Shown: piece by piece, positions 1-64,000 of the stretch
Position numbering within the stretch: position 1 is the first letter of the stretch
Layout: every line of letters begins with the position of its first letter
NCBI GenBank assembly: GCA_016203225.1
Contig: JACQNC010000009.1
Span: 1 to 64,000, forward strand
Direction of reading: 5' to 3'
DNA: 64,000 nt
Origin: Candidatus Woesearchaeota archaeon
GTDB lineage: Archaea; Nanobdellota; Nanobdellia; Woesearchaeales; ARS49
Made by a program: the position numbers and the translations under genes
Notes under the pieces: generated by a model
What the model was told of the DNA's origin: nothing
What the model saw: only the letters and a program-made list of their open reading frames with translations
The model's database searches: none

Positions 1-268
1 ATATTACTTACAAAATAAGTGAAATCAATAGAACACCAAATATTAAGAGTTTTAAATACCTACAAGGCAAGTATTAGTGAATAAAATTTAAATTATAAAC
101 AGTTTTCTTTTCTTACAAAGTAAGTATTAATTATTAAATATCGACGCAAAGAACGTCAACACGCCCTCATCCCACTTACATAATCCGTATACTGGTTCTC
201 ACAAAAGGTAATCTTTATATAAGGCAATACTTACAGGGTGAGTACTTTCAATAGTCCAGAGGAATTGA
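1..268 (+). promoter_or_regulatory. Promoter region with three 15-bp palindromic operators before the giant surface-protein operon
   Basis: This AT-rich region holds a TATA box (TTTATATAA, 214-222) about 50 bp before the GTG start at 269. Three 15-bp palindromes of the form ACTTA-N5-TAAGT lie at 6-20 (perfect), 111-125 (TCTTA left half) and 229-243 (TGAGT right half). The third sits just downstream of the TATA box, over the predicted transcription start, where a bound protein would block initiation. Other half-sites (such as ACTTAC near 174) are scattered between. Autoregulation by the tandem-HTH protein encoded next is an inference from position. Confidence 0.6.
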
Positions 269-844
269 GTGGCGAAAAAGGAGAGCGCGCCGAAGGTACA
301 TCCTGATCTTTCTAAAGAGCACGCCGATTTCCTTCACAAATACTTCGCCGACGCGAGCAAGGAAGAGCTTCTCGAGGCGTTCATCGCGCACCTGGCCAAG
401 GAACACGCTCTCTCCCACGCAGAAGTCAACGTTTTGCTCGCTGAAGCCAAACAGCATCAGCAGACCCTGCTGCCTGTCAACATCTTCCAGACGGACGCGC
501 TCTCCTCATTGGAAGCCATAGTCAAGTACCTGAAGGAGAACAAGGGTCTCACGTTCCACGGGATCGCTGCGCTGCTGAAGCGCGACGACCGCACAATCTG
601 GACCACCTACGCGAAGGCGCGCAGCAAGATGGTCGCGCCTTTCCACCTGCCGCCGAGCAAGTACGTCGTGCCTGCCGTGATATTCGCCGAGCGCAACCTC
701 AGCGTGCTCGAGACGCTCGCCCATCACCTCAAGACCACGCTGAACCTCTCGCTGCATGATATCGCGATCCTTCTGAACCGCGATGACCGCACGATCTGGA
801 CCGTGTGCCATCGCGCAGCCAAGAAGCTGGGGGTGAGACCGTGA
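269..844 (+). CDS. Tandem helix-turn-helix DNA-binding protein
   Basis: This 191-residue protein has an alpha-helical N-terminal part and two similar HTH units. Unit one spans about residues 75-125 and contains LLKRDDRTIWTTY; unit two spans about 137-188 and contains LLNRDDRTIWTV. The repeated 'LL-[KN]-RDDRTIWT' core looks like a recognition helix of the sigma-70 region 4/HTH type. The start is GTG at 269, preceded by AGAGGA. It is the first gene of an operon and its stop overlaps the next start (GTGA). A regulatory role on its own palindromic promoter is inferred from position. No metal-binding or effector domain is visible. Confidence 0.75.
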   Translation: MAKKESAPKVHPDLSKEHADFLHKYFADASKEELLEAFIAHLAKEHALSHAEVNVLLAEAKQHQQTLLPVNIFQTDALSSLEAIVKYLKENKGLTFHGIAALLKRDDRTIWTTYAKARSKMVAPFHLPPSKYVVPAVIFAERNLSVLETLAHHLKTTLNLSLHDIAILLNRDDRTIWTVCHRAAKKLGVRP

Positions 845-1410
845 CGAAAGAGCTCCCGCTTTGGGAGAAGATCGCTCTCATCGGCGCGTGGCTTGCCCTG
901 ATGGGAGGATTGACCTGGCTGGTGGCGCTCAAGCCGAGCATCACCGGCTTCGTTCCGAGCGAGACAAGCACGCAAGTGCTCGATGTTGCAGTGACGCAGA
1001 ACACCGACTTCGTGATCAGCACAGAGGACCCCACGTTGATGCTGAACCTCAAGTCGTTCCGCGTCTGGGGCGCGGTGTACGGCCTGGGCAAGGTGCGCGT
1101 CACGCTCGAGAACCTCGATGGCGGACGCCTGCTCGTGTACGCCAACACGCCCAAGCGCGGGCTGGAAACCATAACTGGTTTCGTGAGCCACGAAGGCATG
1201 GCCTCGACGCCTGACGACAAGCTGCGCATAAGGCCGACCGGGCCTGTGTCTGGACAGGACACGCTCGGCAAGCCGACAGAGCTCGTGGACGGCGCGTGCG
1301 TTGAGACGTGCGCTCTGCCGGATTCGTTCAGGTCAGAGGAATACCGCCTCGTGGTCGAGGTCGATGATGGGACCGTGTTCAAACTGGCGAGGGTGAGCTA
1401 CGAAGTATGA
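841..1410 (+). CDS. Small membrane-anchored exported protein of unknown function
   Basis: The product is 189 residues and starts at GTG 841, overlapping the preceding stop codon. Residues about 8-28 form one hydrophobic segment (signal anchor), followed by an extracellular, beta-rich domain of about 155 residues with a CVETC cysteine pair near residue 155. I recognise no family. Its overlaps with both neighbours (GTGA upstream, ATGA downstream) show tight translational coupling with the giant surface protein, so a partner, chaperone or pilot role for that protein is plausible but inferred. Confidence 0.7.
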   Translation: MTKELPLWEKIALIGAWLALMGGLTWLVALKPSITGFVPSETSTQVLDVAVTQNTDFVISTEDPTLMLNLKSFRVWGAVYGLGKVRVTLENLDGGRLLVYANTPKRGLETITGFVSHEGMASTPDDKLRIRPTGPVSGQDTLGKPTELVDGACVETCALPDSFRSEEYRLVVEVDDGTVFKLARVSYEV

Positions 1411-4400
1411 AGCGTGACGCGCTGCTGGGACTGTGGATCGTGATCCTCCTAGCCAGCGCGAGCATCGTGGTCGCGGACTTCAACTCGACGCACTCGCACG
1501 GCATCGCCGCATACTACACAAGCACCAGTCCGACTGTCGTGAAGTACAGGACGTGGAATGCTACTAATGTCACCGCAGAACTGAGCGACGGAACGCTCTC
1601 TGGCGGCCCAGAATGGCTCCTCCTGCACGCGTCACCGCACCGAGACGAGAAGCTAATGGGCATAATCTATGAGAACACCGCCTCTACGCTCGGCATCGCT
1701 GCTGCGCTCACTTGGAACGGCGAGAGCTGGAGCACGGAAACGAACCTGAGCACCGCGATCGGCACCACGAACGACGCCCAACGCGGCTTGGACCTCCAAT
1801 ACTTCAAGGAGGGTGGCAACGCCATGGCTGTGTTCAGCAACGGCACCGCGGACGCCGCATACGCAATCTGGAACGGCTCCGTATGGGCTAACTTCAGCAC
1901 GCTTCCAACTGACGGCTGTACCGGCACCGTGCTCTGGATCGAGCTCGCGCCTGGCGCGAACGGCACGATGTTCGAGATCGACCTCGACGCGAACGGAGAC
2001 ATCTGCGCCAACGTCTGGAACGGCACGGCATGGAACGGCAACGTGACGCTCGAGACCGCCACGACCGCGACGGCCACTAAGCGCATGTCAATCGCGACCG
2101 AGACCCTCTCCGGCGACGGGCTCGCAGTATGGGACGGCACCACCGCAGGAGTCATCGAGATCTGCACGTTCAACTTCACTCAACCACTCTCATCTGCCAA
2201 CTGGTGCACGACAAGCACCGCCACTGCTGATGCCGGACTCGCGCATGAGTACATACGGACGGCGTCGCACGACACGAGCGACCGCATCATGATCATCGGA
2301 GAAGAACGCGCCCAAGCGGACATCAACGCGATCGAATGGAACGGCACCACGCTCGGCGCGTCAGGCGTCCCCACCCAGATAGAAGCGAGCGCAGAGACCG
2401 CGGGTGACGGCCTCGCGGACGTGACGTACACCACGATCAACAACGGCGCCTTGGTCGTCTTCGATGACTCCAACGCGGACAACCCGAGCTATCTGCAGTG
2501 CACAAGCGCGGCGAACTGCTTCGCAGGCACCTGGACAGCGGCGGCGAGCACAGGCATGACAAACTGCGGCGAGGCCCAGGACCTGGACGTCGTGCGGATC
2601 GAGGATGACCCATTCAGCAACCGTTCGATGTTCTATGCGATATCGCAGAACAACCACTACAAGTGCATGCAGCAATGGAACGGCACGGCCTGGGAGACAG
2701 GAGTCATCGGCATAGGCGTGGGCGTGCCTAGCGCGGGCGCAGAGACGTTCGACTTCGCGTTCTCCTACGACGGATTCCAGGACCTCACCCCGCCCACCGT
2801 CAAGCTCATCGCTCCCGCCAACAACAGCAACTTCACCACAGCGGACAGCGTGACGTTCCAGTTCAATGTCTCCGACGCCTCGAGCATCAGGCAGTGCAAC
2901 CTCACGATAAACGGCACGGTCAACCAGACGCTGGCCAACGTCTCGATAAACATGACAGTCAACTTCACGCCCATCGTTTTCAGCACCGGGCGCAGGTCAT
3001 GGAATGTGACGTGCACGGACTACTACAACCTCACGAACACGAGCGAGACTAGACGTTTCAACGTCACGTTCGTGCCTGACACGACAGCTCCTGCGTGGAG
3101 CAACAACGTGAGCTTCCCGACAAGCCCACAGGTGTATCTCGAGAACCGGACATACCAGTTCAACGTAACATGGACAGATACGGGCGGGAGCGGGATCGAC
3201 AAAGTAAAGATTGAGAGCAACTTCACCGGCACGCTCGCCAACATCACGCTCACCGGCGTAGGAACCACTTACAACTACACCACGAGACTCGGCGTAGGCG
3301 GCTACGTCTGGAAGCAGTTTGCGAACGACACGAGCGGCAACCAGAACTCCACGCCAACGATGACGCACACGGTGACGCAGGCCTCGCCGGGTCTGAACAT
3401 AACGGCGAGCCCGAGCGACAATGTGACGTTCGGGACCACGACCACCGTGAGCTGCACCACGAACACGAGTCAGGTCACGATCAGTCTGACAAGGAACGGG
3501 ACATCTGTCGTAAGTCCCGACATCCAGATGCTCAGCGCGGGCGTCTACAACTACTCCTGTACGACCGCGGGTAACCAGAACTTCACGAGCCAGACGCAGA
3601 CAATCAACGTCACGGTCGTGCCCGACACTGCCGCTCCGAGCGTGTTCGACGTCGCGCCGACAGCGGGAACTCAGGTGAACGTCTCGACCACCATCACGGT
3701 CTCCGCGAACGTGACAGACAATGTCAACGTGAGCAAGGTGACTGCGAATGTCACGTTCCCGAACGGCACTGTCCAGACGCTGACACTGATCAATAGCACC
3801 GGCGCGCGCTACAACTCGAGCTTTGCCATCCCTGCGCTGCTCGGCCAGTACAACGTGAGCTACTTCGCGAACGACACGTCCAACAACATCAATGCGAGCG
3901 TCACGACGTTCTTCATAGGCAACGACACCGTGAGGCCGGTCGTGAACGTATCGCGCGCGGCGAACGCGTCCGGATCAACGAACGTCTCGCAAGGCAGCCT
4001 GGTAAACATCACGGCCAACGTGACCGAGATCCATAGCGGGCTGAACTACACGGAATTCTACATCACGTTCCCCGACGGCGTGAACAGCACTTTCTACGAG
4101 ATGAACTGCTCGGGCGCGACGCTCTACCAGTGCAGCTACAACTGGAGCAAGACAACCCAGATCGGGCTCTATCGCGCGAGGTTCACCGCGGTAGACCTCG
4201 CCAACCTGTCCTCGCTCGCCTCTGATCCGGGCGCGAACGTCACGTTCAACGTGTCGTGCAACAACCTCGCGGACAACGTCTGTCCGGGCAGGACCCTCTG
4301 TCCTTCGGACCCTGACTGCGCGTGCACCAACCTCACGTTCTCAGGCACCGCCACGAACTACACGATCGACAACTGCGATATCCGTATCACCGTCGCGCGT

Positions 4401-7400
4401 GCGAACGTCACGTTCACGGGCGACACTTACGACCAGGGCGACGGCGGAGCCGGCACCAAGAATGTCACGGCGCGCATCGGCGACGTGATCGAGCAGTTCA
4501 GCTACTTCATCGGCGTCGACACGTTGTTCCTGCAGCGCGTCGCAGTGATCTACAACAACACGCGCGCCGTCGCGTACAACGGCACGCTGCAGGACATAGC
4601 CATCCTGCAGAACTCGTCGACCGAAGCGGTCCTCAGGACGACGTTCGAGGACGCACAGCTCAGGATCACGACAGACATGCGCATCGTGAACAAGAGCAAG
4701 ACGGTGTCGTACAAGCACACGATCACCAACATCGGAGGTTCGAACGCCACCAATGTCACGCTCAGGATATACAAGGACTACGATATGGACCTGTCCGGCG
4801 CGGGCGCGAACACCCGCGACCAGAAGGACACGTACCGCGTGAGCGACGGCCGCAAGATCCAGCACGTCACGAGCGAAGTCAGGCTCGACGTGAACGAGAA
4901 GGCCGCGTACGCGAATCCTTACTACACCGTGCAGACCGACCAGGCGGGCGCGAAAGTCACAGGAGTGTTCACCGTGGGCCAGTTCGCGTTCGTGGATGTC
5001 GCGCAGGTGAAGCAGAACGAGAGCGAGATCATACCGAGCAGTCCTGTCCTCAACAGCGAAGCGGCGGCGCTCACGGACATCGCAGAGATCTACGCATACT
5101 CCGCAGGCGGGCTCGTGCCGGGCCAGAGCATCGTAATCATCGACGGCAGCGCGTCCAGCGACGATCCAGGAAGCATCGGCGCAGAGGTCGCCAACCTCAC
5201 TGAGTCCTACGCGCTCGTGCTGTTCGACGGCGCGATCCGCAACTCGACAAGCAAGCTCACGAACGTCAGCATAGGTGACCAGTTCAACATCACGGTCGAC
5301 CTGCAGAACACAGGCAACACGAACAGGACGAACCTCACCCTATACGGATTGATCCTGAACAGCACGGGCAGCGTTGTGCGGAACCTGACTCGTGTCGTAA
5401 ATGCGACAGCGAACACCACGCAGGATGACCTCTCCATCGGTCTCACCAATAGCACCGGCCTCACGTCTGGTACATACACAGTCAAGGTCGAGCTCTACCA
5501 GTCAGGCGAACTCAAGGACACGAGCACGTCCACGTTCACCATCATCGACGCGACGCCTCCGAGCATCACCAACGTCGTTACGACTCCTGCGCTGCCGCTG
5601 TTCAACAACGGCACGAGCCAGAACATCAGCATCAACTTCACGAGCGACGAGTTCCCGTTGAACGTCTCGTTCAGGCTTTACAACAGCACCGGCGGACTCG
5701 TTAACCTAACAGGACCGTTCATCGTGAACAGCTCATCGCAACTGCCGCTCACGTTCGTCATACCGGCAGGCCTCGCGGACGGCAACTACACCCTCAACAT
5801 GACAGCGGCGGACAGTTCAAACAACGTGAACACGACGTTCGTCGGCAACATAATCATCGACACCGCAAAACCGAACATCACGAACGTCGTCACGACTCCT
5901 GCGCTGCCGCTGTTCAACAACGGCTCGAGCCAGAACGTGAGCGTGAACTTCACGAGCGACGAGTTCCCGTTGAACGTCTCGTTCAGGCTTTACAACAGCA
6001 CTGGCAGCATCGTGAACCTGACAGGGCCGTTCGTCGTGAACAGCTCATCGCAACTGCCGCTCACGTTCGTCATACCGGCAGGCCTCGCGGACGGCAACTA
6101 CACCCTCAACATGAGCGCCATCGACCGGGCGGGCAACGAGAACGTGACCTTCCTCGGCAACATCACGATCGACACGGTCAAGCCGAGCATCACGAACGTG
6201 ACCACCACTCCTGCGCTTCCGATGACGAACACGGGCCAGACGCAGAACGTGAGCGTGAACTTCACGAGCAGCGAATTCCCGATCAACATCACGTTCTATC
6301 TCTATAATAGCACGGGCGGGATCACGAACATATCCGGGACCACCACCGTGACAGGCGCAGGCCAGCTGCCGCTCACTTACTCGATCCCCGCGGGACTCGC
6401 GGACGGCAACTACACCCTCAACTTCACTTCGATCGACAGAGCGGGCAACACGAACAATACCGCGTTGGGCACGATCATCGTGGATGCCACCGGGCCGAGC
6501 ATGCTGATACCTGTTCCGACAGCTGCTGCTAACTACACCATCAACAGCACGGTATCCATCTCGATCAACGCCACGGACCTGTTCGGCGTCAGCTTCGTAT
6601 ACGCAAACATCACGCTGCCTAACGGCACGGTCCAGACGCTGAACCTCTCGTTGCTGAGCGGCACGATCTATGGAATCAACTTCACCACACTCAACCAGCA
6701 GGGCCGCTACAACATCACTTTCTTCGGTAACGACACAAACGGAAACGTCAACTCCAGCGTGACGACGTTCTTCAACCGCAGACCATACGTCACGAGCTCA
6801 ATGCTGGACATCGTGAATGAGCTGTTCGCGAACATCAACGTCACCACGAGCGTGCTCAGCAACAGTTCAGGCATGCTGACTCTCGAGCTCATCCCGTTGA
6901 ACCACACCATCAAACGCATCGTGGTGTTCAACTACACCGAGAACACCCCATACGGTCTGCTCAAGCTCTCCAACCACACGAACGATTCTGGGTTCGACGG
7001 CAGCTGGGCGGCCGACCTGAGCGAGCTGAACGCGACCTCAATCAACATTACCGTCACTGTGAGCGGCACGACATTCTGGAAGTGCGGCGACTACAACTTC
7101 AGCGCGCTCACGTGCATCGGCGGCTGGAACGAGACGTTCACCGGTCTCACACCGGGCCAGAACGTCACGATCACCCTGACTGCGACCGACCCAGGATTCG
7201 GCGATGGCAGTCCTGACGAGGGCACGCCGGATGCTGGTCAATATGATACGTTCGGCGACGGCGACAGCAGCGTAGTCAACACATTCGTGAGCACGCAGAC
7301 CGACAACGCGGCCTACTTCGCCGCGCGCCGGAACAACGGCGGCGGCGCAAGCCTCGACCTGCAGGTGTTCCTGAACCTCAGCTACAACATAACTCCGCTC

Positions 7401-10400
7401 ATCGCGGCGGGAGTGACGCCGCAGAAGATCACCAATCTCAGCTTCCTCCTCAACTACTGCGCGAACGATGACATAACGGGCGCGTTCACGTGCGGCGGGA
7501 CGGCCATCGGCGGCACCGCGCGCAACCCGCAGACGATCCAGTTGCTGAACGTGACAAGCGGAGTCTACCAGAACGTCAGCACGTACACTATCAGCGACAC
7601 GGATCCCAACGAGTTCAACAAAAGCTTCAGCGTCATCACCGGCGCGAGCGACTTCGTCACCGCCAATAACTTCGTAAACATCCGGTACGGGGTAGACGTC
7701 AACATCACCGCCGCAGGAAACGATGCGGCATTCGGAGCCGACTACGCGCCGATGACCGTCACGTACGACAACCAGGCGCCGAACTTCAGCAACAACGTGA
7801 GCTTCCCTGCCGGTCCTGCGGTCTACAGCGCAGGCCAGGTCTACCAGTTCAACGTCAGCTGGACCGACAACTACACCGGGATCGACCGCGTCGTCATAGA
7901 AGCGAACTTCACCGGCGCGCTCACGAACACCACGCTCACCAACACTAGCAACACGTACAGCCATTCGACCCAGCTCGCGGCCGGCAGCTACACTTGGCGT
8001 CAGATCGCGAACGACACGGTCGGCAACGTGAACTTCACCTCGACGATGGCCTACACCGTGTTGCAGGCCAACAGTGCGCTGAACCTGACGCTCAACGGCA
8101 CGCAGGCGAACATGACCATCACTGCGGGCAGCACAATCAACATCACAGGCAGGACAATTGCGGGCCAGGGCACGCTCGAACTCTTCAGGGATGGTGTGCT
8201 CATCAACAGCGGAAGCTCGCCAATCAGCAACCTGAGCACGTTCGGTTCACCGGGCCTGTTCAACATCACGCTCCGGCTGAACAGCTCGCAGAACTTCACG
8301 GGCAACCAGACGTCATATTTCGTCTCTATCACCGACACCGTCGCACCGACAGTCACTCTGAACAATCCGCCGAACGGCACGAACACCAGCTCGAACGTAG
8401 TGACGTTCAACTGGACCGCGACGGACGACGCGGACACGAGCCTGAGCTGCAGCTTGACTGTCAACGGGACAGTGACAAACAGCAGCGTCGCCAGCGCGAA
8501 CAACACCGCCACGACCGTGAACGTGCAATTCAGCGGCAATGGCACGCGAAGCTGGAACGTCACGTGCACGGATGACTTCAGCAACGCCGGCAACAGCACC
8601 ACGCGCATCTTCACGATCGACCAGATCCCGCCGACGCCGAGCAACAACGTGAGCTTCCCGACGTCACCGCAGGTTTATCTGGAGAACAGGACATACCAGT
8701 TCAACGTCTCGTGGACAGACCAAGTCCTAGCAGTCGACAAAGTGGTGATAGAGAGCAACTTCACCGGCGCGCTCACAAACATCACGTTGACGCCCATAGG
8801 AACGACGTACAACTACACGACACAACTCGCGGTCGGAGGCTATGTCTGGCGCCAGATCGCCAACGACACGGTCGGCAACACGAACACCACCACAACGATG
8901 ACGTACACGGTCACGCAAGCCACGCCCGGATTGAACATCTCGGCATTGAGCGGCGGAACCGTGACGTTCGGCAGCCAGCTCAACGCGACGTGCGCGAGCA
9001 ACAGCAGCCAAGTGACGCTCAGCCTGCTGAGGAACGGAACCGCAGTCAGCAACCCCGACACCACCGTCCTCGCCGCGGGCACGTACAACTACACCTGCAA
9101 CACAACCGGAAGCCAGAACTTCACTGCAAACACGCAAACAATCATCGCGACAGTCAATCAAGCGACCGCGGTCGTCAACCTCACCATCAACGCCACAGAC
9201 GGCAACTTCACAATCGACCAGTTCACGAACGCGAACCTCACGGCGGTGATCGTCACGGGCGTCGGCAACATCGACATCTTCCGCAACGGCACCGCCGTAG
9301 CTACGGGCGCCAGTCCGCTGTCTTCGATCGTCGCGTTCAACCAGGCGGGCGTGTTCAACATCACGGCGCGCCTCAACGAGAGCCAGAACTACACTCTCGC
9401 GACCGACACGCACTACATCACTGTCAACGACAAGCAGGCGCCGAACTTCAGCAACAACGTGAGCTTCCCGACGTCGCCGGTCGTGTACGACTCGTCAGCG
9501 ACGTACCAGTTCAACGTGACCTGGTCGGATAACGTCGCTATCGACAAGGTCTGGATCGAGCACAATTTCAGCGGAACGCTCACGAACGTCACGCTCGCCG
9601 GCGTCGGAAGCACATACAACTTCACGTTCGGGCCTTTGGCTGCGGGGACCTACATCTGGAGACAATACGCGAACGACACGAGCGGAAACACAAATGTCAC
9701 GCAAACGTTCTTCTACACCGTGCTGCAGGCCAACAGCACGCTCAACCTGACACTGAACGGCACGCAGGCGAACATCAGCACAACCACGGGTGGCGTCGTC
9801 AACATCACCGGCCAGTTCATCTTGGGTCAGGGCACGCTCGAACTGTTCAACAATGGGACGCTCATCAACAGCGGCAGCGGCATCTTGAGCAACCTGACGA
9901 CTTTCAGCACGATCGGGGTCTATAATATCACGCTCCGGGTCAACAACACGCAGAACTTCACGGGCAACTTCACTACTTATTTCGTGATTGTGACCGACGC
10001 TGCAGCACCGAGCGTGACGCTCAATAGCCCGGTCAATGGGTTCAACACGAGCAGCAATATCGTGACGTTCAACTGGACGGTCACGGATGACACGGACACG
10101 AGCTTGAGCTGCGACCTGCGCATCAACGGGACAGTCACGAACTCCAGCATCGCGAGCCCGAACGGCACTGCGACGGCAGTTAACGTGCAGCTCGCCAGCA
10201 ATGGCACGCGAAGCTGGAACGTCACGTGCACGGATGATTCACTGAACACCAACACGAGCGTCACGCGGACGTTCACTATCGACCAGATACCGCCCACGCC
10301 GAGCAACAACATCAGCTTCCCGACATCACCATCCGTCTACTTGGAGAACCAGACATACCAGTTCAACGTCTCGTGGACCGATCAAGTCCTCGCCGTGGAC

Positions 10401-13400
10401 AAAGTGGTGATCGAGAGCAACTTCACAGGTGTGCTCACGAATATCACCCTCGCTGGAGTCGGAACGACGTACAACTACACCACACAACTCGCCGCAGGAG
10501 GCTACGTCTGGCGCCATATCGCGAACGACACGGTCGGCAACACGAACACCACCACAACGATGACGTACACCGTAACGCAAGCCACGCCCAGCATCAACAT
10601 CACGGCTGTGCCCTCGGACAATGTGACTTTCAACACTATCGTGAACGTGACGTGCGTCAGCAACAGCAGTCAGGTCGCGCTCGGCCTGTTCAGGAACGGC
10701 ACCGGAATCAGCAATCCCAATAGCGCCAACCTCACGCCAGGTGTATACAACTACACCTGCAACACCACAGGCAACCAGAACTTCACCAGCAACAGCCAAA
10801 GCGTCCTTGTCACGGTCAACAAAGCCACCGCAGCCGTCAACCTCACCATCAACGGCATAGATGCTGACACGAGCGCGACGAATGGAAGCATCGTGAACTT
10901 CACGGCCACCCTCGTGACGGGCGCGGGCAACATCGACCTGTTCAGGAACGGCACGCTCATCGCATCGGGCGCGTCGCCGTTGGAGAACCTCAGCAACATC
11001 ACGATCGAGGGATTGTACAACATAACGGCGCGCGTGAACGAGAGCCAGAACTTCACTTCGGCGTTCGAGACGCATTTCCTGACCATCACGCCGGCAAACA
11101 ATTCCGCGCCCGTTGTCACGCTGAACGCGCCTGCCAACAACACTGTGTCCAACAACACGCGTTCGGTGCTGTTCAACTGGACCGCGACGGACGATCTCAC
11201 GACGTCCTTGACGTGCCGCTTGTTCATCGATGGCGTGCTGAACGCGACCAACACGAGCACGAACAACACGCCTACGACGCTGAACGTGACTGGTTTCACA
11301 GTAGGCACGAGAACGTGGTTCGTGAACTGCACTGACGGCACGAACGCGAACGTCTCGGGCACGCGGACGTTCACGATCAACGACACGCAGGCGCCGAACT
11401 TCAGCAACAACGTGAGCTTCCCCACATCACCGGTCGTCTACCTGGAGAACCAGACGTACCAGTTCAACGTCAGCTGGAGCGACCTGTTCGGAATCGGCGT
11501 CGTCAGGATAGAGAGCAACTTCACGGGTGTGCTCGCGAACATCACGCTCACAGGCGTCGGCGACACGTACAACTATACCACGCAGTTGGCAGTTGGAACG
11601 TATGTCTGGCGCCAGATCGCGAATGACACCAACGGCAACCAGAACGCCACAACAACGATGACGTACACCGTCACGCAAGCAACACCCAGCCTAAACCTGA
11701 CTCTCAACGGCACGCAAGCCAACCTGACCGTCACGACGGGAAGCACGATCAACATCACGGGCAGGATCATCACCGGCGTAGGCAACCTGGACCTGTTCAG
11801 GAATGGCACACTGATCAACACAGGCGGTTCGCCGTTGAGCAACCTGAGCGTGTTCGGCACGCCGGGACTGTACAACATCACGCTCAGGCTGAACGGCACG
11901 CAGAACTTCACGGGCAACTTCAGCACGTTCTTCGTGACCGCTATAGACAACACCACGCCGAGCGTGACGCTGAACAATCCGCCGAACGGTTTCAACACGA
12001 GTTCGAACGTAGTGACGCTCAACTGGACCGCCTCGAACGGAGACGATCCGATACTGAACTGCAGCGTCAACGTGAACGGAACGTATACAAACATCTCTGT
12101 GGACAGCCCGAACGGTACGGCGACTACCGTGAACGTCGCATTCACGGGCAACGGAACGCGGAGTTGGAACGTCACGTGCAGCGACGATGCTGCGCTGACG
12201 AACTTCAGCGTGACGCGGACATTCACGGTGGACCAGATCACTCCGACGCCGAGCAACAACATCAGCTTCCCGACATCGCCGCAGGTCTATCTGGAGAACA
12301 GGACATACCAGTTCAACGTAACCTGGGCAGACCAAGTGCTTGCTGTGGATACAGTGAGGATTGAACAGAACTTCACAGGAGTACTGACTAACGTAACGTT
12401 GACGCCCATAGGAACGACGTACAACTACACGACACAACTCGCGGTCGGCGGTTACGCATGGCGCCAGATCGCCAACGACACGGTCGGCAACACGAACACC
12501 ACAACCACGATGACGTACACCGTCACGCAAGCCACGCCCGGACTTAACATATCAGCATTGAGCGGCGGAACAGTCACGTTCGGAAACCAGCTCAACGCGA
12601 CCTGCACGAGCAACACCAGCCAAATCACATTCAGCCTATTGAGGAACGGAACCGCAGTCAGCAACCCCGACACCACCGTCCTCGCCGCAGGCACGTACAA
12701 CTACACCTGCAACACCACCGGCAACCAGAACTTCACTGCCAACAGCCAGACCAACATCCTGACCGTCAATCAAGCGGCCGCCACGGTCAACCTCACCATC
12801 AACGCCACAGACGGCAACTTCACCGCAGAGAACGGCAGCATCGTGAACTTCACGGCCACCCTCGTCACGGGCGTCGGCAACATCGACCTGTTCAGGAACG
12901 GCACGCTCATCGCATCTGGAGCGTCGCCGTTGAGCAACTTGAGCAATATCACCGGCGTGGGCGTTTACAACATCACTGCGCGCGTTAACGCCAGCCAGAA
13001 CTACACGGCCACGACCGACACCCACTTCCTGACTATCGTTGCGGCGTTCTTAAACACCGCTCCAATAATCACGCTGAACGCGCCTGCCAACAACACCCAG
13101 ATCAACAACACGCAGATCGTGACGTTCAACTACACCGCGACGGACGACTTCAACGCGTCGTTCTTCTGCACACTGAACATCAACGGCACCGCGAACACGA
13201 CGAATCTGACCGTGAACAACACTCCGACGCTCGTCACGCTCACGACGCTGCCTTTCGGGAGCAGTTCCTGGAGAGTGAACTGCACCGACAACGCGAGCCT
13301 GCCGCTCGCGACCACGAGCGGGACGCGGTTCTTCAGCATCAATGACACCGCGATACCTAGCGTGAGCACGATATTCCCGACGAGCGCCAATGAGGACGTG

Positions 13401-16079
13401 GCTACGAACTTCACGGCCAACGCGAGCAACGGCGCGGGGATCGCGTCGTGCAACCTGTTCATCAATGGGACGAACAACGGCAGCATGACCGTCTCTGGAG
13501 GCCTAGCGAACAGGAGCGTCACTTTCGCCCAGCCTGGGACGTACATCCTGCTCGCGAACTGCACCGACCTGAGCGGCAACGTGAACGACACGAGCAACAC
13601 GACCGTGACGATCCTGGACGTCACCGCACCGACCGTGACCATCATCAGTCCGATCGCGACCGTCTATACGAACACGTCGGTGTTCATCAATCTCACGTCA
13701 TCTGACAACGTGGCGGTCAGCACAATCTATTACAGGTACAATGACAGCCTTGGGAACCTGAGCGCGAACTTCACCTACAATGTAACCCACTTCAGGACTT
13801 TCAGCGATAACAGCACCGTGACGCTCACGGCGTTCGCGAATGACACCTCAGGCAACAACGCGTCCGCGGCGGTGACGTTCAGCGTCAACGTGAGCGCTGC
13901 GCCCGACAACACCAGCCCTGCGATATCCGGAATCAACGTCAGCAACATCACGAACCAGTCCGCGAGGGTCAACTGGACGACGAATGAGGGCTCTAACAGC
14001 ACGGTGCTCTATGGCACGAACGCGTCTAATCTCAACCTGACGAACGGCTCCTCCTCGCTCGTGACCGCGCACTCGATCGTGCTCGTGAGTCTGAACAACA
14101 ACACGCAGTACTTCTTCAACGTGACCAGCTGCGACTCGAGCGCCAACTGCAACAGCACAGGCATCTTCAACTTCACCACTCTGCAGACCTTCGACCTCAT
14201 CGCGCCGACCGTCATCAGCCAGGCGCTATTCCCGCGCGCAGTGATCCGCGGCAAGGGTGTGCAGATGAACCTTTCCGCCACGGACGACATCGCGGTCGAC
14301 AAGAGCCTCGCGAACGTCACTCTGCCCAACGGCAGCGTAGTGCTGCTCACGCTGAACACGACATACACGACCGTTATCGAAGGCAGGCACAACGTGACGT
14401 TCTTCGTGAACGACACCGGCGGCAATCTCGGGTTCGGCAATGACACATACTTCATCGTGGCGAATGCGACGAACTACAGCAAGAACGTGACCGATTTCAA
14501 CAACACAGGCATCCCCGTCGTGGAGCGGATCACGTTCCCTGGCACAGACGACGTCATAAACAGCAGTATCACGTTCACGGGCACCGTCGTGCAGGAATTG
14601 CCTGACACGCCCATGGACTACGTGTTCGATACTCACAGCTCGATGCTCAACGTGGAGTTCCGCGAATTGAACATCAGCAACTGCACAGGCGTAAGGCTCG
14701 GCATGGATCTCTTGCCCTCTCCAGTGACCGGTTACCTGGTGAGCTATGGCGTCGTGCACGCCTGCAGCTTCGCCAATGCCGAGGTGCATGTCGCGTACAA
14801 CGGAACAAGCGTCACTACTGAGAGCAACCTGCACATCGATGTGTGCAGTTCGTGGGATTTCGCGAACAGGACCTGCACGGGCAGTTTCACAGAGGTCTCT
14901 GGCGCGTTCCAGAACACGACGGGCGACTACTTCGCGTTCAACGTGACTAGCTTCAGCGGATTCAGCATCCGCGAGACTGCAGCAGGAGGCGGTGGAGGCG
15001 GAGGCGGCGGCGGTGGAGGCGGAGGCGGAGGCGGCGGACCGCCCGCGGTGCCTCCTGTAGTCACTCCGCCCTACGTGCCGGTCGTGCCTGTGTTGCCCTT
15101 CTGCGAGGAGACCTGGGTGTGCGACGACTGGGACGCATGCGCCGACGGAGTGCGGACGCGCACGTGCGAGGACGAGAACTACTGCGGTACGACCGATGAT
15201 CAACCGCAACAGGCAGAGGCCTGCGCGCCGCCCGAGGAGCCTGGCGTGCTGCCTCCGTTCGAGATCATCGCGAAGTTGGGGCTGGCCGACCTGCTGAGGG
15301 TCTGGCTGCCCGTGATAATCGGCATCCTGGTGTCCGCGTTGGTGCTCGCGCTGTTCATCTTCCTGTACATCGAACGTCAGGAGTTGATCGTCTCGCACGA
15401 AGTCCACATAATGGCAGAGGAGAACGAGATACTCGTGCCTGGTGAGTTCGTCATGCTTGCCGATCGCGTCCTGGACAAGATATTCACCGCGACGCCTGAC
15501 GAGCATCTCTGGCATCGCCTGTACGCGCAGTATCCTCCGCTGGTGGTCAGGATCTGCCGGCTTGTGCTGCTGGACGCGAGCCGCGACCTGAAGAAGTGGG
15601 CCGAGCGCAAGGAACCTGTGCGGATCGAACAGCACTATGAATACATCGGTTACAGGACGTTCGTCTCTACGGTGCGAGCGCTGGTGCGCGCGAAGCTGGT
15701 GGGGATCCCTGTGCACGTCGTCTCGAAGGAGGGCAAGATGAGACGACCTCCCGGCAAAGGGTACGAGGTGATCGATGAGTATCCTGAGGTGAAGAAGGAG
15801 GAGACGCACCATCCGGAGAAGGTCCCGATCCAGACGATGGCCCTGGCCAACCACGCTGATGTCAAGCGCGCGCTGCAGCTGCTGAGGCAGGGTCCTGGTC
15901 TGATGGTCTTGAGCATAGACGGACTCCACGAAAAGGGAGGGAACGCGCTGCGGACGGCCGTGAAGAGATTGCGGCACACCGCGCAGGCGACAGAGGGGGA
16001 TATCATAAGCATGAGCACGAGCTGGATCGTCGTGACGAACGGCATCCCTATCGAGAAAAAATACCACAAACGGAGGTGA
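1407..16079 (+). CDS. Giant Ig-repeat surface protein with transmembrane segment and C-terminal SepF-like domain
   Basis: The product is 4890 residues. Residues 1-23 are a signal peptide. About 25-455 are beta-rich with repeated W/NGT motifs (propeller-like). From about 460 to 4520 there are many Ig/HYR-like modules, seven containing NNVSFPTSP-type strands (near 567, 2128, 2412, 2681, 2968, 3331, 3616). N-X-S/T sequons are extremely dense, so heavy N-glycosylation is expected. A poly-Gly stretch (about 4527-4544) leads to a Cys/Trp stalk (C-x4-W-x-C-x2-W-x3-C, about 4560-4595) and a transmembrane helix (about 4632-4655). The cytoplasmic part is about 235 residues; its last 80 (about 4806-4885) resemble SepF: ADVKRALQLL, LMVLSIDGLHEKGGNALRTA, GDIISMSTSWIVVTNG. 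SepF tethers FtsZ to the membrane in many archaea. The SepF assignment is from pattern recognition; a division role is inferred. It overlaps its upstream gene by ATGA. Confidence 0.85.
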   Translation: MKRDALLGLWIVILLASASIVVADFNSTHSHGIAAYYTSTSPTVVKYRTWNATNVTAELSDGTLSGGPEWLLLHASPHRDEKLMGIIYENTASTLGIAAALTWNGESWSTETNLSTAIGTTNDAQRGLDLQYFKEGGNAMAVFSNGTADAAYAIWNGSVWANFSTLPTDGCTGTVLWIELAPGANGTMFEIDLDANGDICANVWNGTAWNGNVTLETATTATATKRMSIATETLSGDGLAVWDGTTAGVIEICTFNFTQPLSSANWCTTSTATADAGLAHEYIRTASHDTSDRIMIIGEERAQADINAIEWNGTTLGASGVPTQIEASAETAGDGLADVTYTTINNGALVVFDDSNADNPSYLQCTSAANCFAGTWTAAASTGMTNCGEAQDLDVVRIEDDPFSNRSMFYAISQNNHYKCMQQWNGTAWETGVIGIGVGVPSAGAETFDFAFSYDGFQDLTPPTVKLIAPANNSNFTTADSVTFQFNVSDASSIRQCNLTINGTVNQTLANVSINMTVNFTPIVFSTGRRSWNVTCTDYYNLTNTSETRRFNVTFVPDTTAPAWSNNVSFPTSPQVYLENRTYQFNVTWTDTGGSGIDKVKIESNFTGTLANITLTGVGTTYNYTTRLGVGGYVWKQFANDTSGNQNSTPTMTHTVTQASPGLNITASPSDNVTFGTTTTVSCTTNTSQVTISLTRNGTSVVSPDIQMLSAGVYNYSCTTAGNQNFTSQTQTINVTVVPDTAAPSVFDVAPTAGTQVNVSTTITVSANVTDNVNVSKVTANVTFPNGTVQTLTLINSTGARYNSSFAIPALLGQYNVSYFANDTSNNINASVTTFFIGNDTVRPVVNVSRAANASGSTNVSQGSLVNITANVTEIHSGLNYTEFYITFPDGVNSTFYEMNCSGATLYQCSYNWSKTTQIGLYRARFTAVDLANLSSLASDPGANVTFNVSCNNLADNVCPGRTLCPSDPDCACTNLTFSGTATNYTIDNCDIRITVARANVTFTGDTYDQGDGGAGTKNVTARIGDVIEQFSYFIGVDTLFLQRVAVIYNNTRAVAYNGTLQDIAILQNSSTEAVLRTTFEDAQLRITTDMRIVNKSKTVSYKHTITNIGGSNATNVTLRIYKDYDMDLSGAGANTRDQKDTYRVSDGRKIQHVTSEVRLDVNEKAAYANPYYTVQTDQAGAKVTGVFTVGQFAFVDVAQVKQNESEIIPSSPVLNSEAAALTDIAEIYAYSAGGLVPGQSIVIIDGSASSDDPGSIGAEVANLTESYALVLFDGAIRNSTSKLTNVSIGDQFNITVDLQNTGNTNRTNLTLYGLILNSTGSVVRNLTRVVNATANTTQDDLSIGLTNSTGLTSGTYTVKVELYQSGELKDTSTSTFTIIDATPPSITNVVTTPALPLFNNGTSQNISINFTSDEFPLNVSFRLYNSTGGLVNLTGPFIVNSSSQLPLTFVIPAGLADGNYTLNMTAADSSNNVNTTFVGNIIIDTAKPNITNVVTTPALPLFNNGSSQNVSVNFTSDEFPLNVSFRLYNSTGSIVNLTGPFVVNSSSQLPLTFVIPAGLADGNYTLNMSAIDRAGNENVTFLGNITIDTVKPSITNVTTTPALPMTNTGQTQNVSVNFTSSEFPINITFYLYNSTGGITNISGTTTVTGAGQLPLTYSIPAGLADGNYTLNFTSIDRAGNTNNTALGTIIVDATGPSMLIPVPTAAANYTINSTVSISINATDLFGVSFVYANITLPNGTVQTLNLSLLSGTIYGINFTTLNQQGRYNITFFGNDTNGNVNSSVTTFFNRRPYVTSSMLDIVNELFANINVTTSVLSNSSGMLTLELIPLNHTIKRIVVFNYTENTPYGLLKLSNHTNDSGFDGSWAADLSELNATSINITVTVSGTTFWKCGDYNFSALTCIGGWNETFTGLTPGQNVTITLTATDPGFGDGSPDEGTPDAGQYDTFGDGDSSVVNTFVSTQTDNAAYFAARRNNGGGASLDLQVFLNLSYNITPLIAAGVTPQKITNLSFLLNYCANDDITGAFTCGGTAIGGTARNPQTIQLLNVTSGVYQNVSTYTISDTDPNEFNKSFSVITGASDFVTANNFVNIRYGVDVNITAAGNDAAFGADYAPMTVTYDNQAPNFSNNVSFPAGPAVYSAGQVYQFNVSWTDNYTGIDRVVIEANFTGALTNTTLTNTSNTYSHSTQLAAGSYTWRQIANDTVGNVNFTSTMAYTVLQANSALNLTLNGTQANMTITAGSTINITGRTIAGQGTLELFRDGVLINSGSSPISNLSTFGSPGLFNITLRLNSSQNFTGNQTSYFVSITDTVAPTVTLNNPPNGTNTSSNVVTFNWTATDDADTSLSCSLTVNGTVTNSSVASANNTATTVNVQFSGNGTRSWNVTCTDDFSNAGNSTTRIFTIDQIPPTPSNNVSFPTSPQVYLENRTYQFNVSWTDQVLAVDKVVIESNFTGALTNITLTPIGTTYNYTTQLAVGGYVWRQIANDTVGNTNTTTTMTYTVTQATPGLNISALSGGTVTFGSQLNATCASNSSQVTLSLLRNGTAVSNPDTTVLAAGTYNYTCNTTGSQNFTANTQTIIATVNQATAVVNLTINATDGNFTIDQFTNANLTAVIVTGVGNIDIFRNGTAVATGASPLSSIVAFNQAGVFNITARLNESQNYTLATDTHYITVNDKQAPNFSNNVSFPTSPVVYDSSATYQFNVTWSDNVAIDKVWIEHNFSGTLTNVTLAGVGSTYNFTFGPLAAGTYIWRQYANDTSGNTNVTQTFFYTVLQANSTLNLTLNGTQANISTTTGGVVNITGQFILGQGTLELFNNGTLINSGSGILSNLTTFSTIGVYNITLRVNNTQNFTGNFTTYFVIVTDAAAPSVTLNSPVNGFNTSSNIVTFNWTVTDDTDTSLSCDLRINGTVTNSSIASPNGTATAVNVQLASNGTRSWNVTCTDDSLNTNTSVTRTFTIDQIPPTPSNNISFPTSPSVYLENQTYQFNVSWTDQVLAVDKVVIESNFTGVLTNITLAGVGTTYNYTTQLAAGGYVWRHIANDTVGNTNTTTTMTYTVTQATPSINITAVPSDNVTFNTIVNVTCVSNSSQVALGLFRNGTGISNPNSANLTPGVYNYTCNTTGNQNFTSNSQSVLVTVNKATAAVNLTINGIDADTSATNGSIVNFTATLVTGAGNIDLFRNGTLIASGASPLENLSNITIEGLYNITARVNESQNFTSAFETHFLTITPANNSAPVVTLNAPANNTVSNNTRSVLFNWTATDDLTTSLTCRLFIDGVLNATNTSTNNTPTTLNVTGFTVGTRTWFVNCTDGTNANVSGTRTFTINDTQAPNFSNNVSFPTSPVVYLENQTYQFNVSWSDLFGIGVVRIESNFTGVLANITLTGVGDTYNYTTQLAVGTYVWRQIANDTNGNQNATTTMTYTVTQATPSLNLTLNGTQANLTVTTGSTINITGRIITGVGNLDLFRNGTLINTGGSPLSNLSVFGTPGLYNITLRLNGTQNFTGNFSTFFVTAIDNTTPSVTLNNPPNGFNTSSNVVTLNWTASNGDDPILNCSVNVNGTYTNISVDSPNGTATTVNVAFTGNGTRSWNVTCSDDAALTNFSVTRTFTVDQITPTPSNNISFPTSPQVYLENRTYQFNVTWADQVLAVDTVRIEQNFTGVLTNVTLTPIGTTYNYTTQLAVGGYAWRQIANDTVGNTNTTTTMTYTVTQATPGLNISALSGGTVTFGNQLNATCTSNTSQITFSLLRNGTAVSNPDTTVLAAGTYNYTCNTTGNQNFTANSQTNILTVNQAAATVNLTINATDGNFTAENGSIVNFTATLVTGVGNIDLFRNGTLIASGASPLSNLSNITGVGVYNITARVNASQNYTATTDTHFLTIVAAFLNTAPIITLNAPANNTQINNTQIVTFNYTATDDFNASFFCTLNINGTANTTNLTVNNTPTLVTLTTLPFGSSSWRVNCTDNASLPLATTSGTRFFSINDTAIPSVSTIFPTSANEDVATNFTANASNGAGIASCNLFINGTNNGSMTVSGGLANRSVTFAQPGTYILLANCTDLSGNVNDTSNTTVTILDVTAPTVTIISPIATVYTNTSVFINLTSSDNVAVSTIYYRYNDSLGNLSANFTYNVTHFRTFSDNSTVTLTAFANDTSGNNASAAVTFSVNVSAAPDNTSPAISGINVSNITNQSARVNWTTNEGSNSTVLYGTNASNLNLTNGSSSLVTAHSIVLVSLNNNTQYFFNVTSCDSSANCNSTGIFNFTTLQTFDLIAPTVISQALFPRAVIRGKGVQMNLSATDDIAVDKSLANVTLPNGSVVLLTLNTTYTTVIEGRHNVTFFVNDTGGNLGFGNDTYFIVANATNYSKNVTDFNNTGIPVVERITFPGTDDVINSSITFTGTVVQELPDTPMDYVFDTHSSMLNVEFRELNISNCTGVRLGMDLLPSPVTGYLVSYGVVHACSFANAEVHVAYNGTSVTTESNLHIDVCSSWDFANRTCTGSFTEVSGAFQNTTGDYFAFNVTSFSGFSIRETAAGGGGGGGGGGGGGGGGGGPPAVPPVVTPPYVPVVPVLPFCEETWVCDDWDACADGVRTRTCEDENYCGTTDDQPQQAEACAPPEEPGVLPPFEIIAKLGLADLLRVWLPVIIGILVSALVLALFIFLYIERQELIVSHEVHIMAEENEILVPGEFVMLADRVLDKIFTATPDEHLWHRLYAQYPPLVVRICRLVLLDASRDLKKWAERKEPVRIEQHYEYIGYRTFVSTVRALVRAKLVGIPVHVVSKEGKMRRPPGKGYEVIDEYPEVKKEETHHPEKVPIQTMALANHADVKRALQLLRQGPGLMVLSIDGLHEKGGNALRTAVKRLRHTAQATEGDIISMSTSWIVVTNGIPIEKKYHKRR
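3100..12790 (+). repeat. Seven related Ig-module coding repeats inside the giant gene
   Basis: Modules begin near 3105, 7789, 8640, 9448, 10309, 11398 and 12252. Each encodes NNVSFP followed by VY, TYQFNV and [ST]W, then NFTG, TYNYTT, GxYxWRQxANDT and TxTMTYTV. The blocks near 8636-9175 and 12245-12790 are similar enough at the DNA level (long identical runs, for example over the ACGCCCATAGGAACGACGTA stretch) to suggest recent duplication or gene conversion. Repeats keep the reading frame. Confidence 0.8.
14985..15041 (+). repeat. GGN triplet repeat encoding poly-glycine linker
   Basis: About eighteen consecutive GGN codons (GGA/GGC/GGT) encode a glycine linker between the Ig-repeat stalk and the Cys/Trp stalk module. 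Slippage here would change linker length in steps of one residue without a frameshift. The second giant gene has a shorter run at about 30382-30405. Confidence 0.85.
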
Positions 16080-16083
16080 CTGC

Positions 16084-16383
16084 ATGGGACTATTCGATTG
16101 GCTGAGCTCCGACGGCAAGATGATCAGGGAGAAGATCATCGTGACGCAACGTACGCGGATCTCGGCATTGGAACAGGAACTGAACGAGATAAAGAAACTG
16201 CATGACAAGAAGGAGGACGAACTTAACAGGACGCGTGACTCGCACGAACGCTCCAAGGAACGCCTGATCGAGCAGATCGTGAAGCTCAGCGACAAGTTCG
16301 CCGGACTGAACGAGCGCTCGATGAACGTCGCGCACGAGAACGCGCGCCTGAAGCTGTTGTTGCACCAGAAGAAGGGGAAGTGA
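16084..16383 (+). CDS. Small coiled-coil protein with SepF-like N-terminal membrane-targeting motif
   Basis: The 99-residue protein begins MGLFDWLSSDG, which resembles the amphipathic membrane-targeting start of SepF (MGLFDKLFG type). The rest, about 25-95, is a charged coiled coil with no SepF core. The start ATG lies 5 bp after the stop of the giant protein, whose own SepF-like domain lacks this N-terminal motif, so the two halves of a SepF architecture sit in adjacent genes. GGAGGTGA overlaps the end of the giant gene and supplies a strong ribosome binding site. Function in division or surface-protein placement is inferred only. Confidence 0.7.
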   Translation: MGLFDWLSSDGKMIREKIIVTQRTRISALEQELNEIKKLHDKKEDELNRTRDSHERSKERLIEQIVKLSDKFAGLNERSMNVAHENARLKLLLHQKKGK

Positions 16384-17094
16384 CTATGCGTGCCATGTCG
16401 TGGCTGTCGCGCGCTCATACTGTGCGATGGCGGTCATCAGGTCGGAGTGAGCCGCGCCCTGTAGGCTGGCCACTGAACATTCGGGAGCCGCGAGGTAGTC
16501 TTGCATGGGCCGGATGACCTCAGTCGTATACGCGGAGAGCTTGCCGTTTGCCCGCATCGCGAGACGGCGCCCTTTGCCGTTCGGCACGAAAGTGCGTTCT
16601 GCGAGGCCTGTCTCGATGAGCGCTTCGAGGAAGTCGCTCACCTGTTTGACTGTGAGGTCTGCGGCTGTCGAGAGTTCCTGCACGGTCGCGCCATCATGGC
16701 TTGCAAGGAGGCAGCGGACATGACCTTCGAGGTTGCCGCGCATCGCGAACAGGCGGCTGATTGGAACGCCATGCTCGAGCGAATTGGACAGCCTGAACCG
16801 CGCGAATGGTGCGAGGATTTTGCCTTCGGAGTTCAGACTGAAACGCGCGGATCTGGGCGAGTACTCGGCTTCGACATAGGGCGCGAGGGACGCGTTGGGA
16901 TTCATGTTGGTGCAAATGTGGTACCGCAATGCGTTTGGAGTTCCAGGCACACGGCTGGTGCCCACCAACTCTTCAGCGTCGGAATGGAGCTCGCCCACGG
17001 TCTTGGGTTCGTCTCCGAGAAGGTAGCCTGCCAACAGGCATTTGAGTTCTGAATCAGTGGCTCGCAGGAGAGCCTCAGCAGCATCATTGACCAT
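16384..17094 (-). CDS. Winged-helix transcriptional regulator-like protein
   Basis: The product is about 236 residues. The N-terminal third (LLRATDSELKCLLAGYLLG, then SRVPGTPNALRYHI) looks like a homing-endonuclease-like or DNA-binding helical region. A clear winged-helix stretch follows at about 125-175 (VRCLLASHDGATVQELSTA, then KQVSDFLEALIETGLAERTF). I chose ATG at 17094; a GTG two codons upstream (17100) is possible, but the shared leader GTGAGTGAAG then becomes coding. It converges with the coiled-coil gene before it (end-to-end, no gap). The target is unknown. Confidence 0.65.
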   Translation of the reverse strand: MVNDAAEALLRATDSELKCLLAGYLLGDEPKTVGELHSDAEELVGTSRVPGTPNALRYHICTNMNPNASLAPYVEAEYSPRSARFSLNSEGKILAPFARFRLSNSLEHGVPISRLFAMRGNLEGHVRCLLASHDGATVQELSTAADLTVKQVSDFLEALIETGLAERTFVPNGKGRRLAMRANGKLSAYTTEVIRPMQDYLAAPECSVASLQGAAHSDLMTAIAQYERATATTWHA

Positions 17095-17104
17095 CTTCAC
17101 TCAC
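17090..17104 (-). promoter_or_regulatory. Conserved 15-nt leader GTGAGTGAAGATGGT (copy 1 of 3)
   Basis: Identical 15-nt sequence at the start of this gene, at 18778-18792 (minus) and at 18912-18926 (plus). In the first two copies the ATG inside it is the likely start codon; GTGA about 7 nt upstream may pair with the 16S tail. In the third, the same string lies 15 nt upstream of the gene start. Confidence 0.6.
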
Positions 17105-17163
17105 AACCTTCGCGGCCAGGGAAGGTTATAAAAAGCTTCCTGAAGAACCAGAGAATAGCTGCA

Positions 17164-17276
17164 CGTCCCCGCATCCGTTGCAGTTCCCAAGCAGGTTGGT
17201 AGTCGCATGATGGCTGTCGATTCGATTGCGATGAAGCCACGTCAATCGTGCTTGGGACGCATCACGCCGGGGGACG
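17164..17276. repeat. Interspersed palindromic element, copy 1
   Basis: Core 17184-17258 begins TTCCCAAGCAGGTTGG and ends TGCTTGGGAC, with the family core TAGTCGC on the left. Outer arms GTCCCC (17165-17170) and GGGGGAC (17269-17275) can pair. The left outer arm (17164-17184) is the exact reverse complement of 39943-39963 at the right end of copy 5. It lies between divergent genes. Confidence 0.8.
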
Positions 17277-17301
17277 CCAGCCCTAAGAACGATAAACAAC
17301 C

Positions 17302-18258
17302 ATGCACAAACTAAAGCCGATACCAGACACGGAAAGCCTCGCGTTCAAGGAGAGGTTCATCGAACGGTATAGCAAGCTGACCGATTGGGAGACGTTCAAG
17401 AAGTACTCGTTATCGTTCCTGCGCAAGAGCATCCGCGTGAACACGCTGAAGATCTCGGTGCACGACTGCGTGGCGCGCTTGTCTGATCGGTTCCTCCTGG
17501 AGCCGATCCCGTGGTGCAAGGAAGGGTTCTGGATCGAGCACAAGGAAGGACGGTTGGATGTAGGCAACACGGTCGAGCATGCGCTCGGACTGTACTATGT
17601 CCAGGAGGCGGCTTCGATGATCCCTCCCGTCGTGCTGGACTGCCAGCCGGGCGAAGTCGTGCTGGACATGGCCGCGGCGCCTGGCTCGAAGACGACGGAG
17701 ATCGCGCAGATGCTCTGGAACACGGGCGTGCTGGTCGCGAACGACCTGACTGGCGATCGCCTCGCGGCGTTGGGCGTGAACCTGCAGAGGTGCGGCGTGC
17801 TGAACTGCATCATGACTCAGCTGCCGGGCCAACGCATCTCAGGCGTAGAATTCGATCGTGTCCTGCTCGACGCGCCATGCTCCGCGACAGGGACCATCAG
17901 GAAGTCGCTCAAGACCGTCCAGATGTGGAATCCTGACATGGTGAAACGGCTCACGCTCACGCAGCGGAAGATGCTCGAGAACGCCTATCGCGTGCTGAAG
18001 CCCGGCGGCACGCTGGTGTATTCGACTTGTTCCCTCGAGCCCGAGGAGGATGAGGGCAACATCAGCTGGTTCCTTGAACAACATCCGGAAGCGAAGCTCG
18101 GCGAGATCGACCTGCCGATCAAGCGCGGCCCCGCGGTCACGGAGTTCGAAGGCACTGAATTCAATCCAGAAGTCAGGAAATGCCTGCGCTTGTGGCCGCA
18201 GGACAACGACACTGAAGGTTTCTTCGTCACGAGGATCCTGAAACCGAAGGACGCTTAA
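17302..18258 (+). CDS. RNA cytosine-C5 methyltransferase (NOL1/NOP2/Sun family)
   Basis: This 318-residue protein is a SAM-dependent m5C methyltransferase acting on tRNA or rRNA. SAM-binding motif I is DMAAAPGSKTTEIA (about 122-135). The two catalytic cysteines of the family are seen in LLDAPCSATG (about 190) and VYSTCSLEPEED (about 240). The N-terminal PUA-like/ferredoxin region (RKSIRVNTLKI) is short, as in archaeal Trm4-like enzymes. The C-terminus (LRLWPQDNDTEGFFVTRI) is the usual family end. It converges with the next minus-strand gene, overlapping it by 4 bp. Substrate position cannot be told from sequence. Confidence 0.92.
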   Translation: MHKLKPIPDTESLAFKERFIERYSKLTDWETFKKYSLSFLRKSIRVNTLKISVHDCVARLSDRFLLEPIPWCKEGFWIEHKEGRLDVGNTVEHALGLYYVQEAASMIPPVVLDCQPGEVVLDMAAAPGSKTTEIAQMLWNTGVLVANDLTGDRLAALGVNLQRCGVLNCIMTQLPGQRISGVEFDRVLLDAPCSATGTIRKSLKTVQMWNPDMVKRLTLTQRKMLENAYRVLKPGGTLVYSTCSLEPEEDEGNISWFLEQHPEAKLGEIDLPIKRGPAVTEFEGTEFNPEVRKCLRLWPQDNDTEGFFVTRILKPKDA

Positions 18259-18782
18259 TCCTTTCTCGTGAGCCAGGGCTCGATCTCCCGCAGGCGCATC
18301 TCCAGGCTTGCGGTATCTTTCGCGGTGTTGTTATCGAAATCCATCTGCGCGCTCGCGTGGTTGTTCCCTGCGCCGTAGAGTATCGCCCGCTGATTCAGGA
18401 GTTTCGCGACATAACCCACCGTATAGCAACTGCCGTCGGTGGTCTCGCGCACCACTACGAGATCATATGCCCGGGTCTTGAGGAGCTGGCGCGCATCGGC
18501 GAGCGTTGAGTCGGTAATGATGACCGTGACGTGATCATCCCGTGTACGTCCGGTCAGGCAGGGCAATTCTTCGAAGGTCGCTTCTATATCCTTGCTTGCG
18601 AAGAATGCCTGCGCCGGCTTGCTGACTTCACCGTTGACGCCTACCAGCAGGACTTTGCACTGCCGTTTGACCTGAGGTCGGACATAACGCGAAGGAGTGT
18701 ACGGAGGCGCTGAGACCGGCGGTTGTGGTTTCGCGGCACGTTTTTCGATGCTATATCCGTCGTTTCGCTCTTCGTTGACCAT
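18255..18782 (-). CDS. Hypothetical protein with Rossmann-like alternation
   Basis: The product is about 175 residues. After a disordered Pro-rich start, residues about 40-150 alternate beta strands and helices (CKVLLVGVNGEV, HVTVIITDSTLADARQLL, YDLVVVRET, RAILYGAG), like a response-regulator or nucleotide-binding fold. I see no phosphoacceptor or P-loop signature and do not recognise the family. ATG at 18782 is preferred because AGGTGA lies 8 nt before it; a GTG at 18788 would add two codons. A palindrome (18821-18845) overlaps its promoter. Confidence 0.55.
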   Translation of the reverse strand: MVNEERNDGYSIEKRAAKPQPPVSAPPYTPSRYVRPQVKRQCKVLLVGVNGEVSKPAQAFFASKDIEATFEELPCLTGRTRDDHVTVIITDSTLADARQLLKTRAYDLVVVRETTDGSCYTVGYVAKLLNQRAILYGAGNNHASAQMDFDNNTAKDTASLEMRLREIEPWLTRKD

Positions 18783-18820
18783 CTTCACTCACCTATTGCG
18801 TATACCAGTATGGTGAGATA

Positions 18821-18845
18821 TGTCAGATATATAAGTATTCTGACA
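18821..18845. promoter_or_regulatory. Palindromic operator TGTCAGA-N11-TCTGACA in a divergent promoter
   Basis: A perfect 7-bp inverted repeat with an 11-bp spacer that itself holds a TATA-like stretch (ATATATAAGTA). It lies between the divergent genes 18255-18782 (minus) and 18941-19588 (plus); the plus promoter TATA (CTTAAATAG, about 18863) is about 20 bp away. A regulator here could control both. Confidence 0.5.
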
Positions 18846-18911
18846 AAACACCTCACGAAAGCCTTAAATAGACTGATTTGTTTATACTTTGACATATTCG
18901 TGGCAAAATCT

Positions 18912-18926
18912 GTGAGTGAAGATGGT
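18912..18926 (+). promoter_or_regulatory. Conserved 15-nt leader GTGAGTGAAGATGGT (copy 3 of 3)
   Basis: Identical to copies at 17090-17104 and 18778-18792. Read in frame it opens a short peptide, MSEDGATQVS, whose TGA (18942-18944) overlaps the ATG of the ACT-domain gene. Confidence 0.5.
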
Positions 18927-18940
18927 GCCACCCAGGTTTC

Positions 18941-19588
18941 ATGATGACAACCAGCATCAACCAGCACGTGTGGCACCTCATCCAGGGCGACCTTGCGATC
19001 CAGAAGGACCTCGCGCGCAAGACGATCAACATGCGCGCGCTGGCCAAGTACCTCATCAAGAAACACCATCTCGGATACTCGCTCGACAGCGTCATCTCAG
19101 CCATCCGACGTTTCCAGAGCAGGGAGACGTTCGAGGAGGAGGAACAGTCACTTCTGCGAATCTTCAAGGACGCCCACATCACGACAGAGAACAACGTGGC
19201 AGTCATCACGCTGGGCATCTCAGCGTCGGAGTTCCACCAAAGATACTGCCGCACAGACCGCCCGAATAACCACTCGATGAAGATCCTCACAGCCACGCGG
19301 GGCGTCAAGCTCATAATCGACCAGCGCGAACTCGAAGGAATGAAGCGGTTGTTCGCGAAGGAGGAGATCTCCGCGACCGAGACCGATCTCAGCGAGCTGA
19401 GCGTCATCGTGAACGAAAAGGCCGCGCAGACAAAGGGAGTGATCGCGCGGCTGGCGTCGGAGCTTGCGTTGAGCAACATCAACATCCACGAGCTCATCGT
19501 CGCGATGCCGGAGTTCCTGATATATGTCAAACACAAGGATCTGGTCAAGGCGCACGATAGCCTGTTGAAGCTGAGCAAGAACGCGTGA
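18941..19588 (+). CDS. ACT-domain regulatory protein
   Basis: The 215-residue protein has an N-terminal helical/HTH-like part (residues 5-65: MRALAKYLIKKHHLGYSLDS, then VISAIRRFQ), a middle ferredoxin-like repeat, and a C-terminal ACT-like domain (about 148-212: ELSVIVNEKAAQTKGVIARL, then NINIHELIVAMPEFLIYV). ACT domains bind small effectors such as amino acids. A 10-codon ORF (GTG 18912 to TGA 18944) made from the shared leader overlaps this start by ATGA, so translational coupling is possible. Effector and target are unknown. Confidence 0.65.
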   Translation: MMTTSINQHVWHLIQGDLAIQKDLARKTINMRALAKYLIKKHHLGYSLDSVISAIRRFQSRETFEEEEQSLLRIFKDAHITTENNVAVITLGISASEFHQRYCRTDRPNNHSMKILTATRGVKLIIDQRELEGMKRLFAKEEISATETDLSELSVIVNEKAAQTKGVIARLASELALSNINIHELIVAMPEFLIYVKHKDLVKAHDSLLKLSKNA

Positions 19589-19602
19589 GAGACATCGCGT
19601 TT

Positions 19603-19707
19603 CTCCCCCGGCAGTTTGGTAGTCGCTTTATCGGTGTCGATGCGATAAAAATAACACCACTACCAATCTGCTTGGGCAGCAATATTCAGGCTCATCGCGC
19701 AGGGGAC
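19603..19707. repeat. Interspersed palindromic element, copy 2
   Basis: Core 19603-19677. Left arm GCAGTTTGGTAGT pairs with right arm ACTACCAATCTGC (one mismatch bubble), the longest inner stem of the family. The central part has CGCTTTAT. A GGGGAC outer-arm remnant is at 19702-19707. It sits between the ACT-domain gene and the GAPDH gene. Confidence 0.8.
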
Positions 19708-19790
19708 TACGAAGGTTTCTACGCAACGTTCAAACCACCATTCTCGGATAGTGACGCACTCTTTTAAAGCGAGAGTTCTCGTCCAAGCGC

Positions 19791-20789
19791 ATGGCTATCC
19801 GCGTCGCCATCAACGGATTTGGAAGAATAGGTCGTCAGGTTCTACAGGCAGGCATCGATGATCCCTCGATCGAATGGGTGGCTGTGAACGACCTCACCGA
19901 CACGCACACGCTCGCGCACTTGCTGAAGTACGACAGCGTGTTCGGGAAGTTCCCGGGCACGGTCGATCATACGGACAATGAGATCGTCGTGAACGGCAAG
20001 CGCATCAAGGTCCTGAATGAGAAGGACGTCACAAAGCTCCCTTGGAAAAGCATGAACATCGACGTCGTAGTTGAGAGCACCGGCCTGTACACGAACCATG
20101 AAGGCGCAGCACAGCATCTGACTGCTGGCGCGAAGAAGGTCGTCGTCTCGGCGCCGTGCAAAGGCCCCGACATCACCATCGTAAAAGGCGTCAACGAGCA
20201 CTTGTATGACAAGAAGAAGCATCACATCGTCTCGAACGCCAGCTGCACCACCAACTGCCTCGCGCCCATCGTCAAGGTGTTGAACGACAATTTCGGAGTC
20301 GAGCGCGGCGTCATGATCACTGCGCACAGCTACACTTCAGACCAGCGCTTGGTCGATTCTCCGCACAAGGACCTTCGCCGCGCGCGCGCTGCGGCGATCA
20401 ACATCGTCCCAACGTCCACCGGCGCCGCGCAGACCGTGGCCGAGACCATCCCGGAACTGAAAGGCAAGCTCACCGGCATCGCGTGGCGCGTGCCCACCCC
20501 TGACGGCAGCATAGTGCAGTTCTCGTGCACGATCAAGAAGCCCGCGACGGCCGAGAAGATCAACTGGCTCTTCTCAGAGGTCGCCAAGTACCACCTCAAG
20601 GGCATCGTCGAATACTCAGAGGAGCCGCTCGTCAGCAAGGACATAATCAAGAACTCCCACAGCTGCGTCTTCGATGCGCTAAACACAATCGTCATCGATG
20701 GCATCTTCGTCAGCGTGTCAGGCTGGTATGACAACGAGTGGGGATATTCCGTGCGCATGATCGACGTGATCAAGCTGGTGGCGCCATGA
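19791..20789 (+). CDS. gap: Glyceraldehyde-3-phosphate dehydrogenase, bacterial class I type
   Basis: The 332-residue enzyme oxidises glyceraldehyde-3-phosphate to 1,3-bisphosphoglycerate with NAD(P)+. The dinucleotide-binding motif NGFGRIGR is at 8-15 and the catalytic cysteine is in SNASCTTNC (about 152). The C-terminal SWYDNEW-type motif reads SGWYDNEWGYS. It is the class I enzyme usual in bacteria; most archaea use a distinct class II phosphorylating GAPDH, so this suggests gene transfer into the lineage. A TATA-like CTTTTAAAG lies at about 19761. It is followed without a gap by a zinc ribbon gene and nearby by PGK, the next step. Confidence 0.95.
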   Translation: MAIRVAINGFGRIGRQVLQAGIDDPSIEWVAVNDLTDTHTLAHLLKYDSVFGKFPGTVDHTDNEIVVNGKRIKVLNEKDVTKLPWKSMNIDVVVESTGLYTNHEGAAQHLTAGAKKVVVSAPCKGPDITIVKGVNEHLYDKKKHHIVSNASCTTNCLAPIVKVLNDNFGVERGVMITAHSYTSDQRLVDSPHKDLRRARAAAINIVPTSTGAAQTVAETIPELKGKLTGIAWRVPTPDGSIVQFSCTIKKPATAEKINWLFSEVAKYHLKGIVEYSEEPLVSKDIIKNSHSCVFDALNTIVIDGIFVSVSGWYDNEWGYSVRMIDVIKLVAP

Positions 20790-20920
20790 ACCTTGTCTAC
20801 GTCTGCCCGAAGTGCGGCCTGCAAGCGCACCACGCAGGCACGTGCCCGAAACATAAGGTCGCGCTCGAGAAGCGCTGCGCGCACTGCGGCAATCCCCCTG
20901 AACACTGCATCTGCAACTGA
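20786..20920 (+). CDS. Small zinc-ribbon protein
   Basis: The 44-residue protein begins at ATG 20786 (ATGA overlap with gap). It has CPKCG and CPKH pairs, then CAHCG and CIC, giving two putative zinc knuckles. Such microproteins are common in archaea and usually of unknown role. The overlap implies co-translation with GAPDH. Confidence 0.65.
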   Translation: MNLVYVCPKCGLQAHHAGTCPKHKVALEKRCAHCGNPPEHCICN

Positions 20921-20922
20921 CC

Positions 20923-21126
20923 ATGTGCAAACAAAACCTCGGAAAACTGGACCGCACGTTCAGGTTCGTGCTGGCCATCTGGTGGATGAGCGCTTGGGCG
21001 CCGTCCTTCAGCAATGGCTGGGCCAACCTGGCGGTGTACATCATCGCGTGGATCGCCCTCATCGAGGCGTTCGCGGGCTACTGCCCGCTCCACGACTGGT
21101 GCGGAATCAACAACAAGAACCAGTGA
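20923..21126 (+). CDS. DUF2892-type small membrane protein
   Basis: The 67-residue protein has two hydrophobic segments (about 13-30 and 35-55) and the family pattern: NLGKLDRTFRFVLA at the start and a C-terminal CPLHDWCGIN. It starts 2 bp after the zinc-ribbon gene, as the third gene of the gap operon. Function unknown. Confidence 0.75.
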   Translation: MCKQNLGKLDRTFRFVLAIWWMSAWAPSFSNGWANLAVYIIAWIALIEAFAGYCPLHDWCGINNKNQ

Positions 21127-21186
21127 ACAGGAACGTCCTGGCGCTGCGTTCGTCGTAGTCATACGCTTGCCGTTCTCGAGCTCATC

Positions 21187-21286
21187 GTCCCCTGCGTTCG
21201 TTCCCAAGCAGGTTTGTCGTAGCTTTACGAGCATCGAATCGATAGCATTGAAGCAGCCGTAACAGCCTGGGACGTCGGCAGGTGTC
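21187..21286. repeat. Interspersed palindromic element, copy 3
   Basis: Core 21200-21273 (GTTCCCAAGCAGGTTTG to GCCTGGGACG) with the central ATCGAATCGATAGC. Outer arms GTCCCCTGC (21187-21195) and GCAGGTGTC (21278-21286) pair with one mismatch. It lies between the DUF2892 gene and PGK. Confidence 0.8.
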
Positions 21287-21333
21287 ATGCAAAAGTTTTA
21301 ATAGCACGAGCCTGCGCGTTTTACTAGAAAAAG

Positions 21334-22551
21334 ATGGCATTCCGCACGCTGAAAGACATCGACATGTCGCATAAGCGCGTTCTGGTGCGGGTCGACTTCA
21401 ACGTGCCGTTGGACGCTAAAGGCCGCGTCGCGGATGACACTCGCATCCGGGCCGCGCTGCCCACCATCAACTATCTGCGTTCTAAGAAATCAATAGTCAT
21501 CCTTATGACGCATCTCGGCCGACCTGAGAAGGTCGAGGACAGATTCCGTTTGGACGCGGTGGCCGTGCGGTTGTCGCGGCTGCTCAAGGCGCGAGTCCAC
21601 AAATTCGATGATGTCGTCGGCAGCGACGTCGAGGATGCGGTGGGAGAGCTCTCATGGGGCGAGGTATGTTTGCTCGAGAACCTCAGATTCTATCCTGAAG
21701 AGGAACGTGATGATGAATGTTTCGCGAGCGAACTCGCGAGCCTGGCTGACATCTACGTGAACGATGCGTTCTCGGTCTCGCACCGTGCACACGCGAGCGT
21801 GCACGCCATCACGAAGCTCCTGCCGAGCGTCGCGGGCTTCCAGATGCAGCACGAGATCGAGACGTTCGATCGGGTCTTGCACCGGCCGAAGCGTCCGTTC
21901 ATCGCCATCATGGGCGGCGCGAAGGTGAGCGACAAGATCGAGGTCCTCGAGAACCTGCTCGCGAAGGTCGATGCGTTGCTCATCGGCGGCGCCATGATGT
22001 TCACGTTCCTGAAAGCGACCGGTCTCGAAGTCGGGAAAAGCAAGGTCGAACCCGACAAGTACGCATTGGCCAGGAGGCTGCTCAAGAAGAGCCACCGCAA
22101 GCTCATCCTGCCGATCGACTGCGTCGTCGCATCATCGCCGAACACCCGGGGCAGTGTCGTCGATGCCACAGCCATCCCGAAGAACGTGATGGGACTGGAT
22201 ATCGGTCCTAAGACTGTTGAAGTCTATCGGCAGATCCTCGCAGAAGCGAATACCATCGTCTGGAACGGTCCCGTAGGCATGTTCGAGCTCGCGCGGTTCG
22301 CCAAAGGCACCAACGAACTGGCGAAAGCGATCGCCAAACTCAAAGCGGTGAAGATCGTCGGGGGCGGCGACACGATCGACGCCATCAACAAGCTCGATCT
22401 CGCATCGCGGTTCACGCACGTCTCTACAGGCGGCGGCGCATCATTGGATTTCCTGGCAGGCAAGACCTTGCCGGGGATCCGCGCATTGGAGGAGAATGTG
22501 CCGCGGATCAAGAAGGCTCAGTTGATCCGAAGGTTTATACCGCACCCGTGA
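21334..22551 (+). CDS. pgk: Phosphoglycerate kinase
   Basis: The 405-residue enzyme makes ATP from 1,3-bisphosphoglycerate. The N-domain signature is VLVRVDFNVPLD (16-27), with HLGRP (about 60) and LLENLRFYPEEE (about 112). The C-domain has MGGAKVSDKI (about 192) and GGGDTIDAI, with STGGGASLDFLAG (about 368). It is full length. The TATA box (TTTTAATAG, about 21296) is about 30 bp before the start. It follows the gap operon and is separated from it by a palindromic repeat. The last 34 bp overlap the convergent coiled-coil gene. Confidence 0.96.
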   Translation: MAFRTLKDIDMSHKRVLVRVDFNVPLDAKGRVADDTRIRAALPTINYLRSKKSIVILMTHLGRPEKVEDRFRLDAVAVRLSRLLKARVHKFDDVVGSDVEDAVGELSWGEVCLLENLRFYPEEERDDECFASELASLADIYVNDAFSVSHRAHASVHAITKLLPSVAGFQMQHEIETFDRVLHRPKRPFIAIMGGAKVSDKIEVLENLLAKVDALLIGGAMMFTFLKATGLEVGKSKVEPDKYALARRLLKKSHRKLILPIDCVVASSPNTRGSVVDATAIPKNVMGLDIGPKTVEVYRQILAEANTIVWNGPVGMFELARFAKGTNELAKAIAKLKAVKIVGGGDTIDAINKLDLASRFTHVSTGGGASLDFLAGKTLPGIRALEENVPRIKKAQLIRRFIPHP

Positions 22552-23756
22552 GCGACATCGATCACGCGTCGTCTCATTCCTGTGATGTTTTCCTCACCTG
22601 TCTGTGCGGATCGCATGGCAGACTTCTGTTCCGTCTCAGACAAATCGCGCGTGACACGTTGGACGCGCTCTTTCGCAGCAGCGAGATCGTGGAGCACGGG
22701 AAGGAGGTCTGCCTGGCCGAGAAGCTTGATTTGTGTTTGTGTGAGGTTGCCATAGTCCTTCAGGAACGCGCTTAGCGTAGCCGAGTTGAATGCGTCCATT
22801 GCGGTCAGGACCTTCTCTTTCTTCTTGTCCTTGAGTTCTATGCGGTCTGCGACGACCTCTTTGCGCATCGCGACCAGGATGTGCAAAAGCTGCAGGCCTC
22901 TATCGCGCGCCAGAGTCTCGATAGGATTCGCGAGGTAGTCCTTGACGAGCTGATGGTGCATGGTCATGCGTTCATACTTCTTTAGGGCCGGCTCGATCGC
23001 GGAGAACTGCTCGAGCATGCCTTGCCTGAAGGTCTTGAGTTTGTTGGCGACGTCTTGGGTCTGGGACTTGAGTCGGACGAGTTCCTTGTGTTCGGGGCTG
23101 GATTCTATGCTTGAGACCGCATCCTGCGCCTGTTTCAGTTCTGTGCGGAGCCGTTCGCCTCTTTCCTCGCGCGAGCGCGTCTCTTCACTATCGCGTTGCT
23201 GGTCGCTGATCGCCCGGGACAGATCATCGATCGCGGTGCCGAGCGCGTCCAGTCCGTCCAGGCGTCGCCTGATTCCGCGGAGAGCCGTTGCGTGTTTTGC
23301 GATCGCGTCGACTTGGCGCACGAGTTCCTTGGTCTCGTTCGCCAGGAAGTTCTGTAGTATCTGGAATGCGCGCTGGATGTCCTCTGAGAACTGTTTCACA
23401 CGCTGCTGGACGTGCTGATCGAAGGACGGCAGTTCCTCGGGCGTCGCGGGCGGAGTGATGCTTCGCAGGAAACGTTCGGCGGCCTTGAGGAACTGGTCGC
23501 GGTTGCCATCAAGGAAATGGCGCTCGCGTTCCTGGATCTTGGGGTTGAGGAGTCCGGCACTCCTGAGCGCATCGATCCCTTTGCCGAGCTCGTCGATCGC
23601 GGCGCGGAGCTCTGGGGCGCTCCTGTCGAGGTCGTGCTGCGCCGTCTCGTACAGGTCTTTGCGCTTTGACAAGTACCAGTCACGCAATCCCGCGAGCGGG
23701 ACCGATTCGACCTGCGCTGCGGGTTTCGCGCCGAAGAGACGTTGGAAAAACCCCAT
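22518..23756 (-). CDS. Coiled-coil protein with amphipathic MGFFxxLFG start
   Basis: The 412-residue protein is helical and coiled-coil through most of its length (about 40-390), with no recognised domain. Its start MGFFQRLFGAKPA resembles membrane-targeting N-termini of SepF-like proteins and the start of the small coiled-coil protein at 16084. TATA (CCTAAAATAG, 23779-23788 on the minus strand) fits the ATG at 23756. It converges with pgk. A role at the membrane or in division is inference. Confidence 0.6.
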   Translation of the reverse strand: MGFFQRLFGAKPAAQVESVPLAGLRDWYLSKRKDLYETAQHDLDRSAPELRAAIDELGKGIDALRSAGLLNPKIQERERHFLDGNRDQFLKAAERFLRSITPPATPEELPSFDQHVQQRVKQFSEDIQRAFQILQNFLANETKELVRQVDAIAKHATALRGIRRRLDGLDALGTAIDDLSRAISDQQRDSEETRSREERGERLRTELKQAQDAVSSIESSPEHKELVRLKSQTQDVANKLKTFRQGMLEQFSAIEPALKKYERMTMHHQLVKDYLANPIETLARDRGLQLLHILVAMRKEVVADRIELKDKKKEKVLTAMDAFNSATLSAFLKDYGNLTQTQIKLLGQADLLPVLHDLAAAKERVQRVTRDLSETEQKSAMRSAQTGEENITGMRRRVIDVAHGCGINLRIN

Positions 23757-23796
23757 GACATGGCGCGGATAGCGATGCTATTTTAGGTTTGTGTAC

Positions 23797-23918
23797 GGCT
23801 CAGTAGAAAGTCACCTTCTGGCAGCGCGAACAAGGCGCCGTTCTTGAACCGGCGATTGGTGCTTGCAATAGGTCATAACGAGGGGCAAGCATGTGAGCGC
23901 GAGACTTTCTACTGAGCC
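23797..23918. other. 122-bp inverted-repeat structure between divergent promoters (possible ncRNA or control element)
   Basis: Perfect 16-bp arms GGCTCAGTAGAAAGTC (23797-23812) and its complement (23903-23918) enclose 90 bp with two smaller hairpins: CGCCG/CGGCG with a TTCTTGAAC-type loop, and GCTTGC/GCAAGC. It lies between the divergent coiled-coil gene and the RNase P subunit gene. No protein is encoded. I cannot assign an RNA family. Confidence 0.5.
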
Positions 23919-23963
23919 TTTGTGTACAAAAGCAATATATAGCGCACATCCTGAGGCAAACCC

Positions 23964-24272
23964 ATGCGCAAGGTCTCCGAAAAGAACGTGCATCGCAGGA
24001 TCGCTCTGGAACGCATTGATCGCCTTTTCGAGCTCGCGCAAGCCATTTTTTCCCGGGAACCTGCGCTTGCTGACAGATACGTCGCGATCGCGCGCAAGAT
24101 CCAGACGCGGTTCAAGGTTCGCATGCCTCGTGAGCTGAAAGGCAGGTTCTGCAAGAAATGCGGAGCATACTGGGCACCTGGCAAGACTGTGCGCATCCGT
24201 ACTCGCGAGGGCAAGGTCGTCTATTTTTGCTTGCGGTGCAAGGGATACCGCAGGATTCCGACAAAAGATTGA
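23964..24272 (+). CDS. rnp4: RNase P protein subunit Rpp21 (Rpr2/RNP4)
   Basis: The 102-residue protein matches archaeal Rpp21: N-terminal helices with RIALERIDRLFELA, an R-rich middle (YVAIARKIQTRFKVRMP) and a four-cysteine zinc ribbon (FCKKCG, FCLRCKG) ending with a basic tail. It joins Rpp29, Pop5 and Rpp30 on RNase P RNA to mature tRNA 5' ends. TATA (CAATATATAG, about 23933) lies about 30 bp before the start. A structured inverted repeat precedes the promoter. Confidence 0.9.
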   Translation: MRKVSEKNVHRRIALERIDRLFELAQAIFSREPALADRYVAIARKIQTRFKVRMPRELKGRFCKKCGAYWAPGKTVRIRTREGKVVYFCLRCKGYRRIPTKD

Positions 24273-24283
24273 TATAGCCGCAC

Positions 24284-24389
24284 GTTAATCTACTTAACAG
24301 AACAACAAGGTCCTGTTAATCTATTTAACATTCTCGATAACAATCTAACATCAAAAAGCTTAAAAATGAGCACTGTTAACTCGATTAAC
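24284..24389 (+). promoter_or_regulatory. Three GTTAA-N5-TTAAC operators at the promoter of the second surface-protein operon
   Basis: Perfect 15-bp palindromes lie at 24284-24298, 24315-24329 and 24375-24389. The first two are 31 bp apart (three helical turns). The TATA-like box (CTTAAAAAT, 24359-24367) lies just before the third, which covers the predicted start of transcription, eight bases before the GTG start. Same 5-5-5 geometry as at the first giant operon but a different half-site. Confidence 0.65.
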
Positions 24390-24396
24390 GGTAATC

Positions 24397-24696
24397 GTGA
24401 GCCCAAAAGAGGAGTCGAGGATTGAAACCAAACAGCAGGGTTCTCCCTGTCCTCAGAACGCGACAGCAAAAGTCATTTTCACGTATGCGATCGAGCACCT
24501 ATCCAAGACCGACAAGGTGCGATTCTATTATGCGCTGAAAGGCCGCGACGGAAAGACCGGCATCGTGAAACAATGGAGCATCGAGCAGCTCGGTCGCGCG
24601 GTGCTGCTCGTGCCTGAATCGCACGAGAACGACGTGCGTGATTTCCTCGCGTTCTGGAAGTGCGCGTTCAACTCGCGGCGGGTGTGGCTAGTATGA
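24397..24696 (+). CDS. Small protein of unknown function before the beta-helix surface protein
   Basis: The 99-residue protein starts at GTG 24397, very close to the predicted transcript start (leaderless). Residues 20-99 are likely one alpha/beta domain (VIFTYAIEHLSKTDKVRFYY, then GIVKQWSIEQLGRAVLLVP). No signal peptide or clear HTH. Its stop overlaps the next ATG (ATGA). By position it parallels the HTH gene of the first giant operon, and could be the regulator that binds the GTTAA operators, but that is inference. Confidence 0.6.
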   Translation: MSPKEESRIETKQQGSPCPQNATAKVIFTYAIEHLSKTDKVRFYYALKGRDGKTGIVKQWSIEQLGRAVLLVPESHENDVRDFLAFWKCAFNSRRVWLV

Positions 24697-27600
24697 GACG
24701 CACGACGCTCGCCGCATTGATCCCATGGTACGTCCTCGCGACCGTGCTCGTTGGCGTGCTCGCGACGAGCGCGCTGTTCCTCGCTCAGCCCGGGACTCCG
24801 ACAGGATTCGCGGTCGACGAGCCGACCGCGACAGGGACGTTGGCGAGTTCGCAGCATACTGAGACTAGCGAACAAGCATCGGCGACGCCGCAGCTCGTGC
24901 AAACGCCACAATCATCGCAGACGATCGGGACATCGAGCCTCGGCATCGCAACGGACATTTCGGCATGCGGAACGCTATCGACGCCTAACAGCACGCTGAT
25001 TTCGAACGTATCAGCGACAGGCACGTGCTTTGTGTTCAGCGTTGATGATGCATTCCTAGAATGCAACGGGTTCACAATCACGTTCCACACGAGTTCAACC
25101 GCGACAGCCGATGCAGGCGTCACGGCGTTGGGTAGGAACAACGTCACGGTCAAGAACTGCATCATCAGGAGAAGCAATGCGGCAACGGGGTTGACATACA
25201 ATATCAACTTCACCACGACGACGAACAGTTTCATCCTCAACAACACCATCTCCACCGACGGATCGAGCGGCATGCGCGGAATCGGATTGCTCACCAGTTC
25301 CAACAACAATGTCGTATCCGGCAACACCATCGCCACGAATGGCACCGGCAGTAGCAACGATGCCATCGCTCTCAGCTCGAGCTCCAACAACACGCTCTCG
25401 AACAACGCGATCACCACCTTCGGAACGAACAGTAACCGTGGCTTCAGCGTCGTTACCAGCTCCAACAACACCATCACCAACAACACGATCTTCGCCAGAG
25501 GCACAACCACTGACAACATCGGCATAGACCTCTTCGCCAGCTCCAGCAGCAACATCGTGTCCAACAACACGATATTCACCAACGGCACGAGCAGCAACTA
25601 TGGCATCGAACTCCTAATTAGCTCCAATAACAATTTCATAGCGGGTAACCGGATCTCTACGAATGGAACTAACGACAATTGGGGCATTTACCTAGCCTCC
25701 ACTTCCAACACAAACATCTTCATCAACAACAATGTGACGACGCGCGGCACTGGCAGCTACGGCGTTTCTATCTCTGCTTCGAATGGTTCATTATTCAACA
25801 ATACCTCCCTCAACAGTCCTGCCGAGTGGGCATCCATTGGCATCGGGACATTCAATAACTTCACCAACACGAGCTTCATCACGAGCAACGGCGGCGTGCG
25901 GTTCGCTGAGAGGATCCAGCTTAACGGCACGCTGAACATCACGCGTAGCAAGTTCAACACCAGCTTGAACAACACATTCCTGAATGTCACTAACCTCACA
26001 CAACTCAACCAGAGCGCGTTCATAACTCTCAACCTGGCCGGGCTCGGGTTCACGCAGCCGGACCCTTCCGTGAACTTCACCGATGGCACGGGCTTTGTCG
26101 CATGCCCCGCGAGCGTCTGCACAGAACAGAGCTTCTCGGACGGCATCTTCACGTTCAACGTCAGCCACTGGACGAGCTTCGCGGCGGCGGATGTGGCGAG
26201 CACATGTGGGACGATCACTACTTCCGCAACACTGATCAACAACGTAAGCGCGACAGGTACCTGTTTCACGTTTGGCACAAACAACAGCTTCCTCGACTGC
26301 AACGGGTTCACGATCATCTACGACAATGGCGGGAGCGGTGGCGATTCCGCGATCCTCGCATCGAGTGGTGTGAATGTGACCGTGCGGAACTGCAACATAG
26401 TCGACAACAACTCTGGCGGAGCGTTTGGCATCGGCATCAATTTCACGAACGTCAACGACAGTCTCATCTTCAATAACACGATTCAGACGAACGGCACCAA
26501 TGACAATTACGGAATTCTCCTGCTGATGAACGCCCACAGGAACCGGGTGAGCGCGAACACGATCCGGACACAAGGCTCGGCGGGCATCAATTATGGAATC
26601 TTCGCGGACGCGAACCTCGCCAGCGGGGTCTTCAACAATAGTTTCAACAATATCAGCGATAACAACATTCGCACGAACGGCAGTACGCAGAACTACGGCA
26701 TCGGTCTTGAGGTCGTAAACAACAACACTGTTGCGAACAACAATGTCACCACGCAGGGAACCAGCAACTTGAACACCGGTATCGACGTTATTGGCACTGC
26801 CAACAACATCACCAACAACACCGTTCGTACCAATGGCACCAACTTCAATCGCGGCATTCGTGTCTCAAATGCCGGCTGTTGCAACCTCGTAACTAATAAT
26901 ACGATAAACACGGGCGGCAGTGCGGGCCTGAATGTCGGTCTGCTCATCAGCATCGAGAATAATACCATCAGAAACAACACAGTACAGACTAACGGCACAA
27001 GTAGCAATTATGCCGCTGAGATCGACAGCAACGGAAATATCCTGCAGGGCAATAATCTACGGAGCGGAGGGACATCTTCTGCCAGCGAAGGCGTTTATCT
27101 CGCTTCCGACAGCAATAGCGTCACGGACAACCTCATCAGTTCCTCACTGGCGCCCTCGGGCACGGCCTTGGAGGTGACGGGTAGCGGCGCCGCGGGGAAT
27201 AATAGCGTCTCAGATAACGAAATCATTGCGGGATCTGCCAGCATAGGGATCCGAGTCGCGGCTATGCCGAACAACCGGTTCTACCGAAACCGCGTATCTG
27301 CCGACGGCCGTGGCGTTTTCATCGTTGGCTCAAACAACAACACGTTTGTCAATACCACCATCAATACGAGCAGCACGAGCCTCTATGCAATCGACGTATT
27401 CACGGGCAATACGACGCAGTTCAACCACACCACGTTGATCGCTGCCGGATTATGGATCACGACCGCAGCCGGCACGTTCACAAACTTCACCAACGTCACG
27501 TTCCAGGCAGGAAACGGCAGCATTAATTTCCCTGCGAGGATACAACTAAACACCACCGCCATCACCCAAGCAAAACTCAACATCAGCGCCAACCGCGCAT

Positions 27601-30600
27601 TCCTCAACGCGACCAACTTGACATTCCTCAACACCAGTGCAGTCATCACGCTGAACGGCCTCAACGTGACAAATCATGACCCTGCCGTCGATTTCGAGGA
27701 TGACGGCACGTTCGCGACCTGCGACGCGAGCGTGTGCACCGAAACCACCGACAGCGCGGGCACGTACGTGATGAACGTGAGCCACTGGACCTCGTTCAGC
27801 GCCACTGAATCAGGCAGTTCCTGCGGCAATCTCACTACATCAACAACGCTCATCAACAATGTATCGAGCACGGGAACCTGCTTCCAGATCAATACAGACA
27901 ACATCTACCTTGATTGCGCAGGCTACACGATCACGTACGGGACAGGTGGAGCGAGCGGCACGTATGGAATAAACGGAACTTCCCGCGTCAACGTCACCAT
28001 CCGCAACTGCAAGATTGTCGAGGGCCCTGGAGCCGGGATCAACACTGTTGCAATCGGGTTCTCCAGTCTCAATGCGAGCCTGATCGTAAACAACACAGCC
28101 AATGCGAGCACAACCAACGGCATGGGGATCTATGCCGCATCGAGTTTCAACACCACCTTCAGCCACAACGTAGCCCGCGGCGATGATGATGGCATCTTTA
28201 TCGGGGGCGCAAATGACACCTTCATCAACAATACCGGAACCGGAGAGTATGGGATTCTCATCTACCATGAGAACAGCGTAAGCATGATTCTTGCGAATAA
28301 TACGGGAACCGGAACCATTTATGCAGGAATCTCTTGTTGTACGCTCTCTGGCAACACCGGAGGAACGCTCAGCGGAAACGATGGAACGAGCGCATCGGGC
28401 GCGGGGATCGAACTGAGCGGCATCTCCTATGCAGTCATCACGGACAATCGCGGGACAAGCACCAATGGAACCGGCGTCAGTCTCGTGAGCATCTCCAACA
28501 GCAATATCACCAATCTGACCGGAAGCAGTAGAACCCGCGCAGGAACGAGCCTCGCGGGAAGCAGCAACAACATCATCAACGGGACGTTCGCATCCAATGC
28601 CAGCGCAGCGCTCAATGTAACGTCAGGCAGCAGCAACGCATTCAACACCACGCAGCTCTTCACCAATGCTACATGGATAAATACCGGAGCATCGACCAGC
28701 AACACACTCGCCAACACGACCTTCACGGACCGCAATGGCAGTATCCGCATCGTGCCGACGGTCACCATTCCCGCCTCGGTTATTGTCGATCTCCCCAAAC
28801 TCAACATCTCCTTCAACAAGGCGCATATCAACGCGACCAACCTGACGTTCCTCAACACGAGCGCGACCATCACGCTGCGGAACATCACGTTCCTTGATGC
28901 AAAGCCGCTCGTAGACTTCGAGGATGATGGAACGTTCGTCGACTGTCCTGCGGACGTCTGCAGCGAAGTGAGCCAGAACGGCGACAACATGTACGTTTTC
29001 AATGTCTCGCACTTCACGACTTTCGCCTCTAAGGAGAACGGCAGCGTCAACATCACGCTGAGCAAGTCCGACGGCGCAGACCCGCTCAATGCGAGCGCGG
29101 GCGGCTCCCTGCTCCTCAACTTCACCATCAACATCAGCGTCGCGAACGGCACGGCGTACAACATCACGCTTTCGGATCTGTACCCGCCCCAGGTCGTCTA
29201 CAACTCCTCGCAGCCGGCCGCGACAGGCCCTTTGAACAACACTTTCGCTATCGGGAACCTGAGCGATGGCCAGTTCTTAACAGTGAACATCACAGTCCAA
29301 GTGCTGACTAACGTGAGCAATGGCACGGTCATCAACAACACGGCGAACATCACATATGCGAACAGCACCGGCACCGTTTTCACGCTCAACGTCACCGAAA
29401 ACACCACCGTCCTGAATACGACCGGCTCATGTCCGGGGATCATCACATCATCATTGACGCTCGCGAACGACCTGCAGGCGCAAGCGCAGCAGACCTGCGT
29501 CAGGATCGAGACGAGCAACATCTTCCTCGACTGCGCAGGGAACCGGATAATCGGCGTCGGCGGGACAGGCATCGGCGTCGCGCTGGTCAGCGTGTCGAAC
29601 GTGACTGTGAGGAACTGCGAGATCCGCAACTTCTATGACGGCATCCAGTTGAACTCGACCACAGGAAGCAGATTGACTAACAACACCATTTACAACAACA
29701 CCAATTACGGAATAGATCTGAATTTCGTAGACATCGGCAACGTGATAAACTTCAACCAGCTGTTCAACAACAGCATCGGCGGCGTGTACATATTCTTTCA
29801 GAGCAACAACAACTCGGTCGCTGAGAACAACATCACGGACAACGGGCTGTATGGAGTCCACATCAACCGTTCTACGACGAACGTCGTCGCGTACAATAAC
29901 ATCACGGACAACAACATCACCGGCCCAGGTATCGGCGTGATCGCAGAGATCGGCTCCCACGGAACTGTCGTCTACAACAACTCCATCCTCAACCACAACA
30001 CCGGCGTCAAATTCATCTTTGATACCGATAGCGGGACCATCCGCAACAACACCATCATCAACCAGTCTGTGGCCATCAATATCACTGTGAGCAGCGGTTC
30101 ATCGCTGATATACGGCAACTGGATATACAATGACACTGTTGCACACGCGCATACTGATGATTCCACGAACCAGTTCGACGACGGCGGATCCCCTGCGCGC
30201 GGCAACTTCTGGGACGACATCACCAGTCTCGACATCACCGACGGAGACGGGAACGGCTATGGCGATGGCGGAGGGGATTACCCGTACACGTTCGCGAACG
30301 GCGCGTTCGTCATCGGCTCTGTCGAGGACGACGGTCCCATAATCACCGGCGCGGCGCCGGCTCCCTCTCCTACGCCTAGCGGAGGCGGTGGCGGCGGCGG
30401 AGGTTGCAGCGACGAGTGCACACTAGGCACGACCGCGTGTTCGGGCATCAGCGCCGCGCTCACCTGCGTGACGGATTACGATTCAGACTCGTGCACAGAA
30501 TACGCGCCCGATCCGTGCTCTCCGGGCGAAGGATGCGTCGCGGGCTCATGCATCCCGTGCGTATCGAGCTGGCTCTGCGACGAGTGGGGCCCGTGCGTGT

Positions 30601-32972
30601 CGGGGGTCCACGAGAGGGGTTGCGTCGATGTGAATTCGTGCGTCATCCCTACAGATGCGCCCGCGACAGAGGAGCCTTGCGCGCTGCTGCCTATCATCGA
30701 ACTGCCTTCGCCGATCATCCCGTTGACCTACGGCGAGATGTTCACAGGGACACCGGTCACGTGCGTGCGCACGACAAAGTCCTCAGGCACGAGCATCGGG
30801 ACGCGCAGCGTCACGCTTGACGTAAGCCAAGCCATACCCGCAGGATACACTCTCGCGGCGGATCCGTTCAGCATCACGTGCGACGGGGACTCTCTCGAGA
30901 TGACAGTCACCGTCCCAGAATCGTTCACCGACCTGCGCGTGCTGCGCTGCACAGGGGACACGTGCGTCGATGCGAAGATGACAGGGACATCTTCGCTATC
31001 GCACACCTGCGGCTCGACGACTCTCGGCACCGAGACGCACAAAAAGATCCTCGGCAGCAAAGGCGTTCTCACGCCCGAGGAACTGCCGGCCATCACATCC
31101 ACCAGCAAAGAGCTCGTGCCCGGAGACAGCGTGCTCACGTCAGGTGCGTACGCGTTCACGACGCCCACGGCGCTGAGCGCCACCATGAGCGGGCTGACGT
31201 TCGCCATAACCGAACCGGCCAACCCAAGCCTCGCGATAATAGGCACACCGCTCGTCATCGATATATCGGATGCGCCTCCTGGCGCGATCCCTGCGAGCGT
31301 GACTCTCCCGCTGACGTCGCCTCCGGGCATAGATCCCGCGAGCATAGGCCTGTTCGCGCTTGTCGGAACGACCTGGATGCCGCTTTACGGCACATCGTAC
31401 CCGTCGACAGGAGTGATAACCGCGGATATCGTTGATATCAGCAAGTACCTTGTCGCTGGACGCGTAATTATCGCGACGCTCGGCATCGAGTGCACGGCGT
31501 GCACCGAGATCAAGTTCGAACAGGCCTACCGCTATCCGGGCGCGCGGACAGCGGTCGTGGCTGTCCCGGGGACGTTCGGCGACGAGAGCACGTTCAAGTT
31601 CCTGCTGGCGGACATAGAGGCGACACATCAGCCATTCGATGTCTGGACCTTCGCCTATCCCTCCACCGACACTCTCGACGAGCTTGGTGCCTCGTTTGCG
31701 GACGTGCTCGCGAGCCGCATGGCCGGTTATGACCGGATATACCTCCTGGGCTACAGCGCAGGAGGACTCATCGTGCAGCAGGGAATCTGGACATCGCACC
31801 AGCGCCAGGATCCTGTGGTGGACAAAGTGCGCAGGGTGGTGCTTGTGGCCGCTCCGAGCGGCGGCAGTCCCGCGATCGAGGCCGTGAAGAATCTTTTCGA
31901 GAGCTTGATCAACCAGCGCACGATCGCTAAGGCGTTCAATATCAACTCAAATCTCGTGCAGGCAGCGGTTACCGGCCGAGAGATCGCCCGCGTGCCCGGG
32001 ATCGATTATCAGGTCATCGCAGGGACGCGGCCGTATGCGTTCAACGTCGATGTTCTCCGGGGCGTGAAGAGCGACGGCCTGATCGCGACTGACAGCGCGC
32101 AGAAGGTCGGACAGGACCGCATCAATGACGCTTGCAGCGATTATTACGAGATCAACCTCACGCATACCGAGTTGCTCGATAATGATGTGGGCGTGCGCGT
32201 TGTCGAGCGCATCATCACCTCGGACATCGGCGAGAGCACGCCTGACCAGGTATTGGTCGGCCAGAACAAGTACGTGACGTTCACTGTGGCGGACTGCAGG
32301 CCGGGCGACCAGTATGCGGTCATCGGCAATACGCTAAGGAAGGAGGAGCGTTATGATCCCTCGGGTTGCGCATGCGGTAATGGCTGGTGCGGCGAAGGCG
32401 AGGATGCGTCGGGCTGTCCTGCGGACTGCGCGACCATATTCACTGTCGAGAGCTTCTGCGTCGGCAGCAATGTGCTCGCATATTTGATCCTGATCACGGT
32501 CGCCATCATCGCGCTGACGTTCCTGATCCAGCACTATCTCAGGAAGCGTCAGATGAGCCTGCGATGGCTCCATGTGGGTGCCGCTGCAGCGCTCGTCTCG
32601 CTAATCGTGATCATCCTGTTGATCGCGGTATGCCGGACCTATCCCTGGCTGCTGATCTCGTCATTGCTCGTCCTGGCAGCATACCATTTGGCTGCGCTGT
32701 TGTTCGAACGCAGACACAAGCATCCTCCGGTCTACGCGCAGCCCCCTGTCCTGCCGTCTATGCGACCGTTGCCTTCGCATGAGCACGCAGAGGCCGCGGC
32801 GCACATTCCGATACCGCGTGCGGTTACGCCCGGGATCAACAGGCTGATCCGACGCGAAGCGGTGGAGACGCACGACCGGATCGAGGATGCGCGGAAGGAA
32901 CTGGCAGACCTAGACCACCAGCTGAAGGTCCTGAAGATGCAGCTGAAGAAAAGACTGCCTAAGAAGCGTTAG
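24693..32972 (+). CDS. Giant beta-helix surface protein with lipase-like alpha/beta-hydrolase domain
   Basis: The product is 2759 residues from ATG 24693. Residues 8-30 are a signal/anchor. Four right-handed beta-helix modules (NosD/pectin-lyase-like SNNT-x-x-NNT rungs) start near residues 91, 503, 1043 and 1580, each headed by C-G-x-[IL]-[TS]-[TS] and CxGxxI turns. A poly-Gly linker (about 1897) precedes a Cys/Trp stalk like that of the first giant (WLCDEWGPC). About 2275-2510 is an alpha/beta-hydrolase: oxyanion-like VVAVPGTFG, nucleophile in GYSAGG (Ser about 2354), likely Asp in ATDSA and His in LTHTELLD. A Cys-rich CGNGWCGEGED motif, three transmembrane helices (about 2590-2670) and a basic coiled tail follow. 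It overlaps the upstream gene by ATGA. Lipase or esterase substrate is unknown. Confidence 0.85.
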   Translation: MRRTTLAALIPWYVLATVLVGVLATSALFLAQPGTPTGFAVDEPTATGTLASSQHTETSEQASATPQLVQTPQSSQTIGTSSLGIATDISACGTLSTPNSTLISNVSATGTCFVFSVDDAFLECNGFTITFHTSSTATADAGVTALGRNNVTVKNCIIRRSNAATGLTYNINFTTTTNSFILNNTISTDGSSGMRGIGLLTSSNNNVVSGNTIATNGTGSSNDAIALSSSSNNTLSNNAITTFGTNSNRGFSVVTSSNNTITNNTIFARGTTTDNIGIDLFASSSSNIVSNNTIFTNGTSSNYGIELLISSNNNFIAGNRISTNGTNDNWGIYLASTSNTNIFINNNVTTRGTGSYGVSISASNGSLFNNTSLNSPAEWASIGIGTFNNFTNTSFITSNGGVRFAERIQLNGTLNITRSKFNTSLNNTFLNVTNLTQLNQSAFITLNLAGLGFTQPDPSVNFTDGTGFVACPASVCTEQSFSDGIFTFNVSHWTSFAAADVASTCGTITTSATLINNVSATGTCFTFGTNNSFLDCNGFTIIYDNGGSGGDSAILASSGVNVTVRNCNIVDNNSGGAFGIGINFTNVNDSLIFNNTIQTNGTNDNYGILLLMNAHRNRVSANTIRTQGSAGINYGIFADANLASGVFNNSFNNISDNNIRTNGSTQNYGIGLEVVNNNTVANNNVTTQGTSNLNTGIDVIGTANNITNNTVRTNGTNFNRGIRVSNAGCCNLVTNNTINTGGSAGLNVGLLISIENNTIRNNTVQTNGTSSNYAAEIDSNGNILQGNNLRSGGTSSASEGVYLASDSNSVTDNLISSSLAPSGTALEVTGSGAAGNNSVSDNEIIAGSASIGIRVAAMPNNRFYRNRVSADGRGVFIVGSNNNTFVNTTINTSSTSLYAIDVFTGNTTQFNHTTLIAAGLWITTAAGTFTNFTNVTFQAGNGSINFPARIQLNTTAITQAKLNISANRAFLNATNLTFLNTSAVITLNGLNVTNHDPAVDFEDDGTFATCDASVCTETTDSAGTYVMNVSHWTSFSATESGSSCGNLTTSTTLINNVSSTGTCFQINTDNIYLDCAGYTITYGTGGASGTYGINGTSRVNVTIRNCKIVEGPGAGINTVAIGFSSLNASLIVNNTANASTTNGMGIYAASSFNTTFSHNVARGDDDGIFIGGANDTFINNTGTGEYGILIYHENSVSMILANNTGTGTIYAGISCCTLSGNTGGTLSGNDGTSASGAGIELSGISYAVITDNRGTSTNGTGVSLVSISNSNITNLTGSSRTRAGTSLAGSSNNIINGTFASNASAALNVTSGSSNAFNTTQLFTNATWINTGASTSNTLANTTFTDRNGSIRIVPTVTIPASVIVDLPKLNISFNKAHINATNLTFLNTSATITLRNITFLDAKPLVDFEDDGTFVDCPADVCSEVSQNGDNMYVFNVSHFTTFASKENGSVNITLSKSDGADPLNASAGGSLLLNFTINISVANGTAYNITLSDLYPPQVVYNSSQPAATGPLNNTFAIGNLSDGQFLTVNITVQVLTNVSNGTVINNTANITYANSTGTVFTLNVTENTTVLNTTGSCPGIITSSLTLANDLQAQAQQTCVRIETSNIFLDCAGNRIIGVGGTGIGVALVSVSNVTVRNCEIRNFYDGIQLNSTTGSRLTNNTIYNNTNYGIDLNFVDIGNVINFNQLFNNSIGGVYIFFQSNNNSVAENNITDNGLYGVHINRSTTNVVAYNNITDNNITGPGIGVIAEIGSHGTVVYNNSILNHNTGVKFIFDTDSGTIRNNTIINQSVAINITVSSGSSLIYGNWIYNDTVAHAHTDDSTNQFDDGGSPARGNFWDDITSLDITDGDGNGYGDGGGDYPYTFANGAFVIGSVEDDGPIITGAAPAPSPTPSGGGGGGGGCSDECTLGTTACSGISAALTCVTDYDSDSCTEYAPDPCSPGEGCVAGSCIPCVSSWLCDEWGPCVSGVHERGCVDVNSCVIPTDAPATEEPCALLPIIELPSPIIPLTYGEMFTGTPVTCVRTTKSSGTSIGTRSVTLDVSQAIPAGYTLAADPFSITCDGDSLEMTVTVPESFTDLRVLRCTGDTCVDAKMTGTSSLSHTCGSTTLGTETHKKILGSKGVLTPEELPAITSTSKELVPGDSVLTSGAYAFTTPTALSATMSGLTFAITEPANPSLAIIGTPLVIDISDAPPGAIPASVTLPLTSPPGIDPASIGLFALVGTTWMPLYGTSYPSTGVITADIVDISKYLVAGRVIIATLGIECTACTEIKFEQAYRYPGARTAVVAVPGTFGDESTFKFLLADIEATHQPFDVWTFAYPSTDTLDELGASFADVLASRMAGYDRIYLLGYSAGGLIVQQGIWTSHQRQDPVVDKVRRVVLVAAPSGGSPAIEAVKNLFESLINQRTIAKAFNINSNLVQAAVTGREIARVPGIDYQVIAGTRPYAFNVDVLRGVKSDGLIATDSAQKVGQDRINDACSDYYEINLTHTELLDNDVGVRVVERIITSDIGESTPDQVLVGQNKYVTFTVADCRPGDQYAVIGNTLRKEERYDPSGCACGNGWCGEGEDASGCPADCATIFTVESFCVGSNVLAYLILITVAIIALTFLIQHYLRKRQMSLRWLHVGAAAALVSLIVIILLIAVCRTYPWLLISSLLVLAAYHLAALLFERRHKHPPVYAQPPVLPSMRPLPSHEHAEAAAHIPIPRAVTPGINRLIRREAVETHDRIEDARKELADLDHQLKVLKMQLKKRLPKKR

Positions 32973-33274
32973 CGCTCGATGCGCTCTTTCTGTAGCAACA
33001 GCGTGTAGATGAACAGGCTGATGATTGCCAGCTCGAAGAAGCCGTTGATGTAGAATGGGATGTCTATGACGCGTGCCTGCCGCAGGACCGTTAGGACCTC
33101 TTCCACTATGAAGATGAGCACGGCCACGAAGATGTAATGCCACGGCGCGAGGTAGACCTTCTTGTTGATGATCTTAGTCGAGAAGAGCTTGCCGAACAGG
33201 AAAAGCACGATGATTACGAGCGAGAGATTGTAATAGGGCGCCGCGACTGTTAGGGCAGTCACTAGTTCTGTCAC
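32969..33274 (-). CDS. Small membrane protein, three to four helices
   Basis: The product is 101 residues starting at GTG 33274, overlapping the upstream stop codon (GTGA). Hydrophobic segments lie at about 14-30, 47-63 and 75-95. It is similar in size and topology to its upstream partner, so the pair may form a heteromeric complex. Family not recognised. It converges with the beta-helix gene, overlapping it by 4 bp. Confidence 0.6.
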   Translation of the reverse strand: MTELVTALTVAAPYYNLSLVIIVLFLFGKLFSTKIINKKVYLAPWHYIFVAVLIFIVEEVLTVLRQARVIDIPFYINGFFELAIISLFIYTLLLQKERIER

Positions 33275-33570
33275 TCTTTCCACCCGCGGTTTATGTGGAT
33301 CTGGACTGTCAAAGCCGTGATGACGAAGAACAATATGATGCTGGTCAGGATGTGCGTCCAGTAGGGCGCTACACCGACGCCGAACGCGGCCAATGCGCCG
33401 ATGATCTCCACCACCGCGAACAGGACTAGCGCGACAAGGAGGTACTTCCACGCGCGGAGCTCTGACTTCGCGTGGCGGAACAGCGAGAGTGCGATGAGGC
33501 CCGCGATGACGGCCAGGAAAGCCGCGCCAAGTTGGGCGCTGCCGTAGACGTAGTCGTAGACTCCTAGCAC
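33271..33570 (-). CDS. Small membrane protein, three helices
   Basis: The 99-residue protein has hydrophobic segments at about 12-30, 42-65 and 70-90 (for example LLVALVLFAVVEIIGALAAF). First gene of a two-gene operon with the GTGA-overlapping membrane protein downstream. The TATA box (ATTTAAATAG, about 33603-33611 on the minus strand) fits this start. Family not recognised. Confidence 0.6.
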   Translation of the reverse strand: MLGVYDYVYGSAQLGAAFLAVIAGLIALSLFRHAKSELRAWKYLLVALVLFAVVEIIGALAAFGVGVAPYWTHILTSIILFFVITALTVQIHINRGWKE

Positions 33571-33676
33571 ATCGCACCTCTTTGCCGGAACGTTGGCGAA
33601 TCGCTATTTAAATGTTGCTGGACGGGAATCTACGACAGCGTCCTCGTTCCCAGACGTGAACGTTCCCAGGCTTTAC

Positions 33677-33752
33677 TTTCCCAAGCAGGTTTGAGCTGGC
33701 TTCATTGCTATCGAATCAACACCGATAACGCGACCTCAATCGTGCCCGGGGA
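33677..33752. repeat. Interspersed palindromic element, copy 4
   Basis: Core from TTTCCCAAGCAGGTTTG to GTGCCCGGGGAG with inner TATCG-N9-CGATA hairpin. Left of it, CGTTCCCAG is repeated at about 33645 and 33661, so the left arm may be partly duplicated. It lies between two minus-strand genes. Confidence 0.8.
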
Positions 33753-33778
33753 GCACAGCGCAGAACGCCTACCTCGGT

Positions 33779-34213
33779 TCACAGCAAGAATACGACGCAA
33801 GCAGACGCGATGCCGATGAGAACACCGACAATGACCTGGGCGGGAGTGTGGCCCAGGGAGTAGTGCACGTTCGGCAGTCTTAGCTTGGAGCGTTTGATGA
33901 GCTCGTTCAAGACCTGGCCTTCTTCGCCGGCTGTGCGGCGCACGCCCAAGGAATCGCGTAGCACGATGAGCGCCAGGACGATGGCCACGAAGAATAACGC
34001 GCTGAAACCCTCGCTCAGGTAGATGCCCAACGCCAACGAAGAGACGAGTGCGCTGTGGCTGCTCGGCATCCCTCCTGTCACTACAAGGTCTGCGAGGAAG
34101 AAGCGTTGTCTGCGCTTGAGGACGAGCAACGCGATCTTGAGTCCCTGCGCGGCTACGACCGCCACGAGTACGCTCCAGAACAGCCTGTTTTGGACGAGTT
34201 GCTCGAGCACCAT
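33779..34213 (-). CDS. DUF212 / divergent PAP2-family membrane protein
   Basis: The 144-residue membrane protein shows the family motifs GGMPSSHSA (about 47-55), LRDSLGVRRTAGEEG (about 85-99) and LGHTPAQVIVG (about 120-130), which correspond to the three acid-phosphatase active-site blocks. It probably acts on a lipid phosphate or pyrophosphate. It shares a divergent promoter region with the PHP gene (TTTAAATA, 34241-34249). It lies next to lipid genes. Confidence 0.85.
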   Translation of the reverse strand: MVLEQLVQNRLFWSVLVAVVAAQGLKIALLVLKRRQRFFLADLVVTGGMPSSHSALVSSLALGIYLSEGFSALFFVAIVLALIVLRDSLGVRRTAGEEGQVLNELIKRSKLRLPNVHYSLGHTPAQVIVGVLIGIASACVVFLL

Positions 34214-34273
34214 CTTTTCTGATCATCCAGTTGCGAGGAAGGTTTAAATATGCTTCGATGCACAGGGGAATCG

Positions 34274-35164
34274 ATGGGAAAAGTGGTGTTCCGCGAGCCA
34301 GACCGCGAGGGTCTTTCCGCGGCTGGTTTTCTCGGCGTCGACATGCACTTCCATTCCGACAGGTCATTCGACAGTCTCGCGCGTATCGATCATGCGTTGC
34401 GCCGCGCTAGGAAACTCGGCATAGGCATCGCGTTCACCGACCACAACGAGATGAGCGCGGGCGCAAGGTTCTTCAATAATGCACAGAAAGTCTTCGTCAT
34501 CCCTGGCGTCGAACTCACGTCCTCCGAGGGGACGCACACACTCCTGTATTTCTCGACCGCGCGCGCCTGCAGGGAGTTCGCATCGAGGGTCTTGAAGCCT
34601 TTGAAGCGCAAGGACCCGTTCAAACTCCCGATCACGACCGAGGAGCTCTACGAGTCCGCCAAGGAACACCAAGCGACGGTATGCGCGCCGCACCCGTTCG
34701 GGCCTGGCGTGACCGGCGTGCACAAGATCAGGATCACGCGCGCGATGGAGCGGTCTCTCGACTGCGTCGAAGGCGTGAATGCCTACGCGACGCACGAGAT
34801 GAACGCGAAGGCCGTGCGATGGGCTGATCGGTTGAAGAAGCCTATCACGGGCGGTTCCGACGGGCACCTGGTGGCAGAATTGGGCCAGGCGTTGACTTTC
34901 TGCCAGGCGCACGACGTCCACGAGTTCCTGGATGAGCTGCGCAGGGGCCACTGCATCTCGATGGGTCGCGAGAACTCGCTTTACGAGAAGGCTATCGTTG
35001 GCGTAGAGAAGGAGGAATCGTTCGTTGGCAGGGCGCACAAGCGTCACGAAGGGATCAAACTCGTCAAGGACCAGCTAGGCGTCGAGTGGTCTTATCTGAA
35101 ACAGAAAGTCAGGAAGGGGTGGATGCACGAGGAGCACGCGCTCTTCCACACGCACCATGGCTAG
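34274..35164 (+). CDS. PHP-domain phosphoesterase
   Basis: The product is 296 residues from ATG 34274, chosen because the TATA box at 34241-34249 puts the transcript start near 34268. Metal-binding motifs of the PHP family are seen: DMHFHSDRS (HxH), FTDHNEM, VIPGVELTS (E), APHPFG (H) and GGSDGH (DxH). This predicts a trinuclear metal phosphoesterase, of DNA-polymerase-PHP or nucleoside-phosphatase kind; the substrate is not clear. The C-terminal 80 residues are basic. It overlaps the next gene by 8 bp. Confidence 0.85.
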   Translation: MGKVVFREPDREGLSAAGFLGVDMHFHSDRSFDSLARIDHALRRARKLGIGIAFTDHNEMSAGARFFNNAQKVFVIPGVELTSSEGTHTLLYFSTARACREFASRVLKPLKRKDPFKLPITTEELYESAKEHQATVCAPHPFGPGVTGVHKIRITRAMERSLDCVEGVNAYATHEMNAKAVRWADRLKKPITGGSDGHLVAELGQALTFCQAHDVHEFLDELRRGHCISMGRENSLYEKAIVGVEKEESFVGRAHKRHEGIKLVKDQLGVEWSYLKQKVRKGWMHEEHALFHTHHG

Positions 35165-35684
35165 ACTGAACGTCCCTAACAGCGTGACAGTGCTGCGGAT
35201 CGTCCTCACGGGCGTGCTCTACGCGCTCGCGTGGAGCGGCCCGGCAGCGTGGTTCACGATCGTGTTCGTCATCACCGGGATCACCGACGCGCTGGATGGT
35301 TTCATCGCGCGACGCCTGAGGCAGACGTCCGCGTTCGGCGCGTGGCTCGATTCTGTCGCGGACTACTTCTTCTACGGCTCTTCTGTGGTCTGGTTGTTGT
35401 GGCTTAGGCCGGAGGTCGGTCAGGAGCGTACGGCTTTCTTGGCGCTCTTCGGCGCGCTTTTCCTCTACTTGGCGATCAAGCTCGTCGTGACGCGCACGTT
35501 CACCGGCCACCACCTGTGGCACGCGAAGGTCGCGGGTGCGGCATGGTTCGTGTTCGTCGTCATGACCTTGCTGTTGGGGTTCTATCCCTGGGTGTTCTAC
35601 TCCGTCATCGGGATCTTCATCGTCGCGCTCGCGTACGAGCTGCGCGCGGCGTACTCGAACAAATGGTGGATGCTATGGGGCTGA
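35157..35684 (+). CDS. CDP-alcohol phosphatidyltransferase
   Basis: The 175-residue membrane protein carries the family signature D-x2-D-G-x2-A-R-x9-G-x3-D-x3-D: TDALDGFIARR then AFGAWLDSVAD (about 40-66). It moves a CDP-activated lipid to an alcohol such as glycerol phosphate, inositol phosphate or serine. It precedes CarS, which makes the CDP-archaeol substrate, with a 10-bp overlap, so an archaetidyltransferase role is likely. About five to six transmembrane segments. Confidence 0.88.
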   Translation: MARLNVPNSVTVLRIVLTGVLYALAWSGPAAWFTIVFVITGITDALDGFIARRLRQTSAFGAWLDSVADYFFYGSSVVWLLWLRPEVGQERTAFLALFGALFLYLAIKLVVTRTFTGHHLWHAKVAGAAWFVFVVMTLLLGFYPWVFYSVIGIFIVALAYELRAAYSNKWWMLWG

Positions 35685-36202
35685 ATGAGAGCATGTTCGC
35701 GGTCTTGCAATTAGGGTATTTTTTCCTGCCGGCGTATGTGGCGAACATGATGCCGGTTATCGGGAAGGATTGGCTGAAAGACCTGGCACGACCCGTGAAT
35801 GCGCATTGGTTCGGGGGTCACAAGACCTGGCGCGGGATCGTGCTGGGCGTCATCGGCGCTATCGTAATCGCGTTCGTGCAGTCACGGCTCGCGCCATACG
35901 TGGGCACGTTCTCGATCGCGCCATATCGCGACTGGTGGCTTCTCGGATCCATGCTCGGACTGGGCGCGTTGCTCGGTGACCTGCTGAAGAGTTTCATCAA
36001 GCGGAGGCTTGCCATCAAGCCGGGCGCGTCCTGGGTGCCGTTCGACCAGATTGACTTCGTTATCGGAGGGCTTGCGCTGTCGTCGTTAGTATTCTTCCCG
36101 GGTTGGGCCGCTGCAACCGTGCTCCTGGTCATGAGCTTCTTCCTGCACATCATCGTGAACCGTATCGGTTTCGCGCTGGGCATGAGGTCTACGTCGTGGT
36201 GA
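35675..36202 (+). CDS. carS: CDP-archaeol synthase CarS (DUF46)
   Basis: The product is 175 residues from ATG 35675. Family motifs are seen: GGHKTWRG (about 46-53), LGDLLKSFIKRR (about 104-115) and PGASWVPFDQIDFVIG (about 119-134). CarS activates unsaturated archaetidic acid with CTP to CDP-archaeol, the hub of archaeal polar lipid synthesis. It is flanked by a CDP-alcohol phosphatidyltransferase (upstream overlap) and a dolichol-kinase-like gene (GTGA overlap), all co-directional. About five transmembrane helices. Confidence 0.9.
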   Translation: MGLNESMFAVLQLGYFFLPAYVANMMPVIGKDWLKDLARPVNAHWFGGHKTWRGIVLGVIGAIVIAFVQSRLAPYVGTFSIAPYRDWWLLGSMLGLGALLGDLLKSFIKRRLAIKPGASWVPFDQIDFVIGGLALSSLVFFPGWAAATVLLVMSFFLHIIVNRIGFALGMRSTSW

Positions 36203-36783
36203 AGGACCTGACATATGGTGAGGAAGTGCTGCGCAAGATCCTGCACATGTTCACAGGCATCGTCTCGATAGGCATCGGCTTGTGGATAGAACAAGCATAC
36301 GGGATGGCCGCAGTGAAAGGCATCCTGTTGGTGGCTTTGCTTTTCTCTCTCGCGATCGATTATGCCCGGAACGAGTTGGGGCTGAACATCTACATTTTGC
36401 CGTTCCTGCAGCGCAAACGCGAAGTCGGGCACCTGCACGCCATAACGCACGCGCTGATGGGCGCATTGATCGCGCTCCAATTCTTCAATCGCGAAGTGGT
36501 GATCGCCGCATTGGCGATGTTCTTCTTCGGCGACGCCGCGGCCGCGCTTATCGGCAAGAGATTCGGCACTGTCAAGCTGGTCGGCAAGAAATCGCTGCAG
36601 GGCAGCGCCGCGATGTTCGTGGTGAGCGCCCTGGTCGGATGGCTTATCGTGCCGATGCCGATCGCGTTCGCGATGGCCGCCGCAGCGACGTTCTCCGAGG
36701 CGCTCGTGAACATCATCGATGACAGTCTTGTGATCATCGTGTTCGCAGGCTTCGTGGGTGACGTTCTGCTTTCTGTCCTATAA
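36199..36783 (+). CDS. Dolichol/phytol-kinase-like membrane protein (SEC59/VTE5 family)
   Basis: The 194-residue protein starts at GTG 36199 over the carS stop. The N-terminal VLRKILHMFTGIVSI and the HALMGALIALQFF and GDAAAALIGKRFG blocks match CTP-dependent polyprenol/diacylglycerol kinase-like proteins. It may phosphorylate a polyprenol used in N-glycosylation or recycle isoprenoid alcohols for lipids. Dense N-glycosylation sequons in both giant proteins make a dolichol role attractive, but substrate is inferred. Confidence 0.82.
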   Translation: MKDLTYGEEVLRKILHMFTGIVSIGIGLWIEQAYGMAAVKGILLVALLFSLAIDYARNELGLNIYILPFLQRKREVGHLHAITHALMGALIALQFFNREVVIAALAMFFFGDAAAALIGKRFGTVKLVGKKSLQGSAAMFVVSALVGWLIVPMPIAFAMAAAATFSEALVNIIDDSLVIIVFAGFVGDVLLSVL

Positions 36784-37239
36784 GAACCAGGGCGCGATGC
36801 TGAGGACCGCGAACGTCACCGCGTGGATGGCCGCGAACCTGATACGCTGATCATGACGCCCGGTCCAAAGCGTGCCTTGCACGAGATGGAATACGATTAT
36901 TAGCGCCGCGAACGTCCCGATTAATGAGGTCTGCTGCGAGGTGAACAGGAACAGCGGAAAAACTAGCGCAGGCCCTGGCGCGATCTGGGTGAGGAAGATG
37001 CTGGTGCGCGGCAACAGCATGAGCACAGCCATGATCGCGACGAGCGCGAGGATCCACTGCTCGAACAGCGAGTTAAATCCCGCGATGGCGACCATCACGA
37101 TGAGCAGTATGCGTTGCAGCCAGCGGAACCATCTTACGCCTGGCGCGATCTCAGGCCGCGCGAGATGTCCGATCAGCATGCCTGCAGGGATCGCTGCGAG
37201 ACAGAGTATGATTATGAGAAGATACTGGGTCAGCTCCAT
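36778..37239 (-). CDS. Membrane protein of unknown function
   Basis: The product is 153 residues from ATG 37239, with about five hydrophobic segments (LLIIILCLAAIPAGMLIG, ILLIVMVAIAGF, ILALVAIMAVLMLL and others). It starts inside the last codons of the Dph2 fragment gene, so is translationally coupled to it, and converges with the dolichol-kinase-like gene. I see no catalytic motif. Confidence 0.6.
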   Translation of the reverse strand: MELTQYLLIIILCLAAIPAGMLIGHLARPEIAPGVRWFRWLQRILLIVMVAIAGFNSLFEQWILALVAIMAVLMLLPRTSIFLTQIAPGPALVFPLFLFTSQQTSLIGTFAALIIVFHLVQGTLWTGRHDQRIRFAAIHAVTFAVLSIAPWFL

Positions 37240-37493
37240 TCGCTGTGGCCCCATTGCACCAATAGATCCACGCCGAGGCGTTCGATCTCGAGCGGCACGT
37301 CGCACGCGCCGTAGCAGGACCCCATCCAGATGACTACGTTCGCGCCTGTGTCGTGTTCTACGCGGTCCTGGATCCGCTGCGCGTCTGGCTTTAGTCCTTC
37401 CGGCAGCTGGATGCAGACGAGTTTTGCGTCCTGTCTCTTGATGTGCTCTACGACGCGGTCGAGCTCGAGATCATACGCGGGCATGGGATTCAC
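37230..37493 (-). CDS. Dph2 N-terminal domain only (truncated diphthamide synthase subunit)
   Basis: This encodes about 87 residues (GTG 37493 overlapping the gpsA stop; an ATG at 37484 is also possible). It matches the first domain of archaeal Dph2: VCIQLPEGLKP, NVVIWMGSCYGACDVP (first iron-sulphur cysteine) and LLVQWGHSEW. Archaeal Dph2 is normally about 330 residues with three domains, each giving one cysteine. The reading frame stops at once after GHSEW and the next gene overlaps, so the rest is missing here. Either a remnant or a split subunit. Dph5 of the same pathway is at 49875. Confidence 0.75.
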   Translation of the reverse strand: MNPMPAYDLELDRVVEHIKRQDAKLVCIQLPEGLKPDAQRIQDRVEHDTGANVVIWMGSCYGACDVPLEIERLGVDLLVQWGHSEWS

Positions 37494-38542
37494 GGGTGCT
37501 GTTTGTCTCTTAAAGGTTTGCCTTCGCGGAGGAAGTCCTTGTACCGCTGTTTCTCGAACGCCACCTCCGCGTTCGTGATCGCGGCTATGGCTTCGCGCAT
37601 GGATTTGTTGCCGGACACGAGTCCGTGGAGTTGCGGCACGATGAGCAGGTCGAGTGTGTGGGCGAGAGCATATTTGTGCACAGCCTCCAGTGTTGGCAGC
37701 CCCTCGACTGTCTCGCCGTCCATATGGCACAGGATTTCATCTGCGCTGGCAGGTCCGTGCTGAAGTTGGCTGCCGAGTAGTTTGCCGAACAGGTAGTTGC
37801 GCGACCCGGCACTTGTGGCGGTCGCGAACGCATCGCCGAGGAAGACCTCGGGGAGCTTGCGAGGCGTCCGGGTGCGCTTGTGGGATACATGCGCATAGAC
37901 CGAGTGCAGGTCGTGCAGTCCGAACATGAGGATCGAGCCTTGCGTGTTGCGGGCGTCTCCGAAATAGCCCTCTACGATACCTGCTGCGATTGCGAGGATG
38001 TTCTTGAGCGCGCCACCATATTCGAGGCCGAGCAGGTCAGGCTCGACGATCGCGCGGAACGAGCCGGTGGTGAACAGGTTGCAGAGCTCGTGCGCGATGC
38101 CGAGCCGCGCATGCCTGGCCTTGGTCTCTTCTGGGAGCGGGAGCGCTATCGCTGTGTAGGTCGGCAGTCCTTTATTGATCTCAGCCTCGAGGTTGGGCCC
38201 AGAGATCGCGCCAATCGTGCGGGTCAGCAGACGTTCGGCGAGCACATCGGTCATGGTGCGTAGGGCTCCTTCGCGATAATCGAGCCCTTTCACTGCAGAG
38301 AGCACGATCGAGTCAGGCCGGATGTGGTCTGATGTGTTGAGCGATGCTTGGCGCAAGGCGGTGCTGGAAACTGCATAGACGACCACATCAGCCTTGTTGA
38401 GCGTCTCGATGCTGCGCCGAGGATACACCCCTCCTTCACGCGCGCAGACCGCGACGTCCGCGTGGTCCGCTTCGTGCAGGACCTTCTCGAGGGTCCTGCC
38501 GAACCGCCCTCCTCCTATGATTGCAACGTTGGGACGTGACAT
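37490..38542 (-). CDS. gpsA: NAD(P)-dependent glycerol-3-phosphate dehydrogenase (GpsA type)
   Basis: The 350-residue enzyme reduces dihydroxyacetone phosphate to sn-glycerol-3-phosphate. N-terminal dinucleotide motif is IIGGGRFGRTL (8-18). The substrate-binding blocks SAVKGLD, GAISGPNLEAEI and LEYGGALKNILAIAAGI (catalytic lysine) match GpsA. Typical archaea use the unrelated G1P dehydrogenase; G3P is the bacterial lipid backbone. It overlaps the upstream PlsB-like acyltransferase by 28 bp in one operon. Confidence 0.92.
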   Translation of the reverse strand: MSRPNVAIIGGGRFGRTLEKVLHEADHADVAVCAREGGVYPRRSIETLNKADVVVYAVSSTALRQASLNTSDHIRPDSIVLSAVKGLDYREGALRTMTDVLAERLLTRTIGAISGPNLEAEINKGLPTYTAIALPLPEETKARHARLGIAHELCNLFTTGSFRAIVEPDLLGLEYGGALKNILAIAAGIVEGYFGDARNTQGSILMFGLHDLHSVYAHVSHKRTRTPRKLPEVFLGDAFATATSAGSRNYLFGKLLGSQLQHGPASADEILCHMDGETVEGLPTLEAVHKYALAHTLDLLIVPQLHGLVSGNKSMREAIAAITNAEVAFEKQRYKDFLREGKPLRDKQHP

Positions 38543-39639
38543 TTTGCGATGTGGTGCTTGATGGTGTTCGCGTAATAATCTATCACTTCAGGCCGGCGGA
38601 TCTCGTAGCGGTCCTTGCGTGGCACGACGAACCTTCGCCAGGGTGCGTCGAGGAAACGCAGGGCGCGGAACGCGATCGCGTGCGGATTCCTGACTTTGTC
38701 TACTGCGCCGAGGAGGCGCAGATCTGACTGGAGGTCATAGACATGCCCATAGACGTGCTCGAACGTCGGATCGCGCTGGAGCGCTGCCGCGAAGATGGCC
38801 GTCGGGTACGCGACGAGGTTTCTTGCTGCTTCATGCTCCAAAAGTTCGGTGAGCGATTCCTTGGTGTGACGCGTGCCGTTCTGGGTGCTAGTGACCGGTT
38901 GACCGAATGCGATGTTGGCATTGCCGAGACTCTTGTTGAAATGTTGCTGAAACCAGATCATCGGCCAGTCGCGGCCGTAATAGAGCGCTTGCTGCGACCA
39001 TGAGGGCTCATTCTGGGCTTTGTACGCGGAGAATCCCCTGAACCAGCGGTCCTCTGGGGATCGTTCATAGCTTATGCTGACCGGCACGTAGGCAACTGGC
39101 CGTTCGACCTTCCTCTCAGCGTGGAGGAACAGTCCTACTGCGCCTGTGTCGAATGGCATCAGCTCACCCGAATAGGAGCGCCCCTTCCCGGGGAAGAGCA
39201 GGAACCAATCGCCGGCGTCCATGCGCTCAGCGGTATACGCGGCTTGCGCGAGTAGGACGCGTTTCTTCTCGCCTTCCGCGGGTTTGCGGATGATCTTGTA
39301 CGCGCCGAGCCGTCTGATAAGGTCGCCGAAGTCCCATTTGCCGAATCGTTTGAACAGGTTGTCGCCCGCGGCGATCGCCAACGGACGCGGCTGGCCATTG
39401 ATGCGCGGAGGTAGGTTCGCGTGATAGAGAGTCAATGCGAGCAACACGTAATCAAGATGGCTCCGATGGTCCGATGTGAGGACTACGCTTGTATCGGGCG
39501 CGAGACTAGCGAGCCGCTCGAGACCGTTCACATCGATGCGCTCGAACGTCTTCGCGACGAAGCGGTCCCAGTACGCTCCCGCGCGCTGGATCGTCGCGTA
39601 ATCGTACCGGTGCGCGATGTCAGGATAATTGGTCTCCAT
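38515..39639 (-). CDS. PlsB-like glycerol-3-phosphate acyltransferase
   Basis: The 374-residue protein shows acyltransferase block I SDHRSHLDYVLL (HX4D: His58, Asp63), block II GDNLFKRFGKWDFGDLIRRL with GAYKIIRKP, and block III LFPGKGRSYSGEL. This is closer to PlsB than to PlsC. It would transfer an acyl group to G3P, made by GpsA, the next gene. It has its own TATA (CTTTATAAAC, about 39672-39681, minus). Fatty acyl esters are not expected in archaea, so the acyl donor and product are open. No transmembrane helix is obvious. Confidence 0.85.
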   Translation of the reverse strand: METNYPDIAHRYDYATIQRAGAYWDRFVAKTFERIDVNGLERLASLAPDTSVVLTSDHRSHLDYVLLALTLYHANLPPRINGQPRPLAIAAGDNLFKRFGKWDFGDLIRRLGAYKIIRKPAEGEKKRVLLAQAAYTAERMDAGDWFLLFPGKGRSYSGELMPFDTGAVGLFLHAERKVERPVAYVPVSISYERSPEDRWFRGFSAYKAQNEPSWSQQALYYGRDWPMIWFQQHFNKSLGNANIAFGQPVTSTQNGTRHTKESLTELLEHEAARNLVAYPTAIFAAALQRDPTFEHVYGHVYDLQSDLRLLGAVDKVRNPHAIAFRALRFLDAPWRRFVVPRKDRYEIRRPEVIDYYANTIKHHIAKCHVPTLQS

Positions 39640-39701
39640 GATGCCCCCGTCGAGTGGGGGCTTTTGGAGCGTTTATAAAGGTTCTGGCAGAAAATAAAGA
39701 G

Positions 39702-39776
39702 TGGCCCCGCCGTGATTTGAACACGGGACCTTTCGATTATCAGTCGAACGCTCAAGCCAGGCTAAGCTACGGGGCC
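39702..39776 (-). tRNA. tRNA-Ile (GAT anticodon)
   Basis: A 75-nt cloverleaf: acceptor GGCCCCG/CGGGGCC with discriminator A, D-arm, anticodon arm TTCGA-CTGATAA-TCGAA and TTCAAAT T-loop. Anticodon GAT reads isoleucine codons. No intron and no encoded CCA. Confidence 0.95.
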
Positions 39777-39855
39777 AATCTTCAGGCAACCCTGAAACGC
39801 TTTTTAAAGATTGTGGTATAGATATCGTCGTGCTCGTGATGCTCCCAGGTTTCTC

Positions 39856-39963
39856 GTGCCCAGGCAGGTTTGTAGTGGCTTTATTTCAGTTGAATCATTA
39901 GCCGTAATGTGACGTCAATCGTGCTTTGACAGAAGTGTAATGACTGCAACGGATGCGGGGACG
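39856..39963. repeat. Interspersed palindromic element, copy 5
   Basis: Core 39856-39931 (GTGCCCAGGCAGGTTTGTAG to GTGCTTTGACAG). The right outer arm, 39943-39963, is a 21-nt exact reverse complement of the left outer arm of copy 1 (17164-17184). It lies between two tRNA genes on the minus strand. Confidence 0.8.
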
Positions 39964-39984
39964 CGAATTACACCTTTCATCGAA

Positions 39985-40059
<75 letters not shown>

Positions 40060-40091
40060 ACGTGCTGACCGCACGTAGGTCGGTATAAAAG

Positions 40092-40116
40092 CTTTACCAC
40101 GCAAAACTTTATATAA
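40092..40116 (+). promoter_or_regulatory. Core promoter with extended match to the one at 55052-55076
   Basis: CAAAACTTTATATAAC contains a strong BRE/TATA. The 25 bp match positions 55052-55076 with one mismatch. It lies about 25-30 bp before the lipoprotein start at 40138. Confidence 0.7.
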
Positions 40117-40137
40117 CAAAAGGCGGTAGAAACGCGT

Positions 40138-41124
40138 ATGCATAAAAGATGGGTGATCGCGTTCGTTCTCGCATGTGTTATCGGCATTCTGCTTGCTGGT
40201 TGCGCGAAGAAAGCCGTTGAGTCTGCTCCCGAGAACAAGACTTCCGAGAACGAATCTTTCGAGAACGTGACAGCTCCGGTGCAGGAAGAGGAACTCGGTC
40301 GCGTCGTGTTCGGAGTCAAGGATAAAGCGGTCGATCGCGAGGACATCACGAAATTCGACGTGGAGATCTCGAATCTAGAAGTGCATACTGGCGGCGATGA
40401 GGCCTGGACAAAGCTGAGCTCGGGCAAGGTGACGTACGACCTAATCGAAGCAGGCAATCTCACACGACTCCTTTTGGATGTTCCTCTTGAGCCTGCGAAG
40501 TACACCCAGATAAGGTTCCAACTCGATGCCGAGGCGACCATCGCTGGCACGGATTATGATCTCGAGGTTCCCAGCAGTTTTGTGCGCTTGGCCGGCGTGA
40601 TCGATGTCGAAGCCGGCAAGACGGCCGCAGCCATCCTCGATTTCGAGCTCGACAGGAGCGTCTTCCTTGCGGGCGAGAACGCGTATTTCAAGCCGGTCAT
40701 CCACGTAACGACATACAAGGACGCGGATGTCGAAGCCGAGAACAACACTTTTAAAGTGAAGAGCGGCGAGAAGGTAACAGATGACGAGCAAGGCCCTGAG
40801 GACATCTGGACAAAAGACCAGCTCAACAATTCGAATAATGACTGTCTCGAGGATTGCGAGGGCTACTGCGATGAACAGGCCAGCGCCTCATGTGAGAGTG
40901 AATGCAAGAGCAAGACCGCGCTCGGTTGTGATTCCGAAGACGAGGACATCTGCCGCGAGACCTGCGAGGGCTACCTGCATCCTGTCGACTGCAGGGACGG
41001 CTGTCAGGAGGACAACAGCACGGATTGCACGGAGTACCTTGAGAACAAGTGCGCGCTCGGCTGCAATGAGACGAAATCTACATGCAAATCATCCTGTCAG
41101 ACAGATTGTGAGGTGAACGTATGA
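40138..41124 (+). CDS. DUF4382-type lipoprotein with cysteine-rich tail
   Basis: The 328-residue exported protein has a lipobox (LLAGC, Cys about 22), a short linker with sequons and a beta-rich DUF4382-like domain (about 50-205: VVFGVKDKAVDREDITKFDV, then KYTQIRFQLD, VPSSFVRLAG). The C-terminal 90 residues hold about 20 cysteines in repeated C-x3-C pairs, probably disulphide-bonded. ATGA overlap with the next Cys-rich lipoprotein gene suggests the pair works together at the cell surface. Confidence 0.75.
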   Translation: MHKRWVIAFVLACVIGILLAGCAKKAVESAPENKTSENESFENVTAPVQEEELGRVVFGVKDKAVDREDITKFDVEISNLEVHTGGDEAWTKLSSGKVTYDLIEAGNLTRLLLDVPLEPAKYTQIRFQLDAEATIAGTDYDLEVPSSFVRLAGVIDVEAGKTAAAILDFELDRSVFLAGENAYFKPVIHVTTYKDADVEAENNTFKVKSGEKVTDDEQGPEDIWTKDQLNNSNNDCLEDCEGYCDEQASASCESECKSKTALGCDSEDEDICRETCEGYLHPVDCRDGCQEDNSTDCTEYLENKCALGCNETKSTCKSSCQTDCEVNV

Positions 41125-41498
41125 AGAAAGAACTTGTCCTGCTCCTGGCCGCGCTCGCGGTCGTGGTGGTCGCTTGCGGAGTCCCTGCCGAACCGAAGGG
41201 GACTGCGCCTGTTTCGGAAGCGCCGGACCAGGTCAAGGCTCCTACGCCCACGCCTGAGGCGCCTGCGCTTGAGGAGCAGACGACTGACGGCTGCCAAGAT
41301 GCGTGCGCTACGCAGTGCGACGAGGACGCGGACACCGCTTGTTCGAAGGCGACTGATTACGATGAGTGTGTCGCGAACTGCGGGGACATCATCCGCTCCG
41401 AGGGCTGCAAGGGCGCGTGTGCCACGGGCGTCCCTATCGAGTGCGGCATCATCTTCCGCAACGAGTGCGGCGAAGCGTGCATGACGAAATGCGCTTGA
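41121..41498 (+). CDS. Small cysteine-rich lipoprotein
   Basis: The 125-residue protein has a signal peptide with VVVACG lipobox, a Pro/Thr linker (25-52) and a C-terminal domain with ten cysteines in C-x3-C spacing (CQDACATQC, CVANC, CKGAC, CGEAC). The tail of its upstream partner has the same pattern, so the domain is shared. No metal ligands are evident. Function unknown. Confidence 0.65.
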   Translation: MKKELVLLLAALAVVVVACGVPAEPKGTAPVSEAPDQVKAPTPTPEAPALEEQTTDGCQDACATQCDEDADTACSKATDYDECVANCGDIIRSEGCKGACATGVPIECGIIFRNECGEACMTKCA

Positions 41499-41539
41499 GC
41501 GCGGATATTCTTTTATAGTCCTTCTTTTGTTTTCTTTCC

Positions 41540-43108
41540 ATGCACATCCCTATCGAGCAGAAGACCGCGGATTCTGTCATCAACCTGTGTCTTGACACGC
41601 TCGCAAAGAAGAAGCAGGCGCTCGTGTTCGTGAACACTAAACGTGGCGCTGAGAAGCAGGCGGAGGACTTGAGCAAGAAGACGAAACTGCGTTCCATCGT
41701 GCTGGACAAGCTCTCTGACGACATCCTTAACGTGCTTTCCAAGCCTACAAAGCAGTGCGAGCGTCTGGCTGAATGTGTCAAGCACGGCGCGGCGTTCCAT
41801 CACGCGGGATTGCATGGCCGTCAGAAGGAATTGATCGAGGAGCACTTCCGCAAAGGCGCGCTTTCATTCATCTGCTGCACGCCGACGCTGGCGATGGGTG
41901 TCGACCTGCCTGCGTATCGCGCGGTCATCCGTGACCTTAAACGGTACAGCCAGCGCGGCATGGGCTTCATCCCCGTCTTGGAGTATCTTCAGATGGCCGG
42001 ACGCGCGGGGCGTCCGAAGTTCGACACGGTCGGCGAGGCTATCTGTGTCGCGGACAACCGCATGCAGGCGGACGAGATCGTGGAACGCTACATCCACGGC
42101 CAGCCTGAGGAGATCTACTCGAAACTGGCCGTCGAGCCTGTCTTGCGCACATACGTGCTATCGCTGATCGCGTCAGGGTTCGTCCGGACGCGCAAGGAAC
42201 TTATGGACTTCTTCTCTCGCACGTTCTGGGCGCACCAGTTCGAGGACATTGAGAAGCTCGAGGCCATCATCGACCGCATGCTGGATCTGCTGCTGGACTG
42301 GGAGTTCATACTGCCTTCGGCGAAGAAGGACGATTTCGTATCCGCGGATGAGCTCGCGAAGGATGTCGGCTATCGCGCGACGTTCCTGGGCAAGCGCGTG
42401 GCCGAGCTGTATCTCGATCCTTTGACCGCGCACGGGTTCATCGTCGCGCTGAACAAGAGCATGGCGACGAAGACGCGGAACAGCGTGTCGTTCCTGCACA
42501 CGATCTGCCATACGTTGGAGATGCGGCCGTTGCTGCGCGTGGGCGTGAAGGAGTTCGACAAGGTACAGGCGAAGCTCGCCGAGTGGGATCAATGGCTGCT
42601 CGTGAACGAGCCCTCTGCGTACGACCCTGACTACGACGACTATCTCGCGTCAGTGAAGACCGCGATGATGCTCAATGACTGGATGGACGAGAAGGACGAC
42701 GAGTGGCTGATGGAGCAGTACAACGTGCGCCCCGGCGAAACGCGGACAAAACTGGAATTGGCGGAGTGGCTGCTGTACAGCATGATCGAATTGTCGAACA
42801 TCCTGAACCACAACGAACTCATAAAGGATATCAACAAGGTCCGGTTCAGGTTGCGCTACGGCGTGCGCGAGGAATTGCTGACACTGCTGAAGCTCGAAGG
42901 CATCGGAAGGGTCAGGGCGCGGAAACTGTACAATAATGGTGTCAAGGATCTCGGTGATGTCAGGAAAATCCAGTTGCAGAAACTCATCGACATTCTCGGG
43001 AAACAGGTCGCGATCTCTGTCAAGAAACAGGTCGGGGAGGACGTGCCTGAGCCGATTCCTGAAGCGAAAAGGAAAGGACAACTGGAAATGTCCAAGTACG
43101 ATGCGTGA
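41540..43108 (+). CDS. C-terminal half of a Hel308/Ski2-type helicase, lacking motor domain 1
   Basis: The 522-residue product begins with the second RecA domain: motif IV ALVFVNTKRGAEKQA, motif V CCTPTLAMGVDLPAYR, motif VI QMAGRAGRPKFD (about 150). Then come a winged helix, a ratchet helix bundle and the helix-hairpin-helix LLKLEGIGRVRARKLYNNG. Full Hel308 is about 700 residues; Walker A and DExH are absent. The gene has its own TATA (TTTTATAG, about 41512) and ATG, so it looks like a split gene rather than decay. The N-terminal half is not in the window. Confidence 0.85.
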   Translation: MHIPIEQKTADSVINLCLDTLAKKKQALVFVNTKRGAEKQAEDLSKKTKLRSIVLDKLSDDILNVLSKPTKQCERLAECVKHGAAFHHAGLHGRQKELIEEHFRKGALSFICCTPTLAMGVDLPAYRAVIRDLKRYSQRGMGFIPVLEYLQMAGRAGRPKFDTVGEAICVADNRMQADEIVERYIHGQPEEIYSKLAVEPVLRTYVLSLIASGFVRTRKELMDFFSRTFWAHQFEDIEKLEAIIDRMLDLLLDWEFILPSAKKDDFVSADELAKDVGYRATFLGKRVAELYLDPLTAHGFIVALNKSMATKTRNSVSFLHTICHTLEMRPLLRVGVKEFDKVQAKLAEWDQWLLVNEPSAYDPDYDDYLASVKTAMMLNDWMDEKDDEWLMEQYNVRPGETRTKLELAEWLLYSMIELSNILNHNELIKDINKVRFRLRYGVREELLTLLKLEGIGRVRARKLYNNGVKDLGDVRKIQLQKLIDILGKQVAISVKKQVGEDVPEPIPEAKRKGQLEMSKYDA

Positions 43109-43627
43109 TCAGCGCTGCCAGGCTTCGTATTTGATCTGAGGATCGTTCTCGTAAGCTTCTTGGCAAATGTCCGCGAGTCTTGTGAGCATCTGCTCAAGGC
43201 TCAAATCGGGACGTGGCGTGAACGCCATGACTCCCGTATGAACTCTCACGTGTTGAGGATTCAACTTGCCTACGGGTGCTAGATCGCTGCGCGCGAGCGG
43301 AAACTCATGATTCGATATCCATTCATTGAGTATGTCACCAAGATGCGGATTGTTGGAAAGGATGACGAACTGGTCCTGCTTGACGCGCGCACCATAGTCG
43401 ACATCACGATTGCCTTCCAGCCTCCCGAGATATTGCGTGATGCCGTTGATTACGACTGCGCTCTGTTCGGGACCGAATTCGTTATAGAAATCGCTGAAAG
43501 TGTTTATATCGAACTGAATAAGATAGTGTTCCTGCGGCGGGAGTCCGCCGAGAATTCCGCGCAGATTGTCAATGACCTCGGACGGGACCTTGATCTCAGG
43601 TTCGTCATCATCAGGATTGAACATCAC
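43109..43627 (-). CDS. Degenerate GGDEF-domain protein
   Basis: The product is 172 residues (GTG 43627 or ATG 43624). Residues 30-150 follow the diguanylate cyclase fold: YLIQFDINTFSDFYNEFG, then YGARVKQDQFVILSN, where the GGDEF loop is replaced by VKQDQ. It is therefore probably inactive and may bind nucleotide or partner protein. Its promoter shares TAGTATTTAAA (43661-43671) with that of the next GGDEF gene, suggesting joint expression. Confidence 0.7.
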   Translation of the reverse strand: MMFNPDDDEPEIKVPSEVIDNLRGILGGLPPQEHYLIQFDINTFSDFYNEFGPEQSAVVINGITQYLGRLEGNRDVDYGARVKQDQFVILSNNPHLGDILNEWISNHEFPLARSDLAPVGKLNPQHVRVHTGVMAFTPRPDLSLEQMLTRLADICQEAYENDPQIKYEAWQR

Positions 43628-43708
43628 GCGGGTTCACCAAAAAGAATCCTCACAAACAGTAGTATTTAAACCTTTTTATTATTCACTACTCAATAATGGA
43701 GAAAATAA

Positions 43709-44947
43709 TCACTTCTTAGGCGCGGGCGGCATACTTGAGTCATATGCTCGTGCCCCATTCTTGCCGTGGTTCTTCGCCCAATACATCGCTGCATCGGCAT
43801 TACCGACAAGTTCCTCAACCGTCTTTTCATAGTCTCCATTCAGGCTTTCGACCCCGATAGAGACCGTGGCAGAAGTGAAAGGCAAACTGAAGGCGCCATA
43901 ATTTGCGCCTGGCTGCTTGTTCTGCTTATGGAATGGGATCTGGATTGCGCGAATCGAGTTGAGCATACGGTCCGCGACCTGAAGAGCATGTTCCCGATCA
44001 GTGTTGTACAACACTAGAACCAACTCCTCGCCGCCGAAACGGACTGCGAAGTCATTCGGCGTTTGCAGGAGGCATTTTGCGATATTTGCGGGTTCCTTAT
44101 ATCGTTGAATGTCCGCGTGACGGATGTGGCGGAAGAGGTCGTCCGCGATCGCCTTCAGCGCCTCATCGCCCTGGAAGTGACCGAACGTGTTGTTATAATC
44201 GTGGAAGCTATCAACATCGATGAATAGTACCGAGATATCTTTATTATCCTGGCAGGCATGGATTATGTAGTCGCCGAGCACGTCGAGACCGGAGCTTTTC
44301 TGGAAATAGGTCGGTAGAAGCGTATCGATTTTGAACTTGCGTTCGAGTTTTCTCGTCTCGCGGGTTTCCTGGTCCTTCGCGCACATCTGACGCACTAGCG
44401 CGGTCTGTTCCTGGATCTGCGCCTCAATCGTATGCGCACGGTGGAGCTCTCGCGCGATACCCGGGGCGAGGTTGTTGAGCAGCATGAGCTGCTTGAACAC
44501 GTCATGCTTGCCCTCATCTCCGAGTTCCTTGAATACATAGAGCTCTCCGAAAGGCTTGCCGAACACTTCCAATTTCCTGATTGTATGCGGCTCCAGGAGC
44601 TTGAATTCGGCGAGATCCGCCAGAGTCATGTCATTCCGAGGATCATGGCCATAACATTTGAGGTTGCTTGAATCATCGCTGCCAGGCAGGTTGAGTAGCA
44701 GATACGCCGAGCACTCGACGACTTTCTGGATTTCCCGCACTGCGGCGCGTGCGGTCTGTTCGAACGCGTTCCGGTTTTGGGTGAGTCCTCGCACACGACC
44801 ACAAGTGAGCACCGTATGCTCACCGACTTTGTCCAGGATCACTTGCGCGGTCTGGCTTGCCCAGAGACAGTCTTTCATCTGCCCGAGATCGCCTTCGAGG
44901 CGCATGAGCTTTGTTTCAAGTTCCGAGACCTTTTCGTCTTTAGCCAT
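43709..44947 (-). CDS. GGDEF-domain protein, probable diguanylate cyclase
   Basis: The 412-residue protein has an N-terminal coiled coil (1-25), a GAF-like sensor region (about 30-165: ILDKVGEHTVLTC, LLEPHTIRKLEVFGKPFGEL), a linker helix and a GGDEF domain (about 210-400) with ISVLFIDVDSFHDYNNTFGH and the intact signature RFGGEELVLVL. It should convert two GTP to cyclic di-GMP. Such enzymes are uncommon in archaea. TATA (TTTAAATACTA, 44980-44990, minus). No transmembrane segment. Confidence 0.85.
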   Translation of the reverse strand: MAKDEKVSELETKLMRLEGDLGQMKDCLWASQTAQVILDKVGEHTVLTCGRVRGLTQNRNAFEQTARAAVREIQKVVECSAYLLLNLPGSDDSSNLKCYGHDPRNDMTLADLAEFKLLEPHTIRKLEVFGKPFGELYVFKELGDEGKHDVFKQLMLLNNLAPGIARELHRAHTIEAQIQEQTALVRQMCAKDQETRETRKLERKFKIDTLLPTYFQKSSGLDVLGDYIIHACQDNKDISVLFIDVDSFHDYNNTFGHFQGDEALKAIADDLFRHIRHADIQRYKEPANIAKCLLQTPNDFAVRFGGEELVLVLYNTDREHALQVADRMLNSIRAIQIPFHKQNKQPGANYGAFSLPFTSATVSIGVESLNGDYEKTVEELVGNADAAMYWAKNHGKNGARAYDSSMPPAPKK

Positions 44948-44979
44948 ATCCCCTTTCCTACCGTCGATAACCGTAGAGG

Positions 44980-44990
44980 TAGTATTTAAA
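44980..44990 (-). promoter_or_regulatory. TATA box shared by the two GGDEF genes
   Basis: TAGTATTTAAA here and at 43661-43671 are identical on the plus strand; both serve minus-strand GGDEF genes about 35 bp downstream. Confidence 0.6.
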
Positions 44991-45075
44991 GCTTCCTATT
45001 ATAACCACTATCTGGTGACAACAAGTGCCCCGGGCAGACGCCAAGTCCGAGCCTCGACGAACCCCCGGGTGCTAA

Positions 45076-45149
45076 CGCCCCCGCGGGGATTTGAACCCCG
45101 ACTGCGGCCTCCGCAGGGCCGCGTACTATCCAAGTTATACTACGAGGGC
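45076..45149 (-). tRNA. tRNA-Arg (GCG anticodon)
   Basis: A 74-nt cloverleaf: acceptor GCCCTCG/CGGGGGC (one T-G pair), discriminator G, anticodon arm CGGCC-CTGCGGA-GGCCG and T-arm CGGGG-TTCAAAT-CCCCG. Anticodon GCG reads CGC/CGU arginine codons. No intron. Confidence 0.93.
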
Positions 45150-45185
45150 AGTAACCAGAACGCTTCCGTGTTCGCTTTAAATACC

Positions 45186-46961
45186 TTACCGTCCACGCTG
45201 GTGGTCGTACAAATCCTGCACGTCCTGGAGCGTGTTCACGTCATCAGGACCGCGGTCCTCGCGCAGTTTCACGAAACGCGGGAATCGCAAGGCATAGCCT
45301 GAACTGTACGTCGGGCTCGCTTGGATCTCCTCATAATTGACCTCGAGCACGAGCTGCGGTCGTACAGCCACTATCCTCCCTTCGGTTTTTGTTATCAAGG
45401 GGCGCAGAAGGTCGGTCATATGCTGGAACGTAATCCCGCCATCGACTGCTTCCTCCTCTTTCTCCTTGAAGCCAGTGCCAACGCGGCCGATTTCGAGCAA
45501 ATCTCCCGTATCAGGATCGCGCACGGCGATGATGAACGTGGCGAGCCATTGGCCGCGCTTGCCTTCGCCCCATTCGGCTCCTGTGATGACGACTTCGAGC
45601 GTTTCCATGACCGGCTTTACCTTGACCCCCTGGCCGACGCGCGAGCCAGGAACGTATTCGCCTTTGAGGCTCTTGACCATGACGCCTTCGTTGCCGGCGG
45701 CGAGGCTTCGCTGGTAGAATTGCTGTGCCTCTTCCTCGGAATCAGTCACGAGCTGCTCTGCAAGCCGGATCTTCTTGTCATGCGGATTCTTTACGATCGA
45801 TGCGAGCAAAGCCCTGCGTTCTGAGAACGGGGTGTTGACGAGGTTCTTGCCGTTGTATTCTATCACGTCGAAAATGTTGAGTTCTACGGGAAACTTCTGC
45901 GCGATCTCCGCGATATCGTATTTGCGCTTGATGCGTTGGCTGATTGCTTGGAACGGGAGATACTTCCCTGTTTTCTTTTCGTAACCTACCGCTTCTCCGT
46001 CCAGGATGAAGTCGTCGCCTTCGACGTGCTGTTCGACGAGCTTTGCCACTTCAGGGAACTGCTCTGTGACGTCCTCGAGGCTGCGCGTGAATATCCTGAT
46101 CATGCCTTTCTTGTGGATCTGCATGCGGAACCCGTCATATTTGTACTCGAACGCGGCCAGCTTGCCGACGATCTCGAACGCGTCGGCGATGCCTTTGGCT
46201 TTCGGGTATAGCATGACCTTTATCGGCGTCTGCGGCGCGAGCGTGATGTCTGCGAGTTTGGCGAGCCCTGCTTTCGCGGCTCGCGCGACGGCTGAGAAAT
46301 CATTCGTGAGGTTCAAGGCGTTCTCGACACCTTTGATTACCGCATCGTATTTCTCCCTGTTGTCCTCAGGAAGCACGAGTTCGTTCTTTTCTTTGTCGTA
46401 GCTCGCGCCGGTCTCGTGCATCAGGTACGCCCATACGATCGCGTCGCGCATGGTGCCTTCGCCGAGTCCGACACGAAGATCCTCCAGAACGGTGCGGACC
46501 AGATATTTAGCTTCCAACGGCGTTGCGCTCGTCAGAAGCTCCGCGACGAGCTGCACCTTGTTCTGCACGACGCCCGCGCCCTCCAGTGACGCGAGCTTGC
46601 GGAGGTTGTCGAAGACCTTTTTCGTCGTGAGTTCTTTCGAGAACAGCGTCGACTGTTTCTTGGTTTTCGTCAGGTCGTGTGCGGTCTGGCCTAAGTCACC
46701 TGTCTTTTTCCAGACCTCATCGATCCTCGTCTGGTCTATGCCTGTCGCGAGGTTTATCGCTTTCAGCACGAGCTGAGATGCCATCCCGATCTCGCGTCGG
46801 TCCCAAGCAGGGAAGACGCGACCTTGCGCCAAGAGAAGGACATGATCGAGTTCGTTGGCGGGGATGGTTTTCAGGAACTCTGATAGGATGGCTGTCTTCT
46901 CGAGCCGCTTCGACGTCGAAGTGAGCTTCTCGTAAATTCCCACTAATTCCCCATACCGCAT
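45186..46961 (-). CDS. lig: ATP-dependent DNA ligase
   Basis: The product is 591 residues from ATG 46961, chosen because the TATA box (TTTTATATAAT, about 46981-46990, minus) predicts leaderless transcription there. The N-terminal DNA-binding domain spans about 1-235. The nucleotidyltransferase has catalytic lysine motif EYKYDGFRMQIH (about 273), FILDGEAVGY, LNIFDVIEYNG, GNEGVMVKSL and VKVKPV, then an OB-fold (about 425-590). It is a full archaeal Lig1-type enzyme for Okazaki fragment sealing. A promoter for the divergent nitroreductase lies nearby. Confidence 0.95.
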   Translation of the reverse strand: MRYGELVGIYEKLTSTSKRLEKTAILSEFLKTIPANELDHVLLLAQGRVFPAWDRREIGMASQLVLKAINLATGIDQTRIDEVWKKTGDLGQTAHDLTKTKKQSTLFSKELTTKKVFDNLRKLASLEGAGVVQNKVQLVAELLTSATPLEAKYLVRTVLEDLRVGLGEGTMRDAIVWAYLMHETGASYDKEKNELVLPEDNREKYDAVIKGVENALNLTNDFSAVARAAKAGLAKLADITLAPQTPIKVMLYPKAKGIADAFEIVGKLAAFEYKYDGFRMQIHKKGMIRIFTRSLEDVTEQFPEVAKLVEQHVEGDDFILDGEAVGYEKKTGKYLPFQAISQRIKRKYDIAEIAQKFPVELNIFDVIEYNGKNLVNTPFSERRALLASIVKNPHDKKIRLAEQLVTDSEEEAQQFYQRSLAAGNEGVMVKSLKGEYVPGSRVGQGVKVKPVMETLEVVITGAEWGEGKRGQWLATFIIAVRDPDTGDLLEIGRVGTGFKEKEEEAVDGGITFQHMTDLLRPLITKTEGRIVAVRPQLVLEVNYEEIQASPTYSSGYALRFPRFVKLREDRGPDDVNTLQDVQDLYDHQRGR

Positions 46962-47039
46962 AAGTCGTCTGCTCAGGACATTATATAAAAACATTTGTGC
47001 ACAAGAAGGTTTATAAATCTCCAGACGGTTGTCGTGCCC

Positions 47040-47696
47040 ATGAAAGAGGAGGTGCCCACTGTTCTCGAGGCGATCAGGACACGCCGTTCTATACGGAAGT
47101 ATCTTGATCTGCCGCTGGAGTTCGAGAAAGTGGGGCGCGTCCTCGACGCTGGGCGTTTGGCGCCGTCTGCGGGCAACCTGCAGGACTGGAAGTTCGTGCT
47201 TGTCGTGCAGCCCGAGAAAAGGCTACAGATCGCCGAGGCGTGCCTGCAGCAGTACTGGGTGGCGACTGCGCCAGTGCTGATAATAGTGTGCTCGGAACCG
47301 AAGAAGTCCGAGCGTTACTACGGCAAGCGTGGCGAGGACTTGTACTCGACACTCAACGCCGGCGCTGCCGTCGAGAACATGCTACTTGCTGCACACGGCC
47401 AAGGATTGGGCGCATGTTGGGTGTCTGCGTTCGACGATGCCATGCTGCGTCGCGCGATTAGCGTGCCTGACAACGCGAAACCGCTCGCGGTCATCACTCT
47501 CGGTTATCCTGACGAGAAGCCGGTCGCGCCGTTGAAGTTCGAGCTGCACAACATCGTGTTCTTCGAGAGGTACGGAAACCGCGTCAAGGACGTAGCGGAA
47601 CTGTTCGGCGACTACAGCAAATACGTCTCGGAAGCGATCGCGACGACCAAGAAGTGGGCCGAGAACGTTCTGCAGAAGATGAAGAAGGTAAAGTGA
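47040..47696 (+). CDS. Nitroreductase-family flavoprotein
   Basis: The 218-residue protein has the FMN-binding start RTRRSIRKYLDL (about 10-21), the APSAGNLQDWKFVLV block (about 40-55) and the GAAVENMLLAAHGQGLGACW block (about 117-136). It is an FMN-dependent NAD(P)H oxidoreductase of unknown substrate. The C-terminal 45 residues after FFERYG are a helical extension. TATA (GTTTATAAAT, about 47010) precedes the start by about 30 bp. Confidence 0.88.
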   Translation: MKEEVPTVLEAIRTRRSIRKYLDLPLEFEKVGRVLDAGRLAPSAGNLQDWKFVLVVQPEKRLQIAEACLQQYWVATAPVLIIVCSEPKKSERYYGKRGEDLYSTLNAGAAVENMLLAAHGQGLGACWVSAFDDAMLRRAISVPDNAKPLAVITLGYPDEKPVAPLKFELHNIVFFERYGNRVKDVAELFGDYSKYVSEAIATTKKWAENVLQKMKKVK

Positions 47697-48023
47697 GTTC
47701 TACGCGAAACCAAGCCTATCGTTTATAAACTCTATTTTAAATCACAGAAGTATATTTAAGTATGATTTAATAACGAATAGAAAAATTGTTTTTAACGACC
47801 CTTGGCGGGGAAGTTAAAAATCAACTGTTGGGTTTTGGCAATTGTGTTCATCGAATTGGCGTTCGATAGACACATCTTTGGCATTCAGTAGGCATCGTTG
47901 GCGCGACACATACCGAGTTCTTAAGAAGCGTTAGAATCACGCCTGCATATAAACATTGTTGTAGCAAAAGCTATACACTGCAGGATACAGAAACGCACGA
48001 CCAACAACAAAGGGGGAGAAGAA
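47697..48023. other. 327-bp intergenic region before ftsZ
   Basis: The first 120 bp are AT-rich with TATA-like strings (TATATTTAAG, about 47750). A TATA box for ftsZ (GCATATAAAC, about 47946) predicts a leader of about 50 nt ending with GGGGGAG 8 nt before ATG. I see no ORF, tRNA or palindromic repeat copy. Confidence 0.5.
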
Positions 48024-49094
48024 ATGGACTTTATCGTGGAAAAGGCTGCGCAAATGCAGCAACGGGACGAAGATTTGAACGTCGGGCAGGCAAACATCAA
48101 GGTCATCGGCTGCGGTGGCGGTGGCAACAACATGGTCACCTGGCTGTACAAGCGCGGCATCAAGGGTGCCGAGATCATCGCTGTCAACACCGACCAGCAG
48201 CATCTCAAGATATCAGAGGCCGACAAGAAATTCCTGATCGGCAAGGACGTCACGCGCGGACTTGGTTGCGGAGGATTCCCCCAGAAGGGAGCCGAGGCAG
48301 CGCAGGAATCCGCGAACGAGCTCAAGGCCACGCTCAAGGGTTCTGACATGGTCTTCGTCTGCGCAGGCATGGGCGGCGGCACCGGAACAGGTTCCGCTCC
48401 GATCGTCGCGCAGATCGCGAAGGACATGGGCGCGATAGTCATCGGCACGGTCACGATGCCGTTCAAGATCGAACGCGCACGCGTCGATAAGGCCGAGTTC
48501 GGCTTGGCGCAACTGCGCAAGTCGTCCGACACGGTAATCGTGATCGACAACAACCGCCTCGTGCAGATCGCAGGGAACCTGCCGATCCAGCAGGCGTTCG
48601 CTGTCGCTAACGAGCTGATCTCGACGATGATCCGCGGTATCGTAGAGACGATCGCGATCCCGTCGCTGGTCAACCTCGACTTCGCCGACGTCAGGGCTAT
48701 AATGACGAACGGCGGCGTCGCGGCCATCGGTGTCGGAACGTCCGACACGAACAGCCGCGTCGAAGAGGCTGTCCGTGGCGCGCTCGAGAACCCGTTGCTC
48801 GACATCAACTACGAGGGCGCGACAGGCGCGCTCATTCACGTTGTAGGCGGACCCGACATGACCCTGGAGGAGATCAACCGCGCAGGCGAGTTGATCACCG
48901 ATGCGTTGGACGAGGATGCCAACGTAATCTGGGGCGCGCGAGTGCAAGACGAGATGAAGGGCAAGTTCATGGTGATGACCATCATCACCGGTGTTTCGAG
49001 CCCGTACATCACCGGCGCTTCCAACATCAAGAAGGAAGCCGCTGCCAAGGCAGTGAAGATGTCAGACGAGCTCGGTATCGAGATCGTGCATTAA
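48024..49094 (+). CDS. ftsZ: Cell division GTPase FtsZ
   Basis: The 356-residue tubulin homologue has the glycine-rich IKVIGCGGGGNNMV (25-38), NTDQQHL, the tubulin signature MGGGTGTGSAP (about 116-126) and the synergy-loop region NLDFADVRAIMTNGG (about 213-227) containing the catalytic Asp. The C-terminal tail is very short, ending DELGIEIVH, so a long SepF/FtsA-binding tail is not obvious. Strong ribosome binding site (GGGGGAG). It is transcribed alone, followed by a hairpin-T-run terminator. A SepF-like domain is on the giant surface protein at 1407-16079. Confidence 0.96.
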   Translation: MDFIVEKAAQMQQRDEDLNVGQANIKVIGCGGGGNNMVTWLYKRGIKGAEIIAVNTDQQHLKISEADKKFLIGKDVTRGLGCGGFPQKGAEAAQESANELKATLKGSDMVFVCAGMGGGTGTGSAPIVAQIAKDMGAIVIGTVTMPFKIERARVDKAEFGLAQLRKSSDTVIVIDNNRLVQIAGNLPIQQAFAVANELISTMIRGIVETIAIPSLVNLDFADVRAIMTNGGVAAIGVGTSDTNSRVEEAVRGALENPLLDINYEGATGALIHVVGGPDMTLEEINRAGELITDALDEDANVIWGARVQDEMKGKFMVMTIITGVSSPYITGASNIKKEAAAKAVKMSDELGIEIVH

Positions 49095-49124
49095 GCTCCC
49101 CGTTGGTCGAACGTGGTGTGTTCT

Positions 49125-49212
49125 TGCCTTCACGTTTACCACCCCCAATCAACACAACCGTGAAGGCAGAAAAAGAGGAGCCCCTTCGGGGGCTTCTTTT
49201 TTATTTTTTTGA
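49125..49212 (+). terminator. Double-hairpin intrinsic-type terminator after ftsZ
   Basis: First stem TGCCTTCACG (49125-49134) with CGTGAAGGCA (49159-49168). Second stem AGCCCC-TTCG-GGGGCT (49179-49194), extendable by wobble pairs, followed by a run TTTTTTATTTTTTT. The GC stem with UUCG loop and U-run looks bacterial in style. Confidence 0.75.
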
Positions 49213-49216
49213 TTTC

Positions 49217-49786
49217 TTAAAATCGCGCATCCAACGTGCGTAACGCTTCCTTCTTCACCGCGACGACCTTATTGCTCTGCCAGAAGTCTTCTATCGAGCC
49301 TTGTAACCACCAGCCCTCCTTTCGCGGCTGCCGGATGAGCCAGGGCATATGGAACGGGACTTGGCCGGGCTGGAGACGATAGCCCTCCGATTCTGGCTCG
49401 CGCACGCGCACAAGATGGTCACCGCGGAACCACGCCCCCAATCGCACCAACGCGCGGCGGACGGCGATGTCCTGCAAGTGGTTGCTCGCGTTCTCCTGGA
49501 TTTCGTATTCCAATCCTGAGTTGACGTTGGTTTCCGCGTTATCATAGACATCTGAAGCGGTATTGATGAGCCACGCGAGCACATCTGCGTGCGAGCGCAG
49601 ATGGTGATAATATCCGTCCTCGTAGAGCATCAGGCTGGCTTTGTCCGTGATGATCCTGCCTTGCACTGCACGAGCGATGACCCAGTTGTCTTTGCCGTAT
49701 TTCTGGTCGAATTCCGCGTGTCGTTGGTCTCTTCTTTTACCGAAATAGCCGGGATAGTCCGTGATTGCATAATCGTCGAGTTCCAC
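49217..49786 (-). CDS. Conserved-looking hypothetical protein
   Basis: The 189-residue protein is soluble and rich in aromatic residues. Visible stretches are YPGYFGKRRDQRHAEFDQKY, NWVIARAVQGRIITDKASLM, YEDGYYHHLRSHADVLAWL and FHMPWLIRQPRKEGWWLQGS. I recognise no family or catalytic motif. It is divergent from dph5 and converges with ftsZ, with the terminator between. AT-rich promoter around 49800-49830. Confidence 0.55.
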   Translation of the reverse strand: MELDDYAITDYPGYFGKRRDQRHAEFDQKYGKDNWVIARAVQGRIITDKASLMLYEDGYYHHLRSHADVLAWLINTASDVYDNAETNVNSGLEYEIQENASNHLQDIAVRRALVRLGAWFRGDHLVRVREPESEGYRLQPGQVPFHMPWLIRQPRKEGWWLQGSIEDFWQSNKVVAVKKEALRTLDARF

Positions 49787-49874
49787 GGAGACCGTAAAGA
49801 TGTACTTGTATTAATACAGAAATCTCAACATCGCTTGAGAAACACTTAAAAACCGCGTTCTGGGAAATACTATC

Positions 49875-50636
49875 ATGTCATTGAACATCATCGGCATCGG
49901 ACTGGCGGACGAGAAGGATATCACAGTCAAAGGGCTCGAGCTCGTCAAGAAGTCTGATGTCATTTACTTGGAATCGTACACATCGAAGCTCGCCGTGCCT
50001 GTTTCCGCGCTCGAGAGGTTCTATGGCAAGAAGGTCGAGTTGGCTGACCGCAAGCTGGTCGAAATCGAAGCTGAAGAGAATCTGTTGAAGCCTGCCAAGA
50101 CAAAGGAAATCACTCTTTTGGTGATCGGTGATGCGCTGTCCGCGACGACGCACATCGATTTGATCCAGCGCGCTGTCGAGATGAAGATAAATACAAACGT
50201 CGTCCACAACGCTTCTGTCTTGACCGCGATCGGCGCTACCGGGTTGCAGCTTTACAAGTTCGGCAAAGTGGCAAGCATCCCGTTCACGCACGGCGATTAC
50301 GAGCCCGACACGCCATACGCGATTCTCACGGAGAACCAATCCATCGGCGCGCACACGCTGTTCCTCTTGGACCTGAAACCTGACGAGAACAAGTTCATGA
50401 CGGCCAACGATGCGCTGCGCTATCTGCAGAAATTGGAGATCAAACAGGGAAAAGGGCTTGTGAAGGACAACACGCTCGTTGTAGGCTGCGCACGACTGGG
50501 CGCGAAAGATCAGCTGATCTTCGCGGGCAAAGCGAAAGACGTCATCAAAAAGGACTTCGGCGCGCCAGTGCACTGTTTGATCATACCTGGAAAACTGCAC
50601 TTCGTGGAAGAAGACGCGCTGCGATGCTTCCAATAA
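49875..50636 (+). CDS. dph5: Diphthine synthase (Dph5)
   Basis: The 253-residue SAM-dependent methyltransferase acts on the modified histidine of aEF-2 in diphthamide synthesis. Family blocks: LNIIGIGLADEKDITVKGLE (3-22), YLESYTS, VIGDALSATTHIDLI, VVHNASVLTAIGATGLQLYK and FLLDLKP. It is full length. The pathway needs Dph2 first; only its N-terminal domain is in the window (37230-37493). Confidence 0.95.
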   Translation: MSLNIIGIGLADEKDITVKGLELVKKSDVIYLESYTSKLAVPVSALERFYGKKVELADRKLVEIEAEENLLKPAKTKEITLLVIGDALSATTHIDLIQRAVEMKINTNVVHNASVLTAIGATGLQLYKFGKVASIPFTHGDYEPDTPYAILTENQSIGAHTLFLLDLKPDENKFMTANDALRYLQKLEIKQGKGLVKDNTLVVGCARLGAKDQLIFAGKAKDVIKKDFGAPVHCLIIPGKLHFVEEDALRCFQ

Positions 50637-50672
50637 GCTTTTTAAGGCAAGTTGGTCATTTCTTCTCATAAC

Positions 50673-50745
50673 AGCCCCATCGTCTAGCGGTCAAGGATAG
50701 GTGGCTTTGGACCACCGGACCCCGGTTCGAATCCGGGTGGGGCTA
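50673..50745 (+). tRNA. tRNA-Gln (TTG anticodon)
   Basis: A 73-nt cloverleaf: acceptor AGCCCCA/TGGGGCT, discriminator A, anticodon arm GGTGG-CTTTGGA-CCACC and T-arm CCCGG-TTCGAAT-CCGGG. Anticodon TTG reads CAA glutamine codons. No intron. Confidence 0.93.
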
Positions 50746-50784
50746 TGTATAAATTTAAAAAGAGGAAAAGATTAACAGAAGACC

Positions 50785-51225
50785 ATGTCCCTCGATGATG
50801 TCATCAAGGATTTGAGCGCGCTGGGCGGGTTGCCGTTCTATGCTGCGGCGATGCTGACGCTGCTGCTGTCACAGCAGTACGGGCCGTTCTGGCAGTTGGT
50901 CATCGGGATCGTCATCGCGTATGCGGTAATCGCAGGCGTCAGAAGCGTTTTCATTCGTGATAGGCCCAAGCCGGTCTCGTACAGGACGTGGTGGCAGAAG
51001 ATCGACGCGGGCACCGCTGTTTCGATGCATGCCATGCGAGGCACAATCCTCGCGATCGTGCTGATGGACGTGTTCCGCAACATCTGGCTCTCCACGTTCC
51101 TCGTCGCGCTCGCCCTCGTCGTCTCGGGCACGCGGTTCTGGCTCAAGAAGCACTACATCGCGGATGTCGCGTGGGGAATCGGCATCGGCATAGTGATCGG
51201 CCTGATTGTGCTCTGGGCAGTCTAA
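50785..51225 (+). CDS. PAP2-superfamily membrane phosphatase
   Basis: The 146-residue protein has four to five transmembrane helices and the three PAP2 blocks in variant form: RDRPKPVSY (about 58-66), AVSMHAMRGT (in place of PSGHS, about 79-88) and SGTRFWLKKHYIADVAWG (about 113-130, with catalytic His). It may dephosphorylate an isoprenoid pyrophosphate or lipid phosphate. Promoter AAATTTAAAA at about 50751. Confidence 0.78.
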   Translation: MSLDDVIKDLSALGGLPFYAAAMLTLLLSQQYGPFWQLVIGIVIAYAVIAGVRSVFIRDRPKPVSYRTWWQKIDAGTAVSMHAMRGTILAIVLMDVFRNIWLSTFLVALALVVSGTRFWLKKHYIADVAWGIGIGIVIGLIVLWAV

Positions 51226-51303
51226 AGCCGAATCTACTGATTCGGCATAGTTGCGTTCGCGCAACTAAATCATTAAATAGTTCTTCCGTCGACATATCGT
51301 CGG

Positions 51304-51681
51304 GTGGCAGCGACAAACGTGCAGAAATTCATCCTATTCACTCTTGGCAGTTGGTACCTTGAGACGCAAAGGCGTTTCGCGAGCACCCCGGTAAACGTCG
51401 TCATCTCGAAGGTCACGTTCATCGATCTCGTTAAACGTGCGCACTTCGCGACGAAACAGGCGCGTGCGCTTTACAAGAACCTCGAGGACTTGGAGAAACG
51501 CAAGCTGATATCATATGAGAACAAGAGTCTCGCGCTGACGTCGAAAGGCCAGAAGCTGTTCGAGAAGTTGTATACGGAACTCCGGCCTTACGTCAACGTC
51601 ATCCATGCATTGAAGCAGAAGGATCCGTTCTCGTACACGCGCAAAGTGCAGACGGTCCTGTCGCAGAAAGTTCTCGCATAA
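51304..51681 (+). CDS. Winged-helix DNA-binding protein
   Basis: The 125-residue protein starts at GTG 51304, with TATA (CATTAAATAG, about 51270) predicting a leaderless mRNA. It has a PadR/MarR-like arrangement: VNVVISKVTFIDLVKRAHFA, ATKQARALYKNLEDLEKRKL and the wing ISYENKSLALTSKGQKLFEK, then a C-terminal dimer helix. Regulator of unknown target. Confidence 0.7.
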   Translation: MAATNVQKFILFTLGSWYLETQRRFASTPVNVVISKVTFIDLVKRAHFATKQARALYKNLEDLEKRKLISYENKSLALTSKGQKLFEKLYTELRPYVNVIHALKQKDPFSYTRKVQTVLSQKVLA

Positions 51682-51720
51682 CCTTTTTATACCCTCTCGA
51701 GGCAATACTTGTCAGCATCA

Positions 51721-51793
51721 GCCCCGTCGTATAGCTGGTCAAGTATAGCGCGCTCTGGACGCGTTGACGGCGGTTCGAATCCGCCCGGGGCTA
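51721..51793 (+). tRNA. tRNA-Gln (CTG anticodon)
   Basis: A 73-nt cloverleaf: acceptor AGCCCCG/CGGGGCT, discriminator A, anticodon arm GCGCG-CTCTGGA-CGCGT (one G-T pair) and T-loop TTCGAAT. Anticodon CTG reads CAG glutamine codons. A near copy of its last 14 bases occurs at 51860-51873. Confidence 0.92.
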
Positions 51794-51952
51794 TCGGTTG
51801 AGCGTAGCGAAATGCGCGAGACCTGGAAGTGTGCCGCCGATGCGAAGCGTCGGCGAGCACCGCCCAGGGCTATTCATCGCGGGAACGTGAGGGTCGGCGA
51901 TAGAGACCCTCGCACGCACGAAAGCTTTTTATAGCGGCCGTCGAGAACTCAA
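51794..51952. other. Structured spacer after tRNA-Gln with partial tRNA-end copy
   Basis: It contains a hairpin (CCGATGC-GAA-GCGTCGG, about 51836-51853), a 14-bp near copy of the tRNA 3' end at 51860-51873 (one mismatch), a hairpin GAGGGTC/GACCCTC (about 51889-51911) and the TATA box of rps15 (TTTTTATAG, about 51926). No ORF. Confidence 0.5.
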
Positions 51953-52040
51953 CACATCGAGCGATGCATTGGTTCGAAAGGACTCGTGCATGCGGGAGAG
52001 AATCTGTTCTCTCAATCTCGTATCAACAGCAGGTGGAATC
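51953..52040 (+). promoter_or_regulatory. Structured 5' leader of rps15
   Basis: The TATA box at about 51926 predicts an RNA start near 51953 and a leader of about 88 nt, long for this genome. It can form ATGCA...TGCAT and the hairpin GAGAGAA-TCTG-TTCTCTC, then GGTGG before the ATG. Possible autoregulatory site. Confidence 0.4.
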
Positions 52041-52496
52041 ATGGCAAAGATGCACAGCAGGAAGCGCGGGACATCAGGCTCGAAGAAGCCGCTGCACAAG
52101 ACGAAGCCCACGTGGCTGCGCTTGAAGGAGAAGGAGCTCGAGATGCTCATCGTCAAGCTCGCCAAGGAAGGCAAGTCGTCTTCACAGATCGGTCTCGATC
52201 TACGCGACAGTTACGGCGTGCCGGACGTCAAGACACTGACAGGCAAGCGCATACAGGAGATCATGGCTGAGAAAGGCATAACGTCCAAACTGCCCGAGGA
52301 TCTTGTCGCGTTGATGCGCCGCGCGTTGAACGTGCGCAACCATTTGGACGCCAACAAGCAGGATATGCCCGCGCTGCGAGGCATGCAGTTGACCGATGCC
52401 AAGATCAAGCGTTTGATCAAGTACTACAAGGCGACCGGCAAGCTGCCGATCACGTTCAAGTACGATCCTACGCAACTGAAACTGTACACGCAGTGA
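52041..52496 (+). CDS. rps15: 30S ribosomal protein uS15
   Basis: The product is 151 residues from ATG 52041 with GGTGG upstream. It has the archaeal/eukaryotic N-terminal extension (MAKMHSRKRGTSGSKKP) and the S15 core: QIGLDLRDSYGVPDVKTLTG, ITSKLPEDLVALMRRALNVR, HLDANKQDMPALRGMQL and IKRLIKYYKATGKLP. It binds the 16S rRNA central domain. Upstream in-frame starts are less likely since they would lengthen the protein by 24 unrelated residues. Confidence 0.96.
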   Translation: MAKMHSRKRGTSGSKKPLHKTKPTWLRLKEKELEMLIVKLAKEGKSSSQIGLDLRDSYGVPDVKTLTGKRIQEIMAEKGITSKLPEDLVALMRRALNVRNHLDANKQDMPALRGMQLTDAKIKRLIKYYKATGKLPITFKYDPTQLKLYTQ

Positions 52497-52526
52497 TTCT
52501 GGTTTGTTTTTTCCTTTATTTTTCGT
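52497..52526 (+). terminator. T-rich terminator after rps15
   Basis: The stretch TTTGTTTTTTCCTTTATTTTT directly after the stop fits archaeal T-run termination without a hairpin; it precedes palindromic element copy 6. Confidence 0.55.
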
Positions 52527-52530
52527 CATA

Positions 52531-52647
52531 GTCCCGAGCGTGATGAGCGCATACTAGCGTGCTCAGGCAGGTTTGTAGTGGCTTTATTGCGGTTGAATCG
52601 ATAGCCGTAACGCGACCTCAAACCTGCCGGGGGAGAAACGTAGGGAC
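52531..52647. repeat. Interspersed palindromic element, copy 6
   Basis: Core 52559-52633. Arms CAGGCAGGTTTG and CAAACCTGCC form the best preserved terminal stem; the inner hairpin is TTGCGG/CCGTAA around TTGAATCGATAG. Outer remnants GTCCC (52531-52535) and GGGAC (52643-52647). It lies between convergent genes. Confidence 0.82.
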
Positions 52648-52709
52648 GGGAACAGTAAACGAGAAGAAAGCGTACTCAAGTCATCATCGTTCTGCTTAAA
52701 AACCGAGAA

Positions 52710-53000
52710 TCACAACGCGGTTCTGATGTGATCGATTTTCTCTGCGACTTCTGTGCCCTTCTTGGTGAGCGTCAGGAGTTTCAGTCGGCCCTGCTTGTCG
52801 AAGTTGATCAGGCCTTCCTTCTCCATCTGCTGCAAAATCTTGACGACGTGTGAGTAGGTGCAATCGATTTGCTTCGCCAACGAGGATGCGTAGACCTCGG
52901 ATTTGGCGTTTCGCAACTCGACCAGCATCATGGCGGGCTTTTCGCGAAAGAATACTTTGAAGATTTCCTTGTTATTCAACGCGACCCCTCCCCATGCCAT
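52710..53000 (-). CDS. MarR-like winged-helix regulator
   Basis: The product is 96 residues from ATG 53000; the TATA box (TTTAAATAT, 53032-53042, minus) makes this start leaderless, whereas the ATG at 53024 would be too close. The wHTH is clear: VYASSLAKQIDCTYSHVVKI with recognition helix, then LQQMEKEGLINFDKQGRLK (wing) and LLTLTKKGTEVAEKI. Divergent from the helicase gene and may control it. Confidence 0.8.
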   Translation of the reverse strand: MAWGGVALNNKEIFKVFFREKPAMMLVELRNAKSEVYASSLAKQIDCTYSHVVKILQQMEKEGLINFDKQGRLKLLTLTKKGTEVAEKIDHIRTAL

Positions 53001-53198
53001 GTTTGTATAATGGAACACATACATCCTAAGCGATATTTAAACCTTTCGTTGAAACGCCAAGAAAATTTTTCCCGACGTGAAAACGAAATCGTGCGGATGC
53101 ACGCGTTCCCCTCCAACAGGTTCCTGCACGTTGCCGGTTCGTATATAAAACTTTCGTGGTGCAAACAATTTTATAGCGGATGCGTGCGAAAAAGTCCG

Positions 53199-55076
53199 AT
53201 GGGTGATATGCTTTTCCCGCACGAGAACGTCAGGGACGTGCAGAACGAGATGCTCGCGCTCGTGCAGAAGTGCATCGAGACGCGCACGCCGCTGCTCGTT
53301 CACGCGCCGACGGGACTTGGCAAGACCGCCGCGACGCTCGCGCCTGCCGTCACGTACGCGAAGGACAAGGATCTAGTTGTTTTCTTCCTCACGTCGCGCC
53401 ACACGCAGCACCTTATCGCGATCCAGACGCTGAAGGACATCAAGCAGAGGTTCAACGTCAATCCCGGGACGGTCTCGATAGTGGGCAAGAAGAATTTGTG
53501 CGCGCAATCGGGCGTGACTACGCTGCGCTCGGACGATTTCCTCGAGTACTGCCGCGCGTTGCGCGAGGACGGCAAGTGCAGCTATTACCTGAACACGCGC
53601 ACGACTAACGGGTTGGTGCAACCGAAAGCCGAGTTGGTCGCGGTCGAGTTGCGGAACGAGCTCCCTGCGCCTTCGGAGCACATATTGAACCGCGGCACGG
53701 AACAGGAGATGTGCCCGTACGAACTCACGGTCGCTGTCGCGAAGGACGCGAAGGTCATAATCGCGGATTACAACTACCTGTTCAACGCGCGCATCCGGGA
53801 CGCGTTCCTCTCAAAGATAGGCAAGAAGCTCGAGCAGTGCATCGTCATCATCGACGAAGGCCACAATCTTCCCGGTCGCTTGCGCGAACAACAGACGCAG
53901 CGCTTGAGCAGCTTGACCATCCGTAGAGCGATCAAGGAAGCCAAGAAATACAGCTACAACGAGGTACTGGACGCGCTCGTGGGCGTGCAGGACATCCTGA
54001 ACAAGCTCTCGCTCGGGCTGTTCCGCGATCAGGAGAGGCTCGTGACGAAACAGCAGTTCGTGGATGAGATAAAGCGAGTCAAGGACTATGAGGAACTCGC
54101 GGTCCTGTTCGAGTGGGCTGCCGACGGCATCCGTGAGGAGCAGAAGACGTCAGCCATCGGAGGCATCGCCTCGTTCCTGAAGGGCTGGAACGAGGGCGAC
54201 GTCGGGTACAGCAGGATCATCGCGGTCAAGCAGTTCGGCAACGAACCCGTGACCGTGCTGTCGCACCGCTGCATGGACCCGTCCCTAGCCGCGAAAGAGG
54301 TCATCGACAACGCGCACAACGTGATCATGATGTCAGGCACGCTCACGCCGACGTCGATGTTCGCGGACGTGCTCGGCTTCCCGAAGACGACGGTGCAGAA
54401 GGAGTTCCCCAGCCCGTTCCCTGTCGCGAACAAGGTCTCCCTGATCGTTCCGGGAGTGACCACCAAGTTCACGGCGCGCAGCGAAGGCCAGTTCAAGAAC
54501 ATCGCTTCGATCTGCGCTAACATCGTGAACAGCGTGCCGGGCTGCTCCGCGATATTCTTCCCGAGCTACCTATTACGTGACGAGGTCGCGAAATTCTTGC
54601 AGGATGCTGTCGCGAAGACGGTGTTCTTCGAGGATCCGCGTGCAACGAAAGAGGACCGCCAGGAGCTGCTGAAGCGCTTCGCGCAATACAAGGATTCCGG
54701 GGCGGTGCTGCTAGGCGTCGCTGCTGGTTCGTTCGGGGAAGGAGTGGACTTGCCAGGCATCCTGAAGTCGGTGATCGTCGTCGGGATCCCGCTTGACCGG
54801 CCCGACCTCGAGACAAAGGAACTTATCAATTACTATGACAAGAAGTTCCATCGTGGTTGGGATTACGGTTACATCCTGCCTGCCGTGACGAAGACATTGC
54901 AGAACGCGGGCAGGTGCATCCGTTCCGAGACCGACCGGGGAGTGTTGGTGTTCATGGACGAACGCTATGCGACACAGATGTACGCGCGCTGCTTCCCGAA
55001 GGACTGGAATCCGAAACTGACCGCTGATCCGGTGGCGCACGTGAAGCGGTTCTTTGCCACGCAAAACTTTATATAA
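53199..55076 (+). CDS. XPD/Rad3-family iron-sulphur DNA helicase
   Basis: The product is 625 residues from ATG 53199 (TATA TTTTATAG at about 53169, leaderless). Walker A APTGLGKTAAT (about 36-46); four cysteines of the 4Fe-4S domain lie near 101 (NLCAQ), 117 (EYCRA), 127 (KCSYY) and 170 (EMCPYE); the DEAH-like box is IIDEGHNLP (about 220). Motor domain 2 has MMSGTLTP, GSFGEGVDLPG and QNAGRCIRSETDRG. It is a 5'-3' helicase of repair or recombination. Its last codons double as the promoter of the next gene. Confidence 0.92.
   Translation: MGDMLFPHENVRDVQNEMLALVQKCIETRTPLLVHAPTGLGKTAATLAPAVTYAKDKDLVVFFLTSRHTQHLIAIQTLKDIKQRFNVNPGTVSIVGKKNLCAQSGVTTLRSDDFLEYCRALREDGKCSYYLNTRTTNGLVQPKAELVAVELRNELPAPSEHILNRGTEQEMCPYELTVAVAKDAKVIIADYNYLFNARIRDAFLSKIGKKLEQCIVIIDEGHNLPGRLREQQTQRLSSLTIRRAIKEAKKYSYNEVLDALVGVQDILNKLSLGLFRDQERLVTKQQFVDEIKRVKDYEELAVLFEWAADGIREEQKTSAIGGIASFLKGWNEGDVGYSRIIAVKQFGNEPVTVLSHRCMDPSLAAKEVIDNAHNVIMMSGTLTPTSMFADVLGFPKTTVQKEFPSPFPVANKVSLIVPGVTTKFTARSEGQFKNIASICANIVNSVPGCSAIFFPSYLLRDEVAKFLQDAVAKTVFFEDPRATKEDRQELLKRFAQYKDSGAVLLGVAAGSFGEGVDLPGILKSVIVVGIPLDRPDLETKELINYYDKKFHRGWDYGYILPAVTKTLQNAGRCIRSETDRGVLVFMDERYATQMYARCFPKDWNPKLTADPVAHVKRFFATQNFI
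55052..55076 (+). promoter_or_regulatory. Core promoter inside the 3' end of the helicase gene
   Basis: CAAAACTTTATATAAC encodes the helicase C-terminus (ATQNFI then stop) and is also a strong TATA element about 40 bp before the next start. It matches 40092-40116 over 25 bp with one mismatch. Confidence 0.65.
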
Positions 55077-55114
55077 CGAAACTGCAGACGAATCGCAGCA
55101 AAAAGGTGATGTTC

Positions 55115-55402
55115 ATGCCCAAGAAGGCAGTCAAAAGGAAGTCCGCCAAGGTCCCTTCAAAGAAAGGTAAGTCCGCTCCTGTGACAGACGACGAGCCGAT
55201 CGAGAAGAAGGAGTCGCACGAGGACGCGGACGATTACGATCTCGAGAAAGAGGATTACGCGGATAAGATCAAGAAGGGCGAGGCCGAAGAGGACGTCTAC
55301 ACAGATGAAGGCCGCGATCTTTTGCACGAGGACGACGAGATCGACGACATGGAAGAAGGCTTCTCCAAGGGCGCCCAGCCGGACAAGCATCACAAGAGAT
55401 AA
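55115..55402 (+). CDS. Acidic, probably disordered small protein
   Basis: The product is 95 residues from ATG 55115 (GGTGAT just upstream; ATG 55109 is an alternative). It has a Lys-rich first third and an acidic remainder rich in D, E and K (ADDYDLEKEDYADKIKKGE). No fold or family recognised. Its stop overlaps the trm1 start (TAATG), so it is co-translated with Trm1. The TATA is inside the helicase gene. Confidence 0.6.
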   Translation: MPKKAVKRKSAKVPSKKGKSAPVTDDEPIEKKESHEDADDYDLEKEDYADKIKKGEAEEDVYTDEGRDLLHEDDEIDDMEEGFSKGAQPDKHHKR

Positions 55403-56508
55403 TGAAGAGGATTTCTGAGGGTTTTGTTTCCTTTTTCGCTCCGGTGCAGAAGGTGGTCTCTGCCGGGATGGCTGTGTTCTATAATCCCGTGATGAGCTTG
55501 AACAGGGATCTTTCTGTGATTTTGTTGAAGAGCATCGGCAAGAGGAAACTTGTCGTCGCCGACCCGTTGGCAGGCACGGGCGTGCGCTCGCTGCGATTCC
55601 TGAAGGAACTTCCCGGGATGATCGAGGAGTTGCGCGCGAATGATGGCAACCCACGATTCCCTGCGCTGTTCAGGAAGCAATTGAAGCTCAACAAGATTCC
55701 GAGCAAGAACGTCGTTGTCGCGCGCCGCGAAGCATCCTCATTCCTGCTCGACGGTCCTGGATTCGATTACGTCGACGTCGACCCGTTCGGATCCCCGAAT
55801 CCGTTCCTTGATGCTGCGTGTAAGAAACTCTCGCGCGACGGCATCATCGCCGTCACAGCCACAGACACCGGTGCGCTTGCTGGCAGCTTCCCTGACGCGT
55901 GTCACAGGAAATACTGGGCAGAGCCGTTGCGGAACGAGTTGATGCACGAGGTCGGCATCCGCATCCTGATCCGCAAAGTGCAGCTGATCGCGTCGCAGTA
56001 CGACCGCGCGCTGGTCCCGATATTCGTCCACGCCACGCAGCATTACGATAGAGTCTACCTTCACTGCGAGAAATCGAGATCCTATGTCAAGGCCCTGCTC
56101 GACAAGCACGGCTATCTCTTGTATTGCGAGAGATGCATGGACCGCGCAGTGTCGAACGCGAACGTCGGGATGTGCTCGTGCGGCGAACCGTTCAAGGCCG
56201 CAGGCCCGATGTGGCTCGGCCCGTTATGGAACCACGCGCTCGTGAAGAAGATGCTCGTGACTTCGAAAGGCGACGCGGAGAAGTTACTATCCGTGATTCA
56301 TCAGGAATCGCATATCCCCATCGTGGGATTCTTCGACATCCACAAGATCTGTTCATTATTGAAAGTCCCCGTGCCGAAGACGGCCGAAGTCATCGCTGCG
56401 CTGAAAAGAAAAGGTCATGATGTCGGGCTGACGCATTTCTCGCCTACAGGAATCCGCACGGACGCTCCGTTGGAAGAAGTGAAGAGCATCATTGCACGGC
56501 TGAAATAG
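55402..56508 (+). CDS. trm1: tRNA (guanine26-N2)-dimethyltransferase Trm1
   Basis: The 368-residue SAM-dependent enzyme methylates G26 of tRNA. Family blocks: AVFYNPVMSLNRDLSV (about 23-39), VADPLAGTGVRSLRFL (about 52-67), DYVDVDPFGSPNPFLDAA (about 117-134) and TATDTGALAG. A C-terminal zinc-like cluster YCERC...CSCG is present (about 238-256). Full length. Confidence 0.95.
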   Translation: MKRISEGFVSFFAPVQKVVSAGMAVFYNPVMSLNRDLSVILLKSIGKRKLVVADPLAGTGVRSLRFLKELPGMIEELRANDGNPRFPALFRKQLKLNKIPSKNVVVARREASSFLLDGPGFDYVDVDPFGSPNPFLDAACKKLSRDGIIAVTATDTGALAGSFPDACHRKYWAEPLRNELMHEVGIRILIRKVQLIASQYDRALVPIFVHATQHYDRVYLHCEKSRSYVKALLDKHGYLLYCERCMDRAVSNANVGMCSCGEPFKAAGPMWLGPLWNHALVKKMLVTSKGDAEKLLSVIHQESHIPIVGFFDIHKICSLLKVPVPKTAEVIAALKRKGHDVGLTHFSPTGIRTDAPLEEVKSIIARLK

Positions 56509-56566
56509 TGAACGCGTTCTTATCGTTTCCATAACGCATTTAAAGTTCTCCGCGTCCGAGGGGTGC

Positions 56567-57241
56567 ATGGTCGATGATTGCAAGTCGTTGGATGAATTGT
56601 GGGTCCAGGTCCGGGAGCTCAACAAAAGATATTTCCCTGACAACTCTCTCGCGCCCATCGTAGGCGATGGAAAGACGCAAAAACCGAAAGTGATGTTTGT
56701 ATTCATCAACCCGACTTCGCGAAACATCAGTTCTGATCCGTCCTGGCAGGGTCCCCGATTCCCCTTCATAGGAACAAAGCAGGTTTGGCGGGTGTTCAAC
56801 AAAGCGGGGCTCTTTGACGACCGACTCCTGGCCCAGATAAACCGCCAACCCACTTGGTCGCTTGTGTTCACGAATCACGTGCTCAGATTCCTGCGGCAAA
56901 ACGGGCTGTATTTCACGAATATCGTGAAATGGACAGGTCACGATGCTGCACTTCCTGATGCCGAAAAAGTCAAGCTGTTCCTTCCGATCCTGGAAAAGGA
57001 GATAGCGCTTGTCAAGCCAGAGACCATAGTCACATTCGGCTTGATCCCATTCGAAAAGCTGACACGACAGAAAATCAAGCTCAACGACTATTATTCTGAA
57101 GCGATGAGAACGAGGAGGCTCAAGACCTACGAACTGAAGATCGGCTCACAGCCAGCAGAGGTTATTCCCTGTTATTTCCCGATAGGAAGAGGAAATCCGA
57201 AACGTGCGGTTGAACTCTTGAACCTGCTCAAGAACAGATAG
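56567..57241 (+). CDS. Uracil-DNA-glycosylase-superfamily-like protein
   Basis: The 224-residue protein has a UDG-like layout: VMFVFINPTSRNIS (motif 1 region, about 45-58), GPRFPFIGTKQVWRVFNKAG (about 65-84), YFTNIVKWTGHDAALP (about 114-129), PETIVTFGLIPFEKL and the late PCYFPIGRGNPKR (motif near the DNA-intercalating loop). Catalytic residues of the classic enzymes are not certain, so it may act on another lesion. It has its own promoter (CATTTAAAG, about 56536). Confidence 0.65.
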   Translation: MVDDCKSLDELWVQVRELNKRYFPDNSLAPIVGDGKTQKPKVMFVFINPTSRNISSDPSWQGPRFPFIGTKQVWRVFNKAGLFDDRLLAQINRQPTWSLVFTNHVLRFLRQNGLYFTNIVKWTGHDAALPDAEKVKLFLPILEKEIALVKPETIVTFGLIPFEKLTRQKIKLNDYYSEAMRTRRLKTYELKIGSQPAEVIPCYFPIGRGNPKRAVELLNLLKNR

Positions 57242-57257
57242 CGTACGAGCGATAGAA

Positions 57258-57539
57258 TCAGCCGAGCGCCCGATCGATCCTTGTCACTTCGACGTTCTCG
57301 ACGTCGTGGATCTTCTTGATGTCGTCTTCCAAGGGTTCGGTGGAGCCTTTGGATTCTTCCATCATGAACGTGACCTCGAGCGCCTTCAATCCGAACGCGA
57401 ACGGCTTTGTCTCGAACTGGCCGGGCTTGACCGCGAACTTCGTCACCAATTCATCTACATGATGCTGTAAGTGCGCGAGATCTGCTTCGGGAGAACTCGG
57501 CATGATGCGGAGCGTGATGATGACGTAGGCCTTTCCCAT
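57258..57539 (-). CDS. ef1b: Translation elongation factor aEF-1beta
   Basis: The 93-residue protein is the nucleotide-exchange factor for aEF-1alpha: GKAYVIITLRIMPSSPEADL (2-21), KPFAFGLKALEVTFMMEESK and DVENVEVTRIDRALG at the end. It is one ferredoxin-like domain of typical length. It follows a zinc-ribbon gene by 1 bp, an arrangement seen in many archaea. Confidence 0.95.
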   Translation of the reverse strand: MGKAYVIITLRIMPSSPEADLAHLQHHVDELVTKFAVKPGQFETKPFAFGLKALEVTFMMEESKGSTEPLEDDIKKIHDVENVEVTRIDRALG

Positions 57540-57540
57540 A

Positions 57541-57708
57541 TCAGTTCGGGCCCGAGAATCCGCATTCGTGGCATGAGAACGCCGCGGCGATCTCGCGGCA
57601 GTGCCTGCAACGCACGAGGTCGGTCTTTCCGCAGGAAGGGCATTTGAACACGGCTGCGCCTTTCATGTTGGCCACGGGCGTCTTGCAAGACGAACATGCT
57701 TGTGTCAT
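57541..57708 (-). CDS. Zinc-ribbon microprotein upstream of aEF-1beta
   Basis: The product is 55 residues (MTQACSSCKTPVANMKG start, GFSGPN end). Four cysteine pairs CSSC, CPSCG, CRHC and CHECG give two zinc fingers. This fits the archaeal HVO_2753-like family, commonly encoded next to aEF-1beta. Its TGA is 1 bp from the ef1b start. TATA (CTTTAAAAA, about 57731-57740, minus). Role probably linked to translation. Confidence 0.85.
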   Translation of the reverse strand: MTQACSSCKTPVANMKGAAVFKCPSCGKTDLVRCRHCREIAAAFSCHECGFSGPN

Positions 57709-57770
57709 ACTCGTGGGAAGCTTCAGGGTCCTTTTTAAAGCTTTGCTTGGGGATACACAACAAACGGAGT

Positions 57771-57879
57771 CGTCCCCGGCATTCCGTTCTCAGGCAGGTG
57801 GGTAGTCGCTTTATAGGCATAGAATCGAAAGCAGTAATGCTACTACAAACCTGCTTGGAGCTCATCACGCCGGGGAGCG
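57771..57879. repeat. Interspersed palindromic element, copy 7
   Basis: Core 57786-57860 (GTTCTCAGGCAGGTGGGTAG to CTACAAACCTGCTTGGAG). Outer arms CGTCCCCGGC (57771-57780) and GCCGGGGAGCG (57869-57879) pair well, defining a total length of about 109 bp. Shares CATCACGCCGGGG with copy 1. It lies between divergent genes. Confidence 0.82.
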
Positions 57880-57959
57880 CGAGAACAGCAAAGGGGCCCA
57901 GCTGACTACTCCTTAATCATAACAAAAGAATATAAACGCTCTTCGGGTCGATTGCAGCT

Positions 57960-60071
57960 ATGGGGAAGAAGAGGGTGAGACTGCCCACGCCTAAGCCGCG
58001 TAAGCTGCCTCAACTGGCAGTCAAACTACCCCCGCCACCGCGACCGTCCCAGGAAATCTCATCTGGCGGGTTGTTCTCGTTCCTGAAACGCCCTGAGCAC
58101 ACAGTTGTCACTTTAGAGGATCACGAGCAGCTATTGCGCAAGAAGGAGGTCATGCTGGCTTCGCAAGCTGCAGAATTTGAGCGCAAGGCAAGGGCGCTCG
58201 CGGGCCGCGAGAACAGCCTCAAGGACCGCGAGATCACGATGTCACAGAAGGAGCGCGCGTTCCGCGACAAGGACGCGCTCGTAAAGGAGACTCTCGCATC
58301 AGTATCCCGCGCCGAACGCCGTAGGGCGGATATCGCGAAGGAGAACGACCTGCTTGAGGTAAAGCGTCATGAGTTGGAAGAGCAGGTAGGCGCGCTAAAG
58401 TCACGCCTGGACGCGCTCCAGCGCGACGCGGGCCAGAAGCGGGCATTGCTCGGTGGCACCGAGAAGGATCTTGCGAAGAAGTACGCAGAACTGAACCATC
58501 TTCAGCATCGGCTCGACCAGCGCGAACAGTTGCTCGAAACCAAGGAGAAGGTCCTGAACGAGAAGGAGTCGGGCCTGCTCGGGTTCGACCAACAGCTCAA
58601 GCGCCAGCAACGCGAGCTCAGCGAGCGTGACAAGCACGGCCTAAGCGAGCTAGCGCAGCTGAAGGAGGAGCTCGCCCGCAAGCAAGACCTCTCGATAGCT
58701 GACGTCCTCGCGCAGAACAAGGCGCTCCAGCGAGAGCTGCAGAAACGGTCCCAGGAGCTCGCCCAACGCGAGAAGCAGCTCGAAAGCGACGCCGATAGCC
58801 GCATGAAGGCTCGAGAGCAGGAATTGGCCAACAAAGCCCGCAAGCTCACACTCCGCGAACAAGCAATCGATGAAGAGATTGCGGCACGCACCAAATCCGC
58901 GGAACAAGATTTAGTCAACAGATCACGCAAGCTCGCAATCAGGGAACAGGCCATCGATGGCGAGATCACCAACCGCATGAAATCCGCCGAGCAGGATCTG
59001 ACTGCGAAGAAGCGGGAGTTCGACAAGCGCGAGAAATCCATCGCAGAGGAGGAGTTGCGACTCGCGCAGCATCAGAGCGAGCTCAAGGAAGCGGAGGATG
59101 GTCTCAGTCTCATGAAGGAAGCGCTGGCAGAGGAACTCAAGGGCCACATGGCCGAGTACGCGGAGTTCGTGGCGAAGTGGAAGACCGAGCTTGACTCGTT
59201 GAATGCCGCGCGCAGCGAGATCAAGAAGGAGAAGGCTTCAATCACGAAGCTCGTGCAGGGCGACTTGCGCGTGCTTAGCGAGAAGGAGGACGAGCTCGTC
59301 TCCGCCACAAAGGATTTCGAGAAGGACAAGCGCAAGCTCATCACTGAGGAGAACCGCCTCGTTGAGCGGGTGAGGGAGCTCGAGCGAGTGGCCCACCAGC
59401 ACGGGAGGGTTGAGCAGCAGTTCCAGGCCCGCGAGAAGGCGTTGCAGGCCTACGAGGACGCCCTCGGCAAGAAGGAAGACCTGATCATGAAGGCTCTCAA
59501 CAAGGCCGAGGAAGCCCGCAAGAAAGCGGAGGAATTGAAGGCCAAGATCGCGGCTGTCAAGGAAGCGAAAGCCGACCTCAAGCGCTTGGAGGCGTTGCGA
59601 AGCGAGCTCGAATGGACGATCGAGAAGGAATCACGCAAGGTGATCGCGATGGGTGGGAAGCTCCACCACATCGAGGACAGGCTCAAGGAATCGAAGGACT
59701 CTCGCGTGAAGGCCATCGAGAAGCGCCATGAAAAGGCCGCTAAACAGGAGAAGAAGCCGGTTCCTCATCGTCTTACGCCTGTCACGCCGCCAAAACCGGT
59801 CGAGACTGAAGAGCACGTCTACGAGGCGCGCGCAGAGATTCCTGAAGGTCACGAGGAAACGGGCATCGCTGCCGCGCGGCCTTCAGAGATACCTCACTTG
59901 TTGAACCAGGCGCATGACTCGCTGGCGGCGAACGACCTGAAGACCGCGAAGGTCATCCTTGAGAAGCTCATGAAGATCCACAGTATGCTGCACGACAACG
60001 ACGCCAAACGCACGCTAGGTTACGAGATCCTCGACCTGAAGACCTCGATCAAGCTCGCGGCGTTGTCGTGA
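57960..60071 (+). CDS. Long coiled-coil protein with C-terminal helical-repeat domain
   Basis: The 703-residue protein has a Pro-rich basic head (1-35), SGGLFSFLKRPEH, then an uninterrupted coiled coil of about 530 residues (about 50-590). Tandem repeats of about 36 residues lie near 285-370 (ANKARKLTLREQAIDEEIAA, NRSRKLAIREQAIDGEITNR). After a Pro linker, the last 60 residues (HLLNQAHDSLAANDLKTAKV) look like a TPR-like helical hairpin. An SMC-like or structural scaffold without ATPase motifs. TATA-like AATATAAAC at about 57929. Confidence 0.75.
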   Translation: MGKKRVRLPTPKPRKLPQLAVKLPPPPRPSQEISSGGLFSFLKRPEHTVVTLEDHEQLLRKKEVMLASQAAEFERKARALAGRENSLKDREITMSQKERAFRDKDALVKETLASVSRAERRRADIAKENDLLEVKRHELEEQVGALKSRLDALQRDAGQKRALLGGTEKDLAKKYAELNHLQHRLDQREQLLETKEKVLNEKESGLLGFDQQLKRQQRELSERDKHGLSELAQLKEELARKQDLSIADVLAQNKALQRELQKRSQELAQREKQLESDADSRMKAREQELANKARKLTLREQAIDEEIAARTKSAEQDLVNRSRKLAIREQAIDGEITNRMKSAEQDLTAKKREFDKREKSIAEEELRLAQHQSELKEAEDGLSLMKEALAEELKGHMAEYAEFVAKWKTELDSLNAARSEIKKEKASITKLVQGDLRVLSEKEDELVSATKDFEKDKRKLITEENRLVERVRELERVAHQHGRVEQQFQAREKALQAYEDALGKKEDLIMKALNKAEEARKKAEELKAKIAAVKEAKADLKRLEALRSELEWTIEKESRKVIAMGGKLHHIEDRLKESKDSRVKAIEKRHEKAAKQEKKPVPHRLTPVTPPKPVETEEHVYEARAEIPEGHEETGIAAARPSEIPHLLNQAHDSLAANDLKTAKVILEKLMKIHSMLHDNDAKRTLGYEILDLKTSIKLAALS

Positions 60072-61143
60072 TCACGTTTTCTTTGATATAGAATTGTGTT
60101 CCCAGGAACGCTTTGATCACGTCGATATTTGTGGTAGTGTGTTGGGTGATCGATTCTGCCTTGATCGTACCCTCTGCGAGCGCGAGGAACGGCACAAGAT
60201 TGTCCGCCAAGTGCCTGTCGACGGGCGCGGGTGACGCGATGGCTTCGCTCAACCGTTCTGCAGCGGTCTTGCCTGTCTGTTCTGCGGGGATCCCCTTCTT
60301 TCCGAGCGCGTCAGCACCGAGCCTGACCGACCACGAGGGATTGGTCTCGTCCTTGATGTTCGAGTAGAGCGCCCAGAGCGTTATGCCTGAGCCGGTGCAC
60401 GCGCTATCCGCGTATTCGCTCCGGATCCGTACGTCGCCGAAACGCGACAATACCGCCTGGGCTGCGTGCGCTTGTCTTGTCGCGACCTGCGCGGCTTCAA
60501 GGTCCTTTGAGCAGTGCGAGACGCCCCTGATCGCGATCAGGTGCCCTTGCTCGAGCAGGCTGAACCGCTTGATAGTGCCCCGAAGTTCCGCCAGAAACGG
60601 GTCGAAAGTCTCGAAATCCATGCGTTTGATGCGTGGCTTTATGAAGACCTCGACTCGGCCGCCGCCTGTTGGATGGTATCCTCGCTTGAGCACCTTGACT
60701 TCCAGCTTCTCGCACCATTGCCTGAGGTGCGGGGCAAGGACTTCGATGAAATAATCTATCGGCATGGCCCAATCGACGTCGGTGCCGCCGATGATCGTCA
60801 ATCGCGATGGCCTGTTGGCGAACAATGCGGGCAGCAAGATAGACTGCAGGAGAAGCGTGATGCTGCCCGCCGTGCCTATGTCGAGCTCGAACACACCCCC
60901 TTTGATGGGTTTGGGATGGAATGTGAGCTCGCGCGAGCCGAGCTCCGCGCCTTCTGAGATCGCGCCGCAGAGCTTCTCAAGCGCTCTGACGCACGTCACG
61001 TGTTGTGCCTTCAAGCCCGGAACGTCACGGCCCGCGCGGATGTCGGTCATCCTGAACGGGATCTGCGTCAACGCCGACAACGCGAGCGCAGTTCTGACCA
61101 TCTGCCCGCCGCCTTCGCCTTGCGAGCCGTCGAGTGTGAGCAT
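60049..61143 (-). CDS. rtcA: RNA 3'-terminal phosphate cyclase
   Basis: The 364-residue enzyme makes 2',3'-cyclic phosphate RNA ends using ATP. Motifs: LDGSQGEGGGQMVRTALALS (4-23), DIGTAGSITLLLQSILLPAL (about 88-107), RGYHPTGGGRVEV, and catalytic His in SITQHTTTNIDV (about 338). Full length. It converges with the coiled-coil gene, overlapping by 23 bp. A TATA-like CTTTTATGC lies at about 61167. Confidence 0.94.
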   Translation of the reverse strand: MLTLDGSQGEGGGQMVRTALALSALTQIPFRMTDIRAGRDVPGLKAQHVTCVRALEKLCGAISEGAELGSRELTFHPKPIKGGVFELDIGTAGSITLLLQSILLPALFANRPSRLTIIGGTDVDWAMPIDYFIEVLAPHLRQWCEKLEVKVLKRGYHPTGGGRVEVFIKPRIKRMDFETFDPFLAELRGTIKRFSLLEQGHLIAIRGVSHCSKDLEAAQVATRQAHAAQAVLSRFGDVRIRSEYADSACTGSGITLWALYSNIKDETNPSWSVRLGADALGKKGIPAEQTGKTAAERLSEAIASPAPVDRHLADNLVPFLALAEGTIKAESITQHTTTNIDVIKAFLGTQFYIKENVITTTPRA

Positions 61144-61190
61144 AGGGTTGCGCTTCAGCTTGCCGCTTTTATGCTTTGCTGAGAACTACG

Positions 61191-61346
61191 CGTCCCCGGC
61201 TCTGCTCCCCGGGCAGGTTTGCATGCCGAGCCCAGAGGTCTCGGCTGCACAGCAGAACGTTCCGTTCTGCATGTGAGTCGCTTTTGGCTATCGATTCGAC
61301 ATCGATGAATCCACTGCCAATCTGCTTGGGGCGAAATGCTAGGACG
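61191..61346. repeat. Interspersed palindromic element, copy 8, with internal hairpin insert
   Basis: Core 61206-61331 with arms CCCCGGGCAGGTTTG and CCAATCTGCTTGGGG. Between left arm and core lies an extra stretch (about 61222-61272) with two hairpins: GCCGAG/CTCGGC (61225-61245) and GCAGAACG-TTC-CGTTCTGC (61252-61270). Outer remnants GTCC and GGAC. It lies upstream of rtcA. Confidence 0.8.
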
Positions 61347-61389
61347 GCAAAGCTGGGAACTGGCACGGTTCAACGTATGTGGGGAAAAA

Positions 61390-61425
61390 TCCCGGCGTAC
61401 GACCGGCCTGATCGTACGCGCGGGA
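61390..61425 (-). terminator. Hairpin terminator of the small lipoprotein gene
   Basis: GCGTACGA/TCGTACGC stem with CCCG/CGGG extension, followed on the minus strand by TTTTT. A long T-rich stretch (61446-61482 region, minus) lies between it and the lipoprotein stop. Confidence 0.6.
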
Positions 61426-61484
61426 AAAAGAGGCGATGTGATTAGAAGATATTGAATAAAGGAAAAAAAGAAAACAAAACAGTC

Positions 61485-61697
61485 CTAGATCTGCTGCAGG
61501 TCCTGGTCCAACGAGTCGATCTCGCTCGTGTCCAAGTCTGAGCTGATGCTGTCGACTTCGGCGATGTCCTTCTCGATGTCGGATGCCTGGGCCTCGGTTG
61601 ATTTCGGGGCCTCAGATGTTGCCGGCGCTTTTTGGGCGCAGCCGACAACCAACACGACTGTGAGCAGGACCGCCAGTGCGATGAGCCACTTTTTCAT
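61485..61697 (-). CDS. Small acidic lipoprotein
   Basis: The 70-residue protein has a signal peptide with VVLVVGC lipobox (Cys about 20), an Ala/Pro/Ser linker and an acidic, probably helical tail (DIAEVDSISSDLDTSEIDSL). Downstream of the larger acidic exported protein, with a 43-bp gap. Function unknown. Confidence 0.65.
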   Translation of the reverse strand: MKKWLIALAVLLTVVLVVGCAQKAPATSEAPKSTEAQASDIEKDIAEVDSISSDLDTSEIDSLDQDLQQI

Positions 61698-61740
61698 GGT
61701 CGTTGTTCCTGTGTCACGCTATAAAAACCTTTCCAGGTTC

Positions 61741-62919
61741 CTACACGGTGACGTTGGCTTCAACGCTGGCGTTGACTTCAACACCAGTCTCATCTTCGTC
61801 GGCGTCTTCTGCTTCGTCAGCATCGGTGTTATCCGCTTCGTCCGCTTCGTCGGCGTCGTCAGCCTCATCGTCGGCCTCACCTGCGCCTTCGGCATCGTCT
61901 GCAGTGCTGTCGTCCGCGTCTTCAGCGGCTCCATCGTCTGCGTCGCCAGCTTCTTCGGCCTCAGGTGCCTCTGCGGCTGCATCTTCAGCCTCTTCGAGCG
62001 CGCCTGACTCTGTCGAACCACGGATTGCCTTCACGATCTCATTCAGGATGCGATGCGCTTCCTTGAGGTCGGCTCCTGCGAGCTTCATCTCGTCGTTGGC
62101 CGCCTGGACATCCTTGTCTTCACCGTTGAAGAGTTCTTTCGAGGATTCCCAGTGCGTCTTTGCGGATGCTAGCTTGACGTCGAATTCCGCCTTCAAGTCA
62201 GTGGCGACTGAGACATCGTAGCCCTTCCCTCCGAGGTGCGCGAGGATGCGATCGAGCTTCTCAGCCAGATGCTCCATGCGCTCGACGACGTTGCCGACGC
62301 GCTTGTTGACTACATGGCCTGCGCCGCGCTTGAGCACGTGACGCGCGTCTTTCCACGCGTCCTGCAATTCCTTTGCCGCAGCACGCAATTCTTCGCGCGT
62401 CGCGGTCTCGGGATCCAATGCTTCGACCGTTGCCTGCGCCTCGGTCATGTTCTCTATTGCGGCATCGATGTCTGCGAGGATCTCATCCTTGTCCTCGACT
62501 TCGGATGCCTCGACCTTCTCCTTCAGGCCGTTCAACAGCTCGATGATCTTGTCGACAGATGCCAGGAGGAACTCCTGCTTATCGGCCAACGTCGCGCCGC
62601 CGCTGTGCAGCTTGGCGCGTGCCTTCTGGAAGTCGCGCTTCGCTTCGCGGACATCCTTGCGCGCTTCCAACGCGCGCTTCTCTGCCTTGAGCAGCTTCTC
62701 ACGCGCTTCCTTCATTCTGTCGCGCGGACCAGACCTATCATCAGTCCCATCAGTCCCGCCTTCAGACGCGGCGTCTACCTCGGTACCTGATTCGATTTCT
62801 GTTTCATTTCCTGCATCATCGGAGCCGTCGTCCGAGCCCTCGTCCGCGAACACCGCGGGAATCGCGCTCATGACGAACAACGCCAACACCATCAGGACGC
62901 TGAGTTGTTTCCAATCCAT
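61741..62919 (-). CDS. Secreted helical protein with low-complexity acidic C-terminus
   Basis: The product is 392 residues from ATG 62919 with GGAGG upstream. Signal peptide (1-25, ending AVFADEG), an acidic linker, a helical domain of about 240 residues (about 60-300) rich in K/E/A/R (REKLLKAEKRALEARKDVRE, AAAKELQDAWKDARHVLKRG), then a tail of about 85 residues of E/D/A repeats. Ends VEVNASVEANVTV with two sequons. No anchor is visible. Possibly a periplasm-like or S-layer-associated coat protein. Confidence 0.65.
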   Translation of the reverse strand: MDWKQLSVLMVLALFVMSAIPAVFADEGSDDGSDDAGNETEIESGTEVDAASEGGTDGTDDRSGPRDRMKEAREKLLKAEKRALEARKDVREAKRDFQKARAKLHSGGATLADKQEFLLASVDKIIELLNGLKEKVEASEVEDKDEILADIDAAIENMTEAQATVEALDPETATREELRAAAKELQDAWKDARHVLKRGAGHVVNKRVGNVVERMEHLAEKLDRILAHLGGKGYDVSVATDLKAEFDVKLASAKTHWESSKELFNGEDKDVQAANDEMKLAGADLKEAHRILNEIVKAIRGSTESGALEEAEDAAAEAPEAEEAGDADDGAAEDADDSTADDAEGAGEADDEADDADEADEADNTDADEAEDADEDETGVEVNASVEANVTV

Positions 62920-63212
62920 TTTTGTGCCTCCAGGGAGCATAAAGGCGGGGGCGAAATCGCCCACCGCGTAGCCCTTGTTTGCGTGTGATGGCTGAGGGGG
63001 ACCTCACCATCAGGAACCTCTATGTCGATTGTTGCTTATAAACAAACTTGCAGAATCCTTTCGGCTGAAGCTTTATTCATGCTCCCAATGCTTTAGAGAA
63101 CCTGAAAATTCCTATTTAAAGCAAGAAAGAGCGTTTTGCTCCTCCTTTTGTCACAAAACAAAGGGTTTCCGACGACAGTTATTTATAATACCGAAGCGGG
63201 TTCAAAGCGGGG
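62920..63212. other. Intergenic region between divergent exported-protein genes
   Basis: It contains the leader of the minus-strand gene (GGAGG near 62929) and, at its right end, the promoter of the plus-strand gene (TTTATAATA, about 63182-63190). No repeat copy, tRNA or additional ORF is visible. Confidence 0.5.
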
Positions 63213-64000
63213 ATGGTCACCAAACATGCACTCGCAGCGTTTCTCGCATTCGTCCTGGCGAGTTCTCTCGTCCTAGGCGCGACGGTACACGGCACCATCT
63301 ACAACCTCGATCTCAACCCGGTAAAGAACGCGCGCGTGGAGATCGACACACAACCGCGCCAGGTCCTGATCGCGCCTGACGGAACATATGAATTCACGGT
63401 CCCGAAAGGGACGTACACTCTCACGGCGCGATTGATCCAGAACAAGACCATCACGGCTATCGCGAGCGAAGAGATGACTGTGCCCTCTGAAGGGACGTTC
63501 GTGCTCGACTTGATCATGTTCCCCGTGTTCGAGGAAGAGGACATACTGAATCTCACCGATGAGATCGATCCTGATGAGGCGCAATTGGCTAACGGCGATC
63601 TGACGCAAACGTACCTGCTTGGCGGAATCGGCATCCTCGTAATCCTGGGGCTAAGCTGGTATCTCTGGCACCGGAAGAAAAAGACGCATCATGCGAAAGC
63701 GACAGGGCCGGAACAAGAGTCAGCAGGAGAGACTCCGATCGAGGAACATCACGCCGAGACGCACCTCGAGGAACCTCACGCGCACGGTCCGAAAGAGAAG
63801 CCGGAGGAACTGCCTCAGACAGAGCGCGATGACGCAAAGACTGTTCTGGACATAATCCGGCAGCTTGGGGGTCGCACGACTCAGAAGGAGATCCGCAAAC
63901 TCACACCCTTGTCCGAGGCCAAGGTCTCACTCATCATCACGGAGCTCGAGCACAAAGGCCAGATCGAGAAGATCAAGAAAGGACGTGGCAACGTCATAGT
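63213..64000 (+). CDS. Membrane-anchored winged-helix regulator (runs off the window)
   Basis: From ATG 63213 the frame is open to the window end (at least 262 residues). A signal peptide (1-22) is followed by a carboxypeptidase-regulatory-like beta domain (about 23-105: ATVHGTIYNLDLNPVKNARV, VLIAPDGTYEFTVPKGTYTL), a transmembrane helix (about 135-155), a His/Glu-rich linker and a cytoplasmic winged helix (about 210-260: ILDIIRQLGG, TQKEIRKLTPLSEAKVSLII, LEHKGQIEKIKKGRG). It looks like a one-component sensor passing a surface signal to DNA. TATA at about 63182. Confidence 0.8.
   Translation, partial: MVTKHALAAFLAFVLASSLVLGATVHGTIYNLDLNPVKNARVEIDTQPRQVLIAPDGTYEFTVPKGTYTLTARLIQNKTITAIASEEMTVPSEGTFVLDLIMFPVFEEEDILNLTDEIDPDEAQLANGDLTQTYLLGGIGILVILGLSWYLWHRKKKTHHAKATGPEQESAGETPIEEHHAETHLEEPHAHGPKEKPEELPQTERDDAKTVLDIIRQLGGRTTQKEIRKLTPLSEAKVSLIITELEHKGQIEKIKKGRGNVI

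Follow-up and report, generated by a model that had tools for sequence, protein, structure and literature searches.

The window, as we call the whole stretch of 64,000 nucleotides analyzed here, belongs to a genome assembly of 1.0 Mb in 15 contigs. It carries a giant surface-protein gene whose features are collected in Table 1, together with the gene directly behind it and an FtsZ gene on the same stretch. The layout that the earlier note had read from the protein (signal peptide, Ig-like repeats, Cys/Trp stalk, one transmembrane helix, and cytoplasmic tail) agrees with hydropathy, Pfam, and sequon counts. The ectodomain matches the bacterial Ig-like domain families Big_7 (1.8e-9) and Big_13 (3.7e-19), as well as DUF4625, while its first part, residues 24-460, had no PDB sequence match at an E value of 1 or below. 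All 375 N-glycosylation sequons lie N-terminal to the transmembrane helix and none in the cytoplasmic tail, against an expectation of 125.6 ± 9.9 from shuffled ectodomains. An extra hydrophobic window at residues 3874-3892 (19 residues, mean of 1.64) was rejected as a transmembrane segment, being weak and inside the repeats. The cytoplasmic tail of about 235 residues comprises two domains, a juxtamembrane domain and a SepF core. The gene product is thus best described as a putative bitopic surface glycoprotein, presumably oriented with the SepF core at its inner end. Opposite the tail of the gene runs an antisense open frame of 730 aa (14226-16418, minus strand), which probably reflects the high GC3 of the giant gene (0.83) rather than a gene of its own.

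Table 1. Features of the fusion locus and of the proposed FtsZ partner (positions in the window)
Feature	Positions	Strand	Basis or remark
Giant surface protein, 4890 aa, single ORF, ATG start	1407..16079	+	Sequence
Signal peptide, residues 1-23	1407..1475	+	Hydrophobic stretch at 5-23 (mean hydropathy of 2.6)
N-terminal ectodomain region, residues 24-460	1476..2786	+	PDB sequence search
Ig-like/FN3-like repeats, residues ~461-4500, N/T/S-rich and sequon-rich	2787..14906	+	Pfam, sequon count
Poly-glycine linker, about residues 4527-4544	14985..15038	+	Sequence
Cys/Trp stalk CEETWVCDDWDAC...C, residues 4566-4606	15102..15224	+	Sequence and motif
Transmembrane helix, about residues 4631-4655	15297..15371	+	Hydropathy windows 4620-4638 and 4640-4658
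Juxtamembrane cytoplasmic domain, residues 4664-4795	15396..15791	+	Kept in four fusions and two SepF-less surface proteins
SepF core domain, residues 4806-4890	15822..16076	+	Sequence searches, PDB profile, structure model
Coiled-coil protein, 99 aa, 4 bases after the fusion stop	16084..16383	+	Conserved neighbor in G001 and G011
FtsZ ending in ...SDELGIEIVH, similar to the archaeal GID-type SepF-binding motif	48024..49094	+	Proposed partner, direct or indirect

SepF tethers the division ring to the cell membrane, and FtsZ-bearing archaea use a cytoplasmic SepF for this anchoring. The earlier note had proposed that the last 80 residues of the giant protein look like the SepF core, and sequence searches bear this out. 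Used as a single query, the 260-residue tail matched 88 of 96 genomes (its own included) at an E value of 0.01 or below; the matches were nearly always SepF-sized open frames of 129-219 residues, which, leaving aside the fusions and one spurious frame (G091:C4), aligned to about residues 157-249 of the query with E values of 1.8e-10 to 6.1e-5. Compared singly by BLASTP with the canonical SepF of its own genome, the tail is 29% identical over 86 residues without gaps (E = 3e-10). A profile of 39 stand-alone SepFs, run against the 1160 open reading frames of at least 30 residues in the window, clearly matched only the giant frame (3.1e-14 and 6.6e-13, in two overlapping pieces; next frame, 0.025). 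Across the four fused tails that we describe below, the same profile gave 5e-15 to 3.5e-9, against 0.16 for the best of 2000 shuffles. For this profile, duplicates (L039 and L040, of L017 and L029) were dropped and the fused frames were kept apart and excluded.

Since the 39 canonical SepFs were gathered with the fused tail as bait, and are not a blind sample, the Pfam family PF04472 serves as an independent check. It is the top Pfam family for all four fused tails, with every score below the 27-bit cut-off (26.5 bits in G256, 23.1 in G001, 16.8 in G011, and 14.0 in the window). This Pfam comparison, which the earlier note had named as a check, therefore leaves the window's tail under the threshold: for the last 85 residues, PF04472 is the only family listed (E = 0.063); with a fragment of 107 residues, SepF (0.12) stands beside DUF6631 (0.13); and with one of 249 residues, no Pfam family is listed. 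NCBIfam gave no family for the tail, nor for canonical SepF. A single-sequence search of the PDB yielded three weak matches, the first two SepF-like (3ZIG, 0.34, and 3ZIE, 0.73), and a profile of the four fused domains brought 3ZIE to 1.9e-6 and 3ZIG to 0.0027. The 3,4-dihydroxy-2-butanone 4-phosphate synthases that follow in the profile search (E = 0.0058 onward) match over some 25 residues and were set aside as unrelated chance hits.

Structure prediction agrees with these searches. An AlphaFold2 model of the 227-residue cytoplasmic part, built from three sequences, has a mean pLDDT of 73.9 and a pTM of 0.48; within its SepF part, the means of ten-residue blocks lie at 72-89 as far as residue 220, beyond which the final seven residues are poorly modeled. 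The modeled order, beta-alpha-beta-eta-alpha-beta-beta, is that of SepF, the short eta helix included. The comparison with SepF structures that the earlier note had called for came out in favor of its proposal: rows 1-18 in Foldseek (best E value, 1.3e-4) are all SepF structures, from P. furiosus, A. fulgidus, C. glutamicum, B. subtilis, and M. smithii, and so are rows 1-12 in VIA (Z of 11.7-8.8, rmsd of 1.7-3.8, 72-83 residues), if we count 3P04, which is titled "BCR protein" and which we take to be SepF. The next VIA row is an IF3-like design (Z = 7.6), and other IF3-like folds follow at lower values. There is accordingly only a very slim chance that the resemblance to SepF is accidental and the tail an IF3-like alpha/beta domain of different origin: SepF ranks above the IF3 rows in VIA and fills the first 18 Foldseek rows, the four fused proteins share SepF-specific sequence homology, and an IF3-like identity was rejected by Foldseek, VIA, the 39-SepF profile, and the PDB profile alike. 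It is nearly certain that the terminal 85 or so residues share ancestry with SepF and adopt its fold, the latter as seen in the predicted model.

The same architecture recurs in relatives, where the earlier note had suggested looking for it. Among the matches listed, it occurs in 4 of the 352 genomes of the order, spread over two families: the window genome (G000), G001, G011, and G256. A profile of the full tail matches 312 of the 352 genomes in the order and 25 of 26 in the family, of which three have the fusion (G000, G001, and G011) and 22 a stand-alone SepF. In the order, open frames longer than 800 residues were found among the matches listed only in the four genomes named, and the remaining frames span 130-203 residues; a low-scoring SepF fusion lacking the juxtamembrane domain could escape among the matches listed for these 352 genomes. 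The second SepF matches in G067 and G279 are frames of 136 and 198 residues and not fusions, and a match in G091:C4 (E = 0.0046) was dropped, as its 931-residue frame reads by eye as a leucyl-tRNA synthetase. The G256 frame (4177 residues), from the other family, has Ig-like repeats, the Cys/Trp stalk, a transmembrane segment, the juxtamembrane domain, and SepF. In G001, which belongs to the genus of the window genome, a 710-residue version with a signal peptide and without the stalk lies whole on one contig; compared with the 4890 residues of the window protein, length thus differs by a factor of about seven, with the tail retained throughout.

Two of the fusion holders are groundwater metagenome-assembled genomes, the G256 frame overruns its contig end, and only 51 bases separate the start of the G011 frame, which has no signal peptide, from a contig end; an assembly or frameshift artefact is nevertheless rejected, and has practically no probability left, given that the order of juxtamembrane domain then SepF is common to four genomes, one of them from another family, and that the G001 protein is complete with its signal peptide within a single contig. 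The finding of the same architecture in four genomes of two families is not what an assembly accident would produce.

The juxtamembrane domain gives a hint of how the fusion may have arisen. Its profile matches 7 of the 352 genomes of the order at an E value of 0.01 or below: the four fusions, G035, G261, and G139, the last of which we dropped (E = 0.006; a 126-residue frame that does not look like a membrane protein). In the phylum sample, 5 of 371 genomes match, all among the order matches, and in the class a wider profile finds 2 of 378, again both among the order matches. The proteins of G035 (L061 4493-6403, 636 residues) and G261 (L062 3333-5297, 654 residues) resemble the window protein in their signal-peptide-like start, ectodomain, transmembrane segment, and juxtamembrane domain, and the Cys/Trp stalk is also present in G035; they differ from it in ending directly after the juxtamembrane domain, without a SepF core. 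Behind the surface gene of G035 comes a long frame, K/E-rich and coiled-coil-like. AlphaFold2 models the domain well (pLDDT of 83.3, pTM of 0.76), and the model finds no significant relative in the PDB by Foldseek (best E value, 1.4) or in VIA (best Z of 3.2, rmsd of 4.6 over 66 residues), an absence that does not amount to a new fold. Our reading is that SepF was joined onto a pre-existing surface-protein chassis.

How does the fused copy relate to the SepF that anchors the Z ring? The window genome encodes a separate canonical SepF on another contig (G000:C8:60447-60653), with the usual N-terminus, and so do G011 and G256, so that three of the four fusion holders have one; in G001, which is 74% complete, no separate canonical SepF was found. 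This makes the fused copy an extra paralogue, dispensable for basic Z-ring anchoring. It also divides the verdict on the earlier note's interpretation: SepF homology, fold, and recurrence stand, while the division reading is weakened by the separate SepF, a condition that the earlier note had itself named. Sequence and fold of the core are shared with archaeal SepF (PF04472; M. smithii 7AL1/7AL2, A. fulgidus 3ZIE, and P. furiosus 3ZIG). However, whereas a canonical SepF is a small soluble protein made of an N-terminal amphipathic helix, a linker, and the core, the fused copy is an extra, strongly diverged core forming the C-terminal tail of a 4890-residue transmembrane protein, and for this position we do not class it as a canonical SepF.

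In a tree of 43 SepF sequences, the fused domains occupy one side of a branch (support, 95/87). Their end branches are very long, however (3.3-10, where the median is 0.32), and the bootstrap had yet to stabilize, so that this grouping is provisional and may partly reflect long-branch attraction. The fused SepF may provisionally be seen as a fast-evolving paralogue that was duplicated from the canonical SepF and then diverged. Of 45 positions conserved to at least 85% in the 39 canonical SepFs, only 5 carry the same residue throughout the four fused copies; F11, N31, P34, A62, and P73 are gone in all four and R45 in three, and the eta1 region is shorter in two. Some of the lost residues fall within the alpha2/beta3/eta1 region described as FtsZ-binding in PMC8178401. 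Basic residues of alpha2 are kept at positions 44 and 51 in all four copies, at position 49 in two, and at position 45 in one, while position 52 is K or R in three and His in the remaining one. The beta5 segment is likewise retained and resembles that of 3ZIE; it is of an I-P/K-I-E-K-K type in two copies and of a related type in the others.

On the side of FtsZ, the window genome has four tubulin/FtsZ-family genes (window 48024-49094 and G000 contigs C8, C11, and C7), three of whose products end in an LGIE-type C-terminus; the C7 protein does not. According to PMC8178401, the C-terminal GID motif of archaeal FtsZ sits in the groove formed by alpha2, beta3, and eta1, and R130, K115, and R118 of M. 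smithii SepF are the residues in contact with FtsZ. We propose that the transmembrane helix of the window protein would take the place of the amphipathic membrane-targeting helix of canonical SepF, leaving the ectodomain outside, and that the cytoplasmic SepF domain would dock the protein to the FtsZ division apparatus. Docking could proceed through binding of the LGIE/GID-type C-terminal peptide of FtsZ, or else through pairing with canonical SepF via the beta-sheet/beta5 dimer face, an indirect route that is possible. We infer dimerization, binding to FtsZ or SepF, and a mid-cell location for the fused protein; dimerization looks likely as judged from sequence, the beta5 segment, which is swapped in archaeal dimers, being recognizable. 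Either route may result in a giant adhesin or coat protein concentrated at the division site; alternatively, the surface layer and the Z ring might set each other's position, in the manner of streptococcal MapZ.

That the fused SepF docks the surface protein to the divisome in some way, presumably by attachment to the FtsZ ring, strikes us as slightly better than an even bet. In its favor, we count the SepF homology and predicted fold, the recurrence of the fusion, the common branch of the fused domains, the retained beta5 segment and basic alpha2 positions, and the LGIE ends of three of the four FtsZ-family proteins; against it, the canonical SepF in three of the four holders, the strong divergence, and the Pfam scores under the cut-off. 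The full reading, that of a giant glycosylated adhesin tied across the membrane by a transmembrane SepF to the FtsZ ring, as a division-coupled surface protein, asks for more, and we give it a probability of about 0.4. If it is correct, an ultrasmall, probably host-associated archaeon would place or partition a surface organelle by division, or position its division from outside, and the protein would be the first archaeal coupler between the outside and the Z ring.

The strongest competing explanation, which we hold to be a real but lesser possibility than divisome docking, is that the SepF core now serves a new purpose, as a cytoplasmic homodimerization or scaffold module that clusters adhesins and has lost its contact with FtsZ and the divisome. 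Rapid evolution, with many canonical residues gone while some fold-defining ones and beta5 stay, is what such a module might be expected to display, and a canonical SepF is kept beside the fused copy. Furthermore, the juxtamembrane proteins of G035 and G261, which have no SepF, indicate that the base system works without it. Against this explanation, some basic alpha2 positions persist in each of the four fused copies, and the known partners of SepF are divisome proteins.

MapZ, which acts in walled bacteria, is the nearest functional analogue, though a functional one only: the streptococcal protein shares with the window protein a single transmembrane helix and an extracellular domain. As reported in PMC7055233, the cytoplasmic part of MapZ interacts with FtsZ, and its extracellular domain is C-terminal; the orientation is thus opposite to that of the window protein, and the interaction with FtsZ, reported for MapZ, is predicted here. 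A stricter parallel, in which the fused SepF would be a positive site marker upstream of FtsZ and the surface layer would dictate the site of the Z ring, draws on PMC8178401, which compares SepF with MapZ, describes archaeal SepF as fully cytoplasmic, and supposes a further partner; the window protein has the membrane-spanning part that such a SepF lacks. We consider such a marker improbable, since the rarity of the fusion in the order (4 of 352 genomes among the matches listed) argues against a general positioning system.

The division-coupled surface protein touches two questions, namely, what positions SepF and how constriction and the surface coat are coordinated. PMC8187382 supposes another anchor for FtsZ1, and PMC7157517 places the S-layer glycoprotein and its anchoring enzymes at mid-cell in Haloferax. 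A SepF core on a transmembrane surface giant is a directly testable candidate for a link between coat and division. In agreement with the earlier note, which knew of no described example, searches of the open-access PMC literature brought up no described case of a SepF fusion or of a surface-linked SepF; "SepF" and "Woesearchae" occur together there only in PMC11944275, which concerns extracellular vesicles and mentions each once. The combination of a SepF core with a transmembrane surface giant is thus a real and recurrent architecture of a few Woesearchaeota, undescribed as far as the searches of open-access PMC show.

The coiled-coil gene directly behind the fusion might encode a partner of the fusion protein, though the case is weak. 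Its product is 80% (G001) and 45% (G011) identical to counterparts that also stand directly behind the fusion, and in the family it is present in 3 of 26 genomes, exactly the fusion holders. In the order, it occurs in 6 of 344 genomes, including three without a detected fusion. The G071 copy sits 145 bases away from where its contig stops, and the G055 contig that holds the coiled coil also carries a giant Ig-repeat frame truncated by the contig end ahead of its tail; with both contigs breaking off there, only G258, whose neighborhood lacks the fusion, is a clear case. Conversely, G256, a fusion holder with 88% completeness, yielded no coiled coil. A strict partnership therefore fits the family and is unsupported in the order. 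The earlier note had further proposed that this gene supplies a SepF-like amphipathic N-terminus, which we do not confirm: the helical moment of 0.32 equals the background (mean of 0.31), on a measure by which four real SepF N-termini (0.31-0.40) likewise do not stand out. In two genomes of family f31, G258 and G055 (L088, L089, and L091), the coiled coil has as a near neighbor a frame that reads by eye as a P-type ATPase.

Two other genes of the window deserve mention. The product of 22518-23756 (minus strand), a 412-residue protein starting with MGFFQRLFG and coiled-coil-like by eye, has no Pfam family over the cut-off and an N-terminal helical moment of 0.23, not above background. At 24660-32972 (plus strand), a second giant surface protein of 2770 residues contains right-handed beta-helix repeats (Pfam Beta_helix, 2.6e-36; NosD, 3.2e-26) and an alpha/beta hydrolase match below the cut-off (PF12697, 9.4e-5); by eye, it has a Cys/Trp stalk of the same type, transmembrane segments, and a short coiled-coil-like tail.
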